NCBI RefSeq assembly: GCF_014695715.1
Contig: NZ_JACJOT010000006.1
Coordinates: 682,001-746,000, forward strand
Direction: 5' to 3'
DNA length: 64,000 nucleotides
Source: Microcoleus sp. FACHB-68
GTDB lineage: Bacteria > Cyanobacteriota > Cyanobacteriia > Cyanobacteriales > Oscillatoriaceae
The position numbers and the translations under genes are program-made. The first letter of the stretch is position 1. Every line of letters starts with the position of its first letter. The notes under the pieces are model-generated. The model searched no databases. It worked only from the letters and a program-made list of their open reading frames with translations, and was not told where the DNA came from. Positions 1 through 64,000 of the stretch are shown here, piece after piece.

Positions 1-84
1 AACCAGATAGTTCACTTCCATCTGTGAGTCTTCTACCAAGTTCTGACGCAGTTTTTCTAACTCTTCTTGAGAGACTTTTTGCAT
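1..84 (-). CDS. N-terminal start of a truncated protein, possibly DUF389 family
   Basis: Only the first 28 codons are in the window; the gene runs off the left edge. It starts MQKVSQEELEKLR and continues with a short acidic helix ending in NYLV. From memory, cyanobacterial DUF389 membrane proteins (TIGR00341) open with a similar SQEEL...NYxVL segment just before the first membrane helix, but 28 residues are too few to be sure. The ATG at 84 has no clear ribosome binding site. The 286 bases between it and the next gene hold no recognisable gene; they contain two GTTGCCGGCG copies. Confidence 0.45.
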   Translation of the reverse strand, partial: MQKVSQEELEKLRQNLVEDSQMEVNYLV

Positions 85-370
85 AAATATTGGCGTTCGA
101 GTTTGGAGGGTTGCCGGCGCACCCTTAGCAATGGTTGCCGGCGGTAATAAAACTTACATGGGAGGGCAACCTTTTATGATGAATACTTCCTATCGTCTGG
201 TTTTATTGGCTTAATAAAAGAATTTTTTATACAAAAAGCAATCGAGTCTGACATTTAGCAGCGGCTTGATGTTCCTCAAGTTAACTCGATCAGAACGGAA
301 ACTTTGCTAATTCTAAAAAAATAGCCGTGTGCGCGAATTTAAACCTAGCAGACAGGAGAGTGCGTTCATC

Positions 371-1561
371 TTACATCACCGGCACGCTCAATCCCTTCAA
401 ACTCCGTCCCTTTTCTTCCTCGCTTAACCCCTTACTCTGGATTAATACCCCAAAATTACCCAATCCCATCGGATTCATTAACTGGTGCAACGCCTCGCGC
501 CGGCGCAGTAAACTCGAAATATCTTGTGTCTGCATATTGGAAAGCGCCGCAATACGAGATCCCAAACCTAGCGCCATCAAAAATAATCCTTGCTGAACAA
601 ATCCCACCGGCTGCAACCGGCACAATGCTCCCTGACGCTGCAAAGCCGTAAAATCGACATGAGCGGTGATATCCTGCCGGCCTACATTAATATAAGGGTC
701 GTTATGATGGGCGTGCTGGTAGTAACATTGCAAGGTTCCCTCGCGTCGTTGCCGGCTGTAATATCGCTCAGCAAGATAGCCATAATCAATCGTCAGCACA
801 TACCCGCGTTGCAGCCGGTTTGCCACCGTTTGCATCCACTCTAACGCCGCCAAATTCACCTCGCTGCGATAGCCATCTTCATAGCCACCCCCCAGCAAAT
901 CAATCCCTACAAATTCAAAATACTTGGCAATTTCCGGGGTAGAAAGTTCTCCCGCCTCTTCCTTGAATAAAGCGGGAGAGTCTGGGTTGTTCGTTATATA
1001 AATTTCTTTTAATTGTTCGTCTTTAATCAAAAACTGATGCACCGGCAGCGCATCTACTAACTCATTAGAAAAAAAGCAACCTGTGATCGATTCTGCCGGC
1101 ATCTCTTCCCAACCACACCAGCGCAAATTAGCGCCAAACCTTGACAATTTCAATAAAATATGTTTTTGTTCTTCAATCAGCGCCGCAGCTTTTTCAACAA
1201 TGATATATTCTAAAACTTCAAAACAATCAAAATAGTGTTTGTGTAAATATTTCAGCACATCCGCCGCGAGCAACCCTTGTCCTGCACCCATTTCTACTAA
1301 TTGAAACGGGGCCGGTTTTCCCAGAATTTCCCACATTTCATAAAATTGTTCTGCCAGCAATTCGCCAAAATCAGCACCGAGATGCGGCGAGGTGAAAAAA
1401 TCACCTTTCGTCCCAATATTGACTTGATTCGTTGCATAATAACCGTGCTGCCGGTGGTACAGCGCCAAATCCATATACTCAGCAAATGTAATGCGCTTGT
1501 GGGGACTTTCGGCAATTTGCTGAGCAATGATTTCGCAAAGCTGCCGGTTGCTCTCATCCAT
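371..1561 (-). CDS. class I SAM-dependent methyltransferase, MidA/NDUFAF7 type (COG1565, DUF185)
   Basis: This 396-residue protein has the layout of the COG1565/DUF185 family: the glycine-rich SAM-binding motif VEMGAGQGLLAADVL near residues 107-121, an upstream TKGDFFTSPHLG segment, and the family's SNELVDALPVHQF motif. The mitochondrial member NDUFAF7/MidA dimethylates an arginine of NDUFS2, the 49-kDa subunit of complex I, and is needed for complex I assembly. NdhH, encoded 134 bp upstream on the same strand, is the cyanobacterial NDUFS2 homologue, so the neighbourhood predicts that this enzyme modifies NdhH. The family assignment is from visible motifs; the substrate is inferred from family knowledge plus adjacency. 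The start ATG at 1561 gives a usual family length. Confidence 0.85.
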   Translation of the reverse strand: MDESNRQLCEIIAQQIAESPHKRITFAEYMDLALYHRQHGYYATNQVNIGTKGDFFTSPHLGADFGELLAEQFYEMWEILGKPAPFQLVEMGAGQGLLAADVLKYLHKHYFDCFEVLEYIIVEKAAALIEEQKHILLKLSRFGANLRWCGWEEMPAESITGCFFSNELVDALPVHQFLIKDEQLKEIYITNNPDSPALFKEEAGELSTPEIAKYFEFVGIDLLGGGYEDGYRSEVNLAALEWMQTVANRLQRGYVLTIDYGYLAERYYSRQRREGTLQCYYQHAHHNDPYINVGRQDITAHVDFTALQRQGALCRLQPVGFVQQGLFLMALGLGSRIAALSNMQTQDISSLLRRREALHQLMNPMGLGNFGVLIQSKGLSEEEKGRSLKGLSVPVM

Positions 1562-1580
1562 AATAATATTTGGATTTTTT

Positions 1581-1687
1581 AAACCGCAGATAAACGCAGA
1601 TAAACGCAGATGAAGACAAGTTATTTTTAGCTTTTAACCGCAGATAAACGCAGATAAATACAATCTATCTGTGTTTATCTGTGGTTA
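1581..1687. repeat. CGCAGATAAA dispersed repeats with a hairpin
   Basis: Between ndhH and the methyltransferase gene the motif AACCGCAGATAAACGCAGAT occurs twice (1582-1611 with an extra unit, and 1636-1656). A near-perfect inverted copy follows at 1665-1687, so 1636-1687 can fold into a stem of about 21 bp with a loop of about nine bases. The same repeat family reappears at 46061-46106. It may act as a transcript-processing hairpin between the two genes, but no T-tract follows, so it is not a classical terminator. Confidence 0.7.
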
Positions 1688-1695
1688 ATAATATC

Positions 1696-2880
1696 TTATC
1701 TGTCAACCGATCCCATGATCACGTCAATACTGCCCAAAATCGTCACAATATCTGCAACTTTCATCCCCCGCAATAGCTGAGGCAAAATTTGCAAATTAAC
1801 GAAATCAGCAGCCCGAATTTTCCAGCGCCAGGGGAACACATTATCATCTCCGATAATGTAAATTCCTAACTCACCTTTGCCGCTTTCAACACGGACATAA
1901 TGTTCGCCTTTAGGAATCTTGAAAGTGGGAGCAATTTTCTTACCAATAAACTGGTAATCAAAGCTATTCCACTCAGATTTTGGCCCTTCTGCCATGCGTT
2001 TGGCTTCCAGATTTTCAAATGGGCCACCCGGCAATCCTTTCAATGCTTGGCGAATAATCTTCACCGACTCGCGCATCTCCCGAATTCGCACTAAGTAACG
2101 CGCCATACAGTCGCCGGCAGTTTCCCAGTGGATTTCCCAGTCGAAGTCATCGTAACACTCGTAATGGTCAACCTTCCGCAAGTCCCACTTAACCCCTGAA
2201 GCGCGTAACATTGGGCCAGAAAGTCCCCAGTTAATCGCTTCGTCACGAGTGATGGTGCCAATTCCCTCAACGCGCCGGCGGAAAATTGGGTTATCTGTAA
2301 TTAAACGCTCATATTCATCAACTTTGGGATCGAAATAGTCGCAAAAATCTTCGCACTTATCTACCCAACCGTAAGGCAAATCCGCCGCAACTCCCCCAAT
2401 TCGGAAGTAGTTGTTATTCACCATCCGGTAGCCGGTTGCAGCTTCCCAGAGGTCATAAATCAGCTCACGTTCCCGGAAAATGTAGAAAAAGGGCGTCTGA
2501 GCACCAACGTCAGCCATAAATGGGCCAAGCCAAAGCAAATGGTTGGCGATCCGGTTCAACTCCAGCATAATCACGCGGATGTAGCTGGCGCGTCTGGGAA
2601 CGGCAATATCAGCCAGTTTTTCCGGCGCATTTACGGTAACTGCTTCGTTGAACATTCCCTCTGCGTAGTCCCACCGGCTAACGTAGGGAACGTACATGAT
2701 ATTGGTGCGATTTTCGGCGATCTTTTCCATTCCCCGGTGCAAGTAGCCGATCACCGGCTCACAATCCACCACATTCTCGCCGTCGAGAGTCATAATTAAC
2801 CGCAGCACCCCGTGCATGGAAGGGTGGTGGGGACCCATGTTGAGGATCATGGGTTCTGTTCTGGTTTCAATCCTTGACAT
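1696..2880 (-). CDS. ndhH: NAD(P)H-quinone oxidoreductase subunit H (NDH-1, 49-kDa subunit)
   Basis: This 394-residue protein is full length for cyanobacterial NdhH and opens with the conserved [18 protein letters not shown] segment. It also carries the YLHRGMEKI motif near residues 46-54, which lines the quinone cavity near cluster N2 in complex I. It is a peripheral-arm subunit of thylakoid NDH-1, which works in respiration, cyclic electron flow around photosystem I and CO2 uptake. The ATG at 2880 fits the usual start. The gene is first of a same-strand pair with the MidA-type methyltransferase gene. Arg49 in the HRG motif is a candidate for the arginine methylated in mitochondrial NDUFS2, though I cannot align it rigorously here. 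Confidence 0.97.
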
Positions 2881-3124
2881 CGCTCAGCATTCTCCCCTTT
2901 ATACAGTTTCGAGCCGCCGCACCCAGTTTATGTTGGATTGTGGATGTTGGATAAAATCGCCCATCTCCAATCCTCGGTGAGCCGGCAGGTCTAGCACCTA
3001 ATATTGATTTTTGTTGCACTTCTTCTAATTATATGGATTGAAGGGTAAGGGAATAGGCCAAGATTAAACAAAGCTATCGGCAAGATTGATCAGCTTCGAT
3101 CTTCCCAAGAAAAGAATATGTCTC

Positions 3125-5041
3125 ATGGCCATAACTCAACCACAGTTTGATGCGCTCATCCAGCGCCTAGAAAAGTTTGCTCACCAGCAGCCGGCACTCT
3201 ACAAGCTTGGTGTGGCGTTGCTTGCCGTGCTTGGCTACGTCTACATCTTCTCCATCCTGGCGCTGCTGCTGGCTATCTTCGCAGTGCTTGTGGCGCTGGT
3301 GATCTCAACCGGCAGACTCAATTTCTACATCATCAAATTCGGCATTCTGATTCTCGTTCCCACATTCATCGTCCTCAAATCCCTGTGGGTGCGGTTTCCC
3401 CCACCGACGGGTTTAGAATTGCGCCGGCAAGATGTCCCACGCTTGTTTGAGCTGGTTGACGAACTCACGTTAAAGTTGGAAGCGCCACGCTTCCATCACA
3501 TCTTACTCACCGACGAGTTCAATGCTGCAGTTGCCCAAAGACCTCGTTTAGGAATATTTGGATGGCAGCAAAACTATTTACTCGTGGGACTGCCTTTAAT
3601 GCAAGCGCTTTCCCCAGAACAGTTTCGCGCAGTTCTCGCTCATGAATTAGGGCATTTATCTGGCAACCACAGTCGCTTTGCCGGCTGGATTTACCGCGTT
3701 AGGCAAACTTACGTTCAAATCTTAGAAAGATTACACCACAGCAATCAGGGGGGATCTTCCGTTCTTTTTAACGCTTTTTTTAACTGGTATGCTCCATTTT
3801 TTAGCGCTTACTCATTTGTTTTAGCGCGAATGAATGAATATGAAGCGGATCGATGTGCGGCAGCTCTTGCCGGAGCGCAAAATATGGCTGAAGCACTGAT
3901 TAATGTAGAAATTAGCGCTAGATTTTTGCAGCATTCTTTCTGGCCAAATCTTGACAAACAAGTGATTCATCAAGTCGAGCCGCCGGCAGCAATTTATACA
4001 AATCTAGTTAAAGCCTTGGCTGCCGGTATCCCGCCTGATGAGGCGACTGTTTGGCTTGACCGAGCACTCGCGCAAAAAACCGATTTGGATGACACCCATC
4101 CTTGCCTAGCAGAGCGACTTTCTGCTTTAGGTTATCTCAAAGGTAAACCCAAACAACTTTCCCTGCCGGCGGATGTCAAAATTAGTGCAGCTCAAGAATT
4201 ATTAGAAAGTAACCTCAAAAAGTTTCTTGCTGATTTTGATCATACCTGGAAACAGGAAATGGCAACACCCTGGCGGCAACGCTATGCCTACGCTCAAGAA
4301 GCACAAGATCAGTTAAAGTCCCTTGATCAAAAAGCTAAAATTCAGCAGCTTACGCCGGAGGAAGCTTGGGATCGCGCCGCTTGGACGGCAGAATTCAAGG
4401 GAAATGAAGCGGCGATTCCACTTTTGAGAGAAATCCTCACGACTGCGCCGGCACACCCTTCAACTCACTTTTTATTAGGTCAAATCTTATTAAAGCAAAA
4501 TGAACTTTCTGGCATCGGTCACATTGAGAAAGCGATGGAAAAAGACCCGGAAAAAGTGCTGCCTGGGTGTGAGTTGATTTATGCTTTTTTCAAGGATCAG
4601 GGACAAATCGAAAAAGCAAAAGCTTACCAAGCACGCGCTCAACAACATTATGAGTTATTGTTAATGGCTCAGCGAGAGCGGTCTTTTGTCCGGGAAGATG
4701 ACACGTTTTTGCCTCACGATTTGCCATCGGCAGCTTTGGCATTGTTGCTACAGCAAGTTTCTCGTTACACTCAAGTTAAAGAAGTTTATCTAGTTCGGAA
4801 AAAGGTGAGATATTTCCCGGAGCAGCCTTTTTATGTTTTAGGAATAAAGTTGCGTCGAGCTTGGTATAAATTCAAAAGTTCGGACAGCGATCAACAATTT
4901 TTTAACCATTTCGTGTCTGAAGTAGAGTTTCCCGGACAAGCTTATGTTATTCTTCTGAATTCTCAAGAGAGGAACTTCAAAAATTTAGAAGAAATCTTGC
5001 GAGAAATACAGGGTGCGGCTATTTACAAACATGAAGGATGA
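3125..5041 (+). CDS. M48 family membrane zinc metalloprotease with TPR-like C-terminus
   Basis: The protein is 638 residues if started at the ATG at 3125 ([15 protein letters not shown]). An in-frame TTG at 3086 is less likely. Two hydrophobic segments lie at about 28-61 and 68-85. The M48 zinc motif HELGH is at 173-177, followed further on by the glutamate-containing MNEYEADR motif, the usual third zinc ligand. The C-terminal half is helical with alternating Ala/Leu-rich stretches (for example [18 protein letters not shown]), like a TPR solenoid. M48 proteases of the HtpX/YfgC type work in membrane-protein quality control; the substrate here is unknown. The gene ends inside the start of rsmH, with an 11-nt overlap, implying translational coupling. 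Confidence 0.87.
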
Positions 5042-5942
5042 AGAATTGAGAGATTTGGAACAGAAGACAGACACGCAAACACCTGGATTTGTCCATGTGC
5101 CGGTGTTGAGTCGGGAATTGCTAGACGGTGTGGTGCTCGTCGCGGATGGTCATTATTTGGATGCAACGGTGGGTGCCGGCGGCCACAGCAGTTTGCTTTT
5201 GGCGCTGTCTCCTGGTGTGCGGGTAACGGCAATTGACCGGGATGAACAAGCACTCGCTACTGCCAAGACTCATCTTGCACAATATGGCGAACGTGTCAAG
5301 TTTTGGCGAGGAAACTATGCCGAATTTAAGCCAAATAACACCCAATTTGACGGAATTATTGCAGATTTGGGCGTGAGTTCTGGCCAGCTTGACACACCGG
5401 CACGAGGATTTAGCTTCCGCCACACGGCTGAGCTAGATATGCGAATGGATTGCCGGCAATCCCTGACAGCCGCAGAAATTATCAATCACTGGGACGAAAC
5501 AGAACTAGCCAATATTTTTTACACCTATGGAGAAGAACGCCTCTCGCGCCGGCTAGCGCGTCAAATTGTAGGCCAGCGTCCCTTCCACACCACCACAGAA
5601 CTCGCAGACGCGATTTCCCGCAGCGTTCCTCCCAAATACCGTCATGGTCGCATCCACCCAGCCACCCGTGTCTTTCAAGCCTTGCGAATCGTGGTTAACC
5701 AAGAGCTAACCTCTTTAGAAACATTTATTAACCTCGCCCCCAACTGGCTTAAACCAGGAGGCCGGTTGGGAGTTATCAGTTTTCACAGCCTGGAAGACCG
5801 GATCGTAAAGCATCGCCTGCGAGACTCACCCCTGCTGCGGGTCTTGACGAAAAAGCCCATTTTGCCGCAAGCTGAGGAACTGGGAACCAATCCTAGGTCA
5901 CGCTCGGCGAAACTCAGGTTAGCCGAAAAATCGAGTGCGTGA
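5031..5942 (+). CDS. rsmH: 16S rRNA (cytosine1402-N4)-methyltransferase
   Basis: RsmH (MraW) methylates N4 of C1402 of 16S rRNA in the decoding centre. The protein shows the VPVLSREL opening, the SAM motif [22 protein letters not shown], and the C-terminal [19 protein letters not shown]. The start is taken at the ATG at 5031 (MKDEELRD), which overlaps the preceding protease gene by 11 nt. A GTG at 5013 is in frame but less likely. Length is about 303 residues, usual for the family. In many bacteria this gene sits in the dcw cell-division cluster; here, as often in cyanobacteria, it does not. A small GGGGT-GAC-ACCCC hairpin lies just after the stop at 5954-5966. Confidence 0.95.
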
Positions 5943-6289
5943 TATAAAAATAGGGGGTGACACCCCTCACCCAATGGGAATCGCACAGAGCTAGAAGCGA
6001 TGACGAGAGCTAAAACTCGAAATGCCGGTTTTAACTGGGCAACTTCTACCTGTTAGAGACACCCAATTTTAGGGTACTTTCTTTATGGGAATATCTCGCT
6101 AGCTATTTGCCAGTCGTGTCGCAAACATATTGGCATAAAGCCGGATGCACTGATGCTATTGGCTGTATCTTTAGTTGAAGATCCATCGTCCAAACATCCC
6201 GGATATCTTCCTGTGACCCGAACTTATAGTGTTTGGATAATGGATCTTCGAGCGCGAGTTGATGGATTAGCCGGGAAGTGGGGTCTTGC
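5943..6289. other. intergenic stretch upstream of the PP2C phosphatase gene
   Basis: About 350 bases with no convincing gene. It begins with the short GC-rich hairpin after rsmH. A 62-codon reading frame on the minus strand (6103-6291) has no family resemblance and no ribosome binding site, and I treat it as chance. The rest is presumably the leader and promoter of the gene at 6290. Confidence 0.5.
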
Positions 6290-7948
6290 ATGAGTCAAGG
6301 AAATCGAAGCAAACTCAAACTCTTGGTAGTTGATGACGAGGCAGACAACCTAGACTTGCTGTACCGGACGTTTCGGCGAGATTTTCAGGTCTACAGAGCC
6401 GACAGTGCCTTCAGTGCCCTGGAAACGCTGGATCAGCAAGGAGAAATGGCTGTCATCATCTCTGACCAGCGAATGCCAGAAATGAATGGCACAGAGTTTT
6501 TGGGAAAAACGGTAGATCGTTATCCCGATACGATTCGCATCTTACTGACAGGCTACACCGATGTGGAAGATTTGGTGGAGGCAATTAACTCAGGCCAAGT
6601 CTTTAAATACATTACTAAACCGTGGCAGCCTGAAGAACTAAAGGCAGTGGTTCAGCAAGCTTCGGAAACTTATAAAGTTATCAAGCAACGAACTAACGAA
6701 CTGCAAAGAGCTTTGCGGCGCGAATTACTCTTTAACGACGTGATGAGTGCGATCCGCGAGTCACTGGACTATCGCAGTATGCTCCAAACGATTGTGGAGA
6801 CGATGGGCCGGACTTTTGACGCTTGCGCCGGCATACTACGTCCGGTAGAAAGCGATCGCTTGATGCCAGAAACTTTTTCTTATCAAGCGCTCAACTCGGA
6901 AACACCGCTATATCACGAAGATCCCCTAATTCACACCGTCCTTGAAAGCCGGCAGCGCCAAGTTAGCCTGGGTGAAGAAGACAGCAACAGTACAAATCGG
7001 CTGGTGTTGCCACTGCTATACCAAAAGGATTTTCTGGCGGTTTTATCGCTTTACCAAGAAAATCATGCTGCGGCTTGGTCATCTGAAGATATCCAGCTGA
7101 TTGAAGGGATGGCAGAACAAGCTGCCCTCGCGCTTTCGCAAGCCAAGCTTTACCAGCGCAGCCAAGAGCAAGCCCAGCAAATGCGAGCTGAGCTAGAGGT
7201 CGCCCGCCAAATTCAAACGAACCTGCTGCGCCAAAGTTGGCCAGAGATGGAGAGTGCGAAGGTACAAGCTTGCTGCTATCCAGCGCGAGAAGTGGGAGGC
7301 GATTTCTTTGAAGTTTATATTCACGCTCAAGGAGATATTTGGGTAGCGGTGGGGGATGTTTCGGGTAAAGGCGTTCCAGCCGCACTGTTTATGGCAAGTG
7401 CCATTTCAGTCATGCGACGCGAACTGTCTCAAGAAAATACGCCCGAACCCGAACAGGTGATGCAAAACCTCAACAGCATCCTTTCCGAGGATCTGGTGAG
7501 TAATAACTGCTTTATTACAATGGTTCTGGCTCGTTACACACCGGCAACCAAGCAACTGGTTTATGCAAATGCGGGACACATTTATCCCCTCGTTTGGTCT
7601 AAACAAGCGGTGGCTGACAAAGCAGAAATCGAGCCAAATTTCTTAAAAGTTCGAGGCGTTCCTTTGGGGATCTTGCCGGTGTGGAAAGCCAAAGCGGGCA
7701 CCTTAACGTTAAATCCAGGGGATATCTTTCTACTAACGAGCGATGGCATTACAGAAGCCACTATCTCTGAAGAAGGCTCCGCCGGCACCGGGTCAAATGC
7801 AGGGTCAATGCTCCAACAGTCGGGTCTTTGGGAGCTTCTACTGGCTGAGCCGGCTCCTTTAGACCTGAATAATTTATTAGCTCGCATCCGCGATCAAGCG
7901 GTGGAGCAAGAAGATGACCAAACTATTCTTTCTCTGGAGGTTCTGTGA
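6290..7948 (+). CDS. response regulator with GAF and SpoIIE-type PP2C phosphatase domains
   Basis: The order is an N-terminal REC domain (VVDDE at 13-17, phospho-acceptor Asp59 in IISDQRMPEMNG, Lys110 in YITKPW), then a coiled linker and a GAF-like region (about 155-300). A second coiled linker and a SpoIIE/RsbU PP2C domain follow, with acidic metal ligands in GGDFFEV, GDVSGKG and TSDGITEA. Such proteins dephosphorylate an anti-sigma-factor antagonist when the receiver or GAF input is engaged, starting partner switching. The ATG at 6290 is preferred over a GTG at 6278. Only three bases separate it from the anti-sigma kinase gene, so the two are one operon. No antagonist (STAS) gene is adjacent, so the target must be encoded elsewhere. 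Confidence 0.9.
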   Translation: MSQGNRSKLKLLVVDDEADNLDLLYRTFRRDFQVYRADSAFSALETLDQQGEMAVIISDQRMPEMNGTEFLGKTVDRYPDTIRILLTGYTDVEDLVEAINSGQVFKYITKPWQPEELKAVVQQASETYKVIKQRTNELQRALRRELLFNDVMSAIRESLDYRSMLQTIVETMGRTFDACAGILRPVESDRLMPETFSYQALNSETPLYHEDPLIHTVLESRQRQVSLGEEDSNSTNRLVLPLLYQKDFLAVLSLYQENHAAAWSSEDIQLIEGMAEQAALALSQAKLYQRSQEQAQQMRAELEVARQIQTNLLRQSWPEMESAKVQACCYPAREVGGDFFEVYIHAQGDIWVAVGDVSGKGVPAALFMASAISVMRRELSQENTPEPEQVMQNLNSILSEDLVSNNCFITMVLARYTPATKQLVYANAGHIYPLVWSKQAVADKAEIEPNFLKVRGVPLGILPVWKAKAGTLTLNPGDIFLLTSDGITEATISEEGSAGTGSNAGSMLQQSGLWELLLAEPAPLDLNNLLARIRDQAVEQEDDQTILSLEVL

Positions 7949-7951
7949 GCT

Positions 7952-8380
7952 ATGAGAACTGAGCTTCATGTGCCAAGTGATTTGAGGTTTTTGACAATCG
8001 TTGAAAACTGGCTGCTGGGTTCTTTAGAGGTTGAAGTCGGCGAATATGTAGATTGGCCGCGTCAGTCCAATCGGTTGCGCCTGGTTCTAGCGGAAGCTTA
8101 TTCCAACGTAGTTCGGCACGCCCATAGAGATCAGCCTAACCTGCCGGTGCTAATTCGCTTAGAACTTAAGGATCGTGACATTGCGCTGGAAGTTTGGGAT
8201 CACGGTAGAGGATACGATCTGTCTACCTATATGGCTCCATCACCGGAAGCGATGTCTGATGGCGGCTATGGCTGGCTGATTATGAATCGTCTGATGGATA
8301 GGGTTGAATATTGCTTGCAAATAGACGGTCGTAACTGTCTCAAATTGGAAGCCAGTTTGCCAGAAGTGAAAAAAGCTTAG
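7952..8380 (+). CDS. RsbW-like anti-sigma factor serine kinase (HATPase_c_2)
   Basis: The 142-residue single-domain GHKL ATPase shows an N-box in LVLAEAYSNVVRHAH, a G1 box WDHGRGYD and a G2 box GYGWLIM. This is the compact architecture of RsbW/SpoIIAB-type anti-sigma kinases, which hold a sigma factor or partner protein and phosphorylate a STAS antagonist. The ATG lies four bases after the stop of the PP2C phosphatase gene, so the kinase and opposing phosphatase are co-transcribed. The process it controls cannot be read from this window. Confidence 0.88.
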   Translation: MRTELHVPSDLRFLTIVENWLLGSLEVEVGEYVDWPRQSNRLRLVLAEAYSNVVRHAHRDQPNLPVLIRLELKDRDIALEVWDHGRGYDLSTYMAPSPEAMSDGGYGWLIMNRLMDRVEYCLQIDGRNCLKLEASLPEVKKA

Positions 8381-8723
8381 TCATCTACGAGTCTGAATCA
8401 GGCTTCAGGAACCTCGATGAGTGAAATGTTTTTCACGATAGCGCTCAAGCGGAGAATAGAAACTCCACCGGCGCTATCTATCTGGGCATAAGCTTTGAGC
8501 CGGTTTTACCATTTCCTAAACCATTGAGAAATCATATTAATCTTCTGCTTAGGTTAAGAGCAGATGTGCCGGCACACAGAAATTTATGGGAGTGTCAGAT
8601 AAACTAAATTGATGTGAAATAAAATTAGAAATTCTAATAATTTTTGCTAATCTAAAGCCGGCAAACCCTTAAGACGAGCAGCCGTTATCCTTCATTCCCA
8701 AACGCCAAGTGAGGGTTCAGCCA
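8381..8723. other. intergenic stretch between convergent genes
   Basis: About 340 AT-rich bases between the anti-sigma gene and the convergent CTDH gene. An imperfect inverted pair, GATAGCGC near 8440 and GGCGCTATC near 8471, could form a weak terminator. I see no gene. Confidence 0.4.
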
Positions 8724-9167
8724 TCAAGACTGAGATTGGCGCATATCTAGCAATTCCTGGGGAGACGCCAGCAGTTTAATCGTGGCAGAAATCATTTCCT
8801 GCTCTTGATTGAGTATAAATATCCAACTAACATTCACACCAAACCACGGAGTCTGTACCTTACCGCTGACTTGAATCTGAGTTTGGTTATTTTCTAAGGG
8901 TTCGGCGATGCCTTGGCGCGGGTTGAGCTGCATCCCTTTCGCGTGTGCTTCCAGGTAAGCGGCAATTGCTTCAGGGCCAACCATCGGCTCCTCAAAGGGC
9001 GGGTTCATCTGTCCATCTGCGGCAAACAACGCCGCTGTGGCCTCAAAATCGCCGGCATTAAACGTTTCAAAATAGCGCTGCACCACCGGCTCTGTAATGC
9101 CTTCTATTGTGACATCAGTTCCAGATGCCGGTTCAGTGTTTGAGTTGATAGCGTCTTCAGTTTCCAT
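8724..9167 (-). CDS. orange carotenoid protein C-terminal-domain homologue (CTDH, NTF2 fold)
   Basis: The 147-residue protein matches the C-terminal NTF2-like domain of the orange carotenoid protein, especially the near-signature GKVQTPWFGVNV at 102-113 and LLASPQELL near the end. There is no N-terminal helical carotenoid domain, so it is a stand-alone CTDH. CTDHs bind ketocarotenoids as dimers, deliver or take carotenoid from helical carotenoid proteins, and quench singlet oxygen. Tyr32 (RYFETFN) and Trp115 (VSWIF) sit where OCP uses Tyr201 and Trp288/290 to hold the keto group. The protein contains no cysteine, unlike the redox-sensitive Anabaena CTDH. It stands alone in its neighbourhood, and queG starts divergently on the other side of a 290-bp AT-rich spacer. 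Confidence 0.88.
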   Translation of the reverse strand: METEDAINSNTEPASGTDVTIEGITEPVVQRYFETFNAGDFEATAALFAADGQMNPPFEEPMVGPEAIAAYLEAHAKGMQLNPRQGIAEPLENNQTQIQVSGKVQTPWFGVNVSWIFILNQEQEMISATIKLLASPQELLDMRQSQS

Positions 9168-9460
9168 CAGATTTACCCTGGAGAAAGCATAGGCGGCAAA
9201 TCGATTTTAAACGAATATCGGGACGTAATTATTCGTATCTTTATTAACTGGGTTAAGAGCCAAACTCGCAGATCAATGGCAATTATGTAACGCTTTTCAA
9301 CAATTTGTCTATAAAATTTACAAATAGGTCAGAGAAAAATTATAATACTTTGATCGTTTGCGCTCCTGATCGCTAGATCGATTTGTCTTGGCAAGGTAAA
9401 TGCGCTATTCGGCTGGTGAGAAAGAAGCATAAACTTGCCCCTGCCCTAATTTTTAAGCCT

Positions 9461-10429
9461 GTGAACTCACCCGTCAGTAGCACCCAGGTTAAACAGAAAG
9501 CCACAGAGTTGGGATTCCACAAGGTTGGAATCGCTGCAGCAGACTCGGCTGCCGGCACTTCAGAGGCGGCGCACCTGCAGGCGTGGTTTGCAAAAGGCTA
9601 CCACGCTGATATGGATTGGATGGCCAACCCCAACCGCCAAGAGATTCGCCGGTTAATGCCAGAAGTGCAGTCTGTCATTTGCGTAGCGCTCAACTACTAC
9701 ACCCCTCACCAGCGTCCTGAAGGACAAGAATATGCCAAAATCTCCCGTTATGGATGGGGACGGGATTATCACAAGGTACTGCATAAAAAACTGAAGGCGC
9801 TGGCAAACTGGCTGCAAGCACAAGGCGACGACATCCAAGCGCGTTACTATGCGGACACCGGCCCGATTCAGGATAAAATGTGGGCGCAGCAAGCCGGCAT
9901 TGGTTGGGTTGCGAAGAACAGTAATGTGATCACGCGAGAATACGGTTCTTGGGTGTTTTTAGGAGAAGTCTTGACTGATCTGGTTCTAATGCCGGATCAA
10001 CCGCATACCGAACACTGCGGCACTTGCACTCGCTGTCTAGATGCCTGTCCCACCGGCGCGATCATCCAGCCATTTGTGGTCGATGCTAATCGGTGCATTG
10101 CCTATCACACGATAGAGAATCGCAGGGAACAACTGCCAGATGCCATCACCTCCCAGATGCACGGTTGGGTTGCCGGCTGCGATATTTGCCAGGACGTGTG
10201 TCCCTGGAACCAACGATTTGCTAAAGAAACCGATATCGCAGAGTTTCAGCCTTATCCTGAGAATGTTGCTCCCACTCTTGCGGAATTAGCCGAGATATCT
10301 GATGAACAGTGGGATCAGCGCTTTCGTGCATCGGCGCTGCGGCGGATTAAACCAGAGATGCTGCGGCGCAATGCTAGGGTTAATCTGGAAGCCGGTTCAC
10401 GAACGATTGAAGTGAAAGGTGAAACGTGA
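9461..10429 (+). CDS. queG: epoxyqueuosine reductase
   Basis: QueG is a cobalamin- and 4Fe-4S-dependent enzyme that reduces epoxyqueuosine to queuosine in the wobble base of tRNAs with GUN anticodons. The protein shows the ELGFHKVGIA opening, ARYYADTGPI, and two ferredoxin-like cluster motifs, HCGTCTRCLDACPTGAI and GCDICQDVCPWN. The preferred start is the GTG at 9461 (MNSPVSSTQVK), giving about 322 residues, closer to family length than the TTG at 9383. The gene is monocistronic here. Confidence 0.95.
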   Translation: MNSPVSSTQVKQKATELGFHKVGIAAADSAAGTSEAAHLQAWFAKGYHADMDWMANPNRQEIRRLMPEVQSVICVALNYYTPHQRPEGQEYAKISRYGWGRDYHKVLHKKLKALANWLQAQGDDIQARYYADTGPIQDKMWAQQAGIGWVAKNSNVITREYGSWVFLGEVLTDLVLMPDQPHTEHCGTCTRCLDACPTGAIIQPFVVDANRCIAYHTIENRREQLPDAITSQMHGWVAGCDICQDVCPWNQRFAKETDIAEFQPYPENVAPTLAELAEISDEQWDQRFRASALRRIKPEMLRRNARVNLEAGSRTIEVKGET

Positions 10430-10560
10430 AAATAAACGGATAAAAGGCTTACATCTCAAGCGCTAAAATTACTTTTGAATTCTAAGTTATAAATTTTAGG
10501 CGCTGACTCTTTATTTTCAAATCTAGCCAGGATTTTGTGGTCCTTAAGTTCAGCTAAATT

Positions 10561-11226
10561 ATGACAGTAAAAGTAATTGTTTTTGATTTTGATGGCACAA
10601 TTGCTGATACCCTTGATGCACTCATTGCTGTTATTAATCGTTTAGCCGCAGAATTTAAATATAAACAAGCGAGTCGTGCGGATATTGAACAGCTCAAAAA
10701 CTTAAGTTCTAGAGAAATTATTAAAGATTCCGGAGTTTCACTTTTGAAAATTCCTTTCTTACTAAGAAAAGTGAAGATAGAATTAGCTCATGAGGTTCCT
10801 CGAATCCATCCATTTCTAGGCATGAAGGAAGTTCTGACGCAGCTAAGAAGTCAAGGCAATAAACTAGGAATTATTACTTCTAACTCTAAGCCAAATGTTA
10901 TGACTATTCTTCAAAAAAATGATGCCCAAGATTTATTTGAGTTTGTTTATGCAGAAACTACCCTATTTGGCAAACATAGAGTCATTAACAAATTTTTGAG
11001 AAAAGAGAGTCTCACCCCAGAAGAAGTTGTTTATGTTGGCGATGAAACCCGCGATATAGAAGCGGCTAAAAAAAGTCAAATAAAAGTAATTGCCGTGACT
11101 TGGGGGTTTAATTCCAAACAAGTGTTAGCCGCGCAAAATCCAGATTTTTTAATTGATCGACCCGAAGAACTGATTGAGGTGATAGAAAGGTTACAGCAGC
11201 GAGATTTATACCCACCCAAAGCTTGA
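10561..11226 (+). CDS. HAD-superfamily phosphatase, phosphoglycolate phosphatase-like
   Basis: The 221-residue HAD-IA hydrolase carries motif I VFDFDGTIADT (nucleophile Asp9, acid Asp11), motif II ITSNS, a lysine-containing region, and motif IV YVGDETRDIEAA. A helical cap lies between motif I and motif II. The sequence resembles Gph/PGPase-type enzymes, and 2-phosphoglycolate is an obvious candidate substrate in a photorespiring organism, but HAD substrate choice cannot be read from sequence. The gene is more AT-rich than its neighbours. Confidence 0.85.
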   Translation: MTVKVIVFDFDGTIADTLDALIAVINRLAAEFKYKQASRADIEQLKNLSSREIIKDSGVSLLKIPFLLRKVKIELAHEVPRIHPFLGMKEVLTQLRSQGNKLGIITSNSKPNVMTILQKNDAQDLFEFVYAETTLFGKHRVINKFLRKESLTPEEVVYVGDETRDIEAAKKSQIKVIAVTWGFNSKQVLAAQNPDFLIDRPEELIEVIERLQQRDLYPPKA

Positions 11227-11356
11227 ATTTTCCCAGAAACATAGCTTTTAGATATCGGCCTAATTCTAAATAAAATCTTGGTCTATAAAACAATTAAAGC
11301 CCAACCATGAATCGGTTGAGCGAGGGCAGTATCTATGGGTGAAAAATTCGGAAAGC

Positions 11357-11692
11357 TTACTGAGCCGACTGACCCTTTTCCAAAGCTTTTTCTACAAGTT
11401 CATCACTGACGGTACTGCTAGCTTCTGATGAAGGGTTAATATCTTTAGCCATCGCCCGGAAATCTCCAGGATCGCCAGTTTCCTGAGTAGTTTGTGTGGT
11501 TTCTTGAGGTTGGGAAACCCTAAATTTAGGAGCAGTCGCAGCTTCAGCCGCCTCGGCACTGACGCCCCCACTAAATTGTTTTGAAGCTTCGTAGTCGTCC
11601 TCTACATTGACTTCTGGTAATTTTTGTTCGCCGGCTTGGATGCTCTCATTTTGCAACTGAACATCGAAGTTTTCAGATTGATTTTCTGGCAT
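11357..11692 (-). CDS. small acidic disordered hypothetical protein
   Basis: This 111-residue protein is rich in Glu, Gln, Ser and Ala, with no hydrophobic core: a PQETTQTTQETGDPG stretch in the middle and a helical tail VSDELVEKALEKG. It looks intrinsically disordered and soluble. I do not recognise the family. Codon use resembles the neighbouring genes and the ATG at 11692 is well placed, so it is probably real. It stands alone, convergent with the HAD phosphatase gene. Confidence 0.6.
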   Translation of the reverse strand: MPENQSENFDVQLQNESIQAGEQKLPEVNVEDDYEASKQFSGGVSAEAAEAATAPKFRVSQPQETTQTTQETGDPGDFRAMAKDINPSSEASSTVSDELVEKALEKGQSAQ

Positions 11693-12065
11693 AAAATATC
11701 CTATTCAAACTGTACTAATCTTTAATATAGATACTAACAGAGTGATCCCCGTTCATTTGTCCCTCTTGGGGTAGATCCATCCCGCTGAAATTTTGAGTGA
11801 GCCGGCTGAAGCAATCGGCTGGGTGCAAACGCGCTCAAGTTGCCATCTGACCTTAATTGTTGCCCAATACCACGCTGCCGGTACAAAACCCCTGCTTTGG
11901 CTTTGAAAGGTTCCTAGTTCCAGCCGAGTTTAGCCATTTGAGCGGAACTTCAATTCCCTGCTAGTTACTAATTTTGTGTAATGGTTGCAAAACAAGAAAT
12001 GTTGGAAGTCCTAGAGAATAAATAGTTATTAATTCACAGTTAATGCATTTAAAAGTATAATTTTT
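11693..12065. other. intergenic stretch upstream of a possible small gene
   Basis: About 370 bases with no recognised gene. It ends in an AT-rich segment with a TATAAT at 12056-12061, which could be a promoter for the TPR gene or a small ORF downstream. The longest open frame near 11981 encodes only 14 residues. Confidence 0.4.
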
Positions 12066-12242
12066 ATGAATTCTGGAAGCACTTGTGCTTATAACGCGGT
12101 AAGACTTGATGGAGAAAACCCCCTACACGGCTGCCGGCAGATGAGTGGCAAGCGATGTAATTTATACAGATTAGCCCGAAAAGAGATGGAAGAAATGGAC
12201 AGGGCTAGTTTTTCGAGCGGATTTTTGTCACGATTGAAATGA
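12066..12242 (+). CDS. possible 58-residue cysteine-containing small protein
   Basis: An ATG-initiated frame of 58 codons lies upstream of the TPR gene. Its product has three cysteines (positions 7, 23 and 31) and a charged helical tail with LARKEMEEMDR. No ribosome binding site is visible, and the TATAAT at 12056-12061 is very close to the ATG, which would imply a leaderless message or a different promoter. I recognise no family. It could equally be chance in a leader region. Confidence 0.3.
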   Translation: MNSGSTCAYNAVRLDGENPLHGCRQMSGKRCNLYRLARKEMEEMDRASFSSGFLSRLK

Positions 12243-12291
12243 GATGATCTAAGCTAGCCGAGAACCCTTAGCATTTTTTCAAAGCTGTACT

Positions 12292-13173
12292 GTGCCAAAG
12301 CGTATTCCTTTCATCTGTTTCTTAATCACTCTTGCTGTCGGGAGTGCTGCTGTGCCTGCTTTTGGACAGGCATTATTGCCCCATCCCCTGCAACTTGACT
12401 CAACCCAAATGGAGAAAACGGGCTTGAGCATCGCAGAGGAAGCCGCGCAGCTAGCGCGATTCAGGCAATATGAATTGGCTTTGCCCAGAGCTGAGCTAGC
12501 CACTCAGCTGGCACCGAAAAGTTTTCAAACTTGGGCGCTGCTGGGTAGTTTATATATCCAAACCGAGGAACTAGAAAAAGGCGTTGCAGCCTTGCAACAA
12601 GCTCAAAACCTAGATCCTGAGAATGCTTCAATTTTGTTTGCTTTAGGATCGGCGCGATTTCAGCAGGAAAACTACGCCGCAGCCATTCAAGAGTTACAAG
12701 CCGGCTTGAAATTAAAACCCAATGTTCCGGGTGCTTTATTTGATTTGGGAAATGCTTACTACAAGCTCAATCAATTTCCCCAAGCTATCGCAGAGTATGA
12801 AAAAGCCTACGCCCAAGAGAAAAACTTTTGGCCGGCGATTAACAACATTGGATTAGTCAACTACGAAAAAGGCGATACTGAAGGAGCGATTCAGCGGTGG
12901 AAAACCGCCGTGTCCATTGACGACAAAGCAGCCGAACCAATGCTAGCCCTAGCTGTCGCCCTTTACACAAAAGGCGACCGAGAACAGGGCTTAGCGATGG
13001 GAGAAGCGGCGCTAAAATTAGACAGCCGGTATGCAGATATAGAGTTTCTCAAAGAAAATCTTTGGGGAGAGCGCTTGCTCCAAGACACCCAAAAATTCTT
13101 AGAAACGCCTCGTATCCAAGCCTCCCTAGCTCAAAATCAAGACGCTCCTACGCCTCCTGTCATGTCGCCCTAA
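12292..13173 (+). CDS. secreted tetratricopeptide-repeat protein
   Basis: The 293-residue protein starts at a GTG (MPKRIPFICF) and has a signal peptide of about 25 residues ending VPAFGQ. At least five TPR units follow, recognisable from AxxLGSLYIQTEELEKGVAA, IxFALGSARFQQENYAAA and GALFDLGNAYYKLNQFPQA. A Pro/Gln-rich tail ends it. TPR solenoids are protein-binding scaffolds; a periplasmic or thylakoid-lumen location is inferred from the signal peptide. Many cyanobacterial TPR proteins help assemble photosystems or cell-envelope complexes, but no partner can be named. Confidence 0.8.
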   Translation: MPKRIPFICFLITLAVGSAAVPAFGQALLPHPLQLDSTQMEKTGLSIAEEAAQLARFRQYELALPRAELATQLAPKSFQTWALLGSLYIQTEELEKGVAALQQAQNLDPENASILFALGSARFQQENYAAAIQELQAGLKLKPNVPGALFDLGNAYYKLNQFPQAIAEYEKAYAQEKNFWPAINNIGLVNYEKGDTEGAIQRWKTAVSIDDKAAEPMLALAVALYTKGDREQGLAMGEAALKLDSRYADIEFLKENLWGERLLQDTQKFLETPRIQASLAQNQDAPTPPVMSP

Positions 13174-13176
13174 AGC

Positions 13177-13229
13177 ATTTAGATTTTAGATTTTGGATTA
13201 GGTAAGAATCTAAAATCTAAAATCTAAAA
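13177..13229. terminator. AT-rich hairpin made of ATCTAAA heptamer repeats
   Basis: Heptamers of the form TTTAGAT on one arm and ATCTAAA on the other form an inverted repeat of about 21 bp around a short loop. It sits between the stop of the TPR gene and the convergent response-regulator gene. The stem is purely A+T-rich except for one G/C per heptamer. It fits a cyanobacterial short tandem repeat (STRR) that doubles as a bidirectional terminator. Confidence 0.6.
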
Positions 13230-13235
13230 CCCACT

Positions 13236-13634
13236 TTAATCCTTGGGCAGCAGAGCCATAATTCGATCAACAAACTCTTGGTGATCGACAACAGGTTTGG
13301 AGATATACCCATCTGCTCCACTCTGCTCTAGAAATTGTTCGCGATCACCGGCCATCGCATGAGCCGTCACCAGGATAATGGGCAGACTAGCCGTTTGTGG
13401 GTCTGACTTTAACATTTGAGTGATTTTGATGCCATCAACCGCTCTGCCCTTATAAACACTGCGAGCGAGGGAGACATCCATCAAAATAATGTCCGCTTCC
13501 CCAGCTTGGGCAATTTGCATCACCTCTTCCACATTTTCGGTATGCTTTACGGCTAAGCCGCCCCGTTTGGTCAGGATCTTAGAAAATACTCGTGCATTGA
13601 CCTGATCGTCCTCCACAATCAAAACGGTTTTCAT
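13236..13634 (-). CDS. single-domain CheY-like response regulator
   Basis: This 132-residue stand-alone receiver has the acidic pair in VEDD (9-10), phospho-acceptor Asp53 in IILMDVS, and Lys113 in YISKP. The loop after the phospho-site is about ten residues longer than in CheY (LARSVYKGRAVDG), a feature I associate with cyanobacterial PatA/DivK-like receivers. With no output domain it must act through protein contacts, perhaps with a hybrid kinase. A small ORF with a strong ribosome binding site ends 25 bases upstream, so the two may be one operon. Confidence 0.88.
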   Translation of the reverse strand: MKTVLIVEDDQVNARVFSKILTKRGGLAVKHTENVEEVMQIAQAGEADIILMDVSLARSVYKGRAVDGIKITQMLKSDPQTASLPIILVTAHAMAGDREQFLEQSGADGYISKPVVDHQEFVDRIMALLPKD

Positions 13635-13659
13635 TTTGAACTTCCCACTGGATACCCAT

Positions 13660-13854
13660 CTAAACTTGTTTAGGACTGGAGAAAAGCTGGGCGTTGCCGC
13701 CAGCTACAGAACAGTCATGTCCCCGTTTATAAGCGACCGACACCGTTAGCATAACGTGGTCGCAGGGCACAGCATTCGTCCGAAAAACTTGGGGTTGAGC
13801 CACAAAGTTATGAGTTTGAATGCCATGCGCTAAGGGGCACACAATAAAGGACAT
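13660..13854 (-). CDS. small hypothetical protein upstream of the response regulator
   Basis: The 64-residue product starts MSFIVCPLAHGIQTHN and contains three cysteines (6, 31 and 48). The case for a real gene is the ribosome binding site: AGGAGG ends five bases before the ATG, among the best in the window. The stop lies 25 bases before the response-regulator start on the same strand. I recognise no domain. It could be a small adaptor for the regulator or merely a leader peptide. Confidence 0.5.
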   Translation of the reverse strand: MSFIVCPLAHGIQTHNFVAQPQVFRTNAVPCDHVMLTVSVAYKRGHDCSVAGGNAQLFSSPKQV

Positions 13855-14351
13855 CCGTACCTCCTCGCCTATCCCTACCAGTATGTCTTGTCTGTGTGCT
13901 ACCTAGCCAGAAGGCTGAAGGCAGAGCCGGCCCGTAAAATCACCAGAAGTGTTTCACAGGTAGAAATTTTGGCAAGCTACTCTTATAGTCTAGGTTTAAA
14001 GACCCATCGAAAGTTAGTCGATCAAAAAAGTATTTCTCAAGCTATTTTCCCAAACCGGCATTAATTGATTAAATTCCCACAGAAACAATTTTTGTGAAGA
14101 CTGGGGTGCGATGCGATGCTACCGTCAGCCGGCGTGAATAAAGTGGTTGAAGGTGCTTTCGTTTGAGAGATCAGTGATTTTCTATGTTCAAAGCGACCTC
14201 AGCCGGTGCCTTCGCCCCCACCAGAGAATCTATAACAAACCATCAAGCACCGGCACAGAAGTCTGATCGAGACCAAGTCTTCCGTTACGCTAGATGACAT
14301 GGCTAAAATTGCACGACACTGTTAAAAGTTGGGAATTAAGGAACTGAACTC
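13855..14351. other. divergent promoter region before the topoisomerase gene
   Basis: About 500 bases between divergent genes. No open frame resembles a gene on either strand. AAGGA lies 12 bases before the start at 14352. I see no convincing operator. Confidence 0.4.
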
Positions 14352-16934
14352 ATGGCCAAACAGTTGAACTTGCTCTCGACAGGACAGGTGATCTCCACTG
14401 CCCTGCACACGGAGATGCAACAGTCCTATCTTGAATATGCCATGAGTGTGATCGTCGGGCGGGCACTGCCGGACGTTCGCGATGGCTTAAAACCCGTCCA
14501 CCGGCGAATTTTGTACGCTATGCACGAGTTGGGGCTGACACCAGACCGGCCCTACCGCAAGTGCGCCCGTGTGGTCGGGGATGTGCTGGGGAAATATCAT
14601 CCCCACGGAGATCAGGCGGTTTACGACGCCTTGGTGCGGATGGTGCAGGAGTTTTCGACGCGCTATCCGCTGCTAGCCGGTCATGGCAACTTTGGTTCGG
14701 TGGACAATGACCCACCGGCAGCCATGCGATACACCGAAACTCGCTTAGCGCCGGTAAGCCACGAGGCGATGCTGGCTGAAATTGACGCGGCGACGGTTGA
14801 CTTCATTGGCAACTTCGATAACTCGCAGCAAGAGCCGGTGGTGTTGCCGGCGCAACTGCCGATCTTATTGCTCAACGGTTGCTCTGGGATTGCGGTGGGG
14901 ATGGCTACCAATATTCCTCCCCACAACTTGGGAGAGATTGTTGATGGTTTAATTGCTTTAATTGACCGGCCCGATTTGCCCGATGAGAAGCTGTTTGAGC
15001 TGATTCCGGGGCCAGATTTCCCCACCGGCGGCGAAATCGTCGAGACAGAGGGAATTCGAGCCGCTTACACCACCGGCAAGGGCAGCATCTCTGTCCGGGG
15101 CATTGCTCAAATTGAAGAGGTTCAAGGAGGACGAGGCCGGCACAAGCGCATGGCAATTGTGGTGACTGAACTGCCATTCCAAGTTAATAAAGCGGCTTGG
15201 ATTGAAAAGATGGCAGAGTTAGTCAATCAGGGGCGAATTGAGGGCATTTCTGATATCCGCGATGAGAGCGATCGTGAGGGGATGCGTGTAGTCGTTGAAC
15301 TCAAACGAGAGGTAGAGCCTCAAAACATCCTGCATCACCTGTACCACCAAACGGCGCTTCAGTCTACCTTTGGGGCGATTTTGCTAGCGATTGTGGAGGG
15401 TCAGCCCCGCCAGCTGACGCTGCGGGAGTTGTTGCTGCAGTTTTTGAATTTCCGAGAGCAGACGCTGACGCGCCGGTATAGTCACGAACTGAATAAGACT
15501 GAGGAACGGCTGCACATTGTTGAGGGTTTGCTCAATGCGTTGGGAAATCTCGATGCGGTGATTGACATTCTCAGAAATGCGCCAGATGGCACGACTGCCA
15601 AGATCGCTTTTCAGAATCAGCTGAATTTGAGTGATCGGCAGGCAGATGCGATTTTGGCGATGCCTTTGCGCCGGCTGACGGGTTTGGAACGGCAGAATTT
15701 GCAGACAGAGTTTGCGGAACTCACGCAGCGCCGGCAGGAGTTGCAACTGTTGCTGGGTGATCGTCAGGAACTGCTCAAAGCCCTGAAAAGAGACTTGAGA
15801 TCCCAGAAAAAGAAGTATGGCGATCCGCGCCGCACCCGGATTTACGGAAATAAGCCGGCACAGCGGCAGAAGGGTAAAGCATCAGAGGAGAAAGCCGGCA
15901 CGGGAACGAAAGAGAAAGGCAGAAATAAGTCAGACTCACCGCCGTTGCCTGTGTCCCCCGTTCCCTCTCTTCCTTTCCCAGATGAAGAAACGGTTCTGGA
16001 ATTCACGCACCGGGGATATGTGCGCCGGCTGCCGGTGGCGGCGTTGCAGCAGCCTACTCGCGGTCGTAAAAAGAGCAAGGGCGCGGAGTCTGTGCCGAGT
16101 AATCAGGACTTTTCGGTTCAGACTGAGTTGGCTAAGACAGGGCAGGATGTTTTAGCCTTGACTCGCACCGGCAAGGCTTTTGCAATTAAGGTTGGGGACA
16201 TTCCACCGGCAACGGGTCGGGACGCGAAGGGCAAGCCGTTTGTGACTTTGCTGCCTCAGTCTGTCCACAACGATCCTGAAGCGATTGCGGCGCAATTTAT
16301 TATCTCAGATTATCTTGACAGTATGACGCTGATTATGCTAACGCAGCAGGGCCGCATTAAGCGGATTCCCTTATTAGAGTTGGCCAATATGACAGGTCGA
16401 GGTCTGACGGTGATGAAGTTGAAGGATGACGATTTGCTCATGTACGCAGATCTGGCGGGTGCCGACGAGGAGGTGGTTTTGGCTACTTCTGGAGGCCGGC
16501 TATTGCGCTTTGCGGTGAATGAGGAGCAGTTGCCGGTGATGGGGCGCACGGCGCAGGGTTATCAGGCATTGCGCTTGCGGAAGCAGGAGCAGTTGGTTGG
16601 TTGTGCGACAATGGGGACGAATAAAGATTTGTTGCTGGTGACTGAGTTAGGGTTTGCGAAGCGGTTGCCGATACACTTATTGAGACCGGCAAATCGGGGA
16701 GAAATTGGGACTCAGGCGTTGCAGTTTACCACCAAGAGTGATTCCTTGGCGGGAATCGTGCCGGCACCTAAGGATGCTTCTGTGATGTTACACACTTCTG
16801 CGGATCGGTTGGTGAAGTTGCCGATTGCTGAGGTGGCGATCTGGGGTAAAGATGGTATCGGAGATCGGGTGCCGTTGCTCAATCCTGGGGAGAAGGTAAT
16901 TTCCCTGACACTGTGTTCCCAGGAGTTGGGGTAG
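14352..16934 (+). CDS. gyrA: DNA gyrase/topoisomerase IV subunit A
   Basis: The 860-residue type IIA topoisomerase A subunit has the winged-helix breakage domain with catalytic Tyr127 ([10 protein letters not shown]). Its C-terminal region of beta-propeller blades includes repeats such as GYVRRLP, GRIKRIP and GFAKRLP. It cuts and rejoins the gate DNA segment; the ATPase subunit GyrB/ParE is not in the window. No clean GyrA box (QRRGGKG) is visible; [11 protein letters not shown] near the first blade may be a degenerate one, so ParC is an alternative. Two oddities: the residue equivalent to E. coli Ser83 in the quinolone pocket is Gln88 ([10 protein letters not shown]), and a Lys/Gly/Pro-rich low-complexity insert occupies about residues 499-543 between tower and propeller. 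Confidence 0.93.
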
Positions 16935-16976
16935 AGATGATTTTGCTGCCGGTTAACATTTAAAGTTATTACGAAC

Positions 16977-17000
16977 AAAGCCCGCACCAGCGGGTTTTTT
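16977..17000 (+). terminator. intrinsic terminator of the topoisomerase gene
   Basis: A CCCGC-ACCA-GCGGG hairpin is followed directly by six T residues, about 45 bases after the gyrA stop. This is a standard Rho-independent terminator. Confidence 0.9.
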
Positions 17001-17394
17001 GTTGGTGATCAGGGGAAGCCGGTGTAGGTGAATGCTGCCCAGCAGAAGGAGAAATCTACACGACAAAGCAATTGCAGCCGTTCTAGGGCTTTGTAGATTT
17101 TGGTAGCTGCCTTGGCACGGTTCTCGAACTTTGGCTCAATTTATCTTAAATATTTTTAGCCAGACTGCCTTTCAAAGCGTTCTAACAATTCCTGACGAGA
17201 TAAATTCAGAAGTAAATGAAAATATAACGCTTCATCCTAAATCTCTTTAATTATTTGCCTTAATTACTCAAGTTTAGCTAAACTTAAAGGAGTAATTTAT
17301 TCAAAACATTCATTCATTTTTTATGCCAAGATTCAATACCTTCAACACTACGACTATGATTTATTACATAGATTTTGAGCTTTGATATAAAAGT
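17001..17394. other. intergenic AT-rich stretch beyond the pseudogene
   Basis: About 390 bases without an open frame of note. It lies where the lost C-terminal two-thirds of the sugar-binding protein gene would have been, but I cannot recognise remnants of it here. The sequence is increasingly A+T-rich toward the pseudogene. Confidence 0.4.
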
Positions 17395-17997
17395 TTATAT
17401 CTGAAGATACATTTGCTGACAACCATACTGATAGAATTTGCCATATTTATTCTGATAAACCTTCAATCTTTGGAAATATCTCATCAAGTTATTTAAAATT
17501 TTAAGAAATTGGGAAATATCGGTTTCTTTAAAAGCTTGTTTATTATAGAAAAGATATAAAGTAGAAAAATGTTTGTGATTCACAAAAATTTTACCCTCAT
17601 GTTTAAAAGCACTGAGTAACCGTTTCTCAAAACCAGCAATATTAAAATCTGCTGTTATATAAGCGTTCAGAGATTCTCCCGCCCCCTCCTTCATTAATCT
17701 TGGGGCTTCAAATGCCTCTAAATAAAATACATCCGGTGCAGTTCCTCCGGCTAAGCGGGTGTAAATGACAGACATATACTCACTGTTAATAACTTCATAT
17801 TTAACTTTGATATTGGGGTGCTTTTATTCAAATTTCTGAATGAGCTTTTTGAGAAGCCGCTGTTCGCTGAGATTGCTTTGCCAACCGGCAAGTGTAACAA
17901 CTTGTTGAGCAGGGATTGTCTCTTTCGTCCTACAGCCTGCTAAAGTTATAAACGCAAGTATCGAGATCGCAAAATCGGCTAACCTTCTTGCCCTCAT
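17395..17997 (-). pseudogene. broken sugar ABC transporter substrate-binding lipoprotein
   Basis: From an ATG at 17997 the reading frame encodes a lipoprotein signal (MRARRLADFAISILAFITLAGC, seen here only as its AFITLAGC lipobox end) and the solute-binding start VVTLAGWQSNLSEQRLLKKL. It then meets an in-frame TAA at 17826-17824. The same frame continues without shift through KHPNIKVKYEVINSEYM and TAPDVFYLEAFEAPRLM, typical of family 1 sugar-binding proteins. The stop stands where related proteins usually have Gln, so a CAA-to-TAA change is the simplest explanation. The remaining C-terminus degenerates after FYNKQAF and ends at about 200 codons, against about 430 in an intact protein. It diverges from the ABC ATPase gene at 18100, its likely former partner. 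Confidence 0.85.
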
Positions 17998-18099
17998 TAT
18001 TAAATTTCCTAATTTTGTGACTTCTCATATATTTTAGAAATATCGGGTGAACAGATCCGATCTCCCTCAACTTTCCAGATGTAGTAGATATTGACCGCC

Positions 18100-19293
18100 G
18101 TGGCAAAAGTTGTTATCAAAAGTATTTACAAAAGTTTTCCCGGTCGCAAAGGTGAAAACAAGTCCATCTTGCGGGACATCAATTTAGAAGTGCCAGATGG
18201 CCAATTTATGGTGCTGGTCGGGCCGTCTGGTTGCGGGAAAAGTACCCTGCTGCGCTTAATTGCGGGTTTAGAAGAAATCACCGGCGGCGAGATTCAAATC
18301 GGCGATCGCCTCGTCAATGAATTGCCTCCCAAGGAACGCGATATTGCGATGGTGTTTCAGAACTACGCCCTTTATCCCCACATGACAGTTTATGACAATA
18401 TTGCCTTTGGGCTGCGGCGCACAAAATTGGGCAATGGGGAAAATGACTCATTTGAAAAATTGTTCGCCGGCATGACGCGATCACTGCCAAAAAATCTGCG
18501 TTACCTGTCACCGCAAGAGAAAGCAGTTGACACGCAGGTGGCAAGGGTTGCCCAGCTATTGCAAATTGAATCACTCCTCGACCGGCTGCCGAAACAGCTA
18601 TCTGGGGGGCAAAAGCAGCGAGTTGCTCTTGGACGAGCGATCGCCCGCAACCCCCAAGTCTTTTTGATGGATGAACCCCTATCGAACCTAGACGCTAAAC
18701 TCCGCGCTGAAACCCGCGCTCAAATCGTCAAACTACAACGCCAGCTCGGAACAACAACGATTTATGTCACCCACGATCAAACTGAAGCGATGACAATGGG
18801 TGATCGCATTGCGGTTATGTATGCCGGCCAAATTCAGCAAGTGGCAAAGCCTCTGGAACTCTACAACCGGCCTGTAAATCGCTTCGTTGCCGGCTTCATT
18901 GGCTCACCTCCGATGAACTTTCTGCCGGTGCAGTTTCAAGCACCCTTGTTGCTCTACCAAAACCAGTTCCGCCTCACGCTCCCAGACACTTGGGCACCGG
19001 CGCTGGAAAAGTACAGTGGCCAATCACTGATTTTAGGCATCCGTCCAGAACACTTAAACATTAGTCTGCCGGCGCTGAAAAATATCCAAGTTCAAGTTGA
19101 TCTGGTGGAATCCCTCGGCGCGGAAACGCAACTTCATGTCAGTCCCGTCGAGAATGCCGGCAATCCCTCAATGCTACAGGTGCGAATTGAGCCAGATCGT
19201 CTTGTAAGTGCCGGTGAGCAACTTTGGCTAGCGATCGCACCGGACAAAATTCATTTATTCGACCCGGAAACAGGCATCGCGATTTTGCCTTAG
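18100..19293 (+). CDS. ABC transporter ATP-binding protein, MalK/UgpC type
   Basis: This is an importer ATPase with Walker A GPSGCGKST, Q-loop VFQNYALYPH, signature LSGGQKQRVALGRA, Walker B VFLMDEPLSNLDAKLR and switch His in VTHDQTEA. A C-terminal TOBE/OB regulatory region begins near GIRPEHL. These features put it in the CUT1 sugar family (MalK, UgpC, MsmK). A roughly 40-residue insert between the Q-loop and signature (KLGNGENDSFEKLFAG onward) is characteristic of cyanobacterial members. The GTG at 18100 (MAKVVIKSIYKSF) is the likelier start than the TTG at 18091. The neighbouring binding-protein gene is broken and no permease is present, so it probably serves other sugar transporters. Confidence 0.9.
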   Translation: MAKVVIKSIYKSFPGRKGENKSILRDINLEVPDGQFMVLVGPSGCGKSTLLRLIAGLEEITGGEIQIGDRLVNELPPKERDIAMVFQNYALYPHMTVYDNIAFGLRRTKLGNGENDSFEKLFAGMTRSLPKNLRYLSPQEKAVDTQVARVAQLLQIESLLDRLPKQLSGGQKQRVALGRAIARNPQVFLMDEPLSNLDAKLRAETRAQIVKLQRQLGTTTIYVTHDQTEAMTMGDRIAVMYAGQIQQVAKPLELYNRPVNRFVAGFIGSPPMNFLPVQFQAPLLLYQNQFRLTLPDTWAPALEKYSGQSLILGIRPEHLNISLPALKNIQVQVDLVESLGAETQLHVSPVENAGNPSMLQVRIEPDRLVSAGEQLWLAIAPDKIHLFDPETGIAILP

Positions 19294-19381
19294 CGGCTTA
19301 CAATCTCTTTTTCTTGTGTGGCGGTGAAATCTTGTCAGAGTTATTAGAATCGGCTGCTTGTTGCACCGCCTGGGATTCTTT

Positions 19382-19399
19382 GTTACATTTATTTACACA
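19382..19399 (+). promoter_or_regulatory. HLR1 element (RpaB binding site) upstream of hli
   Basis: GTTACATT-TA-TTTACACA matches the HLR1 consensus of two (G/T)TTACA(T/A)(T/A) octamers spaced by two bases, with a single mismatch in the second. It ends 35 bases before the hli start codon. HLR1 is bound by the response regulator RpaB, which holds hli genes off in low light and releases them in high light. The match is seen directly; the function is from knowledge of other cyanobacteria. Confidence 0.8.
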
Positions 19400-19434
19400 A
19401 CTTAAAAAAATGTAGCTAAAGGTCATTCATCTTT

Positions 19435-19587
19435 ATGCAAAAAGAAAATCGCAACGCTTGGCGCTTTGGCTTCACCCCCGGTGCCGAGAACTGGAACGGT
19501 CGTCTGGCAATGATTGGCTTTGCCGGCGCAATGATTCTGGAATTAGTGACTGGAAAAGGTTTGCTTCACTTCTGGGGCTTAATCTAA
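19435..19587 (+). CDS. hli: high-light-inducible protein (one-helix CAB-like protein)
   Basis: This 50-residue protein starts MQKENRNAWRFGFTPGAENW. It carries the chlorophyll-binding signature AENWNGRLAMIGFAGAMILE in its single transmembrane helix and ends LLHFWGLI. HLIPs (Hli/Scp) bind chlorophyll and carotenoid in the thylakoid membrane, protect photosystem II assembly intermediates and dissipate energy under high light. Length and motif are exactly those of the family. It is preceded by an HLR1 site and followed by a strong intrinsic terminator, so it is a single-gene, light-regulated unit. Confidence 0.95.
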   Translation: MQKENRNAWRFGFTPGAENWNGRLAMIGFAGAMILELVTGKGLLHFWGLI

Positions 19588-19701
19588 TTCTTCAAAAGCT
19601 TCTAATATCAAATTGGATTCATCTCTTGTAAAGAGAAAAAATCGTAGGTACTAAGAATGCCGGTATAGCCAACACTCAGTTTTTCAACCTCTACAATCTC
19701 C

Positions 19702-19747
19702 AAAAAAAAGTAACTGGGAATTCCAAAGGGAACGCCCAGTTTTTTTT
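19702..19747. terminator. bidirectional intrinsic terminator between hli and sigA
   Basis: An AACTGGG/CCCAGTT stem with an inner TTCC/GGAA pair is flanked by eight A residues on the left and a run of T residues on the right. It can end transcription in both directions, serving hli on the plus strand and sigA on the minus strand. A second inverted repeat, CTAATCGCT/AGCGATTAG, lies at about 19768-19789 next to the sigA stop. Confidence 0.85.
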
Positions 19748-19800
19748 AAAATTTACTAATAGCTAATCGCTAATTATTCAGCGATTAGCCATTAGCGATA

Positions 19801-20976
19801 CTAGCGAATATATTCTTTGAGAATGCTATTGCGATTGGGATGGCGCAACTTCCGCAATGCTTTGGCCTCGATTTGCCGAATCCGTTCGCGTGTGACGTTG
19901 AATATTTGACCGATTTCTTCCAACGTCTTCATGCGCCCATCATCCAAGCCATAGCGCAAACGCAAAACATCACGTTCACGGGGGCTGAGGGTGTCGAGGA
20001 CACTTTCAAGGTCTTCCCGGAGTAGATTTTTAGCAACTTGATCTTCCGGGGTTTCTCCGTCAGATTCAATAAAATCTCCCAAGCGAGAGTCTTCTTCTTT
20101 CCCGATAGGGGTTTCTAGAGAAATCGGCAACTGCGCGGACTTGGCAATAAACCGCAATTTCTCAATGGTCATCTCCATGCGAGTGGCGATTTCCTCTTCA
20201 GTGGGCTTGCGGCCCATTTCTTGGGAAAGTAATTTGGTAGTTTTCTTAATTCGAGAAATTGTTTCGTAAAGATGAACAGGAAGACGAATGGTGCGCGACT
20301 GATCAGCGATCGCACGGGTAATTGCCTGACGAATCCACCAAGTCGCATAGGTTGAGAATTTATAACCTTTTTCATGGTCAAACTTCTCAGCCGCCCGGAT
20401 CAAACCCAGACTGCCTTCTTGAATCAAGTCTTGGAATGACAGACCTCGATTCATATACTTTTTCGCAATCGAAACCACCAACCGGAGGTTAGACTGCACC
20501 ATTTTCTCTTTCGCGCGCCGGCCTAAATGCAGGCGACGACGAAACTCTTGCAATGGCATCTTCACCGCTTCAGCCCATTCCGCATCATGGGGAATCCGAG
20601 CCAGATCATCGTAGAGTTTCTCGCGTACACGCTCTAATTCAAGCAGATCGGCAATCTTACGCGCTAGCTCAATTTCTTCGTCAGCACGTAACAGCCGAAT
20701 TCTGCCGATTTCTTGCAGGTAGAGGCGAATTGAGTCTTCTGTATAATGCTTTTTCTTAGCCTGGGCTTTCCGCCGGCCAGAGCGAGCCTTCCCAGACTTC
20801 GCGTCCTCATCATCAGACTGAGCATCTAAAAAGGCTTCTTGGTCGCCGGAGTCGGCACCAAGCAAGTCATCTTCTGCTTCTTCAATTAAAAGATCTTCTA
20901 ACTCGATCTCAGGCTGGGTAAAATTTTCCAGCTCAGGCTGATCAAGGGTTGCAAGTACGTTGTTAGCCTGGGTCAT
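19801..20976 (-). CDS. sigA: principal RNA polymerase sigma factor SigA (RpoD1)
   Basis: This is a group 1 sigma-70 factor of 391 residues from the ATG at 20976 ([13 protein letters not shown]). GAGGAA lies about six bases upstream of that ATG; a further in-frame ATG at 21000 is less likely. An acidic N-terminal region 1.1 substitute and a Lys/Arg block precede region 1.2 ([16 protein letters not shown]). Region 2 follows with [16 protein letters not shown] and [16 protein letters not shown]. Region 4.2 is [19 protein letters not shown], and the protein ends SILKEYIR. It directs housekeeping transcription. The very long upstream region contains an HLR1-like repeat, which would tie sigA expression to light through RpaB. 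Confidence 0.96.
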
Positions 20977-21054
20977 GCTGCGTTCCTCATGCTCCTTCAT
21001 GAAACAATCAATAACTGGATAGCTTGCTCGATAGAGCTCTATACAAAATAGCCG

Positions 21055-21072
21055 GTTACAGCTTTTTACAAG
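21055..21072. promoter_or_regulatory. HLR1-like direct repeat upstream of sigA
   Basis: GTTACAGC-TT-TTTACAAG has the two TTACA cores and two-base spacing of an HLR1 (RpaB) site, with mismatches only in the last positions of each octamer. It lies about 80 bases upstream of the sigA start codon and reads on the strand opposite to sigA. It is weaker than the hli site and could be chance in an AT-rich leader. Confidence 0.4.
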
Positions 21073-22896
21073 CGCTCAATGGCTTGAACAACTGCGGGCT
21101 AGTTAACTGGAAGATAAACCCCTTCGTCGCCACCATATATGTCGGCATATAGCGAGTGTGGGATAAGTAAAGGTTGGATCTTGCTCAGACCTCTCCGATT
21201 GTAGCCTTTTTCACAAAAATAGCACGCTACTTTGTTGGCTTAATTGTAGTTTCCAAGAGTCCTGCCAAGCTAGCTTGGTTTACATCAACCATGTCATCTT
21301 AGATGAACACTTGAAAAGCCTGCAAGATGCTTGGTATTTGGATAAGCGCGATTCTGAAATGAGAATCTCACTCAACCGTTGTGCTCTAATTCCACTAGCA
21401 AGTCAGTGGTAAAAAAGCAATTCGGTTTTGCCATCTGAGTTGATCAGGAAACCGATAATCATTAATGCACCCATATTTACCCTGTATCCTTGAACTTCAT
21501 ACGCACTTTGCGCTTTAATCAAGCCGATTTGCTGGGATCTACAGTAGATAATTTCAAACTGCTTTCTGCAATTGCCTCTTCATGCGCTCCACAAGCGCAG
21601 CATCGCAGTCACAGCATTCAGTAAATTAACTCAACCCAAACTCTGGTGTGGGAGAGTTGGAGCGTTGGTGCCGGCAGCGTGTTAGCCACAAGAGCGCAGT
21701 TGATGTCTCAATTCGCCAACTTCTGTTTTGAAGCATACTGCCCACCGGCACTACCCCTTTTTAACTCATTTAGGCCGTGTCTTGCATTCTGTTAAATACT
21801 ACTTAAATTTTTGACAAAATTCATCGTGCTTTCCCGTAAATACCTCATCCAATCTTGCTTGGGTGGGTAAGATGCCAGTTTGTTGGGAGCCGAGAAGGCG
21901 AGAAACTGGCACAATGTCCGCTAACTTACTGTATCCATCCCTGTGAAGGTGTCTCCTTTTCAAGCGTCCGACCCCAACCGCTTGTTAGCAGCCTTAACTG
22001 GGGAAGTCTCTGAAGTACCCACTAGACAGGGCTTTTTGGGGTCAATTCCCCGACGCCTATTTAATCCTTGCGTCTTTTGCTCTGGTTCGTTAAAATCCTC
22101 ATCCCTATTTTTAATTGAGACGGTTTCACTGAACCGGACACTTAAGCCAACTACTTTCCGCTATTCTAATGAATCCTTTTGAGAGTTGACAGTGGGTAAC
22201 TTTCAGAAATTAACATTTCTCATCCCAATCGCGGAGTTTTTGCCTGAAAAAGAGTCGGTTGAGCGTGCTTCTCCCGCACCCGGTTGTCTGAGAATCCAGC
22301 ACCTTTGGTGACTTGAATCGCTGTGCCGGCTTTGGAAAGGAAGGTTGAACACCCCCTTCAAAACAAGCTTGGGGGAAATCTGTAACCGGCGAAAAATAAA
22401 AGAGTCTTATCAGGTGTCACTCCCAGCACAAATCGGGGGTTATCAGGTTTTTCTGACCGGCAGCACACTTCTATTGCTAATTAGGTAGGGCAAACAGCCC
22501 CTTACAGGCTAAGAGAAGAACGTCGCCTCTGCGCTATTACTTATATTACCCATTCTTTCTAAAATAAACTGCCCCCGACTGCTGAGACGCCTCAGATATC
22601 TTACCAAGGTAACAAAAACGCTAAGCGAACTTTAAGAACTGAGACTGTAAGCAGCCTGCCGGTGCTGTACTAATCGGGATATAAGAAAGATATTGTAGCG
22701 CGAAGATCGGTAAATACTTAATTGGCTTCCAAATCTACACAGAAATTTTAAAAAAAGCAAATGAGTCTTGTTTTTTCCTTGCGACTTTTTATGCTAATCA
22801 CACGTTAATTAGTTACAGAGTGCGCTTTTTTCTTGCTGACTTTTTTTCACTTTTTGTTTTGCTAGGAGTATATATCCCTTCAAATCAAGAGAAATA
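21073..22896. other. 1.8 kb gene-poor region upstream of sigA
   Basis: This is the longest stretch with no supportable gene. A 79-codon frame at 21943-22182 has no recognisable family and poor codon pattern. I looked for and did not find the conserved cores of tmRNA, RNase P RNA, SRP RNA or a tRNA. Possible structures include a CCCCC...GGGGG hairpin near 22352-22374 and a very AT-rich segment at 22740-22870. It may hold the long sigA leader, an unrecognised noncoding RNA, or decayed sequence. Confidence 0.5.
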
Positions 22897-23778
22897 TTAA
22901 TTCACTGGCCATCCCAAGCGAGTGGGTTGCTCATAAATCCGCTTAAGCGTGTTGATGTCTCTAGCGGAAATGGGGGGTGGGTTGCGAACTTGAGAAAAAT
23001 AGAGCGTGTCGGTTTCCAGAGGGCTGTGGCCCCAGATTCCCAAAGCATGGCCAAGTTCGTGACGGGCGGCTGCTTGGATGTAAGGGCCGGCCTGGTTAGG
23101 ACTTAATAAGATTGTGAAGCGGTGGGACAGCATTGCCGGTGAGTCGGCTTCCTGGCTGATGTAAAACTCATAGCGGGTTTCAGCCGAACGAGCGCGAGTT
23201 AGGTTGCCATCAGGAGACATTCGCAAGGGTGGACGCCGGTGCCAAATCGCAATATCTGCCGTTTCTGAGTCTTTGACGATGTCTAAGGGTAAATATAAGC
23301 TCCATTCCCGCACCGCTTGCAAGACAACGCTGGCCCATTGCTGGGATGAGGGAGAACCGGCTGCCTCGATAAAAACTTTAACTGGAAATAGGGACCAGAT
23401 GAGATAGCCAACTGGCAGCGATTTCACCTCGGAGAAATAATCGCCGCTGCCAGTCGGATCTTGCCACTGGGCAAGCGAGGGGGGCAGGGGGTGCGCCTGT
23501 AGGGGCGGTAAGGCTGTCGGTGGGGATGTTGTCTCTTCTAAGCTCAAAATCCGATTTGTATGGCCGGCCTGTGGGTGCCATTGCTGCGCCCCGATCGCTG
23601 TTTCTTGTGCTAAAACACCATAACAGCTGCCGGTGGGGGCGGCAGCTGAGAGAGTGATATTAATCAAGATAACGAGCCAAACTGTGCTGGTGGCCAGAAA
23701 TACCAGTCTTGTCCTTTGCCTGTTACGGGAGACAAGGGACAAAAAAATGTCTTTCAGCTGACTTATTTGCCCAGCCAC
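22897..23778 (-). CDS. matrixin-like (M10-type) zinc metalloprotease, membrane-anchored
   Basis: The protein has one hydrophobic N-terminal segment (LVFLATSTVWLVILINITLS), then a Pro-rich linker and a catalytic domain ending with HELGHALGIWGHS. This is the metzincin HExxHxxGxxH zinc motif of M10 matrixins and similar small secreted proteases. Upstream it has the WREW-like AVREWSLYLPLDIV segment seen in such domains. The start is uncertain. The frame extends to a TTG at 23829 inside secG, but the GTG at 23778, overlapping the last codons of secG by 16 nt, is more economical and gives 293 residues. It is the last gene of a gpmI-secG-protease run on the minus strand. Confidence 0.8.
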   Translation of the reverse strand: MAGQISQLKDIFLSLVSRNRQRTRLVFLATSTVWLVILINITLSAAAPTGSCYGVLAQETAIGAQQWHPQAGHTNRILSLEETTSPPTALPPLQAHPLPPSLAQWQDPTGSGDYFSEVKSLPVGYLIWSLFPVKVFIEAAGSPSSQQWASVVLQAVREWSLYLPLDIVKDSETADIAIWHRRPPLRMSPDGNLTRARSAETRYEFYISQEADSPAMLSHRFTILLSPNQAGPYIQAAARHELGHALGIWGHSPLETDTLYFSQVRNPPPISARDINTLKRIYEQPTRLGWPVN

Positions 23779-23996
23779 CCGGCGCTCAAAATCACCGTTA
23801 AGCCCATAAAAATGATACTGAGACCCCAAGTAATGCGATTTAGTGAGGTTTCGGCACTCTTGGCGCTTGTGAAAAGTTGGGCTTGTCCGCCAATGCCCCC
23901 GATGCCATCACCTTTGGGGCTGTGCAGCAACACAAATACAATCAAGCCAAGTGCGGACAAGGCCCAGATAATCTGCAAAAAGCTAACAATGGTCAT
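23763..23996 (-). CDS. secG: preprotein translocase subunit SecG
   Basis: The 77-residue protein has two transmembrane helices (residues about 2-22 and 50-72). The conserved linker between them includes VLLHSPKGDGIGGIGGQAQLF and the ITWGLSIIFMGLT helix. SecG joins SecYE in the protein-conducting channel. Its location directly after gpmI is common in cyanobacteria. Its 3' end overlaps the start of the downstream protease gene. Confidence 0.95.
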   Translation of the reverse strand: MTIVSFLQIIWALSALGLIVFVLLHSPKGDGIGGIGGQAQLFTSAKSAETSLNRITWGLSIIFMGLTVILSAGWLGK

Positions 23997-24027
23997 GGTG
24001 TTGTCAGTTATTAATCAGTAATGGCTC

Positions 24028-24083
24028 ATCGGTAATGAGTCATGAGCAACTCAGGATGAATGACTTATGACTCATTTACCGAT
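24028..24083. repeat. inverted repeat between gpmI and secG
   Basis: ATCGGTAATGAGTCA at 24028-24042 pairs with TGACTCATTTACCGAT at 24068-24083, giving an imperfect stem of about 15 bp with a loop of about 25 bases. There is no T-tract. It could set relative expression of gpmI and secG by stopping some transcripts or protecting the 3' end. Confidence 0.6.
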
Positions 24084-24090
24084 TTCCATC

Positions 24091-25689
24091 TTATAGACGA
24101 ATCCGCACCGGCGTGCGATTTGCGCGGGATTCAAATTCTACTGGCTCTATCATAGATCGGCCAGTCATTTCCGAGGGTTGAGGCAGTTTCAAAATTTCTA
24201 AAATCGTGGGGGCAATATCCGCTAAGCAGCCATCGCTTCGCAGAGAAACTTCGGTTCCATGCCCTGGAATTTTCAACCCCTCCCCTTCTACTAAGATAAA
24301 GGGCACCGGATTCGTGGTGTGAGCTGTCCAGGGGTTTCCTGCTTCATCTCGCATACATTCAGCGTTGCCGTGATCAGCAATGATGATGGCAGTGCCGCCG
24401 GCACCAATGATACTGCTCAGCAAGCGACCGAGGCACTTGTCAACCGTTTCAAGGGCTTTGACCGTGGGTTCTATTTGGCCGGTATGCCCCACCATATCCG
24501 GGTTAGCGTAGTTGATCACCACCAGCGAGTACATACCTTTTTTAATGGCCGCGCTGGCCACATCCGTTACAGCCTCCGCTGACATTGCCGGTGCTTGGTC
24601 ATAGGTGGCCACCATCGGACTTTGCACTAACTCTCGATCCTCACCCTCAAACGGCTCTTCCAGACCCCCATTAAAGAAATACGTCACATGGGCGTACTTC
24701 TCGGTTTCTGCAGTGCGAAGCTGCCGTAGACCGTTTTCGGCGATCACTTCTCCCAAAATTTTAGTCAGGTTTTGCGGCTCGAAGGCGACCAACACCGGCA
24801 GTTCCGAATCGTATTGAGTGAAGGTCACAAACGACAAGGGACGAATGAGTTCGCGTTCAAACCCGTTAAAATTCTCGCTGACAAAGGCGTGGGTAAGCTG
24901 CCGCGACCTGTCTGGGCGGAAGTTATAGAAAATCATCCCATCTTTGGCTTCCACTGCTCCCGGTGCAATGCGAACCGGCGCAATGAACTCGTCTGTGATT
25001 CCCTCGTTATAAGAAGCTTGCAAGACCTCTAAAGCTGAACGGCCATCTCCAGGGCCATCCTGAGTCATCACATCATAGGCGCGCTTGTTGCGATCCCAGC
25101 GGTGGTCGCGATCCATACTGTAGTACCGGCCACTAAGGGTGACGATCTGCCCAATTCCAATACGCTCAATCGCATCTTGAATTTGCCCGATCGCTTGCAT
25201 TCCCTCTGTTGGCGAAGTATCCCGACCGTCTGTGATCGCGTGGATGCAAACCTCTGAAATGCCCTGAGCCTTTGCTAGCTTTAACAGTCCAAACAGATGG
25301 GAGATATGGGAGTGCACACCTCCTTCTGAGCAAAGACCCACCAAATGCAGCTTGCCGCCCGATTCCCGCACTTCTTGGCAAACTTTTAATAGGGCTGGAT
25401 TCCTCAGCAACGAGCCATCTTCAACCGCATCAGAAATCCGCATCAATTCTTGCTTGACAACCCGACCGGCACCAATATTCATGTGACCCACTTCGGAATT
25501 GCCCATTTGGCCTTCTGGCAAGCCTACGGCTTTCCCGGAAGTGCGGATTAACGTTTTCGGATAGGCTGCCCAGAGGCTGTCCATCACGGGTGTGTTGGCT
25601 AGGGCAATCGCATTACCGTCAGTCTCCTCACGGTAGCCCCAACCGTCTAAAATGACTAGCACCACCGGACATACAGGTGCTTGGGCCAT
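24091..25689 (-). CDS. gpmI: 2,3-bisphosphoglycerate-independent phosphoglycerate mutase
   Basis: The 532-residue protein interconverts 3- and 2-phosphoglycerate through a phosphoserine intermediate and two Mn2+ ions. Visible motifs are VLVILDGWGYR at the N-terminus, the nucleophile Ser in GNSEVGHMNIGAGR, ITDGRDTSP, and the metal-binding IADHGNAE near the C-terminus. The enzyme links Calvin-cycle product 3-phosphoglycerate to pyruvate metabolism. Length matches the family. It is the first gene of a minus-strand run with secG and diverges from the proline-rich lipoprotein gene across 218 AT-rich bases. Confidence 0.97.
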   Translation of the reverse strand: MAQAPVCPVVLVILDGWGYREETDGNAIALANTPVMDSLWAAYPKTLIRTSGKAVGLPEGQMGNSEVGHMNIGAGRVVKQELMRISDAVEDGSLLRNPALLKVCQEVRESGGKLHLVGLCSEGGVHSHISHLFGLLKLAKAQGISEVCIHAITDGRDTSPTEGMQAIGQIQDAIERIGIGQIVTLSGRYYSMDRDHRWDRNKRAYDVMTQDGPGDGRSALEVLQASYNEGITDEFIAPVRIAPGAVEAKDGMIFYNFRPDRSRQLTHAFVSENFNGFERELIRPLSFVTFTQYDSELPVLVAFEPQNLTKILGEVIAENGLRQLRTAETEKYAHVTYFFNGGLEEPFEGEDRELVQSPMVATYDQAPAMSAEAVTDVASAAIKKGMYSLVVINYANPDMVGHTGQIEPTVKALETVDKCLGRLLSSIIGAGGTAIIIADHGNAECMRDEAGNPWTAHTTNPVPFILVEGEGLKIPGHGTEVSLRSDGCLADIAPTILEILKLPQPSEMTGRSMIEPVEFESRANRTPVRIRL

Positions 25690-25907
25690 AATCAGTCACC
25701 GTTTAGTTCAGCAATTTCGACCTCATCATATCATTGACCTTTACTTTCTTAACCTCTCTTATGGAATAAACTCTTACAAAAATCCTAAAATATTTATCAA
25801 TATCGTTGTTTTAAATTCTCTATCAATAGAAGTAAATCAACTTATAATGATAGCATCTTATGCTATATAAGCTCTCGTAAATTTAAAGCTTTTGTGGATG
25901 GGCCATT

Positions 25908-27233
25908 ATGCGTAGACCATCAATGAGGGTGTCTCTAGGAATCCTTGTACTTTTGCTGAGTGGGTGCGGGCAACCTGGAGAAAATCAAAGCAGCACGACT
26001 CCTTCGCCATCACCGGCTGCCACCCCAGCAGCAACGACCCCAGCAGCAACTCCAGGGCAGTCTCCAGCCCCCACGGCTCAAGCACCGGCAACCACCAAGC
26101 CGCCTGTAGCGGAAAAATCACCCGTTGTTGGCCCACCACCCGGCATCACACCGTCTACCTCCGCAGAACAACGGACGAAGCAGGTGCAGACAGGGCGGAC
26201 AAACCCCTTTGCCGGTATTGCAGTTCAGCCGCTGACGCCGCCAAAAACTGCCGTAGCCGGTGGGCAAAACGTGCCGGCGCTACCCAAGCTGCCAACTTTA
26301 GAACCGCAATCAGTCGCGGCCCTGCCAGATTTGCCGGTAGCTATTGGCCCTAAAGTTCCCATTGTTAATAACAACAATAACAACAATAAAACGACCCTTC
26401 CAATTCCCAGCACGCAAAGCAGAGGAGTGCCTTCGCTGCCAGAGTTGCCAGTGGCAATTGGCCCTCAACTTCCCCCGCAAAATCGCCGCCCCGGCTCTCA
26501 ATCTCTTGCTCAGGGTGGCGGCAGAGGAGTGCCTTCGCTGCCAGAGTTGCCAGTGGCAATTGGCCCTCAACTTCCTCCGCAGAACGGTCGCCAAAGCCCA
26601 GCGAATTCCCCGCAAAACGGTCGCCAAAGCCCAGCGAATTCCCCGCAAAACGGTCGCCAAAGCCCAGCGAATTCCCCGCAAAACGGTCGCCAAAGCCCAG
26701 TGGCCAACAAGCCAAAACCGCCTTCAATTCCTAAAGTGCCTTCTACATCAACCCAACAAGTGCCGTCGCTGCCAGAGTTGCCGGTGGCAATTGGACCCAA
26801 ACTCCCTCCAAAACCTAAAGAGGCTTCAGTCCCTCAACTGCCTCCCGCAGCTAGCAGAGGAGTACCATCTCTACCAGAGTTGCCGGTGGCAATTGGCCCT
26901 CAACTTCCCCCAACTCCCCCTGAACCCGCAGCGCCGACAGCGCCGGCAGCCCCACCCCCGCCGCAACCAGACATCGCGAGAGCGGTGGAAGTCACTGGCG
27001 TCGTCCAAGTGGGTAGAGAGACTCAGATTATTGTGAAAGCACCCGATGAAGCCGCGAGTCGATATGTCAAAGTTGGGCAACGGCTTTCTAATGGCCAGGT
27101 ACTGGTTAAACGGGTAGAAATGAATGAAGGTGCAGAGCCGATCGTGATTCTAGAGGAGAAGGGCATAGAGGTTGCTAAATCGATTGGGGAAAAACCCGTC
27201 GCGCCGGCACAGGCACCAGGAGCAACCTCTTAG
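25908..27233 (+). CDS. proline-rich repeat lipoprotein with PilP-like C-terminus
   Basis: The 441-residue protein begins with a lipoprotein signal, VSLGILVLLLSGC, so it should be lipid-anchored at the outer membrane or periplasmic face. A Pro/Ala/Thr linker follows, then five spaced copies of LPELPVAIGPxLPP or a variant, with a tandem of four QNGRQSPANSP units between copies. The last 80 residues form a compact domain (VEVTGVVQVGRETQIIVKAP through GQRLSNGQVLVKRVE) that resembles PilP/PulC-type pilus or secretion lipoproteins. That resemblance is from pattern only. The extended repeat region suggests a spacer across the peptidoglycan. No pilus genes are adjacent. Confidence 0.75.
   Translation: MRRPSMRVSLGILVLLLSGCGQPGENQSSTTPSPSPAATPAATTPAATPGQSPAPTAQAPATTKPPVAEKSPVVGPPPGITPSTSAEQRTKQVQTGRTNPFAGIAVQPLTPPKTAVAGGQNVPALPKLPTLEPQSVAALPDLPVAIGPKVPIVNNNNNNNKTTLPIPSTQSRGVPSLPELPVAIGPQLPPQNRRPGSQSLAQGGGRGVPSLPELPVAIGPQLPPQNGRQSPANSPQNGRQSPANSPQNGRQSPANSPQNGRQSPVANKPKPPSIPKVPSTSTQQVPSLPELPVAIGPKLPPKPKEASVPQLPPAASRGVPSLPELPVAIGPQLPPTPPEPAAPTAPAAPPPPQPDIARAVEVTGVVQVGRETQIIVKAPDEAASRYVKVGQRLSNGQVLVKRVEMNEGAEPIVILEEKGIEVAKSIGEKPVAPAQAPGATS
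26580..26711 (+). repeat. 33-bp coding tandem repeat, four units
   Basis: Four 33-bp units beginning at 26580, 26613, 26646 and 26679 encode QNGRQSPANSP. The second and third are identical and the fourth diverges at its end. Near-identity at the DNA level means recent slippage or unequal exchange, so copy number probably varies between strains. Confidence 0.9.
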
Positions 27234-27350
27234 CACATAGCTGTTAATTTTTCCACTTTGCTACTCAGTACGCTCTTGCTTAAATTGCTCGATTCATGCA
27301 TCTGTAGGCTGGTGCCGATGTCATCAACACCAGGGATCTGCCTACAGATG

Positions 27351-27860
27351 CCTCTGAAAGTTGTGGCTATCTCTCTGTTAACGATCTTGAGTGGATGTGG
27401 CGAACTCGCTTTCACAGATTTCGCCCACTCATGGTTTCAGAGCCACTCTCAACAGCCTCAATGGAGATCGAGAACCTCAGTTTTCTTACGACGGTCGCTA
27501 TTTGATATTTACTTCCGGCCGGCAGGCTCATCAGGGTATCTCTCTACAACGTTTACACTCAGTGTCTCATCGCACTTCCAATACTCAATAGCCTGAATGC
27601 TATCGTCCACCAACTCGATAATCGTGCCGATGGTCGTGACATTCTCTGTTTTTCCTTGGATCGAGGCAAACTAAACGGATTTGCCTGTTATCGACAGACT
27701 GGGCAATCTTAGCTCGCCCTTGATAATATGCTTGGTGAGCTGGGCAATCCTGTAATTAGCGGTAAGGATCAATTTGTGGCCTTTGAATCGCTTTGTTCAG
27801 GGTAGTGGGAGATTGCGCTCTAGTGTGGGAACCCTAATGTTGAATTATCCTAACTAGCTC
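27351..27860 (+). pseudogene. decayed TolB-like/PD40 beta-propeller lipoprotein
   Basis: A start with a lipobox-like LLTILSGCG is followed by fragments of a PD40 propeller in shifting frames. LNGDREPQFSYDGRYLIFTS lies in one frame. YNVYTQCLIALPILNSLNAI and DNMLGELGNPVISGKDQFVA lie in another, then FES, a stop within the expected SGQWEI motif, and NPNVELS. At least one frameshift and three in-frame stops interrupt it. Cyanobacteria have a family of such proteins with a DGRYIVFES...SGQW...PNVEL ending, and this is clearly a dead copy. Confidence 0.8.
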
Positions 27861-27962
27861 GCCAAAAATAAACATTGAAAATTAAATTTTAAGAAGTAAT
27901 CATGCTGGTTTTCGCCCTCACGCACCTAACAACAACTAATAACTGATTGGAGAACGTGACCC

Positions 27963-28709
27963 ATGCCTAAATTAATGAAAAAACTTGGGATGATTATAGT
28001 AGTGGCATTTCTCCTGGATATGACCAGTTATGTCACTCATCCCTTCCCATCTGTAGCACAAGGACAAGAAGAGTACGACCCGCCATCCTGCAAAGGTAAC
28101 CCCGCCGCCGGCCCAGTGAAATGCAATTACAGCAATGGTGACAATTATGTAGGGGGCTTCGCGAATGGTTTACCCAATGGCAGGGGGATCTATGTATACG
28201 CGGCGGGAGATCGCTATGAAGGATTGTTCCGCAATGGCCGGCCCAATGGTCAAGGGATCTTCATCTTCGCTAGTGATGACCGGGTGGAGGGAGAGTTCCG
28301 CAATGGTAATATCGTAAACGGCAGATCCATCTTTAAAAATGGAGATCGCTACGAAGGGCCGTTTGAACTTGTTCAAGAAGTTGACACCAAAAATATTAGC
28401 AGCCAACCCGCAGGTCGAGGTCGGTTCATCTTTGCTAATGGAGATCGTTACGAGGGAGAATTCTTCGCCGGCTCTATTTTTGGCGCAGGGGTCTTCATCC
28501 GCACAAATGGCACCCGCTGCGAAGGACAGTTTTACAATAACAAGCTCGATGGTAAAGGGAGTTGCAGCTACCCAAATCGGTCTCGTTATGAAGGAGAATT
28601 ACGAGGAGGAGTACCTCATGGAAGAGGGATATTCGTACAGAGTAACGGTCAGCGCTACCAGGGAGTGTTCCGCGACGGTCAGCCGGTTGATCCGAAAAAA
28701 CCTCAATGA
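27963..28709 (+). CDS. secreted MORN-repeat protein
   Basis: The 248-residue protein has a signal peptide (MIIVVAFLLDMTSYV region, with likely cleavage near SVAQG). It has about seven MORN repeats of the form GDRYEGxFRNGxPNGxGIF at 14-24-residue spacing. Four cysteines (PPSCKGN, VKCNYS, TRCEGQ and GSCSYP) suggest disulfides and an extracytoplasmic location. MORN motifs make beta-hairpin sheets that bind lipids or proteins; the function here is unknown. The start has GGAGA about ten bases upstream. Confidence 0.85.
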   Translation: MPKLMKKLGMIIVVAFLLDMTSYVTHPFPSVAQGQEEYDPPSCKGNPAAGPVKCNYSNGDNYVGGFANGLPNGRGIYVYAAGDRYEGLFRNGRPNGQGIFIFASDDRVEGEFRNGNIVNGRSIFKNGDRYEGPFELVQEVDTKNISSQPAGRGRFIFANGDRYEGEFFAGSIFGAGVFIRTNGTRCEGQFYNNKLDGKGSCSYPNRSRYEGELRGGVPHGRGIFVQSNGQRYQGVFRDGQPVDPKKPQ

Positions 28710-28837
28710 TAAGGATACTGGCCACTACTGCAGGTAAACACAAAATCTCGCCTCAAAATTAGCACCGGCTCCGAGTTGTCAGCGCTAAAGTTGAGGGAGA
28801 TTTCTTTTACTGAATTAGGTTTTGGAGGCTTGCTGCT

Positions 28838-29479
28838 ATGACAACTGCCGCTTCTGCTTCTTCGCAGATGGGCCAGTCTCCCTTTGATTTTGTCCCTCAA
28901 CCCACCCAAGATTCTGATTTACTCAAGCAATTGGCGTTTGTTCCAGGGTTAAAAGAACTTTTAATGCTGCGGCAGGTTCATGCCTTGGAACACGCCACCG
29001 TTTGGGTGTTGAGTCAATCTCCCGCTTCACCGGCACCCACCAGAATTGCTTCGGCATCACCCGCCGATAATGAGGGGTTGGGCGGGATGTCCACCGACTC
29101 AGGATTTTACCTGTATGGCAATGTCAGTACGGCTACGCTTCAGCGGGCTGTGCGAAGAGCCTTACAGCGCATCACCACCGGCGAGTGGGATCTGGCAGTG
29201 CATCCGCGCTGCGGCACGAATTTATCAGTGGGAATGCTTCTGACAGCCGGCCTTGCTGTTGGCATCCATTTGCTGTTGCCACGAGGGCCAATTGAGCAAC
29301 TCATAGGCTTGGGCATCGCAGCCACAACAGCCTCCCAGTTGGCTCCAGATGTGGGAAGTGTCGCCCAGCGATATGTAACCACTGCCATTCCTTTCAATCT
29401 GGTCATTGATGACATTACGATCACCCGCGATCTGTGGGGACGTTCAGCCCATTTTGTTCGTGTGCGTTGGAACGAATGA
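28838..29479 (+). CDS. DUF6391 family protein
   Basis: The 213-residue protein has the HALEHATVWVL motif (about residues 48-58) and CGTNLSVGMLLTAGLAVG. These are features I associate with the cyanobacterial DUF6391 family. One or two hydrophobic segments (about 130-150 and 155-175) suggest a membrane association. The repeated His/Glu in HALEHAT could bind a metal. Function is not known. It precedes psaE by 168 bases on the same strand. Confidence 0.7.
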   Translation: MTTAASASSQMGQSPFDFVPQPTQDSDLLKQLAFVPGLKELLMLRQVHALEHATVWVLSQSPASPAPTRIASASPADNEGLGGMSTDSGFYLYGNVSTATLQRAVRRALQRITTGEWDLAVHPRCGTNLSVGMLLTAGLAVGIHLLLPRGPIEQLIGLGIAATTASQLAPDVGSVAQRYVTTAIPFNLVIDDITITRDLWGRSAHFVRVRWNE

Positions 29480-29647
29480 GAGCGCCAGAGGCAGAAAACC
29501 CATAACAAAGGGAAGTTCTAGCCACGCTTCCCCCTAAATAGCAATAAAACTTAAAGAATTGAGTGAACCAAGGGTCTATCAGGAATAGTACGCTGAAAAG
29601 CAATTAGCTGTGTGCTTTAAATATCAATCACAAAGGGAGAAAAACTC

Positions 29648-30019
29648 ATGGTTCAACGCGGCTCGACAGTTCGCATTCTCCGTAAAGAGTCCTTTTGGTT
29701 CCAAGACACGGGCACGGTCGCTTCTATTGACCAAAGCGGCATCAAGTACTCGGTCATCGTTCGTTTCAACAACCCCAACTATGCCGGCGTCAATACGAAC
29801 AACTTCGCAACCAACGAAGTTGTCGAGGTTGCAGCGCCTAAAGGCAAGGCCAAAGGCGGAGAGGCAACCGGACGCACCAAGCAAACTCCTGTTGATGAAG
29901 CTACCCGCAAGACGGGCATGGGCGTCAAATCAGGAGCGAAGCCAACTGCTAAAGCCGAATCGGGCGAAGGCAGCGCTGTTGTAGAAGGCAGCCCCAATCA
30001 AGGGACTGACTCCCGCTAA
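29648..30019 (+). CDS. psaE: photosystem I reaction centre subunit IV (PsaE) with long C-terminal tail
   Basis: The first 65 residues are canonical Psa[40 protein letters not shown] and [15 protein letters not shown]. PsaE is a stromal SH3-like subunit of photosystem I that helps ferredoxin docking and cyclic electron flow. The loop before GVNTNNF is shorter than in several relatives. PsaE normally ends near residue 70; here about 55 further residues rich in Lys, Gly, Ala and Thr follow the usual AAPKGK end. GGGAG sits about eight bases before the ATG. mutM begins three bases after the stop, so the two genes share a transcript. Confidence 0.96.
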
Positions 30020-30022
30020 GTT

Positions 30023-30961
30023 GTGCCTGAACTGCCTGAAGTAGAAACCGTGCGCCAGGGTCTAAATCAATTGACCCTGGGCCAAGAAATATTGGGTGGG
30101 GATGTGTTGCTTGATCGCACCATCGCCCATCCTCTTTTTGTTGAGGATTTTTTAACCGGCCTGAAAGGGAGAAGCCTCGCCCAGTGGCACCGGCGGGGTA
30201 AATATTTGCTTGCTGAACTAGATGATTTGCAGGGGGCAAGGGGCAAGGGGCAAGGGGCACTGGGCACTGGGCACTCCCCCTCTTCCTCACTAAAACTCAG
30301 CACTCAGCACTTAGCACTCAGCACTCAAAAAGCCGGCTGGCTAGGGGTTCACCTGCGGATGACCGGCCAGTTATTGTGGCTTGATCAAGACACCCCTTTA
30401 CAAAAACACACCCGCGTCCGCCTATTTTTCGCCGGCAACCGAGAATTGCGCTTTGTGGATCAGCGCACCTTTGGCCAATTGTGGTGGGTGCCCCCCCTAT
30501 CCAATCCCCAAGAAATTATCACCGGCCTGAAGCTACTCGGTGCCGAACCCTTTTCTGCTGAGTTTGACTTGGAATATTTTGTCAGCAAGCTAGAACGACG
30601 CCAGCGCCCCATTAAAACCGCCTTGCTTGATCAGTCCATCGTTGCCGGTGTGGGTAACATCTATGCCGATGAAGCCTTATTTAAAGCCGGCATCCGTCCA
30701 GAAACTTTATGTGCAAATTTGAACCGGCAGCAGATAGAACGCTTACACAATGCTGTCATTCAAGTTTTGCAAGCAGCGATCGCAGCCGGCGGCACAACCT
30801 TCAGTAACTTTCTCAACGTCCAAGGCATTAACGGAAACTATGCCGGTGTTGCCTGGGTTTACAATCGTGCCGGTCAGCCTTGTCGCGTCTGTAGCACCCC
30901 CCTGGAGCGACTTAAATTAGCCGGTCGATCCTCGCACTTTTGCCCTCAGTGTCAGGAGTGA
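30023..30961 (+). CDS. mutM: formamidopyrimidine-DNA glycosylase with an in-frame repeat insertion
   Basis: MutM (Fpg) removes 8-oxoguanine and formamidopyrimidines from oxidised DNA. The catalytic Pro2 and Glu3 are in MPELPEVETV after a GTG start. Lys60 is in HRRGKYLL, VAGVGNIYADEALF is present, and the C-terminal zinc finger CRVCSTPLERL...FCPQCQ is complete. The protein is 312 residues, about 30 longer than usual. The excess is residues 69-103 between AELDD and GWLGVHLRMTGQL, where a heptameric repeat block has been inserted in frame in a surface loop. The gene starts three bases after psaE. Confidence 0.95.
   Translation: MPELPEVETVRQGLNQLTLGQEILGGDVLLDRTIAHPLFVEDFLTGLKGRSLAQWHRRGKYLLAELDDLQGARGKGQGALGTGHSPSSSLKLSTQHLALSTQKAGWLGVHLRMTGQLLWLDQDTPLQKHTRVRLFFAGNRELRFVDQRTFGQLWWVPPLSNPQEIITGLKLLGAEPFSAEFDLEYFVSKLERRQRPIKTALLDQSIVAGVGNIYADEALFKAGIRPETLCANLNRQQIERLHNAVIQVLQAAIAAGGTTFSNFLNVQGINGNYAGVAWVYNRAGQPCRVCSTPLERLKLAGRSSHFCPQCQE
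30231..30327 (+). repeat. STRR repeat block inside mutM
   Basis: Two kinds of short tandem repeat are joined here: GGGGCAA/TGGGCAC units (30232-30275) and CAGCACT/TAGCACT units (30298-30327). Similar repeats occur between genes at 30970-30992, 34996-35021, 47040-47170 and 50536-50690. This copy is within the mutM coding sequence and keeps it open. Confidence 0.85.
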
Positions 30962-31121
30962 GAGGGGGAGTGTTCAGTGCTGAGTGCTGAGTGGGAACGG
31001 GGAGAAAAGTATAGGAACTGCCGGCCTTTCTTCTCGAATAAGAGTAGACAAAGGTAACTGAGGGCTGAAGCAGCTTAAAATTTTTAAAGAAAGTCATTAA
31101 ACAAAGGCGACAAAGCAACCT

Positions 31122-31355
31122 ATGCCAGAAAAAAAAGAAGCAGCCCTCAAAAAAGGTGACTTGGTTCGCGCCGTCCGCGAAAAATTAGAAAATAGCTTGG
31201 AAGCTCAAGCCAGCGATCCCCGCTTTCCGCCTTATATGTTTGAAACTGACGGTGAAGTTGTAGATATTCGCGGTGAATATGCCTTCGTCAAATTTGGCAT
31301 AGTGCCTACCCCGAACTTTTGGTTGCGCCTCGATCAGTTACAAAAAAGCAAGTAG
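31122..31355 (+). CDS. ndhO: NAD(P)H-quinone oxidoreductase subunit O
   Basis: The 77-residue protein shows the conserved [17 protein letters not shown] and [19 protein letters not shown]. NdhO is a small cyanobacteria- and chloroplast-specific subunit of the NDH-1 peripheral arm; known work places it near the ferredoxin-binding region, where it restrains cyclic electron flow. It lies 53 bases upstream of mdh on the same strand. A short STRR tract separates it from mutM. Confidence 0.95.
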
Positions 31356-31408
31356 TCACCACCGGCTACTCTTAAAGCCTTTGAACCTGTAGCGAGTACC
31401 CCCCCAAG

Positions 31409-32392
31409 ATGACCTCTACCTCGTTCTTTCCACCTACTTGTAGTGGCCCTCGTGTCGCGGTTATTGGTGCCGGCAGAGTTGGCAGCACCCTGGCACAGCG
31501 AGTTGCTGAAAAAAACATTGCTGATGTGGTATTGCTGGATATCGTGGCCGGAATGCCCCAAGGTATCGCCCTCGATCTCATGGAAGCAAGAGGGGTGGAA
31601 CGCCATGACCGGCAAATTACCGGCACAAACGATTATAAAGACACAGCCGGTTCTGACATTGTGGTGATCACTGCCGGCTTGCCGCGCAAACCGGGGATGA
31701 GTCGGGAAGACTTAATCAAAACCAACGCAAAAATCGTTGTAGAAGCAACAAAAAACGCGGTTGCCAACTCTCCCGATGCCATTTTTATTGTCGTCACCAA
31801 CCCGCTAGATGTCATGACTTTCTTAGCTTGGCAGGCGAGTGGGTTGCCGGCACGCCGGGTGATTGGCATGGCAGGGGTACTCGACTCCGCCCGTTTCCAA
31901 ACCTTTATTGCGATGGAATTGGGCCTTTCTGTGCAGGATATCAACGCTTTAGTGCTGGGGGATCATGGCAAGCTGATGGTGCCGGTGCCTCGCTACTGTA
32001 CCGTTGGGGGGATTCCCATCACAGATTTGATGGATGCTGCAACGATTGAACGCCTCGTTGAGCGAACTCGCAATGGCGGGACAGAAATTGTGGAACTGAT
32101 GCAAACCGGCAGCGCTTATTTTGCACCGGCTTCTTCAGTTGCCTTGATGGTGGAAGCGATTTTATTAAATCAGTCGCGCTTGGTAACGGCAGCAGCGTAT
32201 TTGGAAGGCGAGTATGGGTTGCAGGATCTTTTCTTGGGTGTACCCTGCCGGCTGGGTTGTCGTGGGGTGGAAAAAGTGTTGGAACTGCCCTTAACTGAAG
32301 ACGAACAAACTGCTTTTAACGCTTCCGCTGAATCGGTTCGGCAAAATATTGAGCGGGCAAAGGAACTGATTGGTAACACCTCCGAGTCTTAG
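31409..32392 (+). CDS. mdh: malate dehydrogenase (NAD-dependent, LDH-like)
   Basis: The 327-residue protein has the Rossmann motif VAVIGAGRVGS, an Asp at the end of strand two (VVLLDIVAG) expected for NAD preference, and the substrate-binding MSREDLIKTN arginine. VVTNPLDVM and the catalytic His in LGDHGKLMVPVPRY are also present. The Lys-Leu after GDHG replaces the more usual Asp-Thr/Ala, a minor oddity. It oxidises malate to oxaloacetate. Co-directional with ndhO. Confidence 0.94.
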   Translation: MTSTSFFPPTCSGPRVAVIGAGRVGSTLAQRVAEKNIADVVLLDIVAGMPQGIALDLMEARGVERHDRQITGTNDYKDTAGSDIVVITAGLPRKPGMSREDLIKTNAKIVVEATKNAVANSPDAIFIVVTNPLDVMTFLAWQASGLPARRVIGMAGVLDSARFQTFIAMELGLSVQDINALVLGDHGKLMVPVPRYCTVGGIPITDLMDAATIERLVERTRNGGTEIVELMQTGSAYFAPASSVALMVEAILLNQSRLVTAAAYLEGEYGLQDLFLGVPCRLGCRGVEKVLELPLTEDEQTAFNASAESVRQNIERAKELIGNTSES

Positions 32393-33086
32393 GCAAGCAA
32401 AGTAGGGCCGGCACTGCCGGCTTTACCATATTTATTATTTAAAAAAAACTAACTTTTCTTATAGTAGGGTGAAGCCAACAACACGCTAGCTGGCAACCGA
32501 TTGATCTTTTATCCCGTCTTCTCAAGGAGACTTTATGCCAAAAAATTCAAAAGTTTTCTTGAGATGACTTGAATTAATTTGCAAAATTTCTGGCTGCCTT
32601 GTCGGCGTCTTTCCACCTTCGCCCTTTAAGCTTTAGCCCTTTCAAACTCCAGAGAGTGAGGTGCGTATAATTTGTATATTTACTTTGCAATAGACTAGAG
32701 AAGCGGGTGGATATAAATTTAATGTGCTAGATTTTAGTTGATTCTCTGTGTCCCTACTCCCATGCTTTTTGGGCTTGATGATCATATAAATCTATGAAAG
32801 CTGTTGAATGTTTCATCAGCAGTGTGCGGCGGGAAGGGTGTACAGTAAGACTTCTCTAGTAGCCAGCCATCCAAAAATTCTCGGTAAATTCACTGGCACT
32901 TGATGAACAGGCGGCAACTGTATAGCTATCTTGCTGTGCAGATGTCATCAGCAACAAATCGGCAAGGGTGCACATCTATTTCGAGTTGAGGCAAGCGACA
33001 ATCTTTGATAGAACCGGCAGTAAAACCGTTAGATAACGCTGCCGGTTCAGCTAGCAACTTTATTGACCCTCTTAAAGCAATATACT
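32393..33086. other. intergenic stretch before the ATPase island
   Basis: About 690 bases. It starts with a GCCGGC-ACT-GCCGGC hairpin (32407-32421) after mdh, followed by only a short T-run. At 32525-32567 an AAGGAG lies about six bases before an ATG whose frame is only ten codons; that segment can also fold through TCTCAAG/CTTGAGA. The 3' end carries the inverted repeat at 33011-33048. No larger gene is visible. Confidence 0.5.
33011..33048. promoter_or_regulatory. perfect 10-bp inverted repeat upstream of the first island ATPase
   Basis: GAACCGGCAG and CTGCCGGTTC are separated by 18 bases and end 38 bases before the ATPase start codon. The spacing suits either an operator for a dimeric repressor or an RNA hairpin in the leader. 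The half-sites contain the genome's abundant CCGGC motif, so chance is possible. Confidence 0.4.
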
Positions 33087-35006
33087 ATGGCTTGTGATTT
33101 CATCTCTCCGATTAAAGCGCTTAATACTGTCATCGCCACTCACAACCCATTTAATAAACAGCCGGCTGTTAAAGATTCAGAGATTTGGAGCCTGATATTC
33201 CCGGATATTAGTACGCTTAATGATCACGCTTCTGATGCTGTTTTTCAAGCAATTGAGCAAGCGAGAACTGGGCAAAGTAAAATCATATCAATGGCGATTT
33301 CTGGTGAAAGTGGCACGGGAAAAAGTCACCTGATTCATCGCATTCGTCATCGGTTACAAATTCAAGGTAGCGGCTTATTTATTTATGCCAACGCTCATCA
33401 ATTCAATGAAGTTAACCTCATTCGTTATCAATTCCTGCAACTTCTCGTAGATAGCTTAAGACGCCAAGGAAATCAAGGTGTTTTACAGTGTCAGCAACTT
33501 GCAACGGTGATGGTTAACGAAGCTTTAAAAGCGCTGACTCCTATGGCGAAAGCGTTTACTCCTATTGAATTGGTGAGAAAACTAGCGGGGAATTCCCATG
33601 CAAAAAATCAAAACTGGGTGAACCAGTTAACAGAAGCTTTTTTCAAAACGCAACCTGATGTGCCTGAACCGGATATTGTCCGTGCATTAGTGTGGACACT
33701 TTGCAACGCACAAGCGCCTTTTGCAGTGAAATGGTTAGCCGGCAAATCTTTAGCACCTTGGAAAGCAGATGAGTTGGGATTACCAAATCACAGCCGCGAG
33801 GAACGAGAATCCGCCGCTTGGGATACGGTAGTACAAATTCTGAATTTAATGAGTGATTATTATCCGCTGATTATTTGTTTTGATGACTTGGATTCACCCG
33901 AAAGCAGCGAAAACAATTTGAAGCGGGAACGAGTGGTGGCAAGCTTAATTAGGCGTTTGTGGGATAGCCTTCAAATGACTCGCCTCAATCATGGCGTTGT
34001 GATTCTTTCGACAATGACACCGGCAACTTGGACAGAGAAAATTCTGACTTTGCCGGCAGGACTTGCAACTTATTTTTCAGGTAAAAAAGAAGTCATTGAA
34101 TTAAATAGCATTACGGGAGATAAAATTGTCGAGTTAGTCAGTGACTGGTTGCAAATCTTTTATACATCTAAAAACTTAATCCCGCCGACGCCGGTTTATC
34201 CTTTTGATAGTGGTCAGTTACAATCTTTGGGCCGTGAAAAACTAACAGTACGGCAGGTTTTAGAGTGGTGTGAAGAAAATTTTCGCCCTGTTGAACTTGA
34301 TCCTTTGGAGAAAGTGGAACAAGCTTTTGAGCAAGCGATGAGTATTGAACTCGGCGATGAATTGAGTAATAATTTTTTGCTGGCTGAGGCGATTAATTTT
34401 AGCTTTCAAACATTAATCGGTCAGAGTGTGGAAGGCGTAAAAATTGAAGCGGTTGCTGGTGAGGTGAAACCCAAATCAGCCAATCAAGAATATATTCAGT
34501 TTAAAATCACCGGCACGCAAAATGAAAATGCTGTCAAAATAGGCGTGGCTGTGCTTCAGGATACTCGCGCTCAAAGTGTGGCAGCAGGAGTAAAACGTTT
34601 AACGCAATACGGAACTTTCGATCTGAGTTGTGGCTGTTTAGTTCGCGCTTTCAAGCGAGAAATTCCCCCTCACTGGCAGGCTTATAATTATCTCACTCAG
34701 CTTACAGTTGAACTGGGGGGAAAATGGGTAAATTTGAAATTAGAAGACATTAAGCCGTTGATTGCAATTTGGTCACTTCACCGGCATCGGCAAGCTGATC
34801 AGTTTAGTGAGGCAGAAATTTTTGAGTTTATTGCTCAAAGAAGGTTGGCAGCAGATAATCCTTTAATTCGAGGGATTGTGAGAGGAAAAACTCCTCAAAT
34901 TCCCGTTGAAGTTGTTGCTGAAGCGGAAACGAATGAAGCAATAATCACAGAGGAACTTGAGCCGGCAGATCAGCGGGATTTGATGAGAGACTTTACGAAG
35001 TCCTGA
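33087..35006 (+). CDS. P-loop ATPase of the accessory island (first paralogue)
   Basis: From the ATG at 33087 (MACDFISPIKALN) the protein is about 639 residues; a TTG at 33063 is in frame. Walker A is GESGTGKSH near 73-81 and Walker B is LIICFDDLD near 260-269, an AAA+/STAND-like core. The C-terminal third carries VKIGVAVLQDTRAQS...YGTFDLSCGCLVRAF, a beta-alpha unit shared with the ATPase at 36904. The two proteins align along their length (HNPF/PNPF start, QQLATxMV, PYPFD region, LxRxI end), so they are diverged paralogues. I recognise no named family. Its stop codon lies inside a TCTGAGT-type repeat. Its role is inferred from the neighbours: a nuclease and a DNA-binding protein. Confidence 0.8.
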   Translation: MACDFISPIKALNTVIATHNPFNKQPAVKDSEIWSLIFPDISTLNDHASDAVFQAIEQARTGQSKIISMAISGESGTGKSHLIHRIRHRLQIQGSGLFIYANAHQFNEVNLIRYQFLQLLVDSLRRQGNQGVLQCQQLATVMVNEALKALTPMAKAFTPIELVRKLAGNSHAKNQNWVNQLTEAFFKTQPDVPEPDIVRALVWTLCNAQAPFAVKWLAGKSLAPWKADELGLPNHSREERESAAWDTVVQILNLMSDYYPLIICFDDLDSPESSENNLKRERVVASLIRRLWDSLQMTRLNHGVVILSTMTPATWTEKILTLPAGLATYFSGKKEVIELNSITGDKIVELVSDWLQIFYTSKNLIPPTPVYPFDSGQLQSLGREKLTVRQVLEWCEENFRPVELDPLEKVEQAFEQAMSIELGDELSNNFLLAEAINFSFQTLIGQSVEGVKIEAVAGEVKPKSANQEYIQFKITGTQNENAVKIGVAVLQDTRAQSVAAGVKRLTQYGTFDLSCGCLVRAFKREIPPHWQAYNYLTQLTVELGGKWVNLKLEDIKPLIAIWSLHRHRQADQFSEAEIFEFIAQRRLAADNPLIRGIVRGKTPQIPVEVVAEAETNEAIITEELEPADQRDLMRDFTKS

Positions 35007-35147
35007 GTTCTGAGTTCTGAGTGGGAAAGCGGTTTTAAAAAAGTGACGAATAGGAAAGTAAGTTAAAGGAGGAGAAACTAGCAAGAACATGACGATAAAA
35101 TATCGTTTTAACGCTTTCTTAGAAATGAAAACAAATCAGAGGAACCG

Positions 35148-35936
35148 ATGGGAAAAACACTGATTCAAGTGGATGCATTTACTAATAAACGTTTTTCCGG
35201 TAATCCGGCAGCGGTTTGTGTTTTAAATGAACCGGCAGATGAAAAGTGGATGCAGAATGTTGCCGCAGAAATGAATTTGTCAGAAACCGCGTTTTTATAT
35301 CCTCAAGAAGAGGGTTATAATTTGCGCTGGTTTACGCCGGCAGTCGAAGTTGATTTATGTGGACACGCCACACTGGCAAGCGCCCATGTGTTGTGGGAAT
35401 TGCAGTATTTAGATGCAGGAACACAGGCAAAATTTTACACCCGCAGCGGTTTGCTGACAGCGGAACGCCAGGGAAATTGGATTGAGTTGAATTTTCCCAA
35501 AAACTCGCCTGAACCGGCATCCGCACCGGGGCTTTTAGAGCAAGCTTTAGGGGTTGAGTTGAAGTATGTTGGGAAGAATAAATTTGATTATTTGGTTGAG
35601 GTTGATTCTGAAGAAGCGCTGCGGCAAATGCAGCCGGATTTTGTATTATTAAAAACTCTGCCGGTGCGCGGCATCATTGTTACCTGTGTATCCGCATCCC
35701 ATGAGTATGATTTTGTCTCGCGCTTTTTTGCGCCGGCAGCCGGAATTAATGAAGATCCGGTGACAGGTTCTGCACATTGCTGTCTTGCACCTTTTTGGAG
35801 TCAGCGATTACATAAAAATGAGTTTGTGGCTTATCAGGCATCAGCGCGGGGTGGCGTTGTGCGGGTGCGTTTAGCCGGCGAACGCGTCTATTTAGGCGGT
35901 CAAGCAGTAACAGTTTTGCGTGGAGAGTTGACTTAA
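35148..35936 (+). CDS. PhzF-family isomerase-like protein
   Basis: The 262-residue protein opens QVDAFTNKRFSGNPAAVC and has LSETAFLYP with the conserved catalytic-type Glu, DLCGHATLASAHVL, and DPVTGSAHCCLAPFW. These are hallmarks of the PhzF/YddE diaminopimelate-epimerase fold. PhzF itself isomerises a phenazine precursor, but most genomic members have unknown substrates and no phenazine genes are here. It has its own terminator, so it interrupts the island rather than clearly belonging to it. Confidence 0.92.
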   Translation: MGKTLIQVDAFTNKRFSGNPAAVCVLNEPADEKWMQNVAAEMNLSETAFLYPQEEGYNLRWFTPAVEVDLCGHATLASAHVLWELQYLDAGTQAKFYTRSGLLTAERQGNWIELNFPKNSPEPASAPGLLEQALGVELKYVGKNKFDYLVEVDSEEALRQMQPDFVLLKTLPVRGIIVTCVSASHEYDFVSRFFAPAAGINEDPVTGSAHCCLAPFWSQRLHKNEFVAYQASARGGVVRVRLAGERVYLGGQAVTVLRGELT

Positions 35937-35983
35937 TCGCAAGTAGATGATTTTTCCTGAATGAACTTGTAAATTTACAGCTC

Positions 35984-36004
35984 AGCCCGCTTCTGCGGGT
36001 TTTT
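35984..36004 (+). terminator. intrinsic terminator after the PhzF gene
   Basis: CCCGC-TTCT-GCGGG is followed by five T residues, about 50 bases after the stop. It separates the PhzF gene from the three-gene operon that starts at 36197. Confidence 0.88.
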
Positions 36005-36196
36005 CAGTTTATTTAAGTTTGTATATTGTTAATGGCAACAGTTGTCAAGGTTTGAAGAAACAAATTAACATATTTTCAATTTATGTAAAAATTTTATTTC
36101 ACTTTTCCAGGGAACTTGATAGGGAGAGTTAAGAATTTTTGGGTACTATAACTTGGAGAGTGTGAGACGGTATCCACGTTATCAGGAATTTTGAAT

Positions 36197-36886
36197 ATGT
36201 CATCTAAAGCCGGTAAGAACAAGGATTCAAAGGATTTTCAAACCCAAGCAAGAACTCGCCTGCTTCTAACTTTGTGGGATTTGGGAGGATCTGAAGCTGG
36301 CGTTAAAAAAGGTGATTTGACGAAACGCATCGTACGCACAGGTGAGACAAGTCAAGACTATAAAAATATCTTGACTGAATTAGAAGAATCTAAGGCGGTT
36401 GAGATTATCAATAAAAACCGAGTCACGCAGATTTCTTTAACCAATGAAGGCCGGCAAAGCCTAGCTGAAGGATTAAAAAGCGCTGAATTTGAGTTTGACG
36501 GCACTCAAGTTGGCAGCAGGGTTGCTAATGCGTTGCTGAAGTGGATTCGTCAAATGGATGGTGCCGTGAGTGTGCCGGCATCTAAAGGCAAGCCGGCTGC
36601 TGAAATCGGATCTTATGAGAAATTTAAGCCTGAAGTCCTTGCCTTATTTGAGAAGCTAGACAAAGGACACAACTACAGCGGACTGGTTCCCATCTGGCAT
36701 CTGCGCCGTGAACTAGGCGAACAAGTGGGACGCGAAGATTTTAATGAATGGCTGATGAAAATGCAGGGTGAACAATTGTTCTATCTCCAAAGCGGCGAAG
36801 CGCGTGGCGCAACAGATGATCAAAAACGCGATTCTATCACCGACGACGTGAGAGGACTGTTATTTTTCGCCAGTCAACAATCTTAA
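36197..36886 (+). CDS. tandem winged-helix protein, first gene of the ATPase-nuclease operon
   Basis: The 229-residue protein (ATG at 36197; a TTG at 36191 is in frame) looks like two small winged-helix domains joined by a linker. The first, about 15-85, contains LLLTLWDLGGSEAGVKKGDL and ends in a wing (NRVTQISLTNEGRQSL). The second, about 155-225, has LVPIWHLRRELGEQVGRED and FNEWLMKMQGEQLFYL. It probably binds DNA, as a regulator or as the recognition subunit of the complex. The ATPase gene follows after 17 bases. I recognise no family by name. Confidence 0.72.
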   Translation: MSSKAGKNKDSKDFQTQARTRLLLTLWDLGGSEAGVKKGDLTKRIVRTGETSQDYKNILTELEESKAVEIINKNRVTQISLTNEGRQSLAEGLKSAEFEFDGTQVGSRVANALLKWIRQMDGAVSVPASKGKPAAEIGSYEKFKPEVLALFEKLDKGHNYSGLVPIWHLRRELGEQVGREDFNEWLMKMQGEQLFYLQSGEARGATDDQKRDSITDDVRGLLFFASQQS

Positions 36887-36903
36887 GATAGAGGAAGAAA
36901 GCC

Positions 36904-38733
36904 ATGACAGATGCCTACATATTATTTGAAGAAGCGCGGAAGCAAGGCCCAAACCCTTTCAAATTGAAACCAATCGTCAGCGCAGATGAAGTTTGGGGTG
37001 ACGTGGTGACTGATTTGCCTAACCTCAATCAGCACGTTGACCGAACAATATATCAAGCAATTTCAGAGGTTCGCAAAAGGTATTCGGATAAAATTGGAAT
37101 TGCTATCAAGGGCGATCGAGGCACTGGCAAAAGTCATGTAATCCACCGAATCTGGAAAACTATTGAGAGGGAAGGCGGCGCAGTATTTGCCTACATTCCT
37201 CAATTTGTTGATGCCAATCGCATTGACTCCCATGTGCGCTTCTATCTATCACTCAGTTTTAATCACAAAGACGTCGGGGGAATCACACAATGGCAGCAGT
37301 TAGCAACGGCTATGGTTGCCACTCTCAAAGGAACGGAATTTGAAGAAAAATACCAGCCTTATCTTGAAAAATGTGAGAATCCTGAAGAACTAAGGAAATA
37401 CATCCTCAGAACTCATAGTGCAGCCCAAAGGTATGAACTGGTTGATGAACTGGTTGAAGCTATTCTAGAGAATCAATCCGATCTTCATCCTGATTTTTTG
37501 AAAGCAGTTTTGTTTTTACTCTTCAAAACAGCCCCGATTGCTCAGGTTGGCATGGCTTGGATTCAAGGTATCGAGCATCCAGAGACCAGACAAAGAGGGT
37601 TACCAGAGTTTTCGCAGCAAGAGCAAGATGCAAAATCTATTTGGTTTATCCAGCAAATTTGTAAGCTAGCTAGCGTTGCCTTACGACCTGTAGTGATTTG
37701 TTTTGATCAATTAGACCAGCCTAATGTCAGTGCTGATTGTGGAGATAGCGCCGCTCAAATTGTCGCTAGCTGTATTGATAAAATGTACTTTCAATGCAGC
37801 AATGTGATCATCCTTTGCTGCGTGATGAGCGATAGATGGCGGGAAATCGAGCAAATGGGAAGTGGTATCCCAGATCGGGTCGGCCAATGGTCTGAATCTA
37901 CAAAACCACCCACGGCTGAGCAGATGATAGAACTTGTGAAATTGAGGTTGGATTGGTTTTATTCGGAGAAGCATTTAAATCCGGATGCCTACCCTTTTTT
38001 ATATCCTTTCGATGAAAATGAAATAAAAGGAATTGCCAGTAAGGGAGCTGGAGTCCGCTCTCTGATGAAATGGTGTACTGAAAAATTCGATTCAGTGGAA
38101 ATCGGAGGGTCAGTCGCCCCATCTTTGAACCCAGAAGAAAAGAAACGTAAAGAATTCTCGGATGCTTATAACGAATTGTTAGGCCGAACTTCTGCCCCTG
38201 AGCAAAATGATGATCAGTTAGCTGCAATAGTTGCCTGTGCAATGAAAATGTTGCCAGAAGAAGCCATCGAAAATTTAGTCATTCAAAAAGTCGAGTCTAT
38301 TAAAGCAAAGTCTCATGACCTTCATTTGACAATCTCTGGTTCTGATTCCACACAACAAAAAAATGTAAAGATAGGTGTCAGAATTTGTGAAACTCAGACA
38401 GGTAAAACCTTGACTGCGGCGATGAAGAAACTGCTAGACTACGGCAAATATGGGATTACTCGCGGTTGTTTAGTGCGCTCTACACCCATCCCAAGAAGTT
38501 GGAGAAAGGCAAAAGAACTTGAACAGCAACTTGTACAGCAACAAGGGGGTGAGGTTGTTGTTTTGAAGAAAGATGAAATTAATCCTTTAGCAGCGATTCA
38601 TGCAATGTATGAAGAAGCTGAAAACTACGGGTTTACAAAGGAAGAAATTTCAACTTTTGTCAAAGAGCTCAAACTGGCTGCGAATAATCGACTCATCCGC
38701 GAAATTCTGAGCGAGGGTGCGACTGTAACATGA
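36904..38733 (+). CDS. P-loop ATPase of the accessory island (second paralogue)
   Basis: The 609-residue protein has Walker A GDRGTGKSH at 70-78 and Walker B VVICFDQLD at 263-271. Between them lies a helical region with WQQLATAMVATL. After the core comes a helical segment (WCTEKFDSVE, then a charged linker), and a C-terminal domain with VKIGVRICETQTGKTLTAA and YGITRGCLVRSTPIPRSW. The last part is shared with the ATPase at 33087. AGAGGAAG precedes the ATG. The stop overlaps the nuclease start (ATGA), so ATPase and nuclease are made together, as in restriction and other nucleoside-triphosphate-powered nuclease systems. Confidence 0.82.
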   Translation: MTDAYILFEEARKQGPNPFKLKPIVSADEVWGDVVTDLPNLNQHVDRTIYQAISEVRKRYSDKIGIAIKGDRGTGKSHVIHRIWKTIEREGGAVFAYIPQFVDANRIDSHVRFYLSLSFNHKDVGGITQWQQLATAMVATLKGTEFEEKYQPYLEKCENPEELRKYILRTHSAAQRYELVDELVEAILENQSDLHPDFLKAVLFLLFKTAPIAQVGMAWIQGIEHPETRQRGLPEFSQQEQDAKSIWFIQQICKLASVALRPVVICFDQLDQPNVSADCGDSAAQIVASCIDKMYFQCSNVIILCCVMSDRWREIEQMGSGIPDRVGQWSESTKPPTAEQMIELVKLRLDWFYSEKHLNPDAYPFLYPFDENEIKGIASKGAGVRSLMKWCTEKFDSVEIGGSVAPSLNPEEKKRKEFSDAYNELLGRTSAPEQNDDQLAAIVACAMKMLPEEAIENLVIQKVESIKAKSHDLHLTISGSDSTQQKNVKIGVRICETQTGKTLTAAMKKLLDYGKYGITRGCLVRSTPIPRSWRKAKELEQQLVQQQGGEVVVLKKDEINPLAAIHAMYEEAENYGFTKEEISTFVKELKLAANNRLIREILSEGATVT

Positions 38734-40202
38734 CAGTTCAGATTATTAAGGGGATTCAACTGCCGGCTTTTGATGTGGAAATGCTAAGTTTAGGCAAGCT
38801 CATTGCTGTGCCATTCAGACAGCATATCACAGATAATCAGAAATTCTGGCTTTACCCCAGTCAACAACTTCCCGATAATCTCAGTTTAGAACAATATTAT
38901 CAGCCTCAATATTTAACTCAAGCTAGACGTTCATTCGCTGATAATGAGAACTATCCCATCCAGCTTAAAACTTGGGCACGTTGTGAATTTCATTTGCGGA
39001 TTAATCCAGACAAAAAGCATCTTTTAGCTAGCATTGCTCAGTCAACTGTTTGGAATTTAAGTGCTTTAGAACATATCTTTGAACAGTACAAAGTTCTGAA
39101 ACTGTTGATTTTGCGGGTTTATCGTTTGTCTCATCCTTGCACCGTTAATATACCAACAAAATTGAGATATTTCTACGAGCCGAATCAGTCAGAAGATATC
39201 ATCACGATGGGAAGTGAAAGTGATGACCTCATCGTTTCAGAGGCTAGTTTTAACCAGCGAAAAGCGCTTTTATTAGCTGGGGAAGAGTATCTGCATAAAG
39301 ATTTAGAGGATTTGCACTTTCAAGTTGAGCAGATTGCGATTAATAATCCAGCAGCTAAAATACTCAACCAAGAAATCAAAATATTTTTGGGTTGGTGTGA
39401 AGCTTCACCAAAAGCTGCACCTGACCCTGATTTAGCTTGGATTCAAACTATCGCTCAAGTCGGAAATTCTAGCGATGGTCATGCGTTTGAAAAGCTGGTA
39501 CGTCGAGCACTCCTCAAATTAGGCTTCACAGGTTCTATTCTCGAACCAGACTCAACAGGTGGACCCGGAGGCATGGACTTTTATTGTGAAATGCCTTATC
39601 CAATGGTAGGAGAGTGCAAGGCAACGAAAACTGAAACAGTTAGTGATAAAACGCCGGCACAACTTCTAAAAATTGGCATGAATCATCTTGGTAAAGAACA
39701 ATATGAGCGTTCAATCAAGTTGATTGTAGCCGCTGGAGACTTAACTTATTATGCCCTTAGAACAGCGAGGGAAAATTCTATGAATGTCATTAGACCTGAA
39801 ACTTTACAAAGACTCGTTGAACTGGAAGCGCAACATAAAAACTCTGTAAATTTGCTGGAGCTAAAACATTCTTTACAACACGCTCCTTTTGGATTAGCTG
39901 ACGAAAAAGTTAACAATTATCTTGATAAAGTTCAACAAACTATTAATTTGCGTTCGCATATCATCCAGCTCGTGAAAAAACATTTAGAAAACATAAATGA
40001 TGAAAACGTCGGAGTTGAAAGCCTGAAAATAGCTTATATTTACTCTACTCCACCCCCGCCTCAGCCATTAACCTCTCAAGAAATGTATGAAATCCTGATT
40101 GAACTTTCCTCGCCTTTAACCGGCTACTTGGGGCGAATCAAAGGCAGCAATTGGGAAAATGATCGCTTTTACTTCTTGCGAGAAATGCCGGCAGATGAAT
40201 GA
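38730..40202 (+). CDS. PD-(D/E)XK nuclease-like protein coupled to the ATPase
   Basis: The 490-residue protein has a central nuclease core. Glu254 in GHAFEKLVRRALLKLGF, Asp283 in GGPGGMDFYCE and Glu295-Cys-Lys297 in MVGECKATKT match the E...D...ExK order of Mrr-like restriction endonucleases. The N-terminal 230 residues are of unknown fold, perhaps target recognition. The C-terminal 170 are helical with repeated Leu/Lys heptads. The start codon overlaps the ATPase stop by four bases. The core motif is directly seen; the assignment as an active DNA nuclease is inference. Confidence 0.78.
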   Translation: MTVQIIKGIQLPAFDVEMLSLGKLIAVPFRQHITDNQKFWLYPSQQLPDNLSLEQYYQPQYLTQARRSFADNENYPIQLKTWARCEFHLRINPDKKHLLASIAQSTVWNLSALEHIFEQYKVLKLLILRVYRLSHPCTVNIPTKLRYFYEPNQSEDIITMGSESDDLIVSEASFNQRKALLLAGEEYLHKDLEDLHFQVEQIAINNPAAKILNQEIKIFLGWCEASPKAAPDPDLAWIQTIAQVGNSSDGHAFEKLVRRALLKLGFTGSILEPDSTGGPGGMDFYCEMPYPMVGECKATKTETVSDKTPAQLLKIGMNHLGKEQYERSIKLIVAAGDLTYYALRTARENSMNVIRPETLQRLVELEAQHKNSVNLLELKHSLQHAPFGLADEKVNNYLDKVQQTINLRSHIIQLVKKHLENINDENVGVESLKIAYIYSTPPPPQPLTSQEMYEILIELSSPLTGYLGRIKGSNWENDRFYFLREMPADE

Positions 40203-40232
40203 GCCGGCAAGCTTCACCGCAACTACGCCTGC

Positions 40233-41681
40233 TTAAGGATCTTCATCAAATCCAAAATTGACTAATACTAAATGCTCCGGGTTTTCAATTAACTCTTGCG
40301 TTAAAAAGAACCCAGCAATTGTCCAACTTTGGAATTTTCTCGCTTCTTTTCCAATCAGCCGGCCATCTTCACCATCATAATATTCTGGCCAATCTTCGGC
40401 TAATAAACGCTTCCCAACAACGACAAGGTCTTCTTTCAATCTTTTTAAAACATCGTATCTGCCGGTTTTCAAAGCAGCCGCCGCCAACATCCAAGTTAAA
40501 ACCGGCCAACTTCCTCCATTATGATAAGACCAGCGTTTATTCTTAGGATCGCATCCTGTCAAAATCTCCCAATCTCGACCTTCTAAAGCCGGATAACAAA
40601 TTTTTATCGGCATATGGGCAAGCAATTTATCCCATTGCTGATAGATCAGTTCCATAATCTCTTGGGATTGCATCTTCGTTGCCAAAGAACACAGAATCGT
40701 CATCAAATTTGCCAGCGTAAAGAAACGACAATCTAACTGCGAAGGGCCGAGGTTGCCGGCAAAATATCCCCCTTTTTCTTCTAACCACTCACTCAACCAT
40801 TCGTAGGGAATTGAATCTGAATAGAGATTGAACTTATTAATCACTTCTTTCCCATATTGCTCCACCCTAAAGCGATAGATATCATTCAAACTCTTAATAT
40901 CTAACCAATAATCGATCCGAATTCGCTCTTTGAGCGCTTGCAAGCGTAAATGCACTGCCCGCCTCACTTTTTGATTGGCTTCGTTATCGGGCAACAGCTC
41001 AGAAGCTGCTCGCAAAGACGCGTAAAATAAAGCTTGAATTTCTAGCGGATGCCCGTAGATTCCCAGCCGGCGATCAATCATACAGGCACCATCTGGAACA
41101 AGCAGCGTCGGTTCCATATCAAAGCGATCTGAAAAACACAATTCCAGAATTAATCGCACCCCTTCTTGAAAATCCTCTTGATGCGCCAGAAAGTGATTTC
41201 CAACCGCCTTACAATAAGCTCGCAACAAAAGAATCCACCACAAGCTAGAATCAACCGGCGTTACCCTAGCAATCGCCCGATCCCCAAAATCCGGTTCTAA
41301 ATGTTGCTGTCCGTTGTCAACAATTACCTTAAAACTGGCCGGCATCAAAGCTAAACCCGTAAAACTTCTTTGTCTAGCTTGCTGATGTAACTCTAAAGTC
41401 ACTTCCAGAAAATGGCGAACAATTTCTTTGCCGCTGACTGGAATCTCTTTTTCTCCATCATGTTTAGCCGGCAACTCATCATCTTTTACCAAAAAAAGCA
41501 GCGCGACGGGAACAAAATCACGAATAAAAACCTGGTCGTAATTTAGAACTTCTCCGGGAATAGGATGCGCTGCATCAGGATTGCAGACAGCCGGTGTGCC
41601 AATCCAGCGGCCTTCATATTCGATCAGCGACTCAACAAGGATTTTTAACCCGTCTTCTTCCATCTGACTTAATTTCCTCAA
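40233..41681 (-). CDS. neutral/alkaline invertase (glycoside hydrolase family 100)
   Basis: The 482-residue protein has the GH100 landmarks VLNYDQVFIRDFVPVALLFL, LMPASFKVIV, DFGDRAIARVTPVDSSLWWI, VPDGACMIDRRLGIYGHPLE and NGGSWPVLTW. These enzymes split sucrose into glucose and fructose in the cytosol at neutral pH and are thought to have passed from cyanobacteria to plants. The length is typical of cyanobacterial InvA/InvB. It is convergent with the nuclease gene, separated by 30 bases. An in-frame ATG six codons downstream is an alternative start. Confidence 0.94.
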   Translation of the reverse strand: MRKLSQMEEDGLKILVESLIEYEGRWIGTPAVCNPDAAHPIPGEVLNYDQVFIRDFVPVALLFLVKDDELPAKHDGEKEIPVSGKEIVRHFLEVTLELHQQARQRSFTGLALMPASFKVIVDNGQQHLEPDFGDRAIARVTPVDSSLWWILLLRAYCKAVGNHFLAHQEDFQEGVRLILELCFSDRFDMEPTLLVPDGACMIDRRLGIYGHPLEIQALFYASLRAASELLPDNEANQKVRRAVHLRLQALKERIRIDYWLDIKSLNDIYRFRVEQYGKEVINKFNLYSDSIPYEWLSEWLEEKGGYFAGNLGPSQLDCRFFTLANLMTILCSLATKMQSQEIMELIYQQWDKLLAHMPIKICYPALEGRDWEILTGCDPKNKRWSYHNGGSWPVLTWMLAAAALKTGRYDVLKRLKEDLVVVGKRLLAEDWPEYYDGEDGRLIGKEARKFQSWTIAGFFLTQELIENPEHLVLVNFGFDEDP

Positions 41682-42035
41682 CTTCCAATCATTATGTTAG
41701 AGGCGATGCAGCTTGCTTAAATGTTTCTCCACCACCTTATCTGATTGTGCTGATCTCAGTTGCACACTTTCAGGCCGGTGTTGTCGTAGCGTTGACCCTC
41801 GATTCGGGCTTTTGAGAGCGTCGGCACTCAGTTTATACATAACCGCCAACCGGCGCAAGCTTTCTGCACCACATCTCAAATTGCCTTTCTCAGATGCCGG
41901 TGTATTATCGAAGCGTTTATCTGGTGGTACATCAGTGGTAACTGAGTGTCGGTGTCAAAAATCACCAACTCCTTTAACCAAATCTGGGATGATTACGCGC
42001 AATCTTTAACGGTCACACAGACAAAGGAACACTCA
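41682..42035. other. divergent promoter region between invertase and cynS
   Basis: About 350 bases between divergent genes. Open frames here (for instance 41713-42009) lack family resemblance and overlap the cynS leader. An AAAGGAAC segment 10 bases before 42036 supports that start for cynS. I see no clear NtcA site. Confidence 0.4.
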
Positions 42036-42476
42036 ATGGAAATTCCAGACATCACCTCAAAACTTTTAGCTGCAAAAAAAGCCACCGGACTCAGCTTTGC
42101 CGATTTAGAAAAAATTCTCGGACGCGATGAAGTCTGGATCGCCGCCGTTTTCTACCGGCAAGCCAGTGCTTCTGAAGAAGAAGCCAAACAACTCACCGAC
42201 GCACTTGGACTCGATGCCAGTGTCGCTCAATTGCTCACCGAACCCTCTCTCAAAGGGTTAGGGCCGGTTGTTCCTACCGATCCGCTGATTTACCGCTTCT
42301 ACGAAATTATGCAAGTGTACGGAATGCCTCTGAAATCGGTAATTCATGAGAAATTCGGCGACGGCATCATGAGTGCGATTGATTTCACCCTCGACGTAGA
42401 CAAAGAAGAAGACCCCAAGGGCGATCGCGTCAAGATCACGATGTCCGGGAAATTTTTGGCTTATAAGAAGTGGTAG
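42036..42476 (+). CDS. cynS: cyanate hydratase (cyanase)
   Basis: Cyanase converts cyanate and bicarbonate to ammonia and CO2 (via carbamate). Starting at the ATG at 42036 ([15 protein letters not shown]) gives 146 residues, normal for cyanobacteria; the frame is open 30 codons further upstream but that extension is unlikely. The catalytic Arg87, Glu90 and Ser113 (YRFYEIM and SAIDFTL) keep the spacing of E. coli Arg96, Glu99 and Ser122. In other cyanobacteria cynS often sits with a cynABD transporter under nitrogen control; here it is alone. Confidence 0.96.
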
Positions 42477-42746
42477 CCGGTCACAACTACAAGGGGTAGC
42501 ACGTCACAACCAGACGCGGAGGCGATCACAGCCAATAGAAGGGGAACGGGGGATCATGGAAATAGGGGAAAAAAACCCCCTTTTACCCCACCCGATGCCC
42601 CCCAAGCGCCCAAATTTATGTTAAATTTTCGTGACCTTGCGGATTTTGGCTAAAAAACGGTAAAATAAGATACAGAAATAAATTTTTTATTGAATATGAA
42701 CTTCTCTACTCAGCCCAGAAACAATGATTCGTTAAGGAACGCCGAT

Positions 42747-43160
42747 ATGAAACTCACTTATCGCGGTGTTAGCTACAACTACGAACCCCCCACCATTGAC
42801 ATGATGGAAGGCGAAGTCGGGGGTAAATATCGGGGACAACCCTGGACAGTCAGCTATCCCAGACATATTCCCGTGCCTCAGCCGGCTTTATCGTTGAAAT
42901 ATCGCGGTGTTGCCTATCAAACCGGCGAAGCTGCAGATGCCGGCGTCACTGCCCCTGCCTCACCTGTAGAAACAACGCCGGTGTGGGCAGTTTCACCCCG
43001 AAACGCTTCTCATAGCGTCGTCTCGCAAGTCTCCGAAATTCACCGCGCCAATATTTGCCAAAACCTGGAACGGCGCATTGAAGCAGCCAAAGCCCGTGGA
43101 GATCGGCAGCTGTTGCAAATGTTGGAACAAGAATCACAGCAGTTGACTTGCTCACTGTAG
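42747..43160 (+). CDS. DUF4278 domain protein
   Basis: The protein begins MKLTYRGVSYNYEPP, the typical DUF4278 opening, and repeats it as LKYRGVAYQTG about 45 residues later. Starting at the ATG at 42747, with AAGGA nine bases upstream, gives 137 residues; the frame is open to an ATG at 42696. The C-terminal part is a Arg/Glu/Gln-rich helix. DUF4278 proteins are small, cyanobacteria-enriched and of unknown function. Confidence 0.8.
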   Translation: MKLTYRGVSYNYEPPTIDMMEGEVGGKYRGQPWTVSYPRHIPVPQPALSLKYRGVAYQTGEAADAGVTAPASPVETTPVWAVSPRNASHSVVSQVSEIHRANICQNLERRIEAAKARGDRQLLQMLEQESQQLTCSL

Positions 43161-43242
43161 TGGGTTTTGTCTAAAGCAGACTTGAAACAGCCGGTTTCAT
43201 GAACTGACTTTGTCGAAGCATTCTCGATTAGCCTCAAATCCC

Positions 43243-43355
43243 GCCCGCCATTTAAATGGCGGGCTAATAGCAAAAGTCCACTAAAGGGGACTGGAATTTT
43301 TTACCAGTCCACGTTAGTGGACTTTCGCTATTAGCGGGGGACTTAAGTCCCCCGC
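43243..43355. repeat. three-stem palindromic element
   Basis: Three adjacent inverted repeats occupy about 110 bases. One is a perfect 22-bp palindrome centred on TTTAAA (43243-43264). A second is an imperfect stem of about 28 bp pairing AATAGCAAAAGTCCACTAA with TTAGTGGACTTTCGCTATT (43266-43333). The third is a perfect 22-bp palindrome centred on ACTTAAGT (43334-43355). The layout resembles a non-autonomous mobile repeat (MITE or REP-like). It sits between two convergent genes and could also stop transcription. Confidence 0.75.
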
Positions 43356-43405
43356 AGGTGGTGCGACGAAATCAGATCGAGAAGCCGGCTTTTTCACACT
43401 CTGCC

Positions 43406-45553
43406 TTAACCTTTAACGCAAACAACTTGCTTCAGTGTGGCCACCACTTCAACCAAATCCGATTGCTGCTTCATCACCTGCTCAATCGGCTTGTAAGCGC
43501 CTGGAATTTCATCCAAAACGCCGCCATCTTTGCGGCATTCAACGCCTTGTGTTTGTTTCACCAAATCGTCTACGCTAAATTGGTTTTTCGCCTTATTTCT
43601 AGACATCAAGCGACCGGCACCGTGGGAACAAGAACAGTAACTGTCCATATTTCCTTTGCCTTTAACAATGAATGATTTCGCACCCATTGAACCAGGAATA
43701 ATGCCATAGTCATTCTCTTGCGCCCGCACAGCGCCCTTACGGGTGACATACACTTGTTCCCCGAAATGCACTTCTTTCTCGGCGTAATTGTGGTGGCAAT
43801 TTACCTGCAATAAAGGCTTTGTCTGCTTACCGCCGCCCAGATGCTTTTCCACAATCCGCACAAAGCGACTCATCATCACATCACGATTGTAGCGGGCATA
43901 GTTCTGCGCCCACTGCAAATCTCGCCAGTAAGCGGCAAACTGAGGAGTGCCGGCGACAAAATAGGCCAAATCCGGATCAGGTAACCGAGTATCTGCCAGT
44001 TTTAGCAATTCTTTAGCTGTATCAATGTGGTTTTGCGCCAGCATATTTCCAATGTGACGTGAACCAGAGTGCAGCATCAACCAAACGTGGTTCTCGGTAT
44101 CCAGACAAACCTCAATAAAGTGGTTGCCGCCACCCAGAGAACCCATCTGTTTCATGGCTTTTCCTTCCAAGCGCCGCACCCCCGGATGCAGTTCTTTGAA
44201 ATCACGCCATCCTTGCCAATTGGTAACAGCTTTTTCAACGTTTTTGTTCTCATTAAATCCAACTGGAATTGCTGCTTCAATATCCAGCCGAATTTTCTTG
44301 AGTTTACCTTCCAACTCATCAGCCGTGAATGGTGTCTGGACAGCCATCATGCCGCAGTTGTGAACAAATACGCCGGCTGTTAGGGCAAAGTTGCCATATT
44401 CAGGAACCGTTAAGCAATAAACATCTTGCCGGTCTGGTAAGGAGATAACCTCAACAACTTTGTGGTTGTAGCCATGTTGGTACTTCCTATGATTGTGCAG
44501 TCCAATTGGGCTTTTAACACTGTCTCCGCAAGTTTCACAAGCGTAAAGCCGATTCGCAATTTCTTTGCTCTTGGATTTTCCTTTCTCGCTGATGTTGTAG
44601 TTAATTAAGAACTGCTTGCCTCGTTCCCCATTTCCTGAGACTGACTCTCTGAAATGATCGGGACGATCTTGCATATACTTAATAATATTTTTCGTCCCTC
44701 TTTCAGAATAAAAGCTATGTCCCTCTGCGGTATTAGCTTTGTCAGTGAGCGCTTGCTTTCTTCTGCTCTCAAATTCAGGAGATTGCCAGTATTTGTTTCT
44801 TTCTACCAGTGACCGATGATAGGAAGAATGTTCGCGATTCCCCATGAATTCTAGGTTTTCCGACCTGTTATCAACCGGGTCAAAGTTTTTGTGATGAATC
44901 ACAGTCCGCTGGCCGGCAAATGCAGGAATTTTCCCTAAAAGGCCAGACCGGGCAACAATCCAATGTGCCTTTTGCAATCTGCCAGAATAATTCTGCTGAA
45001 TTAAGGTGTATCCATCCTGATCAGTATCCGTGTAAAAAGGCATTAAAGATGTACCGGCTTTTAAATCGCAAGCCTCAAGGTAGCTGCCATCGCGCAGCAT
45101 AAATTGGTGATCGGGAGTGCATTTAATTTCTTCGCCATTGTCAAGAATGACCTTGACCAAGGGAGCATTTTTACGAGTTAAACGTGCCGTTGCCTTTGCC
45201 GCTACAATGCGACCCGTAGCCGTGCACGAATATACGATAAACTCCTGATTAGCAATAGCCAGTTCTTGAATGGGATAAGATTTCCCATCAGTCACAGGAA
45301 CTAATGTATCTCCAGTAAAACAACCAATATCAACCCCCACAGCGGCGGGTATCAGTGCGTCTTTTGTCGCCACCACTGAACCCACCAAGGCACCTTTACC
45401 CAGGTGAACATCCGGCATCAGTGAGACGTGCTTAAACACAAATGGCAGCGAGGCCACATTTTTAGCCATTTTTTCTTCATCACGGCTTAGTGGGTGGCCG
45501 GCCCAAGACAGCACCGGCTTAGGGGTTGAAAGTTCGAGATTTTCGTGGGGCAT
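43406..45553 (-). CDS. rtcB: RtcB-type RNA ligase precursor interrupted by an intein
   Basis: The 715-residue precursor contains RtcB motifs in both halves. These are MPDVHLGKGALVGSVVAT and AAVGVDIG before the insertion, CGMMAVQTPF just after it, then SLGGGNHFIEV, LMLHSGSRHIG, VNCHHNYAEKE and SHGAGRLMSRNKA. RtcB joins RNA 2',3'-cyclic phosphate or 3'-phosphate ends to 5'-OH ends using GTP and Mn2+, in tRNA or RNA repair. Residues 78-399 are an intein placed exactly before the Mn-binding cysteine of GVDIG/CGM. Removal leaves a ligase of 393 residues. No archease gene is adjacent. Confidence 0.95.
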   Translation of the reverse strand: MPHENLELSTPKPVLSWAGHPLSRDEEKMAKNVASLPFVFKHVSLMPDVHLGKGALVGSVVATKDALIPAAVGVDIGCFTGDTLVPVTDGKSYPIQELAIANQEFIVYSCTATGRIVAAKATARLTRKNAPLVKVILDNGEEIKCTPDHQFMLRDGSYLEACDLKAGTSLMPFYTDTDQDGYTLIQQNYSGRLQKAHWIVARSGLLGKIPAFAGQRTVIHHKNFDPVDNRSENLEFMGNREHSSYHRSLVERNKYWQSPEFESRRKQALTDKANTAEGHSFYSERGTKNIIKYMQDRPDHFRESVSGNGERGKQFLINYNISEKGKSKSKEIANRLYACETCGDSVKSPIGLHNHRKYQHGYNHKVVEVISLPDRQDVYCLTVPEYGNFALTAGVFVHNCGMMAVQTPFTADELEGKLKKIRLDIEAAIPVGFNENKNVEKAVTNWQGWRDFKELHPGVRRLEGKAMKQMGSLGGGNHFIEVCLDTENHVWLMLHSGSRHIGNMLAQNHIDTAKELLKLADTRLPDPDLAYFVAGTPQFAAYWRDLQWAQNYARYNRDVMMSRFVRIVEKHLGGGKQTKPLLQVNCHHNYAEKEVHFGEQVYVTRKGAVRAQENDYGIIPGSMGAKSFIVKGKGNMDSYCSCSHGAGRLMSRNKAKNQFSVDDLVKQTQGVECRKDGGVLDEIPGAYKPIEQVMKQQSDLVEVVATLKQVVCVKG
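44357..45322 (-). mobile_element. intein with HNH homing endonuclease in rtcB
   Basis: The element encodes 322 residues. It begins CFTGDTLVPV (block A, Cys1), has the block B TPDHQFML, and ends GVFVHN followed by Cys+1, as needed for class 1 protein splicing. Between the splicing blocks lies an HNH endonuclease-like segment (VIHHKNFDPVDNRSENLEFM). A C2H2-like finger CETCGDSVKSPIGLHNHRKYQH is nearby, seen as CxxC...HxxxxxH. All splice-junction residues look intact, so splicing should be active. The insertion site corresponds to the archaeal Pyrococcus RtcB intein site as I remember it. Confidence 0.92.
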
Positions 45554-45607
45554 GAATATTGTTTTCCTTTCGCACTACTAATATACTACACAAAAGTTAC
45601 AAAATCA

Positions 45608-45997
45608 TCAAGGTATCTCGGATCGCAACTGTTCGATATTTTTCTCCCAGTTACGACCGTCAAAAGGCACAATATGAAAGCGTTCCTCTACTTCACCATC
45701 GAGACAGTGGACATTGACATCGAAGCTATCAGGATGGGAACGGGGCCGGTAAAATGAGTGAATTCCGCAGACTCGGCAGAAGATGTGTTTGGCAATGCCG
45801 GTGTTGAAGGTGTAGGTTGTTAGTTCATCTTCGCCTTGTAGTAAGGTGAAGTTTTCTGCCGGCACGATTAGATGCAAGAAGCCTTTTTTTGTGCAAATTG
45901 AGCAGTTGCAATCTGTGGCTTCATGTTTTTCTACTTTTACTTGAAATCTTACAGCGCCACAGTGGCAGCCGCCTTCATAAGTAGTGGGTTCGTTCAT
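45608..45997 (-). CDS. GFA family (glutathione-dependent formaldehyde-activating-like) zinc protein
   Basis: This 129-residue protein shows GGCHCGAVRF near the start, CNCSICTKKGF and FCRVCGIHSFYRPRS. These are the Cys motifs that bind two zinc ions in the GFA/CENP-V fold. Family members include glutathione-dependent formaldehyde-activating enzymes, but most are of unknown substrate. The gene stands alone, with its start close to the 46.0 kb repeat region. Confidence 0.9.
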   Translation of the reverse strand: MNEPTTYEGGCHCGAVRFQVKVEKHEATDCNCSICTKKGFLHLIVPAENFTLLQGEDELTTYTFNTGIAKHIFCRVCGIHSFYRPRSHPDSFDVNVHCLDGEVEERFHIVPFDGRNWEKNIEQLRSEIP

Positions 45998-46060
45998 GGT
46001 TTTTTGTTGATGTATTTAGGGAGGATGGGTTAGGGTGAAAGTTTTGGGAATAAGATCTTT

Positions 46061-46106
46061 TAACCGCAGATGATAGCGCAGCGTGGCGCTAGCCATACGC
46101 AGATGA
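46061..46106. repeat. CGCAGAT repeat split by a second small repeat
   Basis: The sequence AACCGCAGATGA...ACGCAGATGA is the same family as the repeat at 1581-1687. Here it is interrupted by about 23 bases, TAGCGCAGCGTGGCGCTAGC plus CAT, itself a partial palindrome (TAGCGC/GCGCTA). This looks like one small dispersed repeat inserted in another. Confidence 0.65.
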
Positions 46107-46214
46107 TTGAGCTGTTATTGGTAGGGTTAAACAAGGGGTGTGATGAGATGCCGGCTGTAAGTTTTTCTATTTCCAAATATTATAATTTTGGTTTCTTTAT
46201 TGAGAAAATTAAGG

Positions 46215-46871
46215 TTAGTCTCGCCTTACCCAAATGCCTCGCAGTCCGACAGCTTTAGCGCCTTGATAATCTTCTTTGAAACTGTCACCTATATGCCAAG
46301 CTGTCTCAGCTAGACAATTATGTTTTTGCAAACCGGCAATAAATATTTGAGAATTTGGTTTGGCAGCACCGACTTCTGTAGAAATTGTAACAGATGTGAA
46401 AAAATCCGCTAAGTTGAGTGCTTTTAGAACTGTGTGCAGGCGGGTATCAAAGTTTGATATAATTCCTAATTCAATTTTTTTATGATGCCAAAATTTGAGT
46501 GCCGGCAAGACATCGGGATAGACAAACCAAGCTTGATCGGTGGCAAAATAAGCGAAGGCTTCGGTAAAGAAAGCATCAAAATCTGAAAATTGATGGAAGA
46601 CACCGGCTGTTTTGAAAGTTTGTCCGGCTATCGCTTTCCACCACTCAAATTCTCTTTCTGGAATCTGTGCCGGCGTGGCATCAGGAAATGCTGCCGGTGT
46701 TGATGCCTTAAAGCTTTTATAAAACGCCTGATTGATTAACTCAGGTGAAACTTTAACATTAAACCGGCTGGCGATTTCTCCATAGACTTCACCGACACTT
46801 CCCCTCACTCCAAATAAAGTGCCGACTGCATCTAAAAAAATTACTTTGGGGCGTTCGTTCTCATTAGTCAT
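46215..46871 (-). CDS. HAD-superfamily hydrolase, HDHD3/DREG-2-like
   Basis: The 218-residue protein carries motif I FLDAVGTLFG, in which Asp-Ala-Val-Gly-Thr replaces the more common DxDGT, motif II IISNFD, Lys in VGAAKPNSQIF and motif IV WHIGDSFKEDYQGA. This pattern fits the HAD-IA DREG-2/HDHD3-like branch. The usual second aspartate of motif I (general acid) is replaced by Val-Gly context, as in that branch, so phosphatase activity may be weak or specialised. Substrate unknown. It stands alone. Confidence 0.85.
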   Translation of the reverse strand: MTNENERPKVIFLDAVGTLFGVRGSVGEVYGEIASRFNVKVSPELINQAFYKSFKASTPAAFPDATPAQIPEREFEWWKAIAGQTFKTAGVFHQFSDFDAFFTEAFAYFATDQAWFVYPDVLPALKFWHHKKIELGIISNFDTRLHTVLKALNLADFFTSVTISTEVGAAKPNSQIFIAGLQKHNCLAETAWHIGDSFKEDYQGAKAVGLRGIWVRRD

Positions 46872-47172
46872 GGGTTAAGCAAATCAGCATTTTATTAACT
46901 TTTAGAAGCGGGCAAGGACGCCTGCACGACAAGCGGTTTACCGAGAACGACTAGTTAAAAAAAATATCAACTTCATCGCTAATAATAAACCATGAGCTAG
47001 AAGAGAGAAATTCAAAAACTAACCTCTAGCCCCATGCCCTTACCTTAGTGCCCAGTCCTGAGTGCCCAGTCCTGAGTGGGAGAGGGGGAGAGGGGGAGAA
47101 GGGGAGAAATGCCCCATGCCCCTACCTTTAGGTTGGCGAAGCCTTGACCCATGCCCTATGCCCCATTCCCCT
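46872..47172. repeat. intergenic STRR cluster upstream of the HAD gene
   Basis: From about 47031 the sequence is built of tandem short units: GAGTGCCCAGTCCT twice, GAGAGGG/GAGAAGG units, then CCCATGCC-type heptamers with one copy of CTTTAGGTTGGCGAAGCC. The last matches, in inverse orientation, two copies at 50621-50677. This is a dispersed cyanobacterial STRR family. No gene is present in the stretch. Confidence 0.75.
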
Positions 47173-48366
47173 CTATTGAGAAAGTATTTCCCGCAACGGT
47201 TGAGCGATCCAGTTGAAACCGACTCTCAACTGGTGTTCTAATGTGGGCAGCCGGTAGAGATAAGTCAGACGGCGGACAAGATGAGCGGCAGGGCCATTAA
47301 GTTTGATTCCTAAACCGCTAAGGGTCGCGTTGTCAACGCCTAAAGTCATCATTTCTCCGGTTGCCTGATAGCGGAATGGCAACAAAGGCCGGCCTGTGAG
47401 GGAGGCCCAAAGATTCCAACCGGCATAATCAGCTTGCTGTAAGGCTGCCTGGGCGGTTGCCGGCACTCGTTGATCTGTTGCGTCTTTACAATCAGCCAAA
47501 TCTCCTAAAACAAAAATTTCCGGGTGATCAATCGCTTGCAGCGTCGGCAGTGCAGCGAGTTGTCCTCGATGATTTTGCTTGAGGGGCAGCGATTTCACCA
47601 CCGGCGCAACCTGGGTTCCCACTGTCCACAGCACCAAATCGGTTGGGATCGTGTCTACCTGTCCTTTATACACCAGAGAAATCTTATCTGGCCCGATTGA
47701 TTCCACTGCGGTTTCCAAATCAAGCCACACTCCCCGTTCTTCTAGCGCCTTGCTGGCTGCTTCACGATTAAAGTCAGCAGAAGTTCGCAGAATCATATCA
47801 GCTTGTTCAACCAGCCGCAGGCGTCCCCGATTTGAAAGCCGGTCTGCCAGTTTGCAAGCCAACTCAACGCCACTGTAACCGGCACCTACAATAACGATGC
47901 GAATTTTGTCTTTGTCTGATGCTTCCAAAACTCGCAACTTTTCTTCCAAGCGATAGGCATCCGTGACTGTCCGAAAGGGGAATGCGTAATTTTCCGCTCC
48001 TGGCACCATGTCAAGCGGTGTCTCACCCCCCATTGCTAAGACGAGCCGATCATAGGGGAAATCATGGCCATCTTGAAGCTGTACCAGCTTGGAGTCTACA
48101 TCAATTCCAGCCACCGCTCCTTGATGGAAGCGAATGCCGGTATTTGCCAAAAGTTCTTCAAAGGGTGGGGCAATTTCCCAGGTTTGCAACTCGCCGGTGA
48201 GGAGTTCGTACAGCAGGGGCGAGAATAAGAAGCGGTCGTTACGATCGACCAGCACAACTTCGGGTTTCTCTAATTTATTCCAGGGAAGCTCACTCAAACG
48301 CAGCGCTGTGTAGAGACCTCCAAAGCCTCCACCGAGAATGCAAATGCGTGCGGGTTGTTCATTCAT
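47173..48366 (-). CDS. type II NAD(P)H dehydrogenase (NDH-2)
   Basis: The 397-residue flavoprotein has two dinucleotide-binding motifs: ILGGGFGGLYTALRL near the start for FAD, and IVGAGYSGVELACKL near 160 for NAD(P)H. The flavin-contact VLGDLADC is near residue 290. NDH-2 enzymes oxidise NADH without pumping protons and feed the quinone pool. The sequence is closest in my memory to the NdbB/NDC1 branch, which also reduces demethylnaphthoquinone in phylloquinone synthesis. I cannot separate NdbA, NdbB and NdbC with certainty. Confidence 0.88.
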   Translation of the reverse strand: MNEQPARICILGGGFGGLYTALRLSELPWNKLEKPEVVLVDRNDRFLFSPLLYELLTGELQTWEIAPPFEELLANTGIRFHQGAVAGIDVDSKLVQLQDGHDFPYDRLVLAMGGETPLDMVPGAENYAFPFRTVTDAYRLEEKLRVLEASDKDKIRIVIVGAGYSGVELACKLADRLSNRGRLRLVEQADMILRTSADFNREAASKALEERGVWLDLETAVESIGPDKISLVYKGQVDTIPTDLVLWTVGTQVAPVVKSLPLKQNHRGQLAALPTLQAIDHPEIFVLGDLADCKDATDQRVPATAQAALQQADYAGWNLWASLTGRPLLPFRYQATGEMMTLGVDNATLSGLGIKLNGPAAHLVRRLTYLYRLPTLEHQLRVGFNWIAQPLREILSQ

Positions 48367-48894
48367 AGGTTTTTGGGCCGGCGATGGTAGCAGGGCAACT
48401 CTCTATTCAGGATAGCAAGGCAATATGGGTAACAGGTTGGCCTAGCTGAATCCTCTAGGATCAAGTTGCTTAATCGATGTAAGCTGAGGAATATTCAACT
48501 TGCTGTCAGAGATGGGCGTCCCCACCGGCACCTTAAGAGTTTTAGCCAGAGCCTGACCGCTCGTTAAACAATAATTAATTTATCAGAGGGGAAATAAACC
48601 GACATAACCTACATAAGGAAAGAAAAAGTTATTAATTTAAATACCATTGCAAGTAAAGTAGAAATTTAGTCTGATTTGCGTAACAATTGCCTTGTTCGCA
48701 CATCCTCAAGTCGGCTAAGTATTAAATATTCCCCCTGTAAAATTCTATGATATCTTCAGCATCTAACTGGGCCAAAGCACGGGAAAACCGGAGCCGGCAA
48801 GAGCAGGAAAATTCTGAAGAATAACTAAAGAGGGGAAAATAAACCGATGTGGGAAAATACAATTCGCGCATCATTAGTAAACTAAGCTCTGCGT
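48367..48894. other. divergent promoter region between NDH-2 and the C39-like gene
   Basis: About 530 bases with no gene. The sequence GAGGGGAAA(T)AAACCGA occurs twice (near 48586-48602 and 48832-48847), each followed by a TRNG stretch, hinting at a duplicated leader or operator. The C39-like gene start has no strong ribosome binding site. Confidence 0.4.
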
Positions 48895-49671
48895 ATGGCA
48901 CTGACTATTAAAACTCTCAGGGAAACCGTTTTCAAACTCAGACCCATTCAATCGGGTGAACTTCCAGAGGCCGAAAAACAGCCGATGGAAGGGGGGAAGC
49001 AGTTTGAACTCCACTCCTACGTCATTGTTCGCGATCACATTCGATTTGCACTGCTTAAAGATTCCTTCAAAGGCTTCAATACCTGGTACGCTTACGCACC
49101 ACACGTCCAGATACTGGCGGATACGCCTCAAAACCCCGTTGTTTATCCACCCCCCATACCGGCGAAGTATCGGCTATCAGTTCCTTACAAGTCTCAACTC
49201 GACAACTGGTACAATCCCACCGGCGCTTGTAATGTCACCTCACTTGCCATGTGTTTGGAGTATTTGAAGACTCCCCGCCGCAGCCGGTCTGGCCAATTTG
49301 AGGATGAACTTTACCAATATGCACTCAGTAAGGGTTATAGCCGATGGGACCCGGTAGACTTGGCGAAAATTGTCAGAGATTATGGCAGGCGCGATGACTA
49401 CAAAACCCGCGCCACCATCGAAGGAGTCAAAGAGTGGATAGCCGGCGGCAATCCTGCCGTGATCCACGGCTACTTCACGTCTTTTGGCCATATTCTCGTT
49501 GCCGTTGGCTATGACAGCACCGGCTTCATTGTTCACGATCCCTATGGGGAGTGGTATCCCAGCGGATATCGCACGGATCTTAATGGGGCTTATCTCCACT
49601 ATTCCTACGGGCTAATTCGCCGGGTTTGCATCCCAGATGGGGACTTTTGGGTTCACTTTATCTCTGCGTGA
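48895..49671 (+). CDS. C39-like papain-fold cysteine protease
   Basis: The 258-residue protein has an N-terminal segment of about 85 residues with beta-strand character (HSYVIVRDHIRFALL), which looks like a small SH3-like or binding domain. A C39_2 (papain-like) domain follows. Its catalytic residues can be read as Cys112 in NPTGACNVTSLAM, His199 in SFGHILVAVGYD and Asp215 in VHDPYGEW. Family members cleave peptides or act on cell-wall and surface proteins. No signal peptide is evident. Confidence 0.8.
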   Translation: MALTIKTLRETVFKLRPIQSGELPEAEKQPMEGGKQFELHSYVIVRDHIRFALLKDSFKGFNTWYAYAPHVQILADTPQNPVVYPPPIPAKYRLSVPYKSQLDNWYNPTGACNVTSLAMCLEYLKTPRRSRSGQFEDELYQYALSKGYSRWDPVDLAKIVRDYGRRDDYKTRATIEGVKEWIAGGNPAVIHGYFTSFGHILVAVGYDSTGFIVHDPYGEWYPSGYRTDLNGAYLHYSYGLIRRVCIPDGDFWVHFISA

Positions 49672-49779
49672 ACCTAGTTCAACCTGATGAGTAAAAAGTG
49701 AAGAGAAAACTTTTCTCTTCACCCCACAATTCACCGCCGGCAGCCTAAACGCAGATTTTGACTGCCGGCACTCATACAA

Positions 49780-50433
49780 TTAAATTTCAATCATTGTCGG
49801 ACATCCCACGTTGGTTCCGCCTAAGCCGCAATAGCCATTAGGATTTTTGGCTAAATACTGCTGGTGGTAGCTCTCTGCATAGTAAAATTCAGGAGCCTCG
49901 ATCACTTCAGTGGTAATCGTCCCGTATCCCGCAGCGCTAAGGGCTTTCTGGTAAGCATTGAGTGAAGCTTCAGCAAGCTTTTTATGGCGATCAGAATAGG
50001 CATAAATTCCCGAACGGTACTGGGTGCCAACGTCATTGCCCTGGCGCATCCCCTGAGTCGGGTTATGGCTTTCCCAAAAAACTTTCAGCAGTCTTTCGTA
50101 ACTGATCACTTTTGGGTCAAAAACAACGAAAACGACTTCATTGTGCCCCGTCATGCCGGTGCAAACCTCTTCATAGGTGGGGTTAGGCGTTATCCCGCCG
50201 GCATAACCGACTGCAGTGCTAAACACGCCCTCAAGCTGCCAGAATTTGCGTTCTGCACCCCAAAAACACCCCATACCAAACATGGCCATTTCCATGCCGG
50301 CGGGGAAAGGCGGCTGCAGCGGATTCCCATTGACATAGTGATTAGAGGGAACTTTCACCGCCCCTGCCCGCCCTGGTAAAGCATCTTGGGGAGACGGCAG
50401 TGTTAGCTTCTTACCAAATCCAAATATTCCCAT
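49780..50433 (-). CDS. msrA: peptide-methionine (S)-S-oxide reductase
   Basis: MsrA repairs oxidised methionine. Nucleophile Cys56 is in [12 protein letters not shown], followed by [37 protein letters not shown] and the C-terminal recycling cysteines in [13 protein letters not shown]. The protein is 217 residues with an N-terminal extension of about 45 over the core, as in many plants and cyanobacteria. It stands alone between a C39-like gene and an STRR cluster. Confidence 0.96.
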
Positions 50434-50535
50434 AAGTTCTAAATCTGATTTTCCATCGATTGTCGTTACATAACTTTATGGTAGGGAAAGAATCTGCGGA
50501 TTTTCAAGCAGTTTCGGGAAATCACAAAATGTTAA

Positions 50536-50690
50536 GGGGGCATGGGGGATTGGGCATGGGGCATTGGGCATGGGGCATGGGGCATGGGGGATTGGGCATT
50601 GGGCATTGGGCATGGGGCATGGGGCAAGGCTTCGCCAACCTAAAGGTATGGGCAAGGCTTCGCCAACCTAAGGTAGGGGCAGGGGGCATT
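50536..50690. repeat. GGGGCAT/TGGGCAT heptamer STRR cluster
   Basis: About 100 bases of tandem TGGGCAT, GGGGCAT and GGGGGAT heptamers (50537-50628) precede two copies of GGCAAGGCTTCGCCAACCTA (50627-50646 and 50650-50671). It separates msrA from the phosphodiester glycosidase gene. It continues the same repeat family as 47031-47172, in reverse orientation. Confidence 0.85.
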
Positions 50691-50721
50691 CAAAACTCAA
50701 AACTCCCAGTGAAGACTCCGC

Positions 50722-51642
50722 CTAGAAGTCAGCAAAAAAGCCTAAATGATTGGCAACAGGGCGCTGACGCATCGGCAGTTTCGTGTGAATGGGTGCATTC
50801 AATACCTTAACGCCAGAATGATTGGCAACAACCAAAGTGGCAGAACCGCCGCCATCAAGATTGATCGCCTCAAAAGCACCCAACTCCTGGGCAATCTTGC
50901 TTAATTCCGCTAAAGTAACGCCTTCGCTGTAAAGTGGTTGCTTGCCGTCTATGACAATCAGCCATAATTTTTGACCCTGCCGATCAATCGCTACCGCTAC
51001 ACGAGAATAGGGTTTATCTTGCCGACGCGACTCTGAACTGAGCGATACAACGCCTCTTTTCAGGACAATATGGCTGCCGGCGACAGCATGAATCGTCCCC
51101 TTGGGACACTGCCCACTGTCAAAAATTTGAGCACGATTGCCGCTATTAAAACACAACACCGGCACGCCAGATTGCACAGCAGAGTAGGTAGATCCGTTGG
51201 CAATTGCCTGTCCCACTACGTTGACGCCCTCACCACTGCGAGGGTAAAAATCCCACGGGTTATGTTCACGAAACGGGAAAAAATAGCCGGCGTTGATCGC
51301 CAGTTGCAACTTAAACTCACGGACAAACTCAGAGGTGGTTCGCGCTTGGATCTCCTTCCTGGTGTTAAGTTTGCTATCCCTTCCCTGGTTGTTTCCGGGT
51401 GTCACCAGCACTCCCACGCCTGACGCGGCTAAATCAATGGTGACGATGTGGAGCATATACGGGCGGGGCGTATTCCGGGCTTGGCGCTTGTAGGTAATGC
51501 CCTGAAACAGCGTCATTTCAAGGTTAGTGCGAGTTGGGCGCAGTAAATGCTGTCGTGCGTACAGCAGCAGTGGCAGCAGCAACAAACCGATACCCGCTAC
51601 CAATGGCAATTGCTTGATCCAGATTGGCTTCTGTTGATTCAC
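50722..51642 (-). CDS. phosphodiester glycosidase family protein (NAGPA/DUF2233)
   Basis: The 306-residue protein begins with one N-terminal membrane or signal segment (LPLVAGIGLLLLPLLLYARQ). The catalytic-fold landmarks are AINAGYFFPF near residue 115, RVAVAIDRQG, LWLIVIDGKQ and NLDGGGSATLVV near 265, which are conserved in phosphodiester glycosidases (NAGPA, the mannose-6-phosphate uncovering enzyme family). It is likely extracytoplasmic and acts on cell-surface polysaccharides or exopolysaccharides, but the substrate is unknown. Confidence 0.9.
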   Translation of the reverse strand: MNQQKPIWIKQLPLVAGIGLLLLPLLLYARQHLLRPTRTNLEMTLFQGITYKRQARNTPRPYMLHIVTIDLAASGVGVLVTPGNNQGRDSKLNTRKEIQARTTSEFVREFKLQLAINAGYFFPFREHNPWDFYPRSGEGVNVVGQAIANGSTYSAVQSGVPVLCFNSGNRAQIFDSGQCPKGTIHAVAGSHIVLKRGVVSLSSESRRQDKPYSRVAVAIDRQGQKLWLIVIDGKQPLYSEGVTLAELSKIAQELGAFEAINLDGGGSATLVVANHSGVKVLNAPIHTKLPMRQRPVANHLGFFADF

Positions 51643-51729
51643 GTTGCAGGCCGGCAGGATAAAAAGTTACAAGGTTAGTCTGTCAGTTTTAATATTAAAA
51701 GTTGATATCGCCGGCTCAGCGTCTGACCG

Positions 51730-52350
51730 ATGAAAACTAATTTTGAACAAGGGCCAACCGGCATAACTTTCAAACGGGTAACGGTTTTAGTTGCAGTGGC
51801 AGCATTCGTCGCGGCTTTGATGGGATCGGCGGTAGCGCGTACTGTATTTTCCTCTCTGAGTGAGCCGGTGGGAGGGCGGAAGTGGTCTTATATTGTGGCG
51901 TTGCTGGTGAGCTTGAGCGTTGCTGGTGCCGGCACTGGTTTGAGAATTCTCATGCCGCGACGGTTTGGAATCCTAGCAAATGCTTTGTCAGCAACCGCAT
52001 CGGGAGCATTGCTTGGTTTTTATTATGGGGGACTGGCTGCCGGTAAAAACCCACAATTTGCTGTGGCAGGAGCAGTGATTGGAGGGATACTGATGGGAGC
52101 CGGCAGCTTAAGGTTTCGCACTGGAGCCGGAGCGGTGGCTGTAGCAGTTGCCGGCGCTGTGGGGGGATATGGCTTTGCTTTTTGGCTTTGGGCAGTTTCA
52201 CTGGCCTTCCTGACCGCACAAAGGCTAATTGAGGGAATTTTTTTGAGTGGGCTATCGCTGGGTTACATTGGATTGACTGTTAGCTCCCTGCTTTTGGCGA
52301 TCAAAGAGATCAAACGTTCTGAGAAGATATCTTTGAGAAAGGCCGGTTAA
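51730..52350 (+). CDS. polytopic membrane protein of unknown function
   Basis: This 206-residue Ala/Gly-rich protein has about five to six hydrophobic segments (for example VLVAVAAFVAALMGSAVA, YIVALLVSLSVAGAGTGL and GAVIGGILMGAGSL). A basic tail, IKEIKRSEKISLRKAG, lies at the C-terminus. I recognise no family. It diverges from the glycosidase gene and is followed by an OmpA-like gene 121 bases downstream on the same strand. Confidence 0.65.
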   Translation: MKTNFEQGPTGITFKRVTVLVAVAAFVAALMGSAVARTVFSSLSEPVGGRKWSYIVALLVSLSVAGAGTGLRILMPRRFGILANALSATASGALLGFYYGGLAAGKNPQFAVAGAVIGGILMGAGSLRFRTGAGAVAVAVAGAVGGYGFAFWLWAVSLAFLTAQRLIEGIFLSGLSLGYIGLTVSSLLLAIKEIKRSEKISLRKAG

Positions 52351-52471
52351 CAAATGTTTGATTGGACGATGCTTTGCCGGCAAATACGGACTTTTTCGAG
52401 ACTATCGGCTATAAGTAGTTCACGGTAGCATCTAATGTGATGTTAAATCTCGATAAAATTTAGCCAAACCC

Positions 52472-53392
52472 GTGATTAAGTCCTCTGCTGCATCAAAACC
52501 CGTGACTAAGCCCTCTGCTGCATCTACCGGCACTCCCAAGCCTGCCGGCAAAAATCAGCGACTTCTGTTTTTCACTTTGCGACTGCTGCTGCTGGTTTTG
52601 GGCGGCGGTTTAGCATTTGCAGTGGGCATGGCGATTGCACAATTCTATCCCGCTAGAAATCCTCAAGCACCTATCTGGCAAAACGTTTTCCGCCGGCCTG
52701 AAAATTTCGCCACTAACACTAGGCAACTGCCCCCACCGCCAATTGCCACCCCCACTCCGCCACCGAATCTCACGCCTGAACAAAGCAAACAACTGCGCTC
52801 AGAACTACAGCAGTTGCAGACACAGTTAAATGAATTAATCGGGCAGACTGCAACGTTGGAAACCAAACTCGGTAGCAGCCGTCCGACGGAGACAGTAGAA
52901 AGCCGGTTGCAGCTACTTTCGCGGCAACTGGGCACCCCAGAAGTTGCACCGGCAGCCAATGTATCTGGGGCAGCGGCAACTCCGCAAGCTTCAGAGGCAA
53001 CAACCGGCACTGCTGCCACTGTGTCTGCCACGAATGGCCCAATGGTGACGTTACCCAGTGATGTTTTATTTGCAGAAGGCAGCGCAATGCTGCGCCCGCA
53101 AACTGGCGTTATTTTGGATAACCTGATTGCCGATCTGAAAAACTATCAGGGGGCAAGTGTTCGCATTGCAGGGCATACGGATGATGCCGGTGATGCGAAG
53201 GAAAATCAAGCTTTATCATTTCGACGCGCTCAAGCTGTGCTGGCTTATCTCGCCGGCACCCTGGGCAACCAATATCACTGGGTTGTGATGGGATACGGTG
53301 AAACTCGCCCTGTGGCAGAAAATAACACCGATCTAGGCCGGCAGCGCAACCGCCGAATTGAAATTGTCATCGAACCGAAAGCGAGCCGGTAG
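52472..53392 (+). CDS. OmpA-family peptidoglycan-binding protein
   Basis: From a GTG start (VIKSSAASKPV...) the 306-residue protein has a Lys/Pro/Ser-rich cytoplasmic tail and one transmembrane helix (LLFFTLRLLLLVLGGGLAFA). A Pro-rich segment and a coiled coil (SKQLRSELQQLQTQLNELIG) follow, then a C-terminal OmpA domain with VRIAGHTDDAGD, ALSFRRAQAVLAYL and NRRIEI. Inner-membrane anchored OmpA proteins tether to the cell wall, for example as MotB-like stators or in envelope maintenance. No MotA-like partner is encoded beside it. Confidence 0.88.
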   Translation: MIKSSAASKPVTKPSAASTGTPKPAGKNQRLLFFTLRLLLLVLGGGLAFAVGMAIAQFYPARNPQAPIWQNVFRRPENFATNTRQLPPPPIATPTPPPNLTPEQSKQLRSELQQLQTQLNELIGQTATLETKLGSSRPTETVESRLQLLSRQLGTPEVAPAANVSGAAATPQASEATTGTAATVSATNGPMVTLPSDVLFAEGSAMLRPQTGVILDNLIADLKNYQGASVRIAGHTDDAGDAKENQALSFRRAQAVLAYLAGTLGNQYHWVVMGYGETRPVAENNTDLGRQRNRRIEIVIEPKASR

Positions 53393-53433
53393 AAATAATA
53401 AGATTAAAAAGGGTTTTTTCAACGCGCTTGTTC

Positions 53434-54201
53434 ATGACTTATTGCCTTGGTATCGTTACCCGTTCTGGTTTAGTCGTTGCTGCTGACTCTCGCACCAATG
53501 CCGGTGTCGATTATATTTCCACTTACCAAAAGCTCTTTGATTTTTCCAATCCGGGGGAACGAGTGCTCCTGATTTGCACATCAGGAAATCTGTCGATGAC
53601 CCAAGCCGTACTCACTTTATTACGCAAAGACATCCAAACTCAAGAAGAAATCTCTCTCCATACTCTGCCCACAATGTATGAAATTGCCCGCTATATTGGG
53701 AGCAAAACTCGGCAGATTCAGGAGCAAGACAAAGCTTGGCTGAAGCAAGATGGCATTAACGCTCAAGCTAGCGTACTTGTTGGCGGTCAAATTAAGGGAG
53801 AAGATCCGGCATTATATTTAGTTTACAGTCAGGGAAACTGTATTCACGCCACTAAAGAAACGCCGTTTCTTCAGATTGGAGAAACTAAATATGGCAAGCC
53901 AATTTTAGACCGCACCCTCACCTTTGAAACTCCATTAGAAGCGGCTGCTAAATGTGCCCTTTTGTCAATAGATTCCACCATGAAATCTAACATTTCTGTT
54001 GGCCCTCCCATTAACATGGTGATGTACGAAACTGACACGTTTGTAATTCGGCATCAGCTCCAACTGCGGCTGGGAGATCCTTACCTCGCAAAAATGCGGA
54101 AATTATGGGAGGAATATCTAAAAAATGCGTTTGATCATATGCCTAATATCGATTGGCAGCATTATTTAGAGGAGCCTCAAACAGACGTTATTATTGACTG
54201 A
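53434..54201 (+). CDS. Anbu-type bacterial proteasome-like protease
   Basis: Starting at the ATG at 53434 (MTYCLGIVTRSGLVVAADSR), Met removal exposes Thr, the N-terminal nucleophile of the Ntn-hydrolase fold. The next landmarks are SRTNAG, a VLVGGQIKGEDPALYLV strand and a KYGKPIL segment. The 255-residue length and TRTNAG-like motif fit Anbu (ancestral beta subunit, an HslV/proteasome relative). Anbu genes commonly cluster with a transglutaminase and alpha-E/ATP-grasp peptide-bond-forming genes; none are here. The TTG six bases upstream would bury the nucleophile, supporting the chosen start. Confidence 0.87.
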   Translation: MTYCLGIVTRSGLVVAADSRTNAGVDYISTYQKLFDFSNPGERVLLICTSGNLSMTQAVLTLLRKDIQTQEEISLHTLPTMYEIARYIGSKTRQIQEQDKAWLKQDGINAQASVLVGGQIKGEDPALYLVYSQGNCIHATKETPFLQIGETKYGKPILDRTLTFETPLEAAAKCALLSIDSTMKSNISVGPPINMVMYETDTFVIRHQLQLRLGDPYLAKMRKLWEEYLKNAFDHMPNIDWQHYLEEPQTDVIID

Positions 54202-54265
54202 ATAATGCTGTTAAATACAGCGTGGTTTCCCATCTTTCAAATGCTGAATAAGTGTTTACTGTTTG

Positions 54266-57200
54266 TTACCACGGGCTGCCAATCATTGTGAAGCCGGCCC
54301 AATAATAGGGATGGGATAAATTTTTATTGGCCAAGTTTGTTAAACTGGGCGGTAAGGCAATATTGTCTTTAGAACTTAGCAAATGACCCTGCTGCAATCG
54401 CACATTATTTTGAATCATTGCAATTTGTGCTTGCCGTAATGCTTCGGCTTTGATAGGCACCGTATGCAGCTGTTGGTAAAACTCGGTCATTAACGCCAAG
54501 GTGCCCTCATCACTCACATACCAGAGACTCGCTAAAGCGGACTTGACTCCTGCCTGTACGGCTAAGCCGGCAAACCCCAGTTCGGCTTCCTCATCTCCGA
54601 CTGCCGTGCGGCAGGCAGAAAGCACTAACAACTCTACTGCTGGATTATGCCAGCCTAACTGCCGTACTTGATCCATTTGCAACTTAGAGTCCCACAACTG
54701 AATGTAGGAATTGCTAGCTTTACCCCTTTGGAATTCTGCATGAGTGGCTAAGTGAATAATTCCAAACGCACGCGCATTGCGCTGGGATTTTAGATTGTCC
54801 AAAGTAAATGCTTCGTTGAGGAACAACTCACCTGTCCAGACATCTTTGGCAATCGCGTTGAGTTCCACCGGCACTGCCGGCAGGGGAGTTTTGTCAGTAA
54901 ATTCTGATGCTCCCATTGCCAGCACTTCCATCTTCCTGATGTCTTGGTAACGAGTATCCGTTAAGTTCAGGCTGGGCATGAGGCCAAGACTGTACTTTTC
55001 TATGAGAAAATGTTGCCCATCATGCAGTGCGGCAACAGGAATTGTTCGCAATCCAGAATCAAGAATCAACACTAAATTCTGGATGCCTTGGGCTTCGAGT
55101 TCCTCCTCTAACGGTGCCAACAGCCATTTATAAAGTTGCTGTGCCGGTTTCAAGTAACTGTTCGTGTTGCGCTTTGAGGCAGTCGTTACCTCTTGGTGAA
55201 ATTGTTTCGCCACTTCTAGCACCTGAGAACGCATCGCATAGGGTATTCGCTTCCGAATCGGCTCTCCCGTTGCAGTTACCATTACCAGTTCTAGTGAATC
55301 TTTCTCGTGTCCCTTGTTCTTCCCTTGGGTTTTAGACTCAGGATTGACTGAGGGATTAATTCCACCCCCATCTGGGATAAAGCGAATATACAGCAATGCC
55401 GGTTTAGTACCCGTTGCCCGCTCAACATCACTCAGAATTTGACGGCTTTCTGCCAGGGTTGGAGACGCGTTCTCCTCAGAAATCCCCAGATAAGCTTCAA
55501 ATTGACTCGTGAAAGATTGGTCAATTTCAAAAGCAGCAGTATCGATTTCTACCTTGGGAGAATTGCTATTAGTTTCAATTTGTGGTTCAGGAGCGGATGT
55601 CACTAAAGATGTGACGCTCTGCTGATACTGTAGGCCGCTCGCTGAGTAGGACGGTGAACTGGGCGTGGGAACAGATGCCTGTGTCGGAGTCGGGCTAGGC
55701 GTGGGAACAGGTGCCGGTATCAGACTTGGTGTGGGAACAGGTGCCGGTATCAGACTTGGTGTGGGAACAGGTGCCGGTGTCGGACTTGGGCTAGGCGTGG
55801 GAACAGGTGCCGACGTTGGATTAGAACTGGGTGCCGGAATTGGACTTGGTGTGGGAACAGGTGCCGACGTTGGATTGGTACGCGGCGTTGGAACAGCTAC
55901 TGAGGGTGGAACAGGACTAGATTTGGGATCAGGAGATGGTGTCGGATTGGGACGCCGCATCGGAACAGGTGCCGGTTCTAGAGTTGGTGCAGGCGTTGGA
56001 GTTGGCGTGGGAATAGGTGCCGGCTTTGGTATTGGAGTCGGTGCCGTTTCTGGAGTGGGATTGGGTGTGGGTTCTGGAGTTGGCTCTAGTGTTGGCTCTG
56101 GTGTTGGCTCTGGTGTTGGTGATGGTGCCGGCTCTGGAGTTGGCTCTGGTGTTGGAGCCGGTGTCGGCTCTGGTGCCCGCTCTGGTGCCCGCTCTGGTGT
56201 GGGAATGGGCGTGGGAACAGGTGCCGGCTCTGGTGTTGCTGTCGGCTGTGGTGTTTCTGATGATATCGGTTCAGGAGTGGGAGTCGGTACCGGCTCTGGT
56301 GTGGGAGTCGGCTCTGGTGTGGATGTTGGCTCTGGTGCCCGCTCTGGTGCCCGCTCTGGTGTGGGAATGGGCGTGGGAACAGGTGCCGGCTCTGGTGTTG
56401 GTGCCGGCTCTGGTGTTGGTGCCGGCTCTGGTGCGGGAATAGGCGTGGGAATAGGTGTCGGTTCTGGTGTTGGTGTCGGCTCTGGTGTGGGAGTCGGCTC
56501 TGGTGTTGGTTCTGGTGTGGGATTGGGCGTGGGAATAGGTGCCGGCTCTGGTGTTGGTGTCGGCTCTGGTGTTTCTGATGATATCGGTTCAGGAGTGGGA
56601 GTCGGTACCGGCTCTGGTGTTGGTTCTGGTGTCGGTTCTGGTGTTGGTGCCGGCTCTGGTGTTGGTGTTGGTTCTGGTGTTGGCTCTGGTGTGGGAGTCG
56701 GCTCTGGTGTTGGTTCTGGTGTGGGATTGGGCGTGGGAATGGGTGCCGGCTCTGGTGTTGGTGTCGGCTCTGGCGTTGGTGTTGGTGTCGGTTCAGGAGT
56801 GGGAGTCGGTGCCGGCTCTGGTGTGGGAGTCGGCTCTGGTGTTGGTTCTGGTGTGGGAGTCGGCTCTGGTGTTGGTGTTGGCTCTGGTGTGGGAGTCGGC
56901 TCTGGTGTGGGAACAGGTACCGGCTCTGGTGTGGGGCTGGGAGTCGGCTCTGGTGTTGGTGCCGGCTCTGGTGTTGGTGTTGGTTCTGGTGTGGGATTGG
57001 GCGTGGGAATGGGTGCCGGCTCTGGTGTTGGTGTCGGCTCTGGTGTCGGTTCAGGAGTGGGAATGGGCGTGGGAATAGGTGCCGGCTCTGGTGTTGGTGC
57101 CGGCTCTGGTGTTGGGCTGGGAGTCGGCTCTGGTGTGGGAGTCGGCTCTGGTGTTGGTTCTGGTGTGGGAGTCGGCTCTGGTGTGGGAGTCGGCTCTGGT

Positions 57201-60160
57201 GTGGGAGTCGGCTCTGGTGTGGGAGTCGGCTCTGGTGTGGGAACAGGTACCGGCTCTGGTGTTGGTGCCGGCTCTGGTGTTGGTGTGGGATTGGGTGTGG
57301 GATTGGGCGTGGGAATAGGTGCCGGCTCTGGTGTTGGGCTGGGAGTCGGCTCTGGTGTCGGTTCAGGAGTGGGAGTCGGCTCTGGTGTGGGAGTCGGCTC
57401 TGGTGTTGGTGTTGGCTCTGGTGTGGGAATGGGCGTGGGAACAGGTGCCGGCTCTGGCGTGGGAACAGGTGCCGGCTCTGGTGTGGGAGTCGGTTCTGGT
57501 GTGGGATTGGGCGTGGGAATGGGCGTGGGAATAGGTGCCGGCTCTGGTGTTGGAGTCGGTTCTGGCGTGGGAATGGGTGTGGGAACTGGCTCTGGTGTTG
57601 GAATCGGCGTGGGAATGGGCGCTGGAACTGGTGCTGGTGTTGGAATCGGCGTGGGAATCGGCGTGGGAATCGGCGTGGGAATGGGCGCTGGTGTTGGAAT
57701 CGGCGTGGGAATCGGCGTGGGAATCGGCGTGGGAATGGGCGCTGGTGTTGGAATCGGCGTGGGAATGGGTGCCGGCTCTGGTGTCGGGCTGGGTGCTGGC
57801 TCTGGTGTCGGGCTGGGTGCTGGCTCTGGTGTCGGGCTGGGTGCTGGCTCTGGTGTCGGGCTGGGTGCTGGCTCTGGTGTCGGGCTGGGTGCTGGCTCTG
57901 GTGTTGGGGTGGGTGCTGGCTCTGGTGTTGGACTGGGTGCCGGCTCTGGTGTTGGACTGGGTGCCGGCTCTGGTGTTGGACTGGGTGCCGGCTCTGGTGT
58001 TGGGCTGGGTGCTGGCTCTGGTGTTGGGCTGGGTGCTGGGGATGAAGGATTAATTTGAATATTGCTTAGGATTTCGGCCCCAACTATCGATGTAATGGTT
58101 GAAATCGTATTGTTAGCCCCACTTGTGATGGCGGCTGCCGTTCCATTAATGTTGGCATTCCCAACAATAAAAGGCGTTACCGGATTAGTGGCGTCGCCCC
58201 CATGCTCAATGGAGATCGAACCCCCTTGCGAACCGGCAGTAGAAATACTTGCATTTATGCCATTCTGATCAGTGAAAGACCCTGTAACTCGTAAAAATCG
58301 CTCGGTTGTAATATCAACATTCCCACCTTGGCTATTATTACCACCTTGGGTGCTAATGGATACTACATTAATGTTGCCATCGGCATTGATATTGACATCA
58401 CCGCTATCACGAGCCGGATGAGAAGTGTCTATCGTGCCGGTGGTGATAGGGCCGCTGCTAGAGAGGTTAATGTTTCTACCTCTTGATTCGATCCCACCAA
58501 TGCTTAAACTCGCTCCTGAAATTGTCAGTGTGATGTCTTCCCGTGCTGGGTTTGGGAATCGCATATCTTGCGCCACAAATGCCCCATTCCCATTACTGTC
58601 CGCATCTGCTGTAAAAGTTAGTGAGCCAGTTGTGCCGCTGATCTGAAAATTACTGTTAATCGTAATATTATTTGTTGCTTCTAAGATAACGTCGCCATTT
58701 TGCAAAAGTCTTTGAATATTATTTTGAGAAATTGTGTAGGTTTCTCCTGGATCATCGCCGGCTAAGATTTGACCATCGTCTAACTGGTTGTCATCTGCTG
58801 CGTTATTCCCATTGACAACGAGGATATTTTCCGGGTCTAGCAGTAAAGTGCCTAACTCGCCGTTCGGTGCGCTCAGATCAACTGTGCCATCAAAGGCGAG
58901 GTTTTCTTTACCTGAGATTTCAGCAAAACCCCCGTCCCCACCAGTGTTGCTGCCACGGGCACTGAGATTGCCATAAAATCGGGTGACTTTGTCAGACCAA
59001 ACGATGACACGGCCCCCATTGCCGGCTGCTATAGCGTCTGCGGCGATCTGTGAATCTCTGCTGACGTATGTATTTGTCGCATTTGGCACTAAGCCCATTC
59101 CCCGATAATCGCCGCCGATCAGCACATTCCCGCCGCCCGTGGTGCCTGAAGCGTTAATCTTGGCACCGGCTAGTCCGACTGTATTGCCTAAGATGTTGAT
59201 ATTGCCGCCCGGTGAGGGAACCTGCCCTTGAGTGTTTGAGACATCAACTGAGCCGGCTACGATTGCCACACCGGCTTCATTAGGTACTTTTAGACCGGAA
59301 CCACTTAGCTGTACGGTGCCATCGTTGTTGACTGTCAAACCTGTTGCATGATTTCCACCGCCGCCAGTGAGCAATTCTGGAAGAGACAGGGCAACAGAGG
59401 TAGAAGGCGAGACGGGTGCAGAGGGTTTAGATATATCTAAGCTGAGGAGATGCCCTTGTTGGGTAATGCGTACCGTGCTTTCTCCGGGGACTGCGGCGAT
59501 GGTGATTTCGCCTCCGGGGGCAGAAACGCTGCCGGTGTTGATCACGGTGCCACCGAGCAAGGTTAAGTTTTGGCCCGATTTTACCCCCAGAGCGCCACTG
59601 TTGACGATTGCGCCCGAATGCGAAGACGAGAAGGTAAAGGCGCTGGGAGTGCCGACTAAGGCAGCGTAGTCGTTGTTACCCGTTGCGTTAAGCCAGCCTG
59701 AATTAAAGCCGACGCTGTTAGCCGTTGTGGCGGTGAAAGCTGCCGGCACGTTTAAAGATGCGTTCGGGCCAAATACTATGCCGGCTGGGTTGATTAAAAA
59801 TAAGTTTGAGTTGCCGCCCGTTACTTGAATTAATCCATTAATGATGGAAGCATTGCCGCCAGTCACTCTACCTAAAATATTTAGAATGGCTGGGTTTGAT
59901 TGAAAGTTGGCAATTTGACCGGCACTGAGGCCAAATTGGGTAAAGCTGTGAAAAAGATTCACTCCATCTTTAGATAGAGTGCCACCAGTGATCTGCAATC
60001 CATTGCCTTGTGGTGTCACCACCGTGCCGGTGCCATCGGATGCCGGTACAACAGGTTGTGCAGCTAGAGAGTAGGGAAAAAATAGAAAGTAAGAACTAAG
60101 AACTAAAAAAAGTTTATCTTTTGCCTGTTGACAGTTTTTTTTAAAACTAACTGATTTCAT
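54266..60160 (-). CDS. giant TPS-type exoprotein with Pro/Thr/Glu repeats and a C-terminal CHAT domain
   Basis: From the ATG at 60160, which has GGGAGG nine bases upstream, the protein is about 1964 residues; the frame is open 14 codons further. A signal peptide ([17 protein letters not shown]) and a two-partner-secretion/FHA haemagglutinin N-terminal domain follow ([47 protein letters not shown]). A beta-helix-like region is then followed by about 800 residues of [15 protein letters not shown]-like repeats. The C-terminal CHAT (caspase-like) domain has HLATHAEF and LSACRTAVG, with His1821 and Cys1864 in full-frame numbering. It is probably exported through a TpsB partner, which is not in this window. 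Confidence 0.88.
55665..58046 (-). repeat. 2.4 kb PTPEPAP-coding minisatellite
   Basis: A long array of hexa- and nonanucleotide-based units (GGTGTTGGT, GGCTCTGGT and GGTGTGGGAGTC on the plus strand) encodes Pro-Thr/Glu/Ala/Ile repeats on the minus strand. The array keeps all of one plus-strand frame open too, producing a spurious Gly/Val-rich ORF of nearly 800 codons. Repeat number is likely unstable between strains. Confidence 0.93.
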
Positions 60161-61126
60161 AAGATTTAACCTCCCAGATGTGGCTAGCTGTGGTAGATGC
60201 AACCCTACCCTGTCTGTCTTCCCTCACATTGCTAGCTCTCTCACTAAGATTAACCTTACCAGCAAGCAATGTTATTTTTTCACAGCTTTTTCTACACCCG
60301 TCAGGCTTTTACCCTATTTTAGTTTAACTAACGAAGACCTTAAAGTTACCTCTTCCGAAGGAATGATTTCAATGTTGTTCTGTCAAAAACGATAGTTAAG
60401 AATTTTTAAGGTTTTTTTTGTAAAATCATTAAAAGTATAAAATAGTTGTTTTTATAACAGCTTCAATATTAAGAATTTTTGAGTATTTTTATCAACTAAA
60501 TTACTAAACACTAAATTCTAAATTTAAATAAAACTTAATCTTTTAGTAAAAATATTTAGTTGAATATTATATTTTTATTGTAGTTATCAATAATGACAAC
60601 TGTTGCACCGCCTAGTAGCCATAGGGCTGTTCAGGTAAAATGGGAAACTGTATTTATTAAAAATATCCAAAACTAAGCACCTAAGTAATAAAATGAGATG
60701 GAAACAGAAACTCGGATATAATTTTTAATATTAAAATAAAAAATTATCGCATGATAGCTCAAATAACTCTCGCTATAGGAAAAGTCCTCCGTCACAAAAG
60801 AACACGAGACACCTCTTCTAGAAGTGGTAAACACATGACTGAGGGTAGATGTACTAAACAATAGAGGTGTTAAGATTACCTAAGCCTCAGGACTTAATTT
60901 CAAGGTGAGTGAAAATTTCAGGGTGCTTTTGATCGACCGGCTGAGGTTAAACCGGCTTAATGTCAAATGGATAGCTTGAGACTGGATGTGCGACCCTAGG
61001 TAGGTTACTCTAAAATCTAGGACTTCTGCGGCGCTTGCTAACCGTAGCCTTAGGTTGATCGCTCAATCTACCTAAAGGTAGGAGCTCTCCTGCGCTGCTT
61101 CTATCCCATTCTCGATAACCCGACTC
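60161..61126. other. long AT-rich divergent intergenic region
   Basis: Nearly 1 kb between the exoprotein and P-type ATPase genes. The exoprotein Shine-Dalgarno (GGGAGG) sits at its left end. From 60400 to 60860 it is more than 70% A+T. The right end is normal in composition, with GGTTTAGC-like and CTACCTAAAGGTAGG inverted segments near 61066-61082. I see no gene or RNA. Confidence 0.5.
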
Positions 61127-64000
61127 ATGTCATCAACTTCTCCGCCGGATTCAGCAGTAGCTTGGCACACCCTGGAAATTGACAAATCTCTGGAAAGACT
61201 CCAGAGCAATCGAGACGCTGGCTTAACGTCACAAGAAGCGTCAGAACGGTTGCAGCGATATGGACCCAACGAACTAGAAGAGACTGCCGGTCGCAGTCCG
61301 CTGGCCATATTTTTAGATCAGTTCAAAAACATCATGCTGTTGATGCTGATCGCTGTAGCAATCGTCTCTGCGATTCTGGATGTGCGTGCACAGCGGTTTC
61401 CCAAAGATGCAATCGCGATTGTTGCAATTGTTATTCTGAACGGCATCCTAGGTTATCTCCAAGAAAGCCGCGCCGAAAAAGCCTTGGCAGCCCTAAAACG
61501 TCTCGCTTCGCCCCTAGTGCGCGTGATGCGCGACGGCAAGGTATTTGAAGTCGCAGCCAAGGAGTTGGTGCCTGGGGATGTGATGTTGCTAGAAGCCGGC
61601 GTGCAGATAGCAGCGGACGGACGCCTCATCGAAGAGTCTAACTTGCAAGTGCGCGAGTCGGCTCTCACGGGCGAAGCTCATGCGGTGCAAAAAGATGCGC
61701 CACTCCATCTGTCGGAAGAGACTGCCTTGGGAGATCGGATCAATCTAGTATTTCAGGGAACAGAAGTTGTTCAAGGACGGGCTAAGGTGCTCGTCACTAA
61801 TACTGGAATGCAGACAGAACTCGGTCGAATTGCGGCCCTGTTGCAGTCTGTAGAAAGCGAACCGACACCGTTGCAGCAGCGGATGACGCAACTGGGCAAC
61901 GTTCTCGTATCCGGCTCACTGATCCTGGTGTTCATCGTAGTAGTAGGAGGTTTGCTTGATTTCACCGGCGATGGCGTTCGCTTGGTATGGAGCCGGTTTG
62001 AAGAACTATTAGAAGTCTCTCTCAGTATGGCCGTTGCCGTCGTTCCAGAAGGCTTGCCGGCAGTCATTACCGTAACCCTGGCGTTGGGAACTCAGCGCAT
62101 GGTTAAGCGCAACGCCTTAATTCGCAAACTGCCAGCGGTGGAAACCTTGGGTTCAGTCACCACCATCTGTTCAGATAAAACCGGCACCCTGACTCAAAAC
62201 AAAATGGTCGTGCAGTTGGCCCATACTGCCAGCCAAAGTTTCAACGTCACCGGCCAAGGTTATGCACCCATCGGCGACTTTAAAATAGACAACCACACCA
62301 CCGAGCCAGAAAAATATCCAGAACTGCAAATTTTGCTAATTGCCTGCGTCGTTTGTAATGACGCCTTTTTGCAGCATGAAAAAGACCAGTGGTCAATCCT
62401 AGGAGATCCCACCGAAGGCGCACTGCTATCCTTTGCCGGGAAAGCCGGCATCAATAAAGACAGGTGGTCGCAAAAAATTCCTCGCGTTGCCGAGTTTCCC
62501 TTTTCCTCAGAACGCAAGCGCATGAGCGTGATCTGTCAGAAACAAGGGACAGGAGACTGGGGGCTACAGCTTCAGGCGTTTTCCCAATCTCCCTTCTTGA
62601 TGTTCACCAAAGGCTCTCCAGAATTAGTCTTGGAGCGTTGCAATCATATTTTGGTGGGCGATACCATCAAACCGATCACGGCTGAGCAGCGCAGCACAAT
62701 CCTGGGACAGAATAATCAAATGGCCGCTCAAGGGCTGCGCGTGTTGGGTTTTGCCTACAAGCCATTAGAAACCTTGCCGGCACAAAACTCCGAAGAAAGA
62801 GCTGAGCAAGACTTGATCTGGTTAGGGTTAGTCACGATGCTCGATGCGCCTCGACCAGAAGTGCGCGATGCAGTGGCCAAGAGCCGATTGGCGGGAATTC
62901 GACCGATCATGATCACCGGCGATCACCAGTTAACCGCCCAAGCAATTGCTCAAGATTTAGGCATTGCCAAAGCAGGAGATCGCGTCCTCACCGGCCTAGA
63001 GTTAGAAAGATTTACCCAAGACGAACTCAAGGAACAAGTGAGCAACGTTAGCGTTTACGCGCGCGTCTCCCCAGAACACAAACTTCGCATTGTTCAAGCG
63101 CTGCAAAGTCAAGGGAAATTTGTAGCGATGACCGGCGATGGAGTGAACGACGCCCCCGCTCTCAAACAAGCCGATATCGGTATTGCAATGGGCATCACCG
63201 GCACCGACGTGAGCAAAGAAGCCAGCGACATGGTGCTGCTAGACGATAACTTTGCCACCATTGTCGCCGCCACCGAGGAAGGCCGAACCGTCTACACCAA
63301 TATTCGCCGGTTTATTAAATACATCCTGGGCAGCAACATCGGTGAAGTTCTCACGATTGCCGCCGCCCCGCTCATGGGTTTACCAGGGGTTCCCCTGTCG
63401 CCACTGCAAATTTTGTGGATGAACTTAGTCACAGACGGCGTGCCGGCACTCGCACTCGCAGTCGAGCCGGCGGAACCTAATGTCATGCAGCGCCCTCCCT
63501 TCAACCCCCGCGAAAGCATTTTTGCACGGGGTTTGGGTGCTTACATGATCCGCATTGGCATTGTTTTTGCCATTATCAGCATTACCCTGATGTGGTGGGC
63601 TTACAACCATTCCCTCGCAATGGGTCCAGCCTACAAAGACCACTGGAAAACGATGGTGTTCACCACCCTCTGTCTCGCTCAAATGGGCCACGCTATTGCG
63701 ATTCGCTCCAATACTCGGCTAACGATCGAGCTAAATCCCTTCTCCAATCTGTTTATTTGGGCAGCGGTGATCGCGACCACTGCTTTGCAGCTGATGCTGG
63801 TTTACGTTCCGCCTCTGCGACAGTTCTTCGGCACCACATGGCTTGACCCAATCGAACTGGCTATCTGTTTTGGCTTCAGTGCCTTGATGTTTGTTTGGAT
63901 TGAGTTGGAAAAGCTGTTTGTGCGCTGGTACTATTCCAAGGGGCATGGAAACACATCAGCCCAGGATAAACTCAATTGGCTGATCCCTGTATTGCTCCTG
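61127..64000 (+). CDS. P-type Ca2+-transporting ATPase, IIA (SERCA/PMCA-like), 3' end cut by window
   Basis: The first 958 codons are present and the gene continues past the right edge. The protein has the actuator TGE in SALTGEA, PEGLP in M4 ([13 protein letters not shown]), the phosphorylation motif [22 protein letters not shown] and [21 protein letters not shown]5-M6 carry SNIGEVLTI and [17 protein letters not shown]. The Ca2+ ligands expected from SERCA (Glu in PEGLP, Asn and Glu in NxGE, Asn/Thr/Asp in NLVTDG) are all visible. The protein therefore probably exports Ca2+ (PacL-like), though Na+ or Mn2+ pumps share much of this. The start [17 protein letters not shown] is the natural N-terminus. 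Confidence 0.95.

What the first reader, a model, noticed from the sequence alone, without database searches (positions are those of the whole stretch)
36197..40202. Uncharacterised three-gene ATPase-nuclease operon with a tandem winged-helix protein
A winged-helix protein, a P-loop ATPase and a PD-(D/E)XK nuclease are encoded in one compact operon (17-nt gap, then ATGA overlap) with its own upstream region. The ATPase has Walker A and B, and the nuclease has E254, D283, ExK. Tight coupling of an NTPase and a nuclease to a DNA-binding protein is the signature of restriction or other anti-mobile-element systems. I do not recognise BREX, DISARM, Septu, Gabija, Lamassu, Zorya, Wadjet, Qat or Mza composition. 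A defence role is inference; a DNA-repair or plasmid-partitioning role is possible.
Basis: partly seen in the sequence, partly recalled or inferred. Interest (0 to 1): 0.9.

Follow-up and report, generated by a model that had tools for sequence, protein, structure and literature searches.

The report
Cyanobacterial ATPase-nuclease operon with swapped cassettes
A three-gene cyanobacterial operon (winged-helix-like protein, ATPase, DNA-cutting enzyme) is probably an immune system against invading DNA, and related strains carry different versions of its ATPase block and of its cutting domain, exchanged independently of each other.

Summary
The operon is real: HTH protein 36197-36886, AAA+ ATPase 36904-38733, nuclease 38730-40202. 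The nuclease is DUF1802 + Mrr-like PD-(D/E)XK core + C-terminal domain; E254, D283, E295 and K297 are kept in 33 of 33 aligned relatives. The three genes lie side by side in 30 of 194 sampled cyanobacterial genomes, three of them with a split ATPase frame.

The surprise is mosaicism. Over 29 loci the operon's outer ends follow a species marker, while [HTH C-half + ATPase + DUF1802] and the nuclease core have been exchanged as two independent cassettes. Against a Microcoleus vaginatus MAG the DNA is about 91-92% identical except for about 610 bp of nuclease core.

The HTH protein and ATPase are homologous to those of HTH-ATPase-(PD-DEXK/FtsK) loci, which match the Orc/CDC6 'HerA/FtsK capture' systems predicted by Rakesh et al. 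2024 (PMC10853773, section read). Verdict: a new variant of a predicted counter-invader kind; defence is inferred, not shown.

The parts
36197..36886 (+). HTH (winged-helix-like) protein, 229 aa. N-half (res. 14-115, about 36236-36541) follows the species marker; C-half (res. 116-229, about 36542-36883) belongs to the exchanged chassis.
36904..38733 (+). AAA+ ATPase, 609 aa, clade A. AF2 model: AAA+ part to about residue 310, helical region, beta-beta-beta-alpha-beta domain of restriction-endonuclease-like topology at res. 458-553 (about 38275-38562), C-terminal helices.
38730..40202 (+). Nuclease, 490 aa: DUF1802 (res. 11-141) + linker + Mrr-like PD-(D/E)XK core (res. about 236-365) + helical and winged-helix-like C-terminus (res. 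about 390-482).
38760..39152 (+). DUF1802 domain of the nuclease (part of the exchanged chassis)
   Evidence: (Pfam E 1.5e-15)
39435..39824 (+). Nuclease catalytic core, type T1 (E254, D283, E295, K297)
39468..40077 (+). Segment not aligned by blastn to the otherwise 91-92% identical M. vaginatus locus (L004), which carries a T2 core here; identity already falls to 68-87% over 39177-39476 and is 72% over 40110-40169
33063..35006 (+). Context, not part of the operon: paralogous solo ATPase (34% identity to the operon ATPase), grouped with three other solo ATPases (L105, L110, L111)
31409..32392 (+). Context: malate dehydrogenase gene (named from its sequence), a landmark beside the operon in 10 of 32 loci; pgi is the landmark on the other side in 12 of 32

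Best explanation
A resident counter-invader (restriction-like) complex. The winged-helix-like protein binds DNA or an invader-derived target and docks through its C-half on an Orc/Cdc6-like AAA+ ATPase; the ATPase assembles on DNA and, through its restriction-endonuclease-like C-terminal domain and the DUF1802 domain, recruits and licenses the Mrr-like PD-(D/E)XK nuclease, which cuts the invader (or the host, in an abortive response). Shown here: operon structure, conserved catalytic residues, co-occurrence, co-variation of HTH C-half + ATPase + DUF1802 as one block, independent exchange of the nuclease core, homology of HTH protein and ATPase to those of HTH-ATPase-FtsK/nuclease loci. Inferred: physical complex, target, cleavage, defence. 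Not tested by any experiment.
For: Side by side in 30 of 194 genomes; nuclease residues kept in 33 of 33. HTH C-half, ATPase and DUF1802 identities co-vary (Spearman 0.91 and 0.82 with the ATPase) and share the A/B split once each, whereas the nuclease core (0.06 with the ATPase) does not: as expected of one interacting chassis carrying an exchangeable effector. In-place exchange of these cassettes between near relatives (30, 53) is the kind of diversification conflict systems show (effector displacement, passage of PMC7159879). Profile homology to ATPase and HTH protein of loci with PD-DEXK + FtsK motor, with or without 3'-5' exonuclease, an architecture predicted to be anti-invader (PMC10853773, 79). 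Decay in place in some genomes (95; split ATPase frames, 23) fits a dispensable function. Defence-like neighbours in some loci: GmrSD and RelA/SpoT-like beside L096, PIN/RHH beside L083, SNF2-helicase gene beside the lone HTH gene of L114.
Against: No experiment. No match on PLSDB plasmids (ATPase, nuclease), phages (ATPase only) or IMG/VR contigs (ATPase, nuclease): the locus is chromosomal, and 16 of 32 loci lie beside mdh and/or pgi, unlike the 'mobile neighbourhoods' of the published systems. PADLOC and NCBIfam give nothing over threshold for the operon. The defence-like neighbours were picked by eye; enrichment was not tested. Foldseek found no match with E of 0.001 or better for either model, and the nuclease model is poor (mean pLDDT 48). 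Most clade-A ATPases have Q in place of the usual Walker B E (101), so ATP hydrolysis is uncertain. DUF1802 also exists as a separate conserved protein in many cyanobacteria.
Confidence: 0.6

Rival explanations
1. A DNA-repair or chromosome-maintenance module: the ATPase loads the nuclease at damaged or stalled DNA.
For: Chromosomal, beside mdh/pgi in 16 of 32 loci, HTH N-half and nuclease C-end follow the species marker (37, 105), so part of it looks long resident. Orc/Cdc6-like AAA+ plus PD-DEXK nuclease would also suit repair.
Against: Adjacent trio in only 30 of 194 genomes, lost or decayed within families that have it (G024 scrap; split ATPase frames in 3 of 30). Repair enzymes do not usually exchange their catalytic core and ATPase between unlike alleles in near relatives (inference).
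Confidence: 0.15
2. A self-targeting or inter-strain conflict system (addiction, kin discrimination, abortive infection) in which the nuclease acts on the host genome when the ATPase switch is tripped.
For: Exchange of the nuclease core while the chassis stays resembles warhead exchange of polymorphic toxins (general knowledge). The Walker B E-to-Q change in 7 of 8 clade-A rows would suit an ATP-bound switch (inference).
Against: No immunity gene and no secretion signal was looked for or seen in the operon. Both core types keep the same catalytic residues (101), so exchange does not change the chemistry.
Confidence: 0.15
3. A domesticated or parasitic mobile-element apparatus (Orc/Cdc6-family ATPase as in Tn7/Mu-like elements, nuclease and DNA-binding protein).
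For: The Orc/Cdc6 family includes transposition ATPases (stated in PMC10853773).
Against: No integrase or transposase within the operon; half of the loci (16 of 32) share the mdh/pgi site; no plasmid or viral match in the collections searched. Element ends were not searched for.
Confidence: 0.05
4. The mosaic is neutral: ordinary gene conversion between old divergent alleles, without selection for diversity.
For: No test of selection was made; cassette exchange needs only homologous recombination at conserved ends. The exchanges are between few types (A/B, T1/T2).
Against: Repeated: at least 7 A/B changes and 9 T1/T2 changes on the species-marker tree, out of at most 8 and 14 possible (59; no shuffled-label control was run). 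Divergent alleles (about 30% ATPase identity) are kept in near relatives (gpmI 97% identical), which suggests balancing or diversifying selection (inference).
Confidence: 0.3

Closest known systems
Orc/CDC6 ATPase operon with ASCH-fused REase and DndG-like triple-wHTH protein (Rakesh, Aravind & Krishnan 2024, PMC10853773, one sentence in section 22; read in full)
   Same: Three components of matching kind: multi-wHTH-like protein, Orc/Cdc6-like ATPase, REase with an N-terminal extra domain; no HerA/FtsK.
   Different: ASCH identity of DUF1802 not shown. The published loci are called mobile; these are chromosomal and often beside mdh/pgi. The paper's figure and supplement were not available, so identity of the two cannot be decided. 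Cassette exchange is not mentioned in the passages read.
Orc/CDC6-coupled HerA/FtsK capture systems (same paper)
   Same: HTH protein and ATPase homologous (E 8.7e-32; E 5.3e-13) to those of cyanobacterial loci whose third gene has PD-DEXK + FtsK-alpha + FtsK, in L117 and L120 with a 3'-5' exonuclease, in L116 without.
   Different: The window operon has no HerA/FtsK motor; its effector is DUF1802-Mrr.
BREX and BREX-related systems (BrxC, DUF499, DUF6079 Orc/Cdc6 ATPases; PMC12839542, passages)
   Same: Orc/Cdc6-type ATPase as a scaffold with wHTH proteins.
   Different: No methyltransferase and no PglZ beside the operon among the neighbouring ORFs read; BrxC_BrxD only E 0.14 to the paralogue and not listed for the operon ATPase.
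Mrr-type (type IV) restriction
   Same: Mrr_cat matched in 21 of 33 nuclease members at E up to 1, best 1.1e-4.
   Different: Window member below the Pfam cut-off (16.7 of 21 bits); fused to DUF1802 and tied to an ATPase and an HTH protein.
Type I R-M specificity exchange and polymorphic toxins (recalled, not searched)
   Same: Exchange of a functional module inside a conserved operon or gene.
   Different: Here the exchanged units are the ATPase chassis and the nuclease core rather than a DNA-recognition domain or a secreted warhead.

Membership tests
Orc/CDC6 + REase + multi-wHTH counter-invader operons (Rakesh et al. 2024) | Orc/CDC6-family AAA+ ATPase | tested here: inconclusive
   Pfam AAA_16 E 1.2e-4, below cut-off; profile v. 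PDB best hit Cdc6 1fnn, E 0.028; Foldseek ORC/Cdc6 chains at E 0.029-0.1, none at 0.001 or better, among other unrelated folds.
Orc/CDC6 + REase + multi-wHTH counter-invader operons (Rakesh et al. 2024) | Inactive REase domain between ATPase core and C-terminal wHTH | tested here: inconclusive
   AF2 model (mean pLDDT 70) has beta-beta-beta-alpha-beta at 458-553; Foldseek top hits EcoT38I, MspJI (E 5.6e-3), AspBHI (0.035), but tyrosine phosphatases also appear from E 0.053 and the aligned range is not given. A C-terminal wHTH was not established.
Orc/CDC6 + REase + multi-wHTH counter-invader operons (Rakesh et al. 2024) | Active REase | tested here: met
   E-D-ExK kept in 33 of 33; alpha-beta-beta-alpha-beta order at 250-334 in the model, pLDDT about 55-79; Mrr_cat in 21 of 33; Foldseek top MspJI E 0.012, HindIII 0.061. 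By sequence; no activity shown.
Orc/CDC6 + REase + multi-wHTH counter-invader operons (Rakesh et al. 2024) | REase fused to a modified-DNA-binding ASCH domain | tested here: inconclusive
   DUF1802 in 33 of 33; ASCH not in the 25 of 33 Pfam families shown. hhalign DUF1802 v. the few cyanobacterial ASCH proteins: E 0.024-0.73 in all runs. Similarity seen only by eye.
Orc/CDC6 + REase + multi-wHTH counter-invader operons (Rakesh et al. 2024) | DndG-like triple wHTH protein | tested here: inconclusive
   Weak winged-helix profile matches; homologous to the HTH protein of clade-C loci (E 5.3e-13). Number of wHTH units and DndG kinship not tested.
Orc/CDC6 + REase + multi-wHTH counter-invader operons (Rakesh et al. 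2024) | Mobile gene neighbourhood | tested here: not met
   16 of 32 loci beside mdh and/or pgi; no plasmid, phage or viral-contig match. This is a setting, not a component.
HerA/FtsK capture systems | HerA/FtsK motor | tested here: not met
   None among the three window genes. Present in the related clade-C loci L116, L117, L120.
Systems in PADLOC-DB 2.0.0 (2023) | Component profiles | tested here: not met
   Best for the operon Avs2 E 2.4e-4 (17 bits, 94 of 1375 profile positions) to the ATPase; CARF3 0.039 to the HTH protein; none to the nuclease. Later DefenseFinder releases not testable here.
BREX | Methyltransferase and PglZ with BrxC | tested here: not met
   Neighbouring ORFs read (names by eye, few by Pfam); no such gene recognised. 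BrxC_BrxD not listed for the operon ATPase.

The most novel reading that the evidence does not exclude
A resident, multi-allelic immune locus of cyanobacteria in which the recognition chassis (HTH C-half + ATPase + DUF1802) and the nuclease core are two cassettes exchanged independently and in place by recombination through conserved operon ends, so that near relatives carry unlike combinations: an immune locus diversified by allele shuffling at a conserved site rather than by whole-system gain and loss on islands.
Probability: 0.4. Interest if true: 0.8.

Novelty: new variant of a known kind. Interest (0 to 1): 0.55.

Why it matters
If it is a defence system, it would be an instance where the ATPase chassis and the nuclease warhead of an immune operon are shuffled separately at a conserved chromosomal site, which makes a standing question testable: which part of an ATPase-nuclease defence complex carries specificity. 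Natural chimeras (A-T1 3, A-T2 5, B-T1 11, B-T2 10 of 29 loci) already exist for comparison. It also gives a function to look for in DUF1802, for which one paper, on another subject and seen only as a listing, was found in the library.

Tried and rejected
Rejected: BREX, Dnd, Avs and other PADLOC systems. Rejected: plasmid- or phage-borne. Rejected: that the second ATPase at 33063-35006 is the partner or remnant of a B-type operon; it groups with three solo ATPases, SH-aLRT 99.9, and its own function is unknown.

Led nowhere: profile searches of PDB with all three alignments (no hit better than E 0.028). DUF1802 as ASCH (few ASCH proteins in cyanobacteria, no significant profile match). Viral-contig scans found no relatives to deepen the structure alignments, so both AF2 jobs had 4-6 rows and the nuclease N-terminus (1-232) is below pLDDT 50. 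Paper on phage resistance in Nostoc (PMC12507012, passages): cell-surface genes only, nothing on this locus.

Errors of mine: one search failed (wrong file name) and was repeated. One search read the species marker wrongly for minus-strand loci; its gpmI figures are void and one search replaces them. Searches included the ambiguous row L115; without it are the ones used.

Rows dropped before counts: of the 32 three-gene loci, the module analyses used 29; L086, L100 and L113 (split ATPase) were left out, as were partial loci L108, L114, L118 and L084 (same record as L006). A1 holds the 29 plus four solo ATPases; A2 holds 33 nucleases and A3 33 HTH proteins, including some of those loci. A/B was assigned from the ATPase and T1/T2 by a motif in the core; the AU tests of A were made on modules other than the ATPase, those of T1 on modules other than the core; T1 was not AU-tested on the ATPase tree. 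All trees were 'quick' trees.

Not done: shuffled-label control for the change counts; test of selection; enrichment of defence genes near the loci; search beyond cyanobacteria other than one pattern-based scan of genome contigs (three loci, all in cyanobacterial records).
Full report
OBSERVATION. Walker A and B are present, the latter with CFDQLD. The nuclease has E254, D283 and E295-C-K297. Pfam finds DUF1802 (E 1.5e-15) in the nuclease N-terminus and a sub-threshold Mrr_cat in its core. All 33 aligned nucleases match DUF1802, 21 of 33 match Mrr_cat at E up to 1, and the four catalytic residues are kept in 33 of 33. The AF2 model of the nuclease is poor overall (mean pLDDT 48.4), but its core at 235-445 (mostly 52-79) shows helix 250-263, strands 282-286 and 292-297, helix 307-320 and strand 329-334, the order of a PD-(D/E)XK fold, and a winged-helix-like end. 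Foldseek ranks MspJI (E 0.012) and HindIII (0.061) first; no hit reaches 0.001.

DISTRIBUTION. In 194 cyanobacterial genomes drawn evenly from the phylum, the ATPase gives hits in 35 (E up to 1e-10), the nuclease in 35 and the HTH protein in 38 (E up to 1e-5). Reading the stretches around them, the three genes are side by side in 30 of 194: 27 with whole frames and three (G118, G039, G103) with a split ATPase. G155 and G153 have parts at contig ends. G129 has the HTH gene alone, G066 a solo ATPase alone. Two named relatives outside the sample, L004 (Microcoleus vaginatus MAG) and L005 (Cylindrospermum sp. NIES-4074), were fetched; L006 is the same record as sampled G060. The ATPase and nuclease have no match in PLSDB plasmids, the ATPase none in phages, and neither in IMG/VR contigs by the pattern scan. 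Spread beyond cyanobacteria was not tested except by the close-relative scan.

PLACE. In 16 of 32 three-gene loci malate dehydrogenase and/or glucose-6-phosphate isomerase lies beside the operon (mdh upstream in 10, pgi downstream in 12, both in 6; first seen). In G024, which lacks the operon, pgi and mdh are neighbours with a 36-codon scrap of the nuclease C-terminus, holding a stop, between them: loss in place. G087 has a scrap beside mdh while its operon with all three genes is on another contig.

TWO INDEPENDENT CASSETTES. The ATPases fall in two clades, A (window type, 8 of 29) and B (21 of 29); the nuclease cores in two types, T1 (14) and T2 (15). All four combinations occur: A-T1 3, A-T2 5, B-T1 11, B-T2 10. 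With phosphoglycerate mutase (gpmI) as a species marker, Spearman correlations of pairwise identities over 29 loci are: gpmI with HTH N-half 0.81, nuclease C-end 0.62, linker 0.53, mid part 0.50, DUF1802 0.35, HTH C-half 0.25, core 0.24, ATPase 0.18; ATPase with HTH C-half 0.91, DUF1802 0.82, linker 0.71, HTH N-half 0.24, C-end 0.14, mid part 0.11, core 0.06. The linker thus follows both, and the mid part only partly follows the species. On trees, A/B needs 1 change on ATPase, HTH C-half and DUF1802 but 7 on the core, the HTH N-half and gpmI; T1/T2 needs 1 on the core but 9 on each of the other five. AU tests reject clade A as one group on core (p 3e-9), HTH N-half (1e-71) and gpmI (6e-51), and T1 on HTH N-half (1e-60), HTH C-half (4e-58), DUF1802 (3e-4) and gpmI (7e-5). 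One gene is a thin species proxy, rows are related, and no shuffled-label control was run for the change counts.

The same is seen in DNA. Window against L004: blastn blocks of 90.6-92.3% identity cover 30001-42604 except 32809-32900 and 39468-40077; the latter is the nuclease core, T1 here and T2 there, about 50% identical when forced. The edge is not perfectly sharp: 68-87% over 39177-39476, 72% over 40110-40169. L083 against L096 (gpmI 97%): upstream mostly 87-100%, HTH nt 1-390 71-92%, then about 40-60% from there through DUF1802 (A against B), then the core at 81-97%. L092 against L102 (gpmI 96%): HTH to nt 480 87-94%, ATPase and DUF1802 about 41-70%, core 90-97%, downstream flank 90-98%. 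Seven pairs were profiled; the others (such as L088/L097, L096/L101) are less clean, being more diverged or sharing a sub-clade.

WHAT THE ATPASE IS. Its AF2 model (mean pLDDT 69.9, six rows) has an AAA+ part, a helical region, a beta-beta-beta-alpha-beta domain at 458-553 and C-terminal helices. Foldseek's best hits are restriction enzymes (EcoT38I and MspJI at 5.6e-3, AspBHI at 0.035) and, lower, ORC/Cdc6 chains (from 0.029), none at 0.001 or better, with unrelated folds such as tyrosine phosphatases from 0.053; aligned ranges are not given, so placing the restriction-enzyme match in the C-terminal domain is my inference. The profile's best PDB sequence hit is a Cdc6 (1fnn, E 0.028). Walker B has Q for E in 7 of 8 clade-A rows.

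RELATED LOCI. A second group ('clade C') has an HTH protein of about 270-300 aa and an ATPase of about 660-710 aa; its ATPase occurs in 25 of 194 genomes, the window's genome included (G000:C4, two ATPases in tandem). Without the ambiguous row L115 the profiles match ours at E 8.7e-32 (ATPase) and 5.3e-13 (HTH). The third gene in L117 and L120 is 3'-5' exonuclease + PD-DEXK + FtsK-alpha + FtsK, in L116 the same without the exonuclease; L182, L185, L191 and L192 encode homologues of the L120 gene; L180 and L183 have a second ATPase instead; none was seen in L184 and L119. This is the composition that Rakesh et al. 2024 give for Orc/CDC6-coupled HerA/FtsK capture systems (PMC10853773; passages, abstract and outline, section 22 read in full). 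The same section mentions, in one sentence, HerA-free operons of an Orc/Cdc6 ATPase, an ASCH-fused REase and a triple-wHTH protein. I think the window operon is of that kind, with DUF1802 in the place of ASCH. The sequence pattern looks alike by eye, but profile comparison gives E 0.024-0.73. DUF1802 itself matches in 48 of 188 genomes, and 35 genomes have it as a separate frame of 188-279 aa.

MECHANISM. Best reading: the HTH protein and ATPase recognise and assemble on invading DNA, and the DUF1802 domain couples the nuclease core to them; the block that co-varies is the interacting chassis, and the core is the exchangeable cutter. The co-variation and exchange are shown; complex, target and cutting are inferred. 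Defence is supported by the family resemblance, the patchy presence, the decay in place and the diversification; passages of PMC7159879 list effector displacement in a conserved context as a mark of conflict systems. It is weakened by the lack of mobile context and of any experiment.

LITERATURE. 'DUF1802' is in one paper of the library, on soil gene networks, seen only as a listing. Searches showed no paper on this operon or its mosaicism in their listings; the library holds only open-licence PMC papers, and only PMC12507012, PMC12839542, PMC7159879 and PMC10853773 were opened, none of them in whole.

VERDICT. A real, conserved and rapidly reshuffled operon; a new variant of a predicted counter-invader kind.

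Noticed in passing
33063-35006 (+): Solo ATPase, 34% identical to the operon ATPase, forming a clade (SH-aLRT 99.9) with solo ATPases of G002, G066 and G118 that have no HTH or nuclease gene beside them. Its partner is unknown.
   Followed up: partly
L180 6098-11358 (G000:C4): The window's own genome also has a clade-C HTH gene followed by two tandem clade-C ATPases without an FtsK-nuclease gene.
   Followed up: partly
L190 7262-9994; L189 7425-10095: A protein of 101-102 aa that is only the HTH N-half sits beside genes for proteins of 267 and 433 aa in two genomes; no informative Pfam match for the L190 set. The N-half seems to be used in another gene cluster.
   Followed up: partly
L081 5302-7536; also L089, L113, L186: Pairs of small genes (about 105 and 120 aa, the second weakly retropepsin-like, PF13650 E 0.001-0.002) repeated up to three times downstream of the operon in Nostocales.
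   Followed up: partly
L096 9988-12164; L083 6635-7320; L114 10583-13876: Defence-like neighbours: GmrSD_N and RelA_SpoT genes beside one operon, a PIN/RHH pair beside another, and an SNF2-helicase gene (with a sub-threshold PLD match) 140 nt after a lone HTH gene. Picked by eye.
   Followed up: partly
43406-45553 (-): RtcB-like gene that appears, by eye, to carry an intein (long insert with HNH-like and splicing-like motifs).
   Followed up: no
54266-60202 (-): Haemagglutinin/CHAT-like protein of 1978 aa with a very long PTPEP-type repeat (by eye).
   Followed up: no
G000:C13:468255-468773 and 34 other genomes of 188: DUF1802 as a separate conserved protein of about 190-280 aa; function unknown.
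   Followed up: partly
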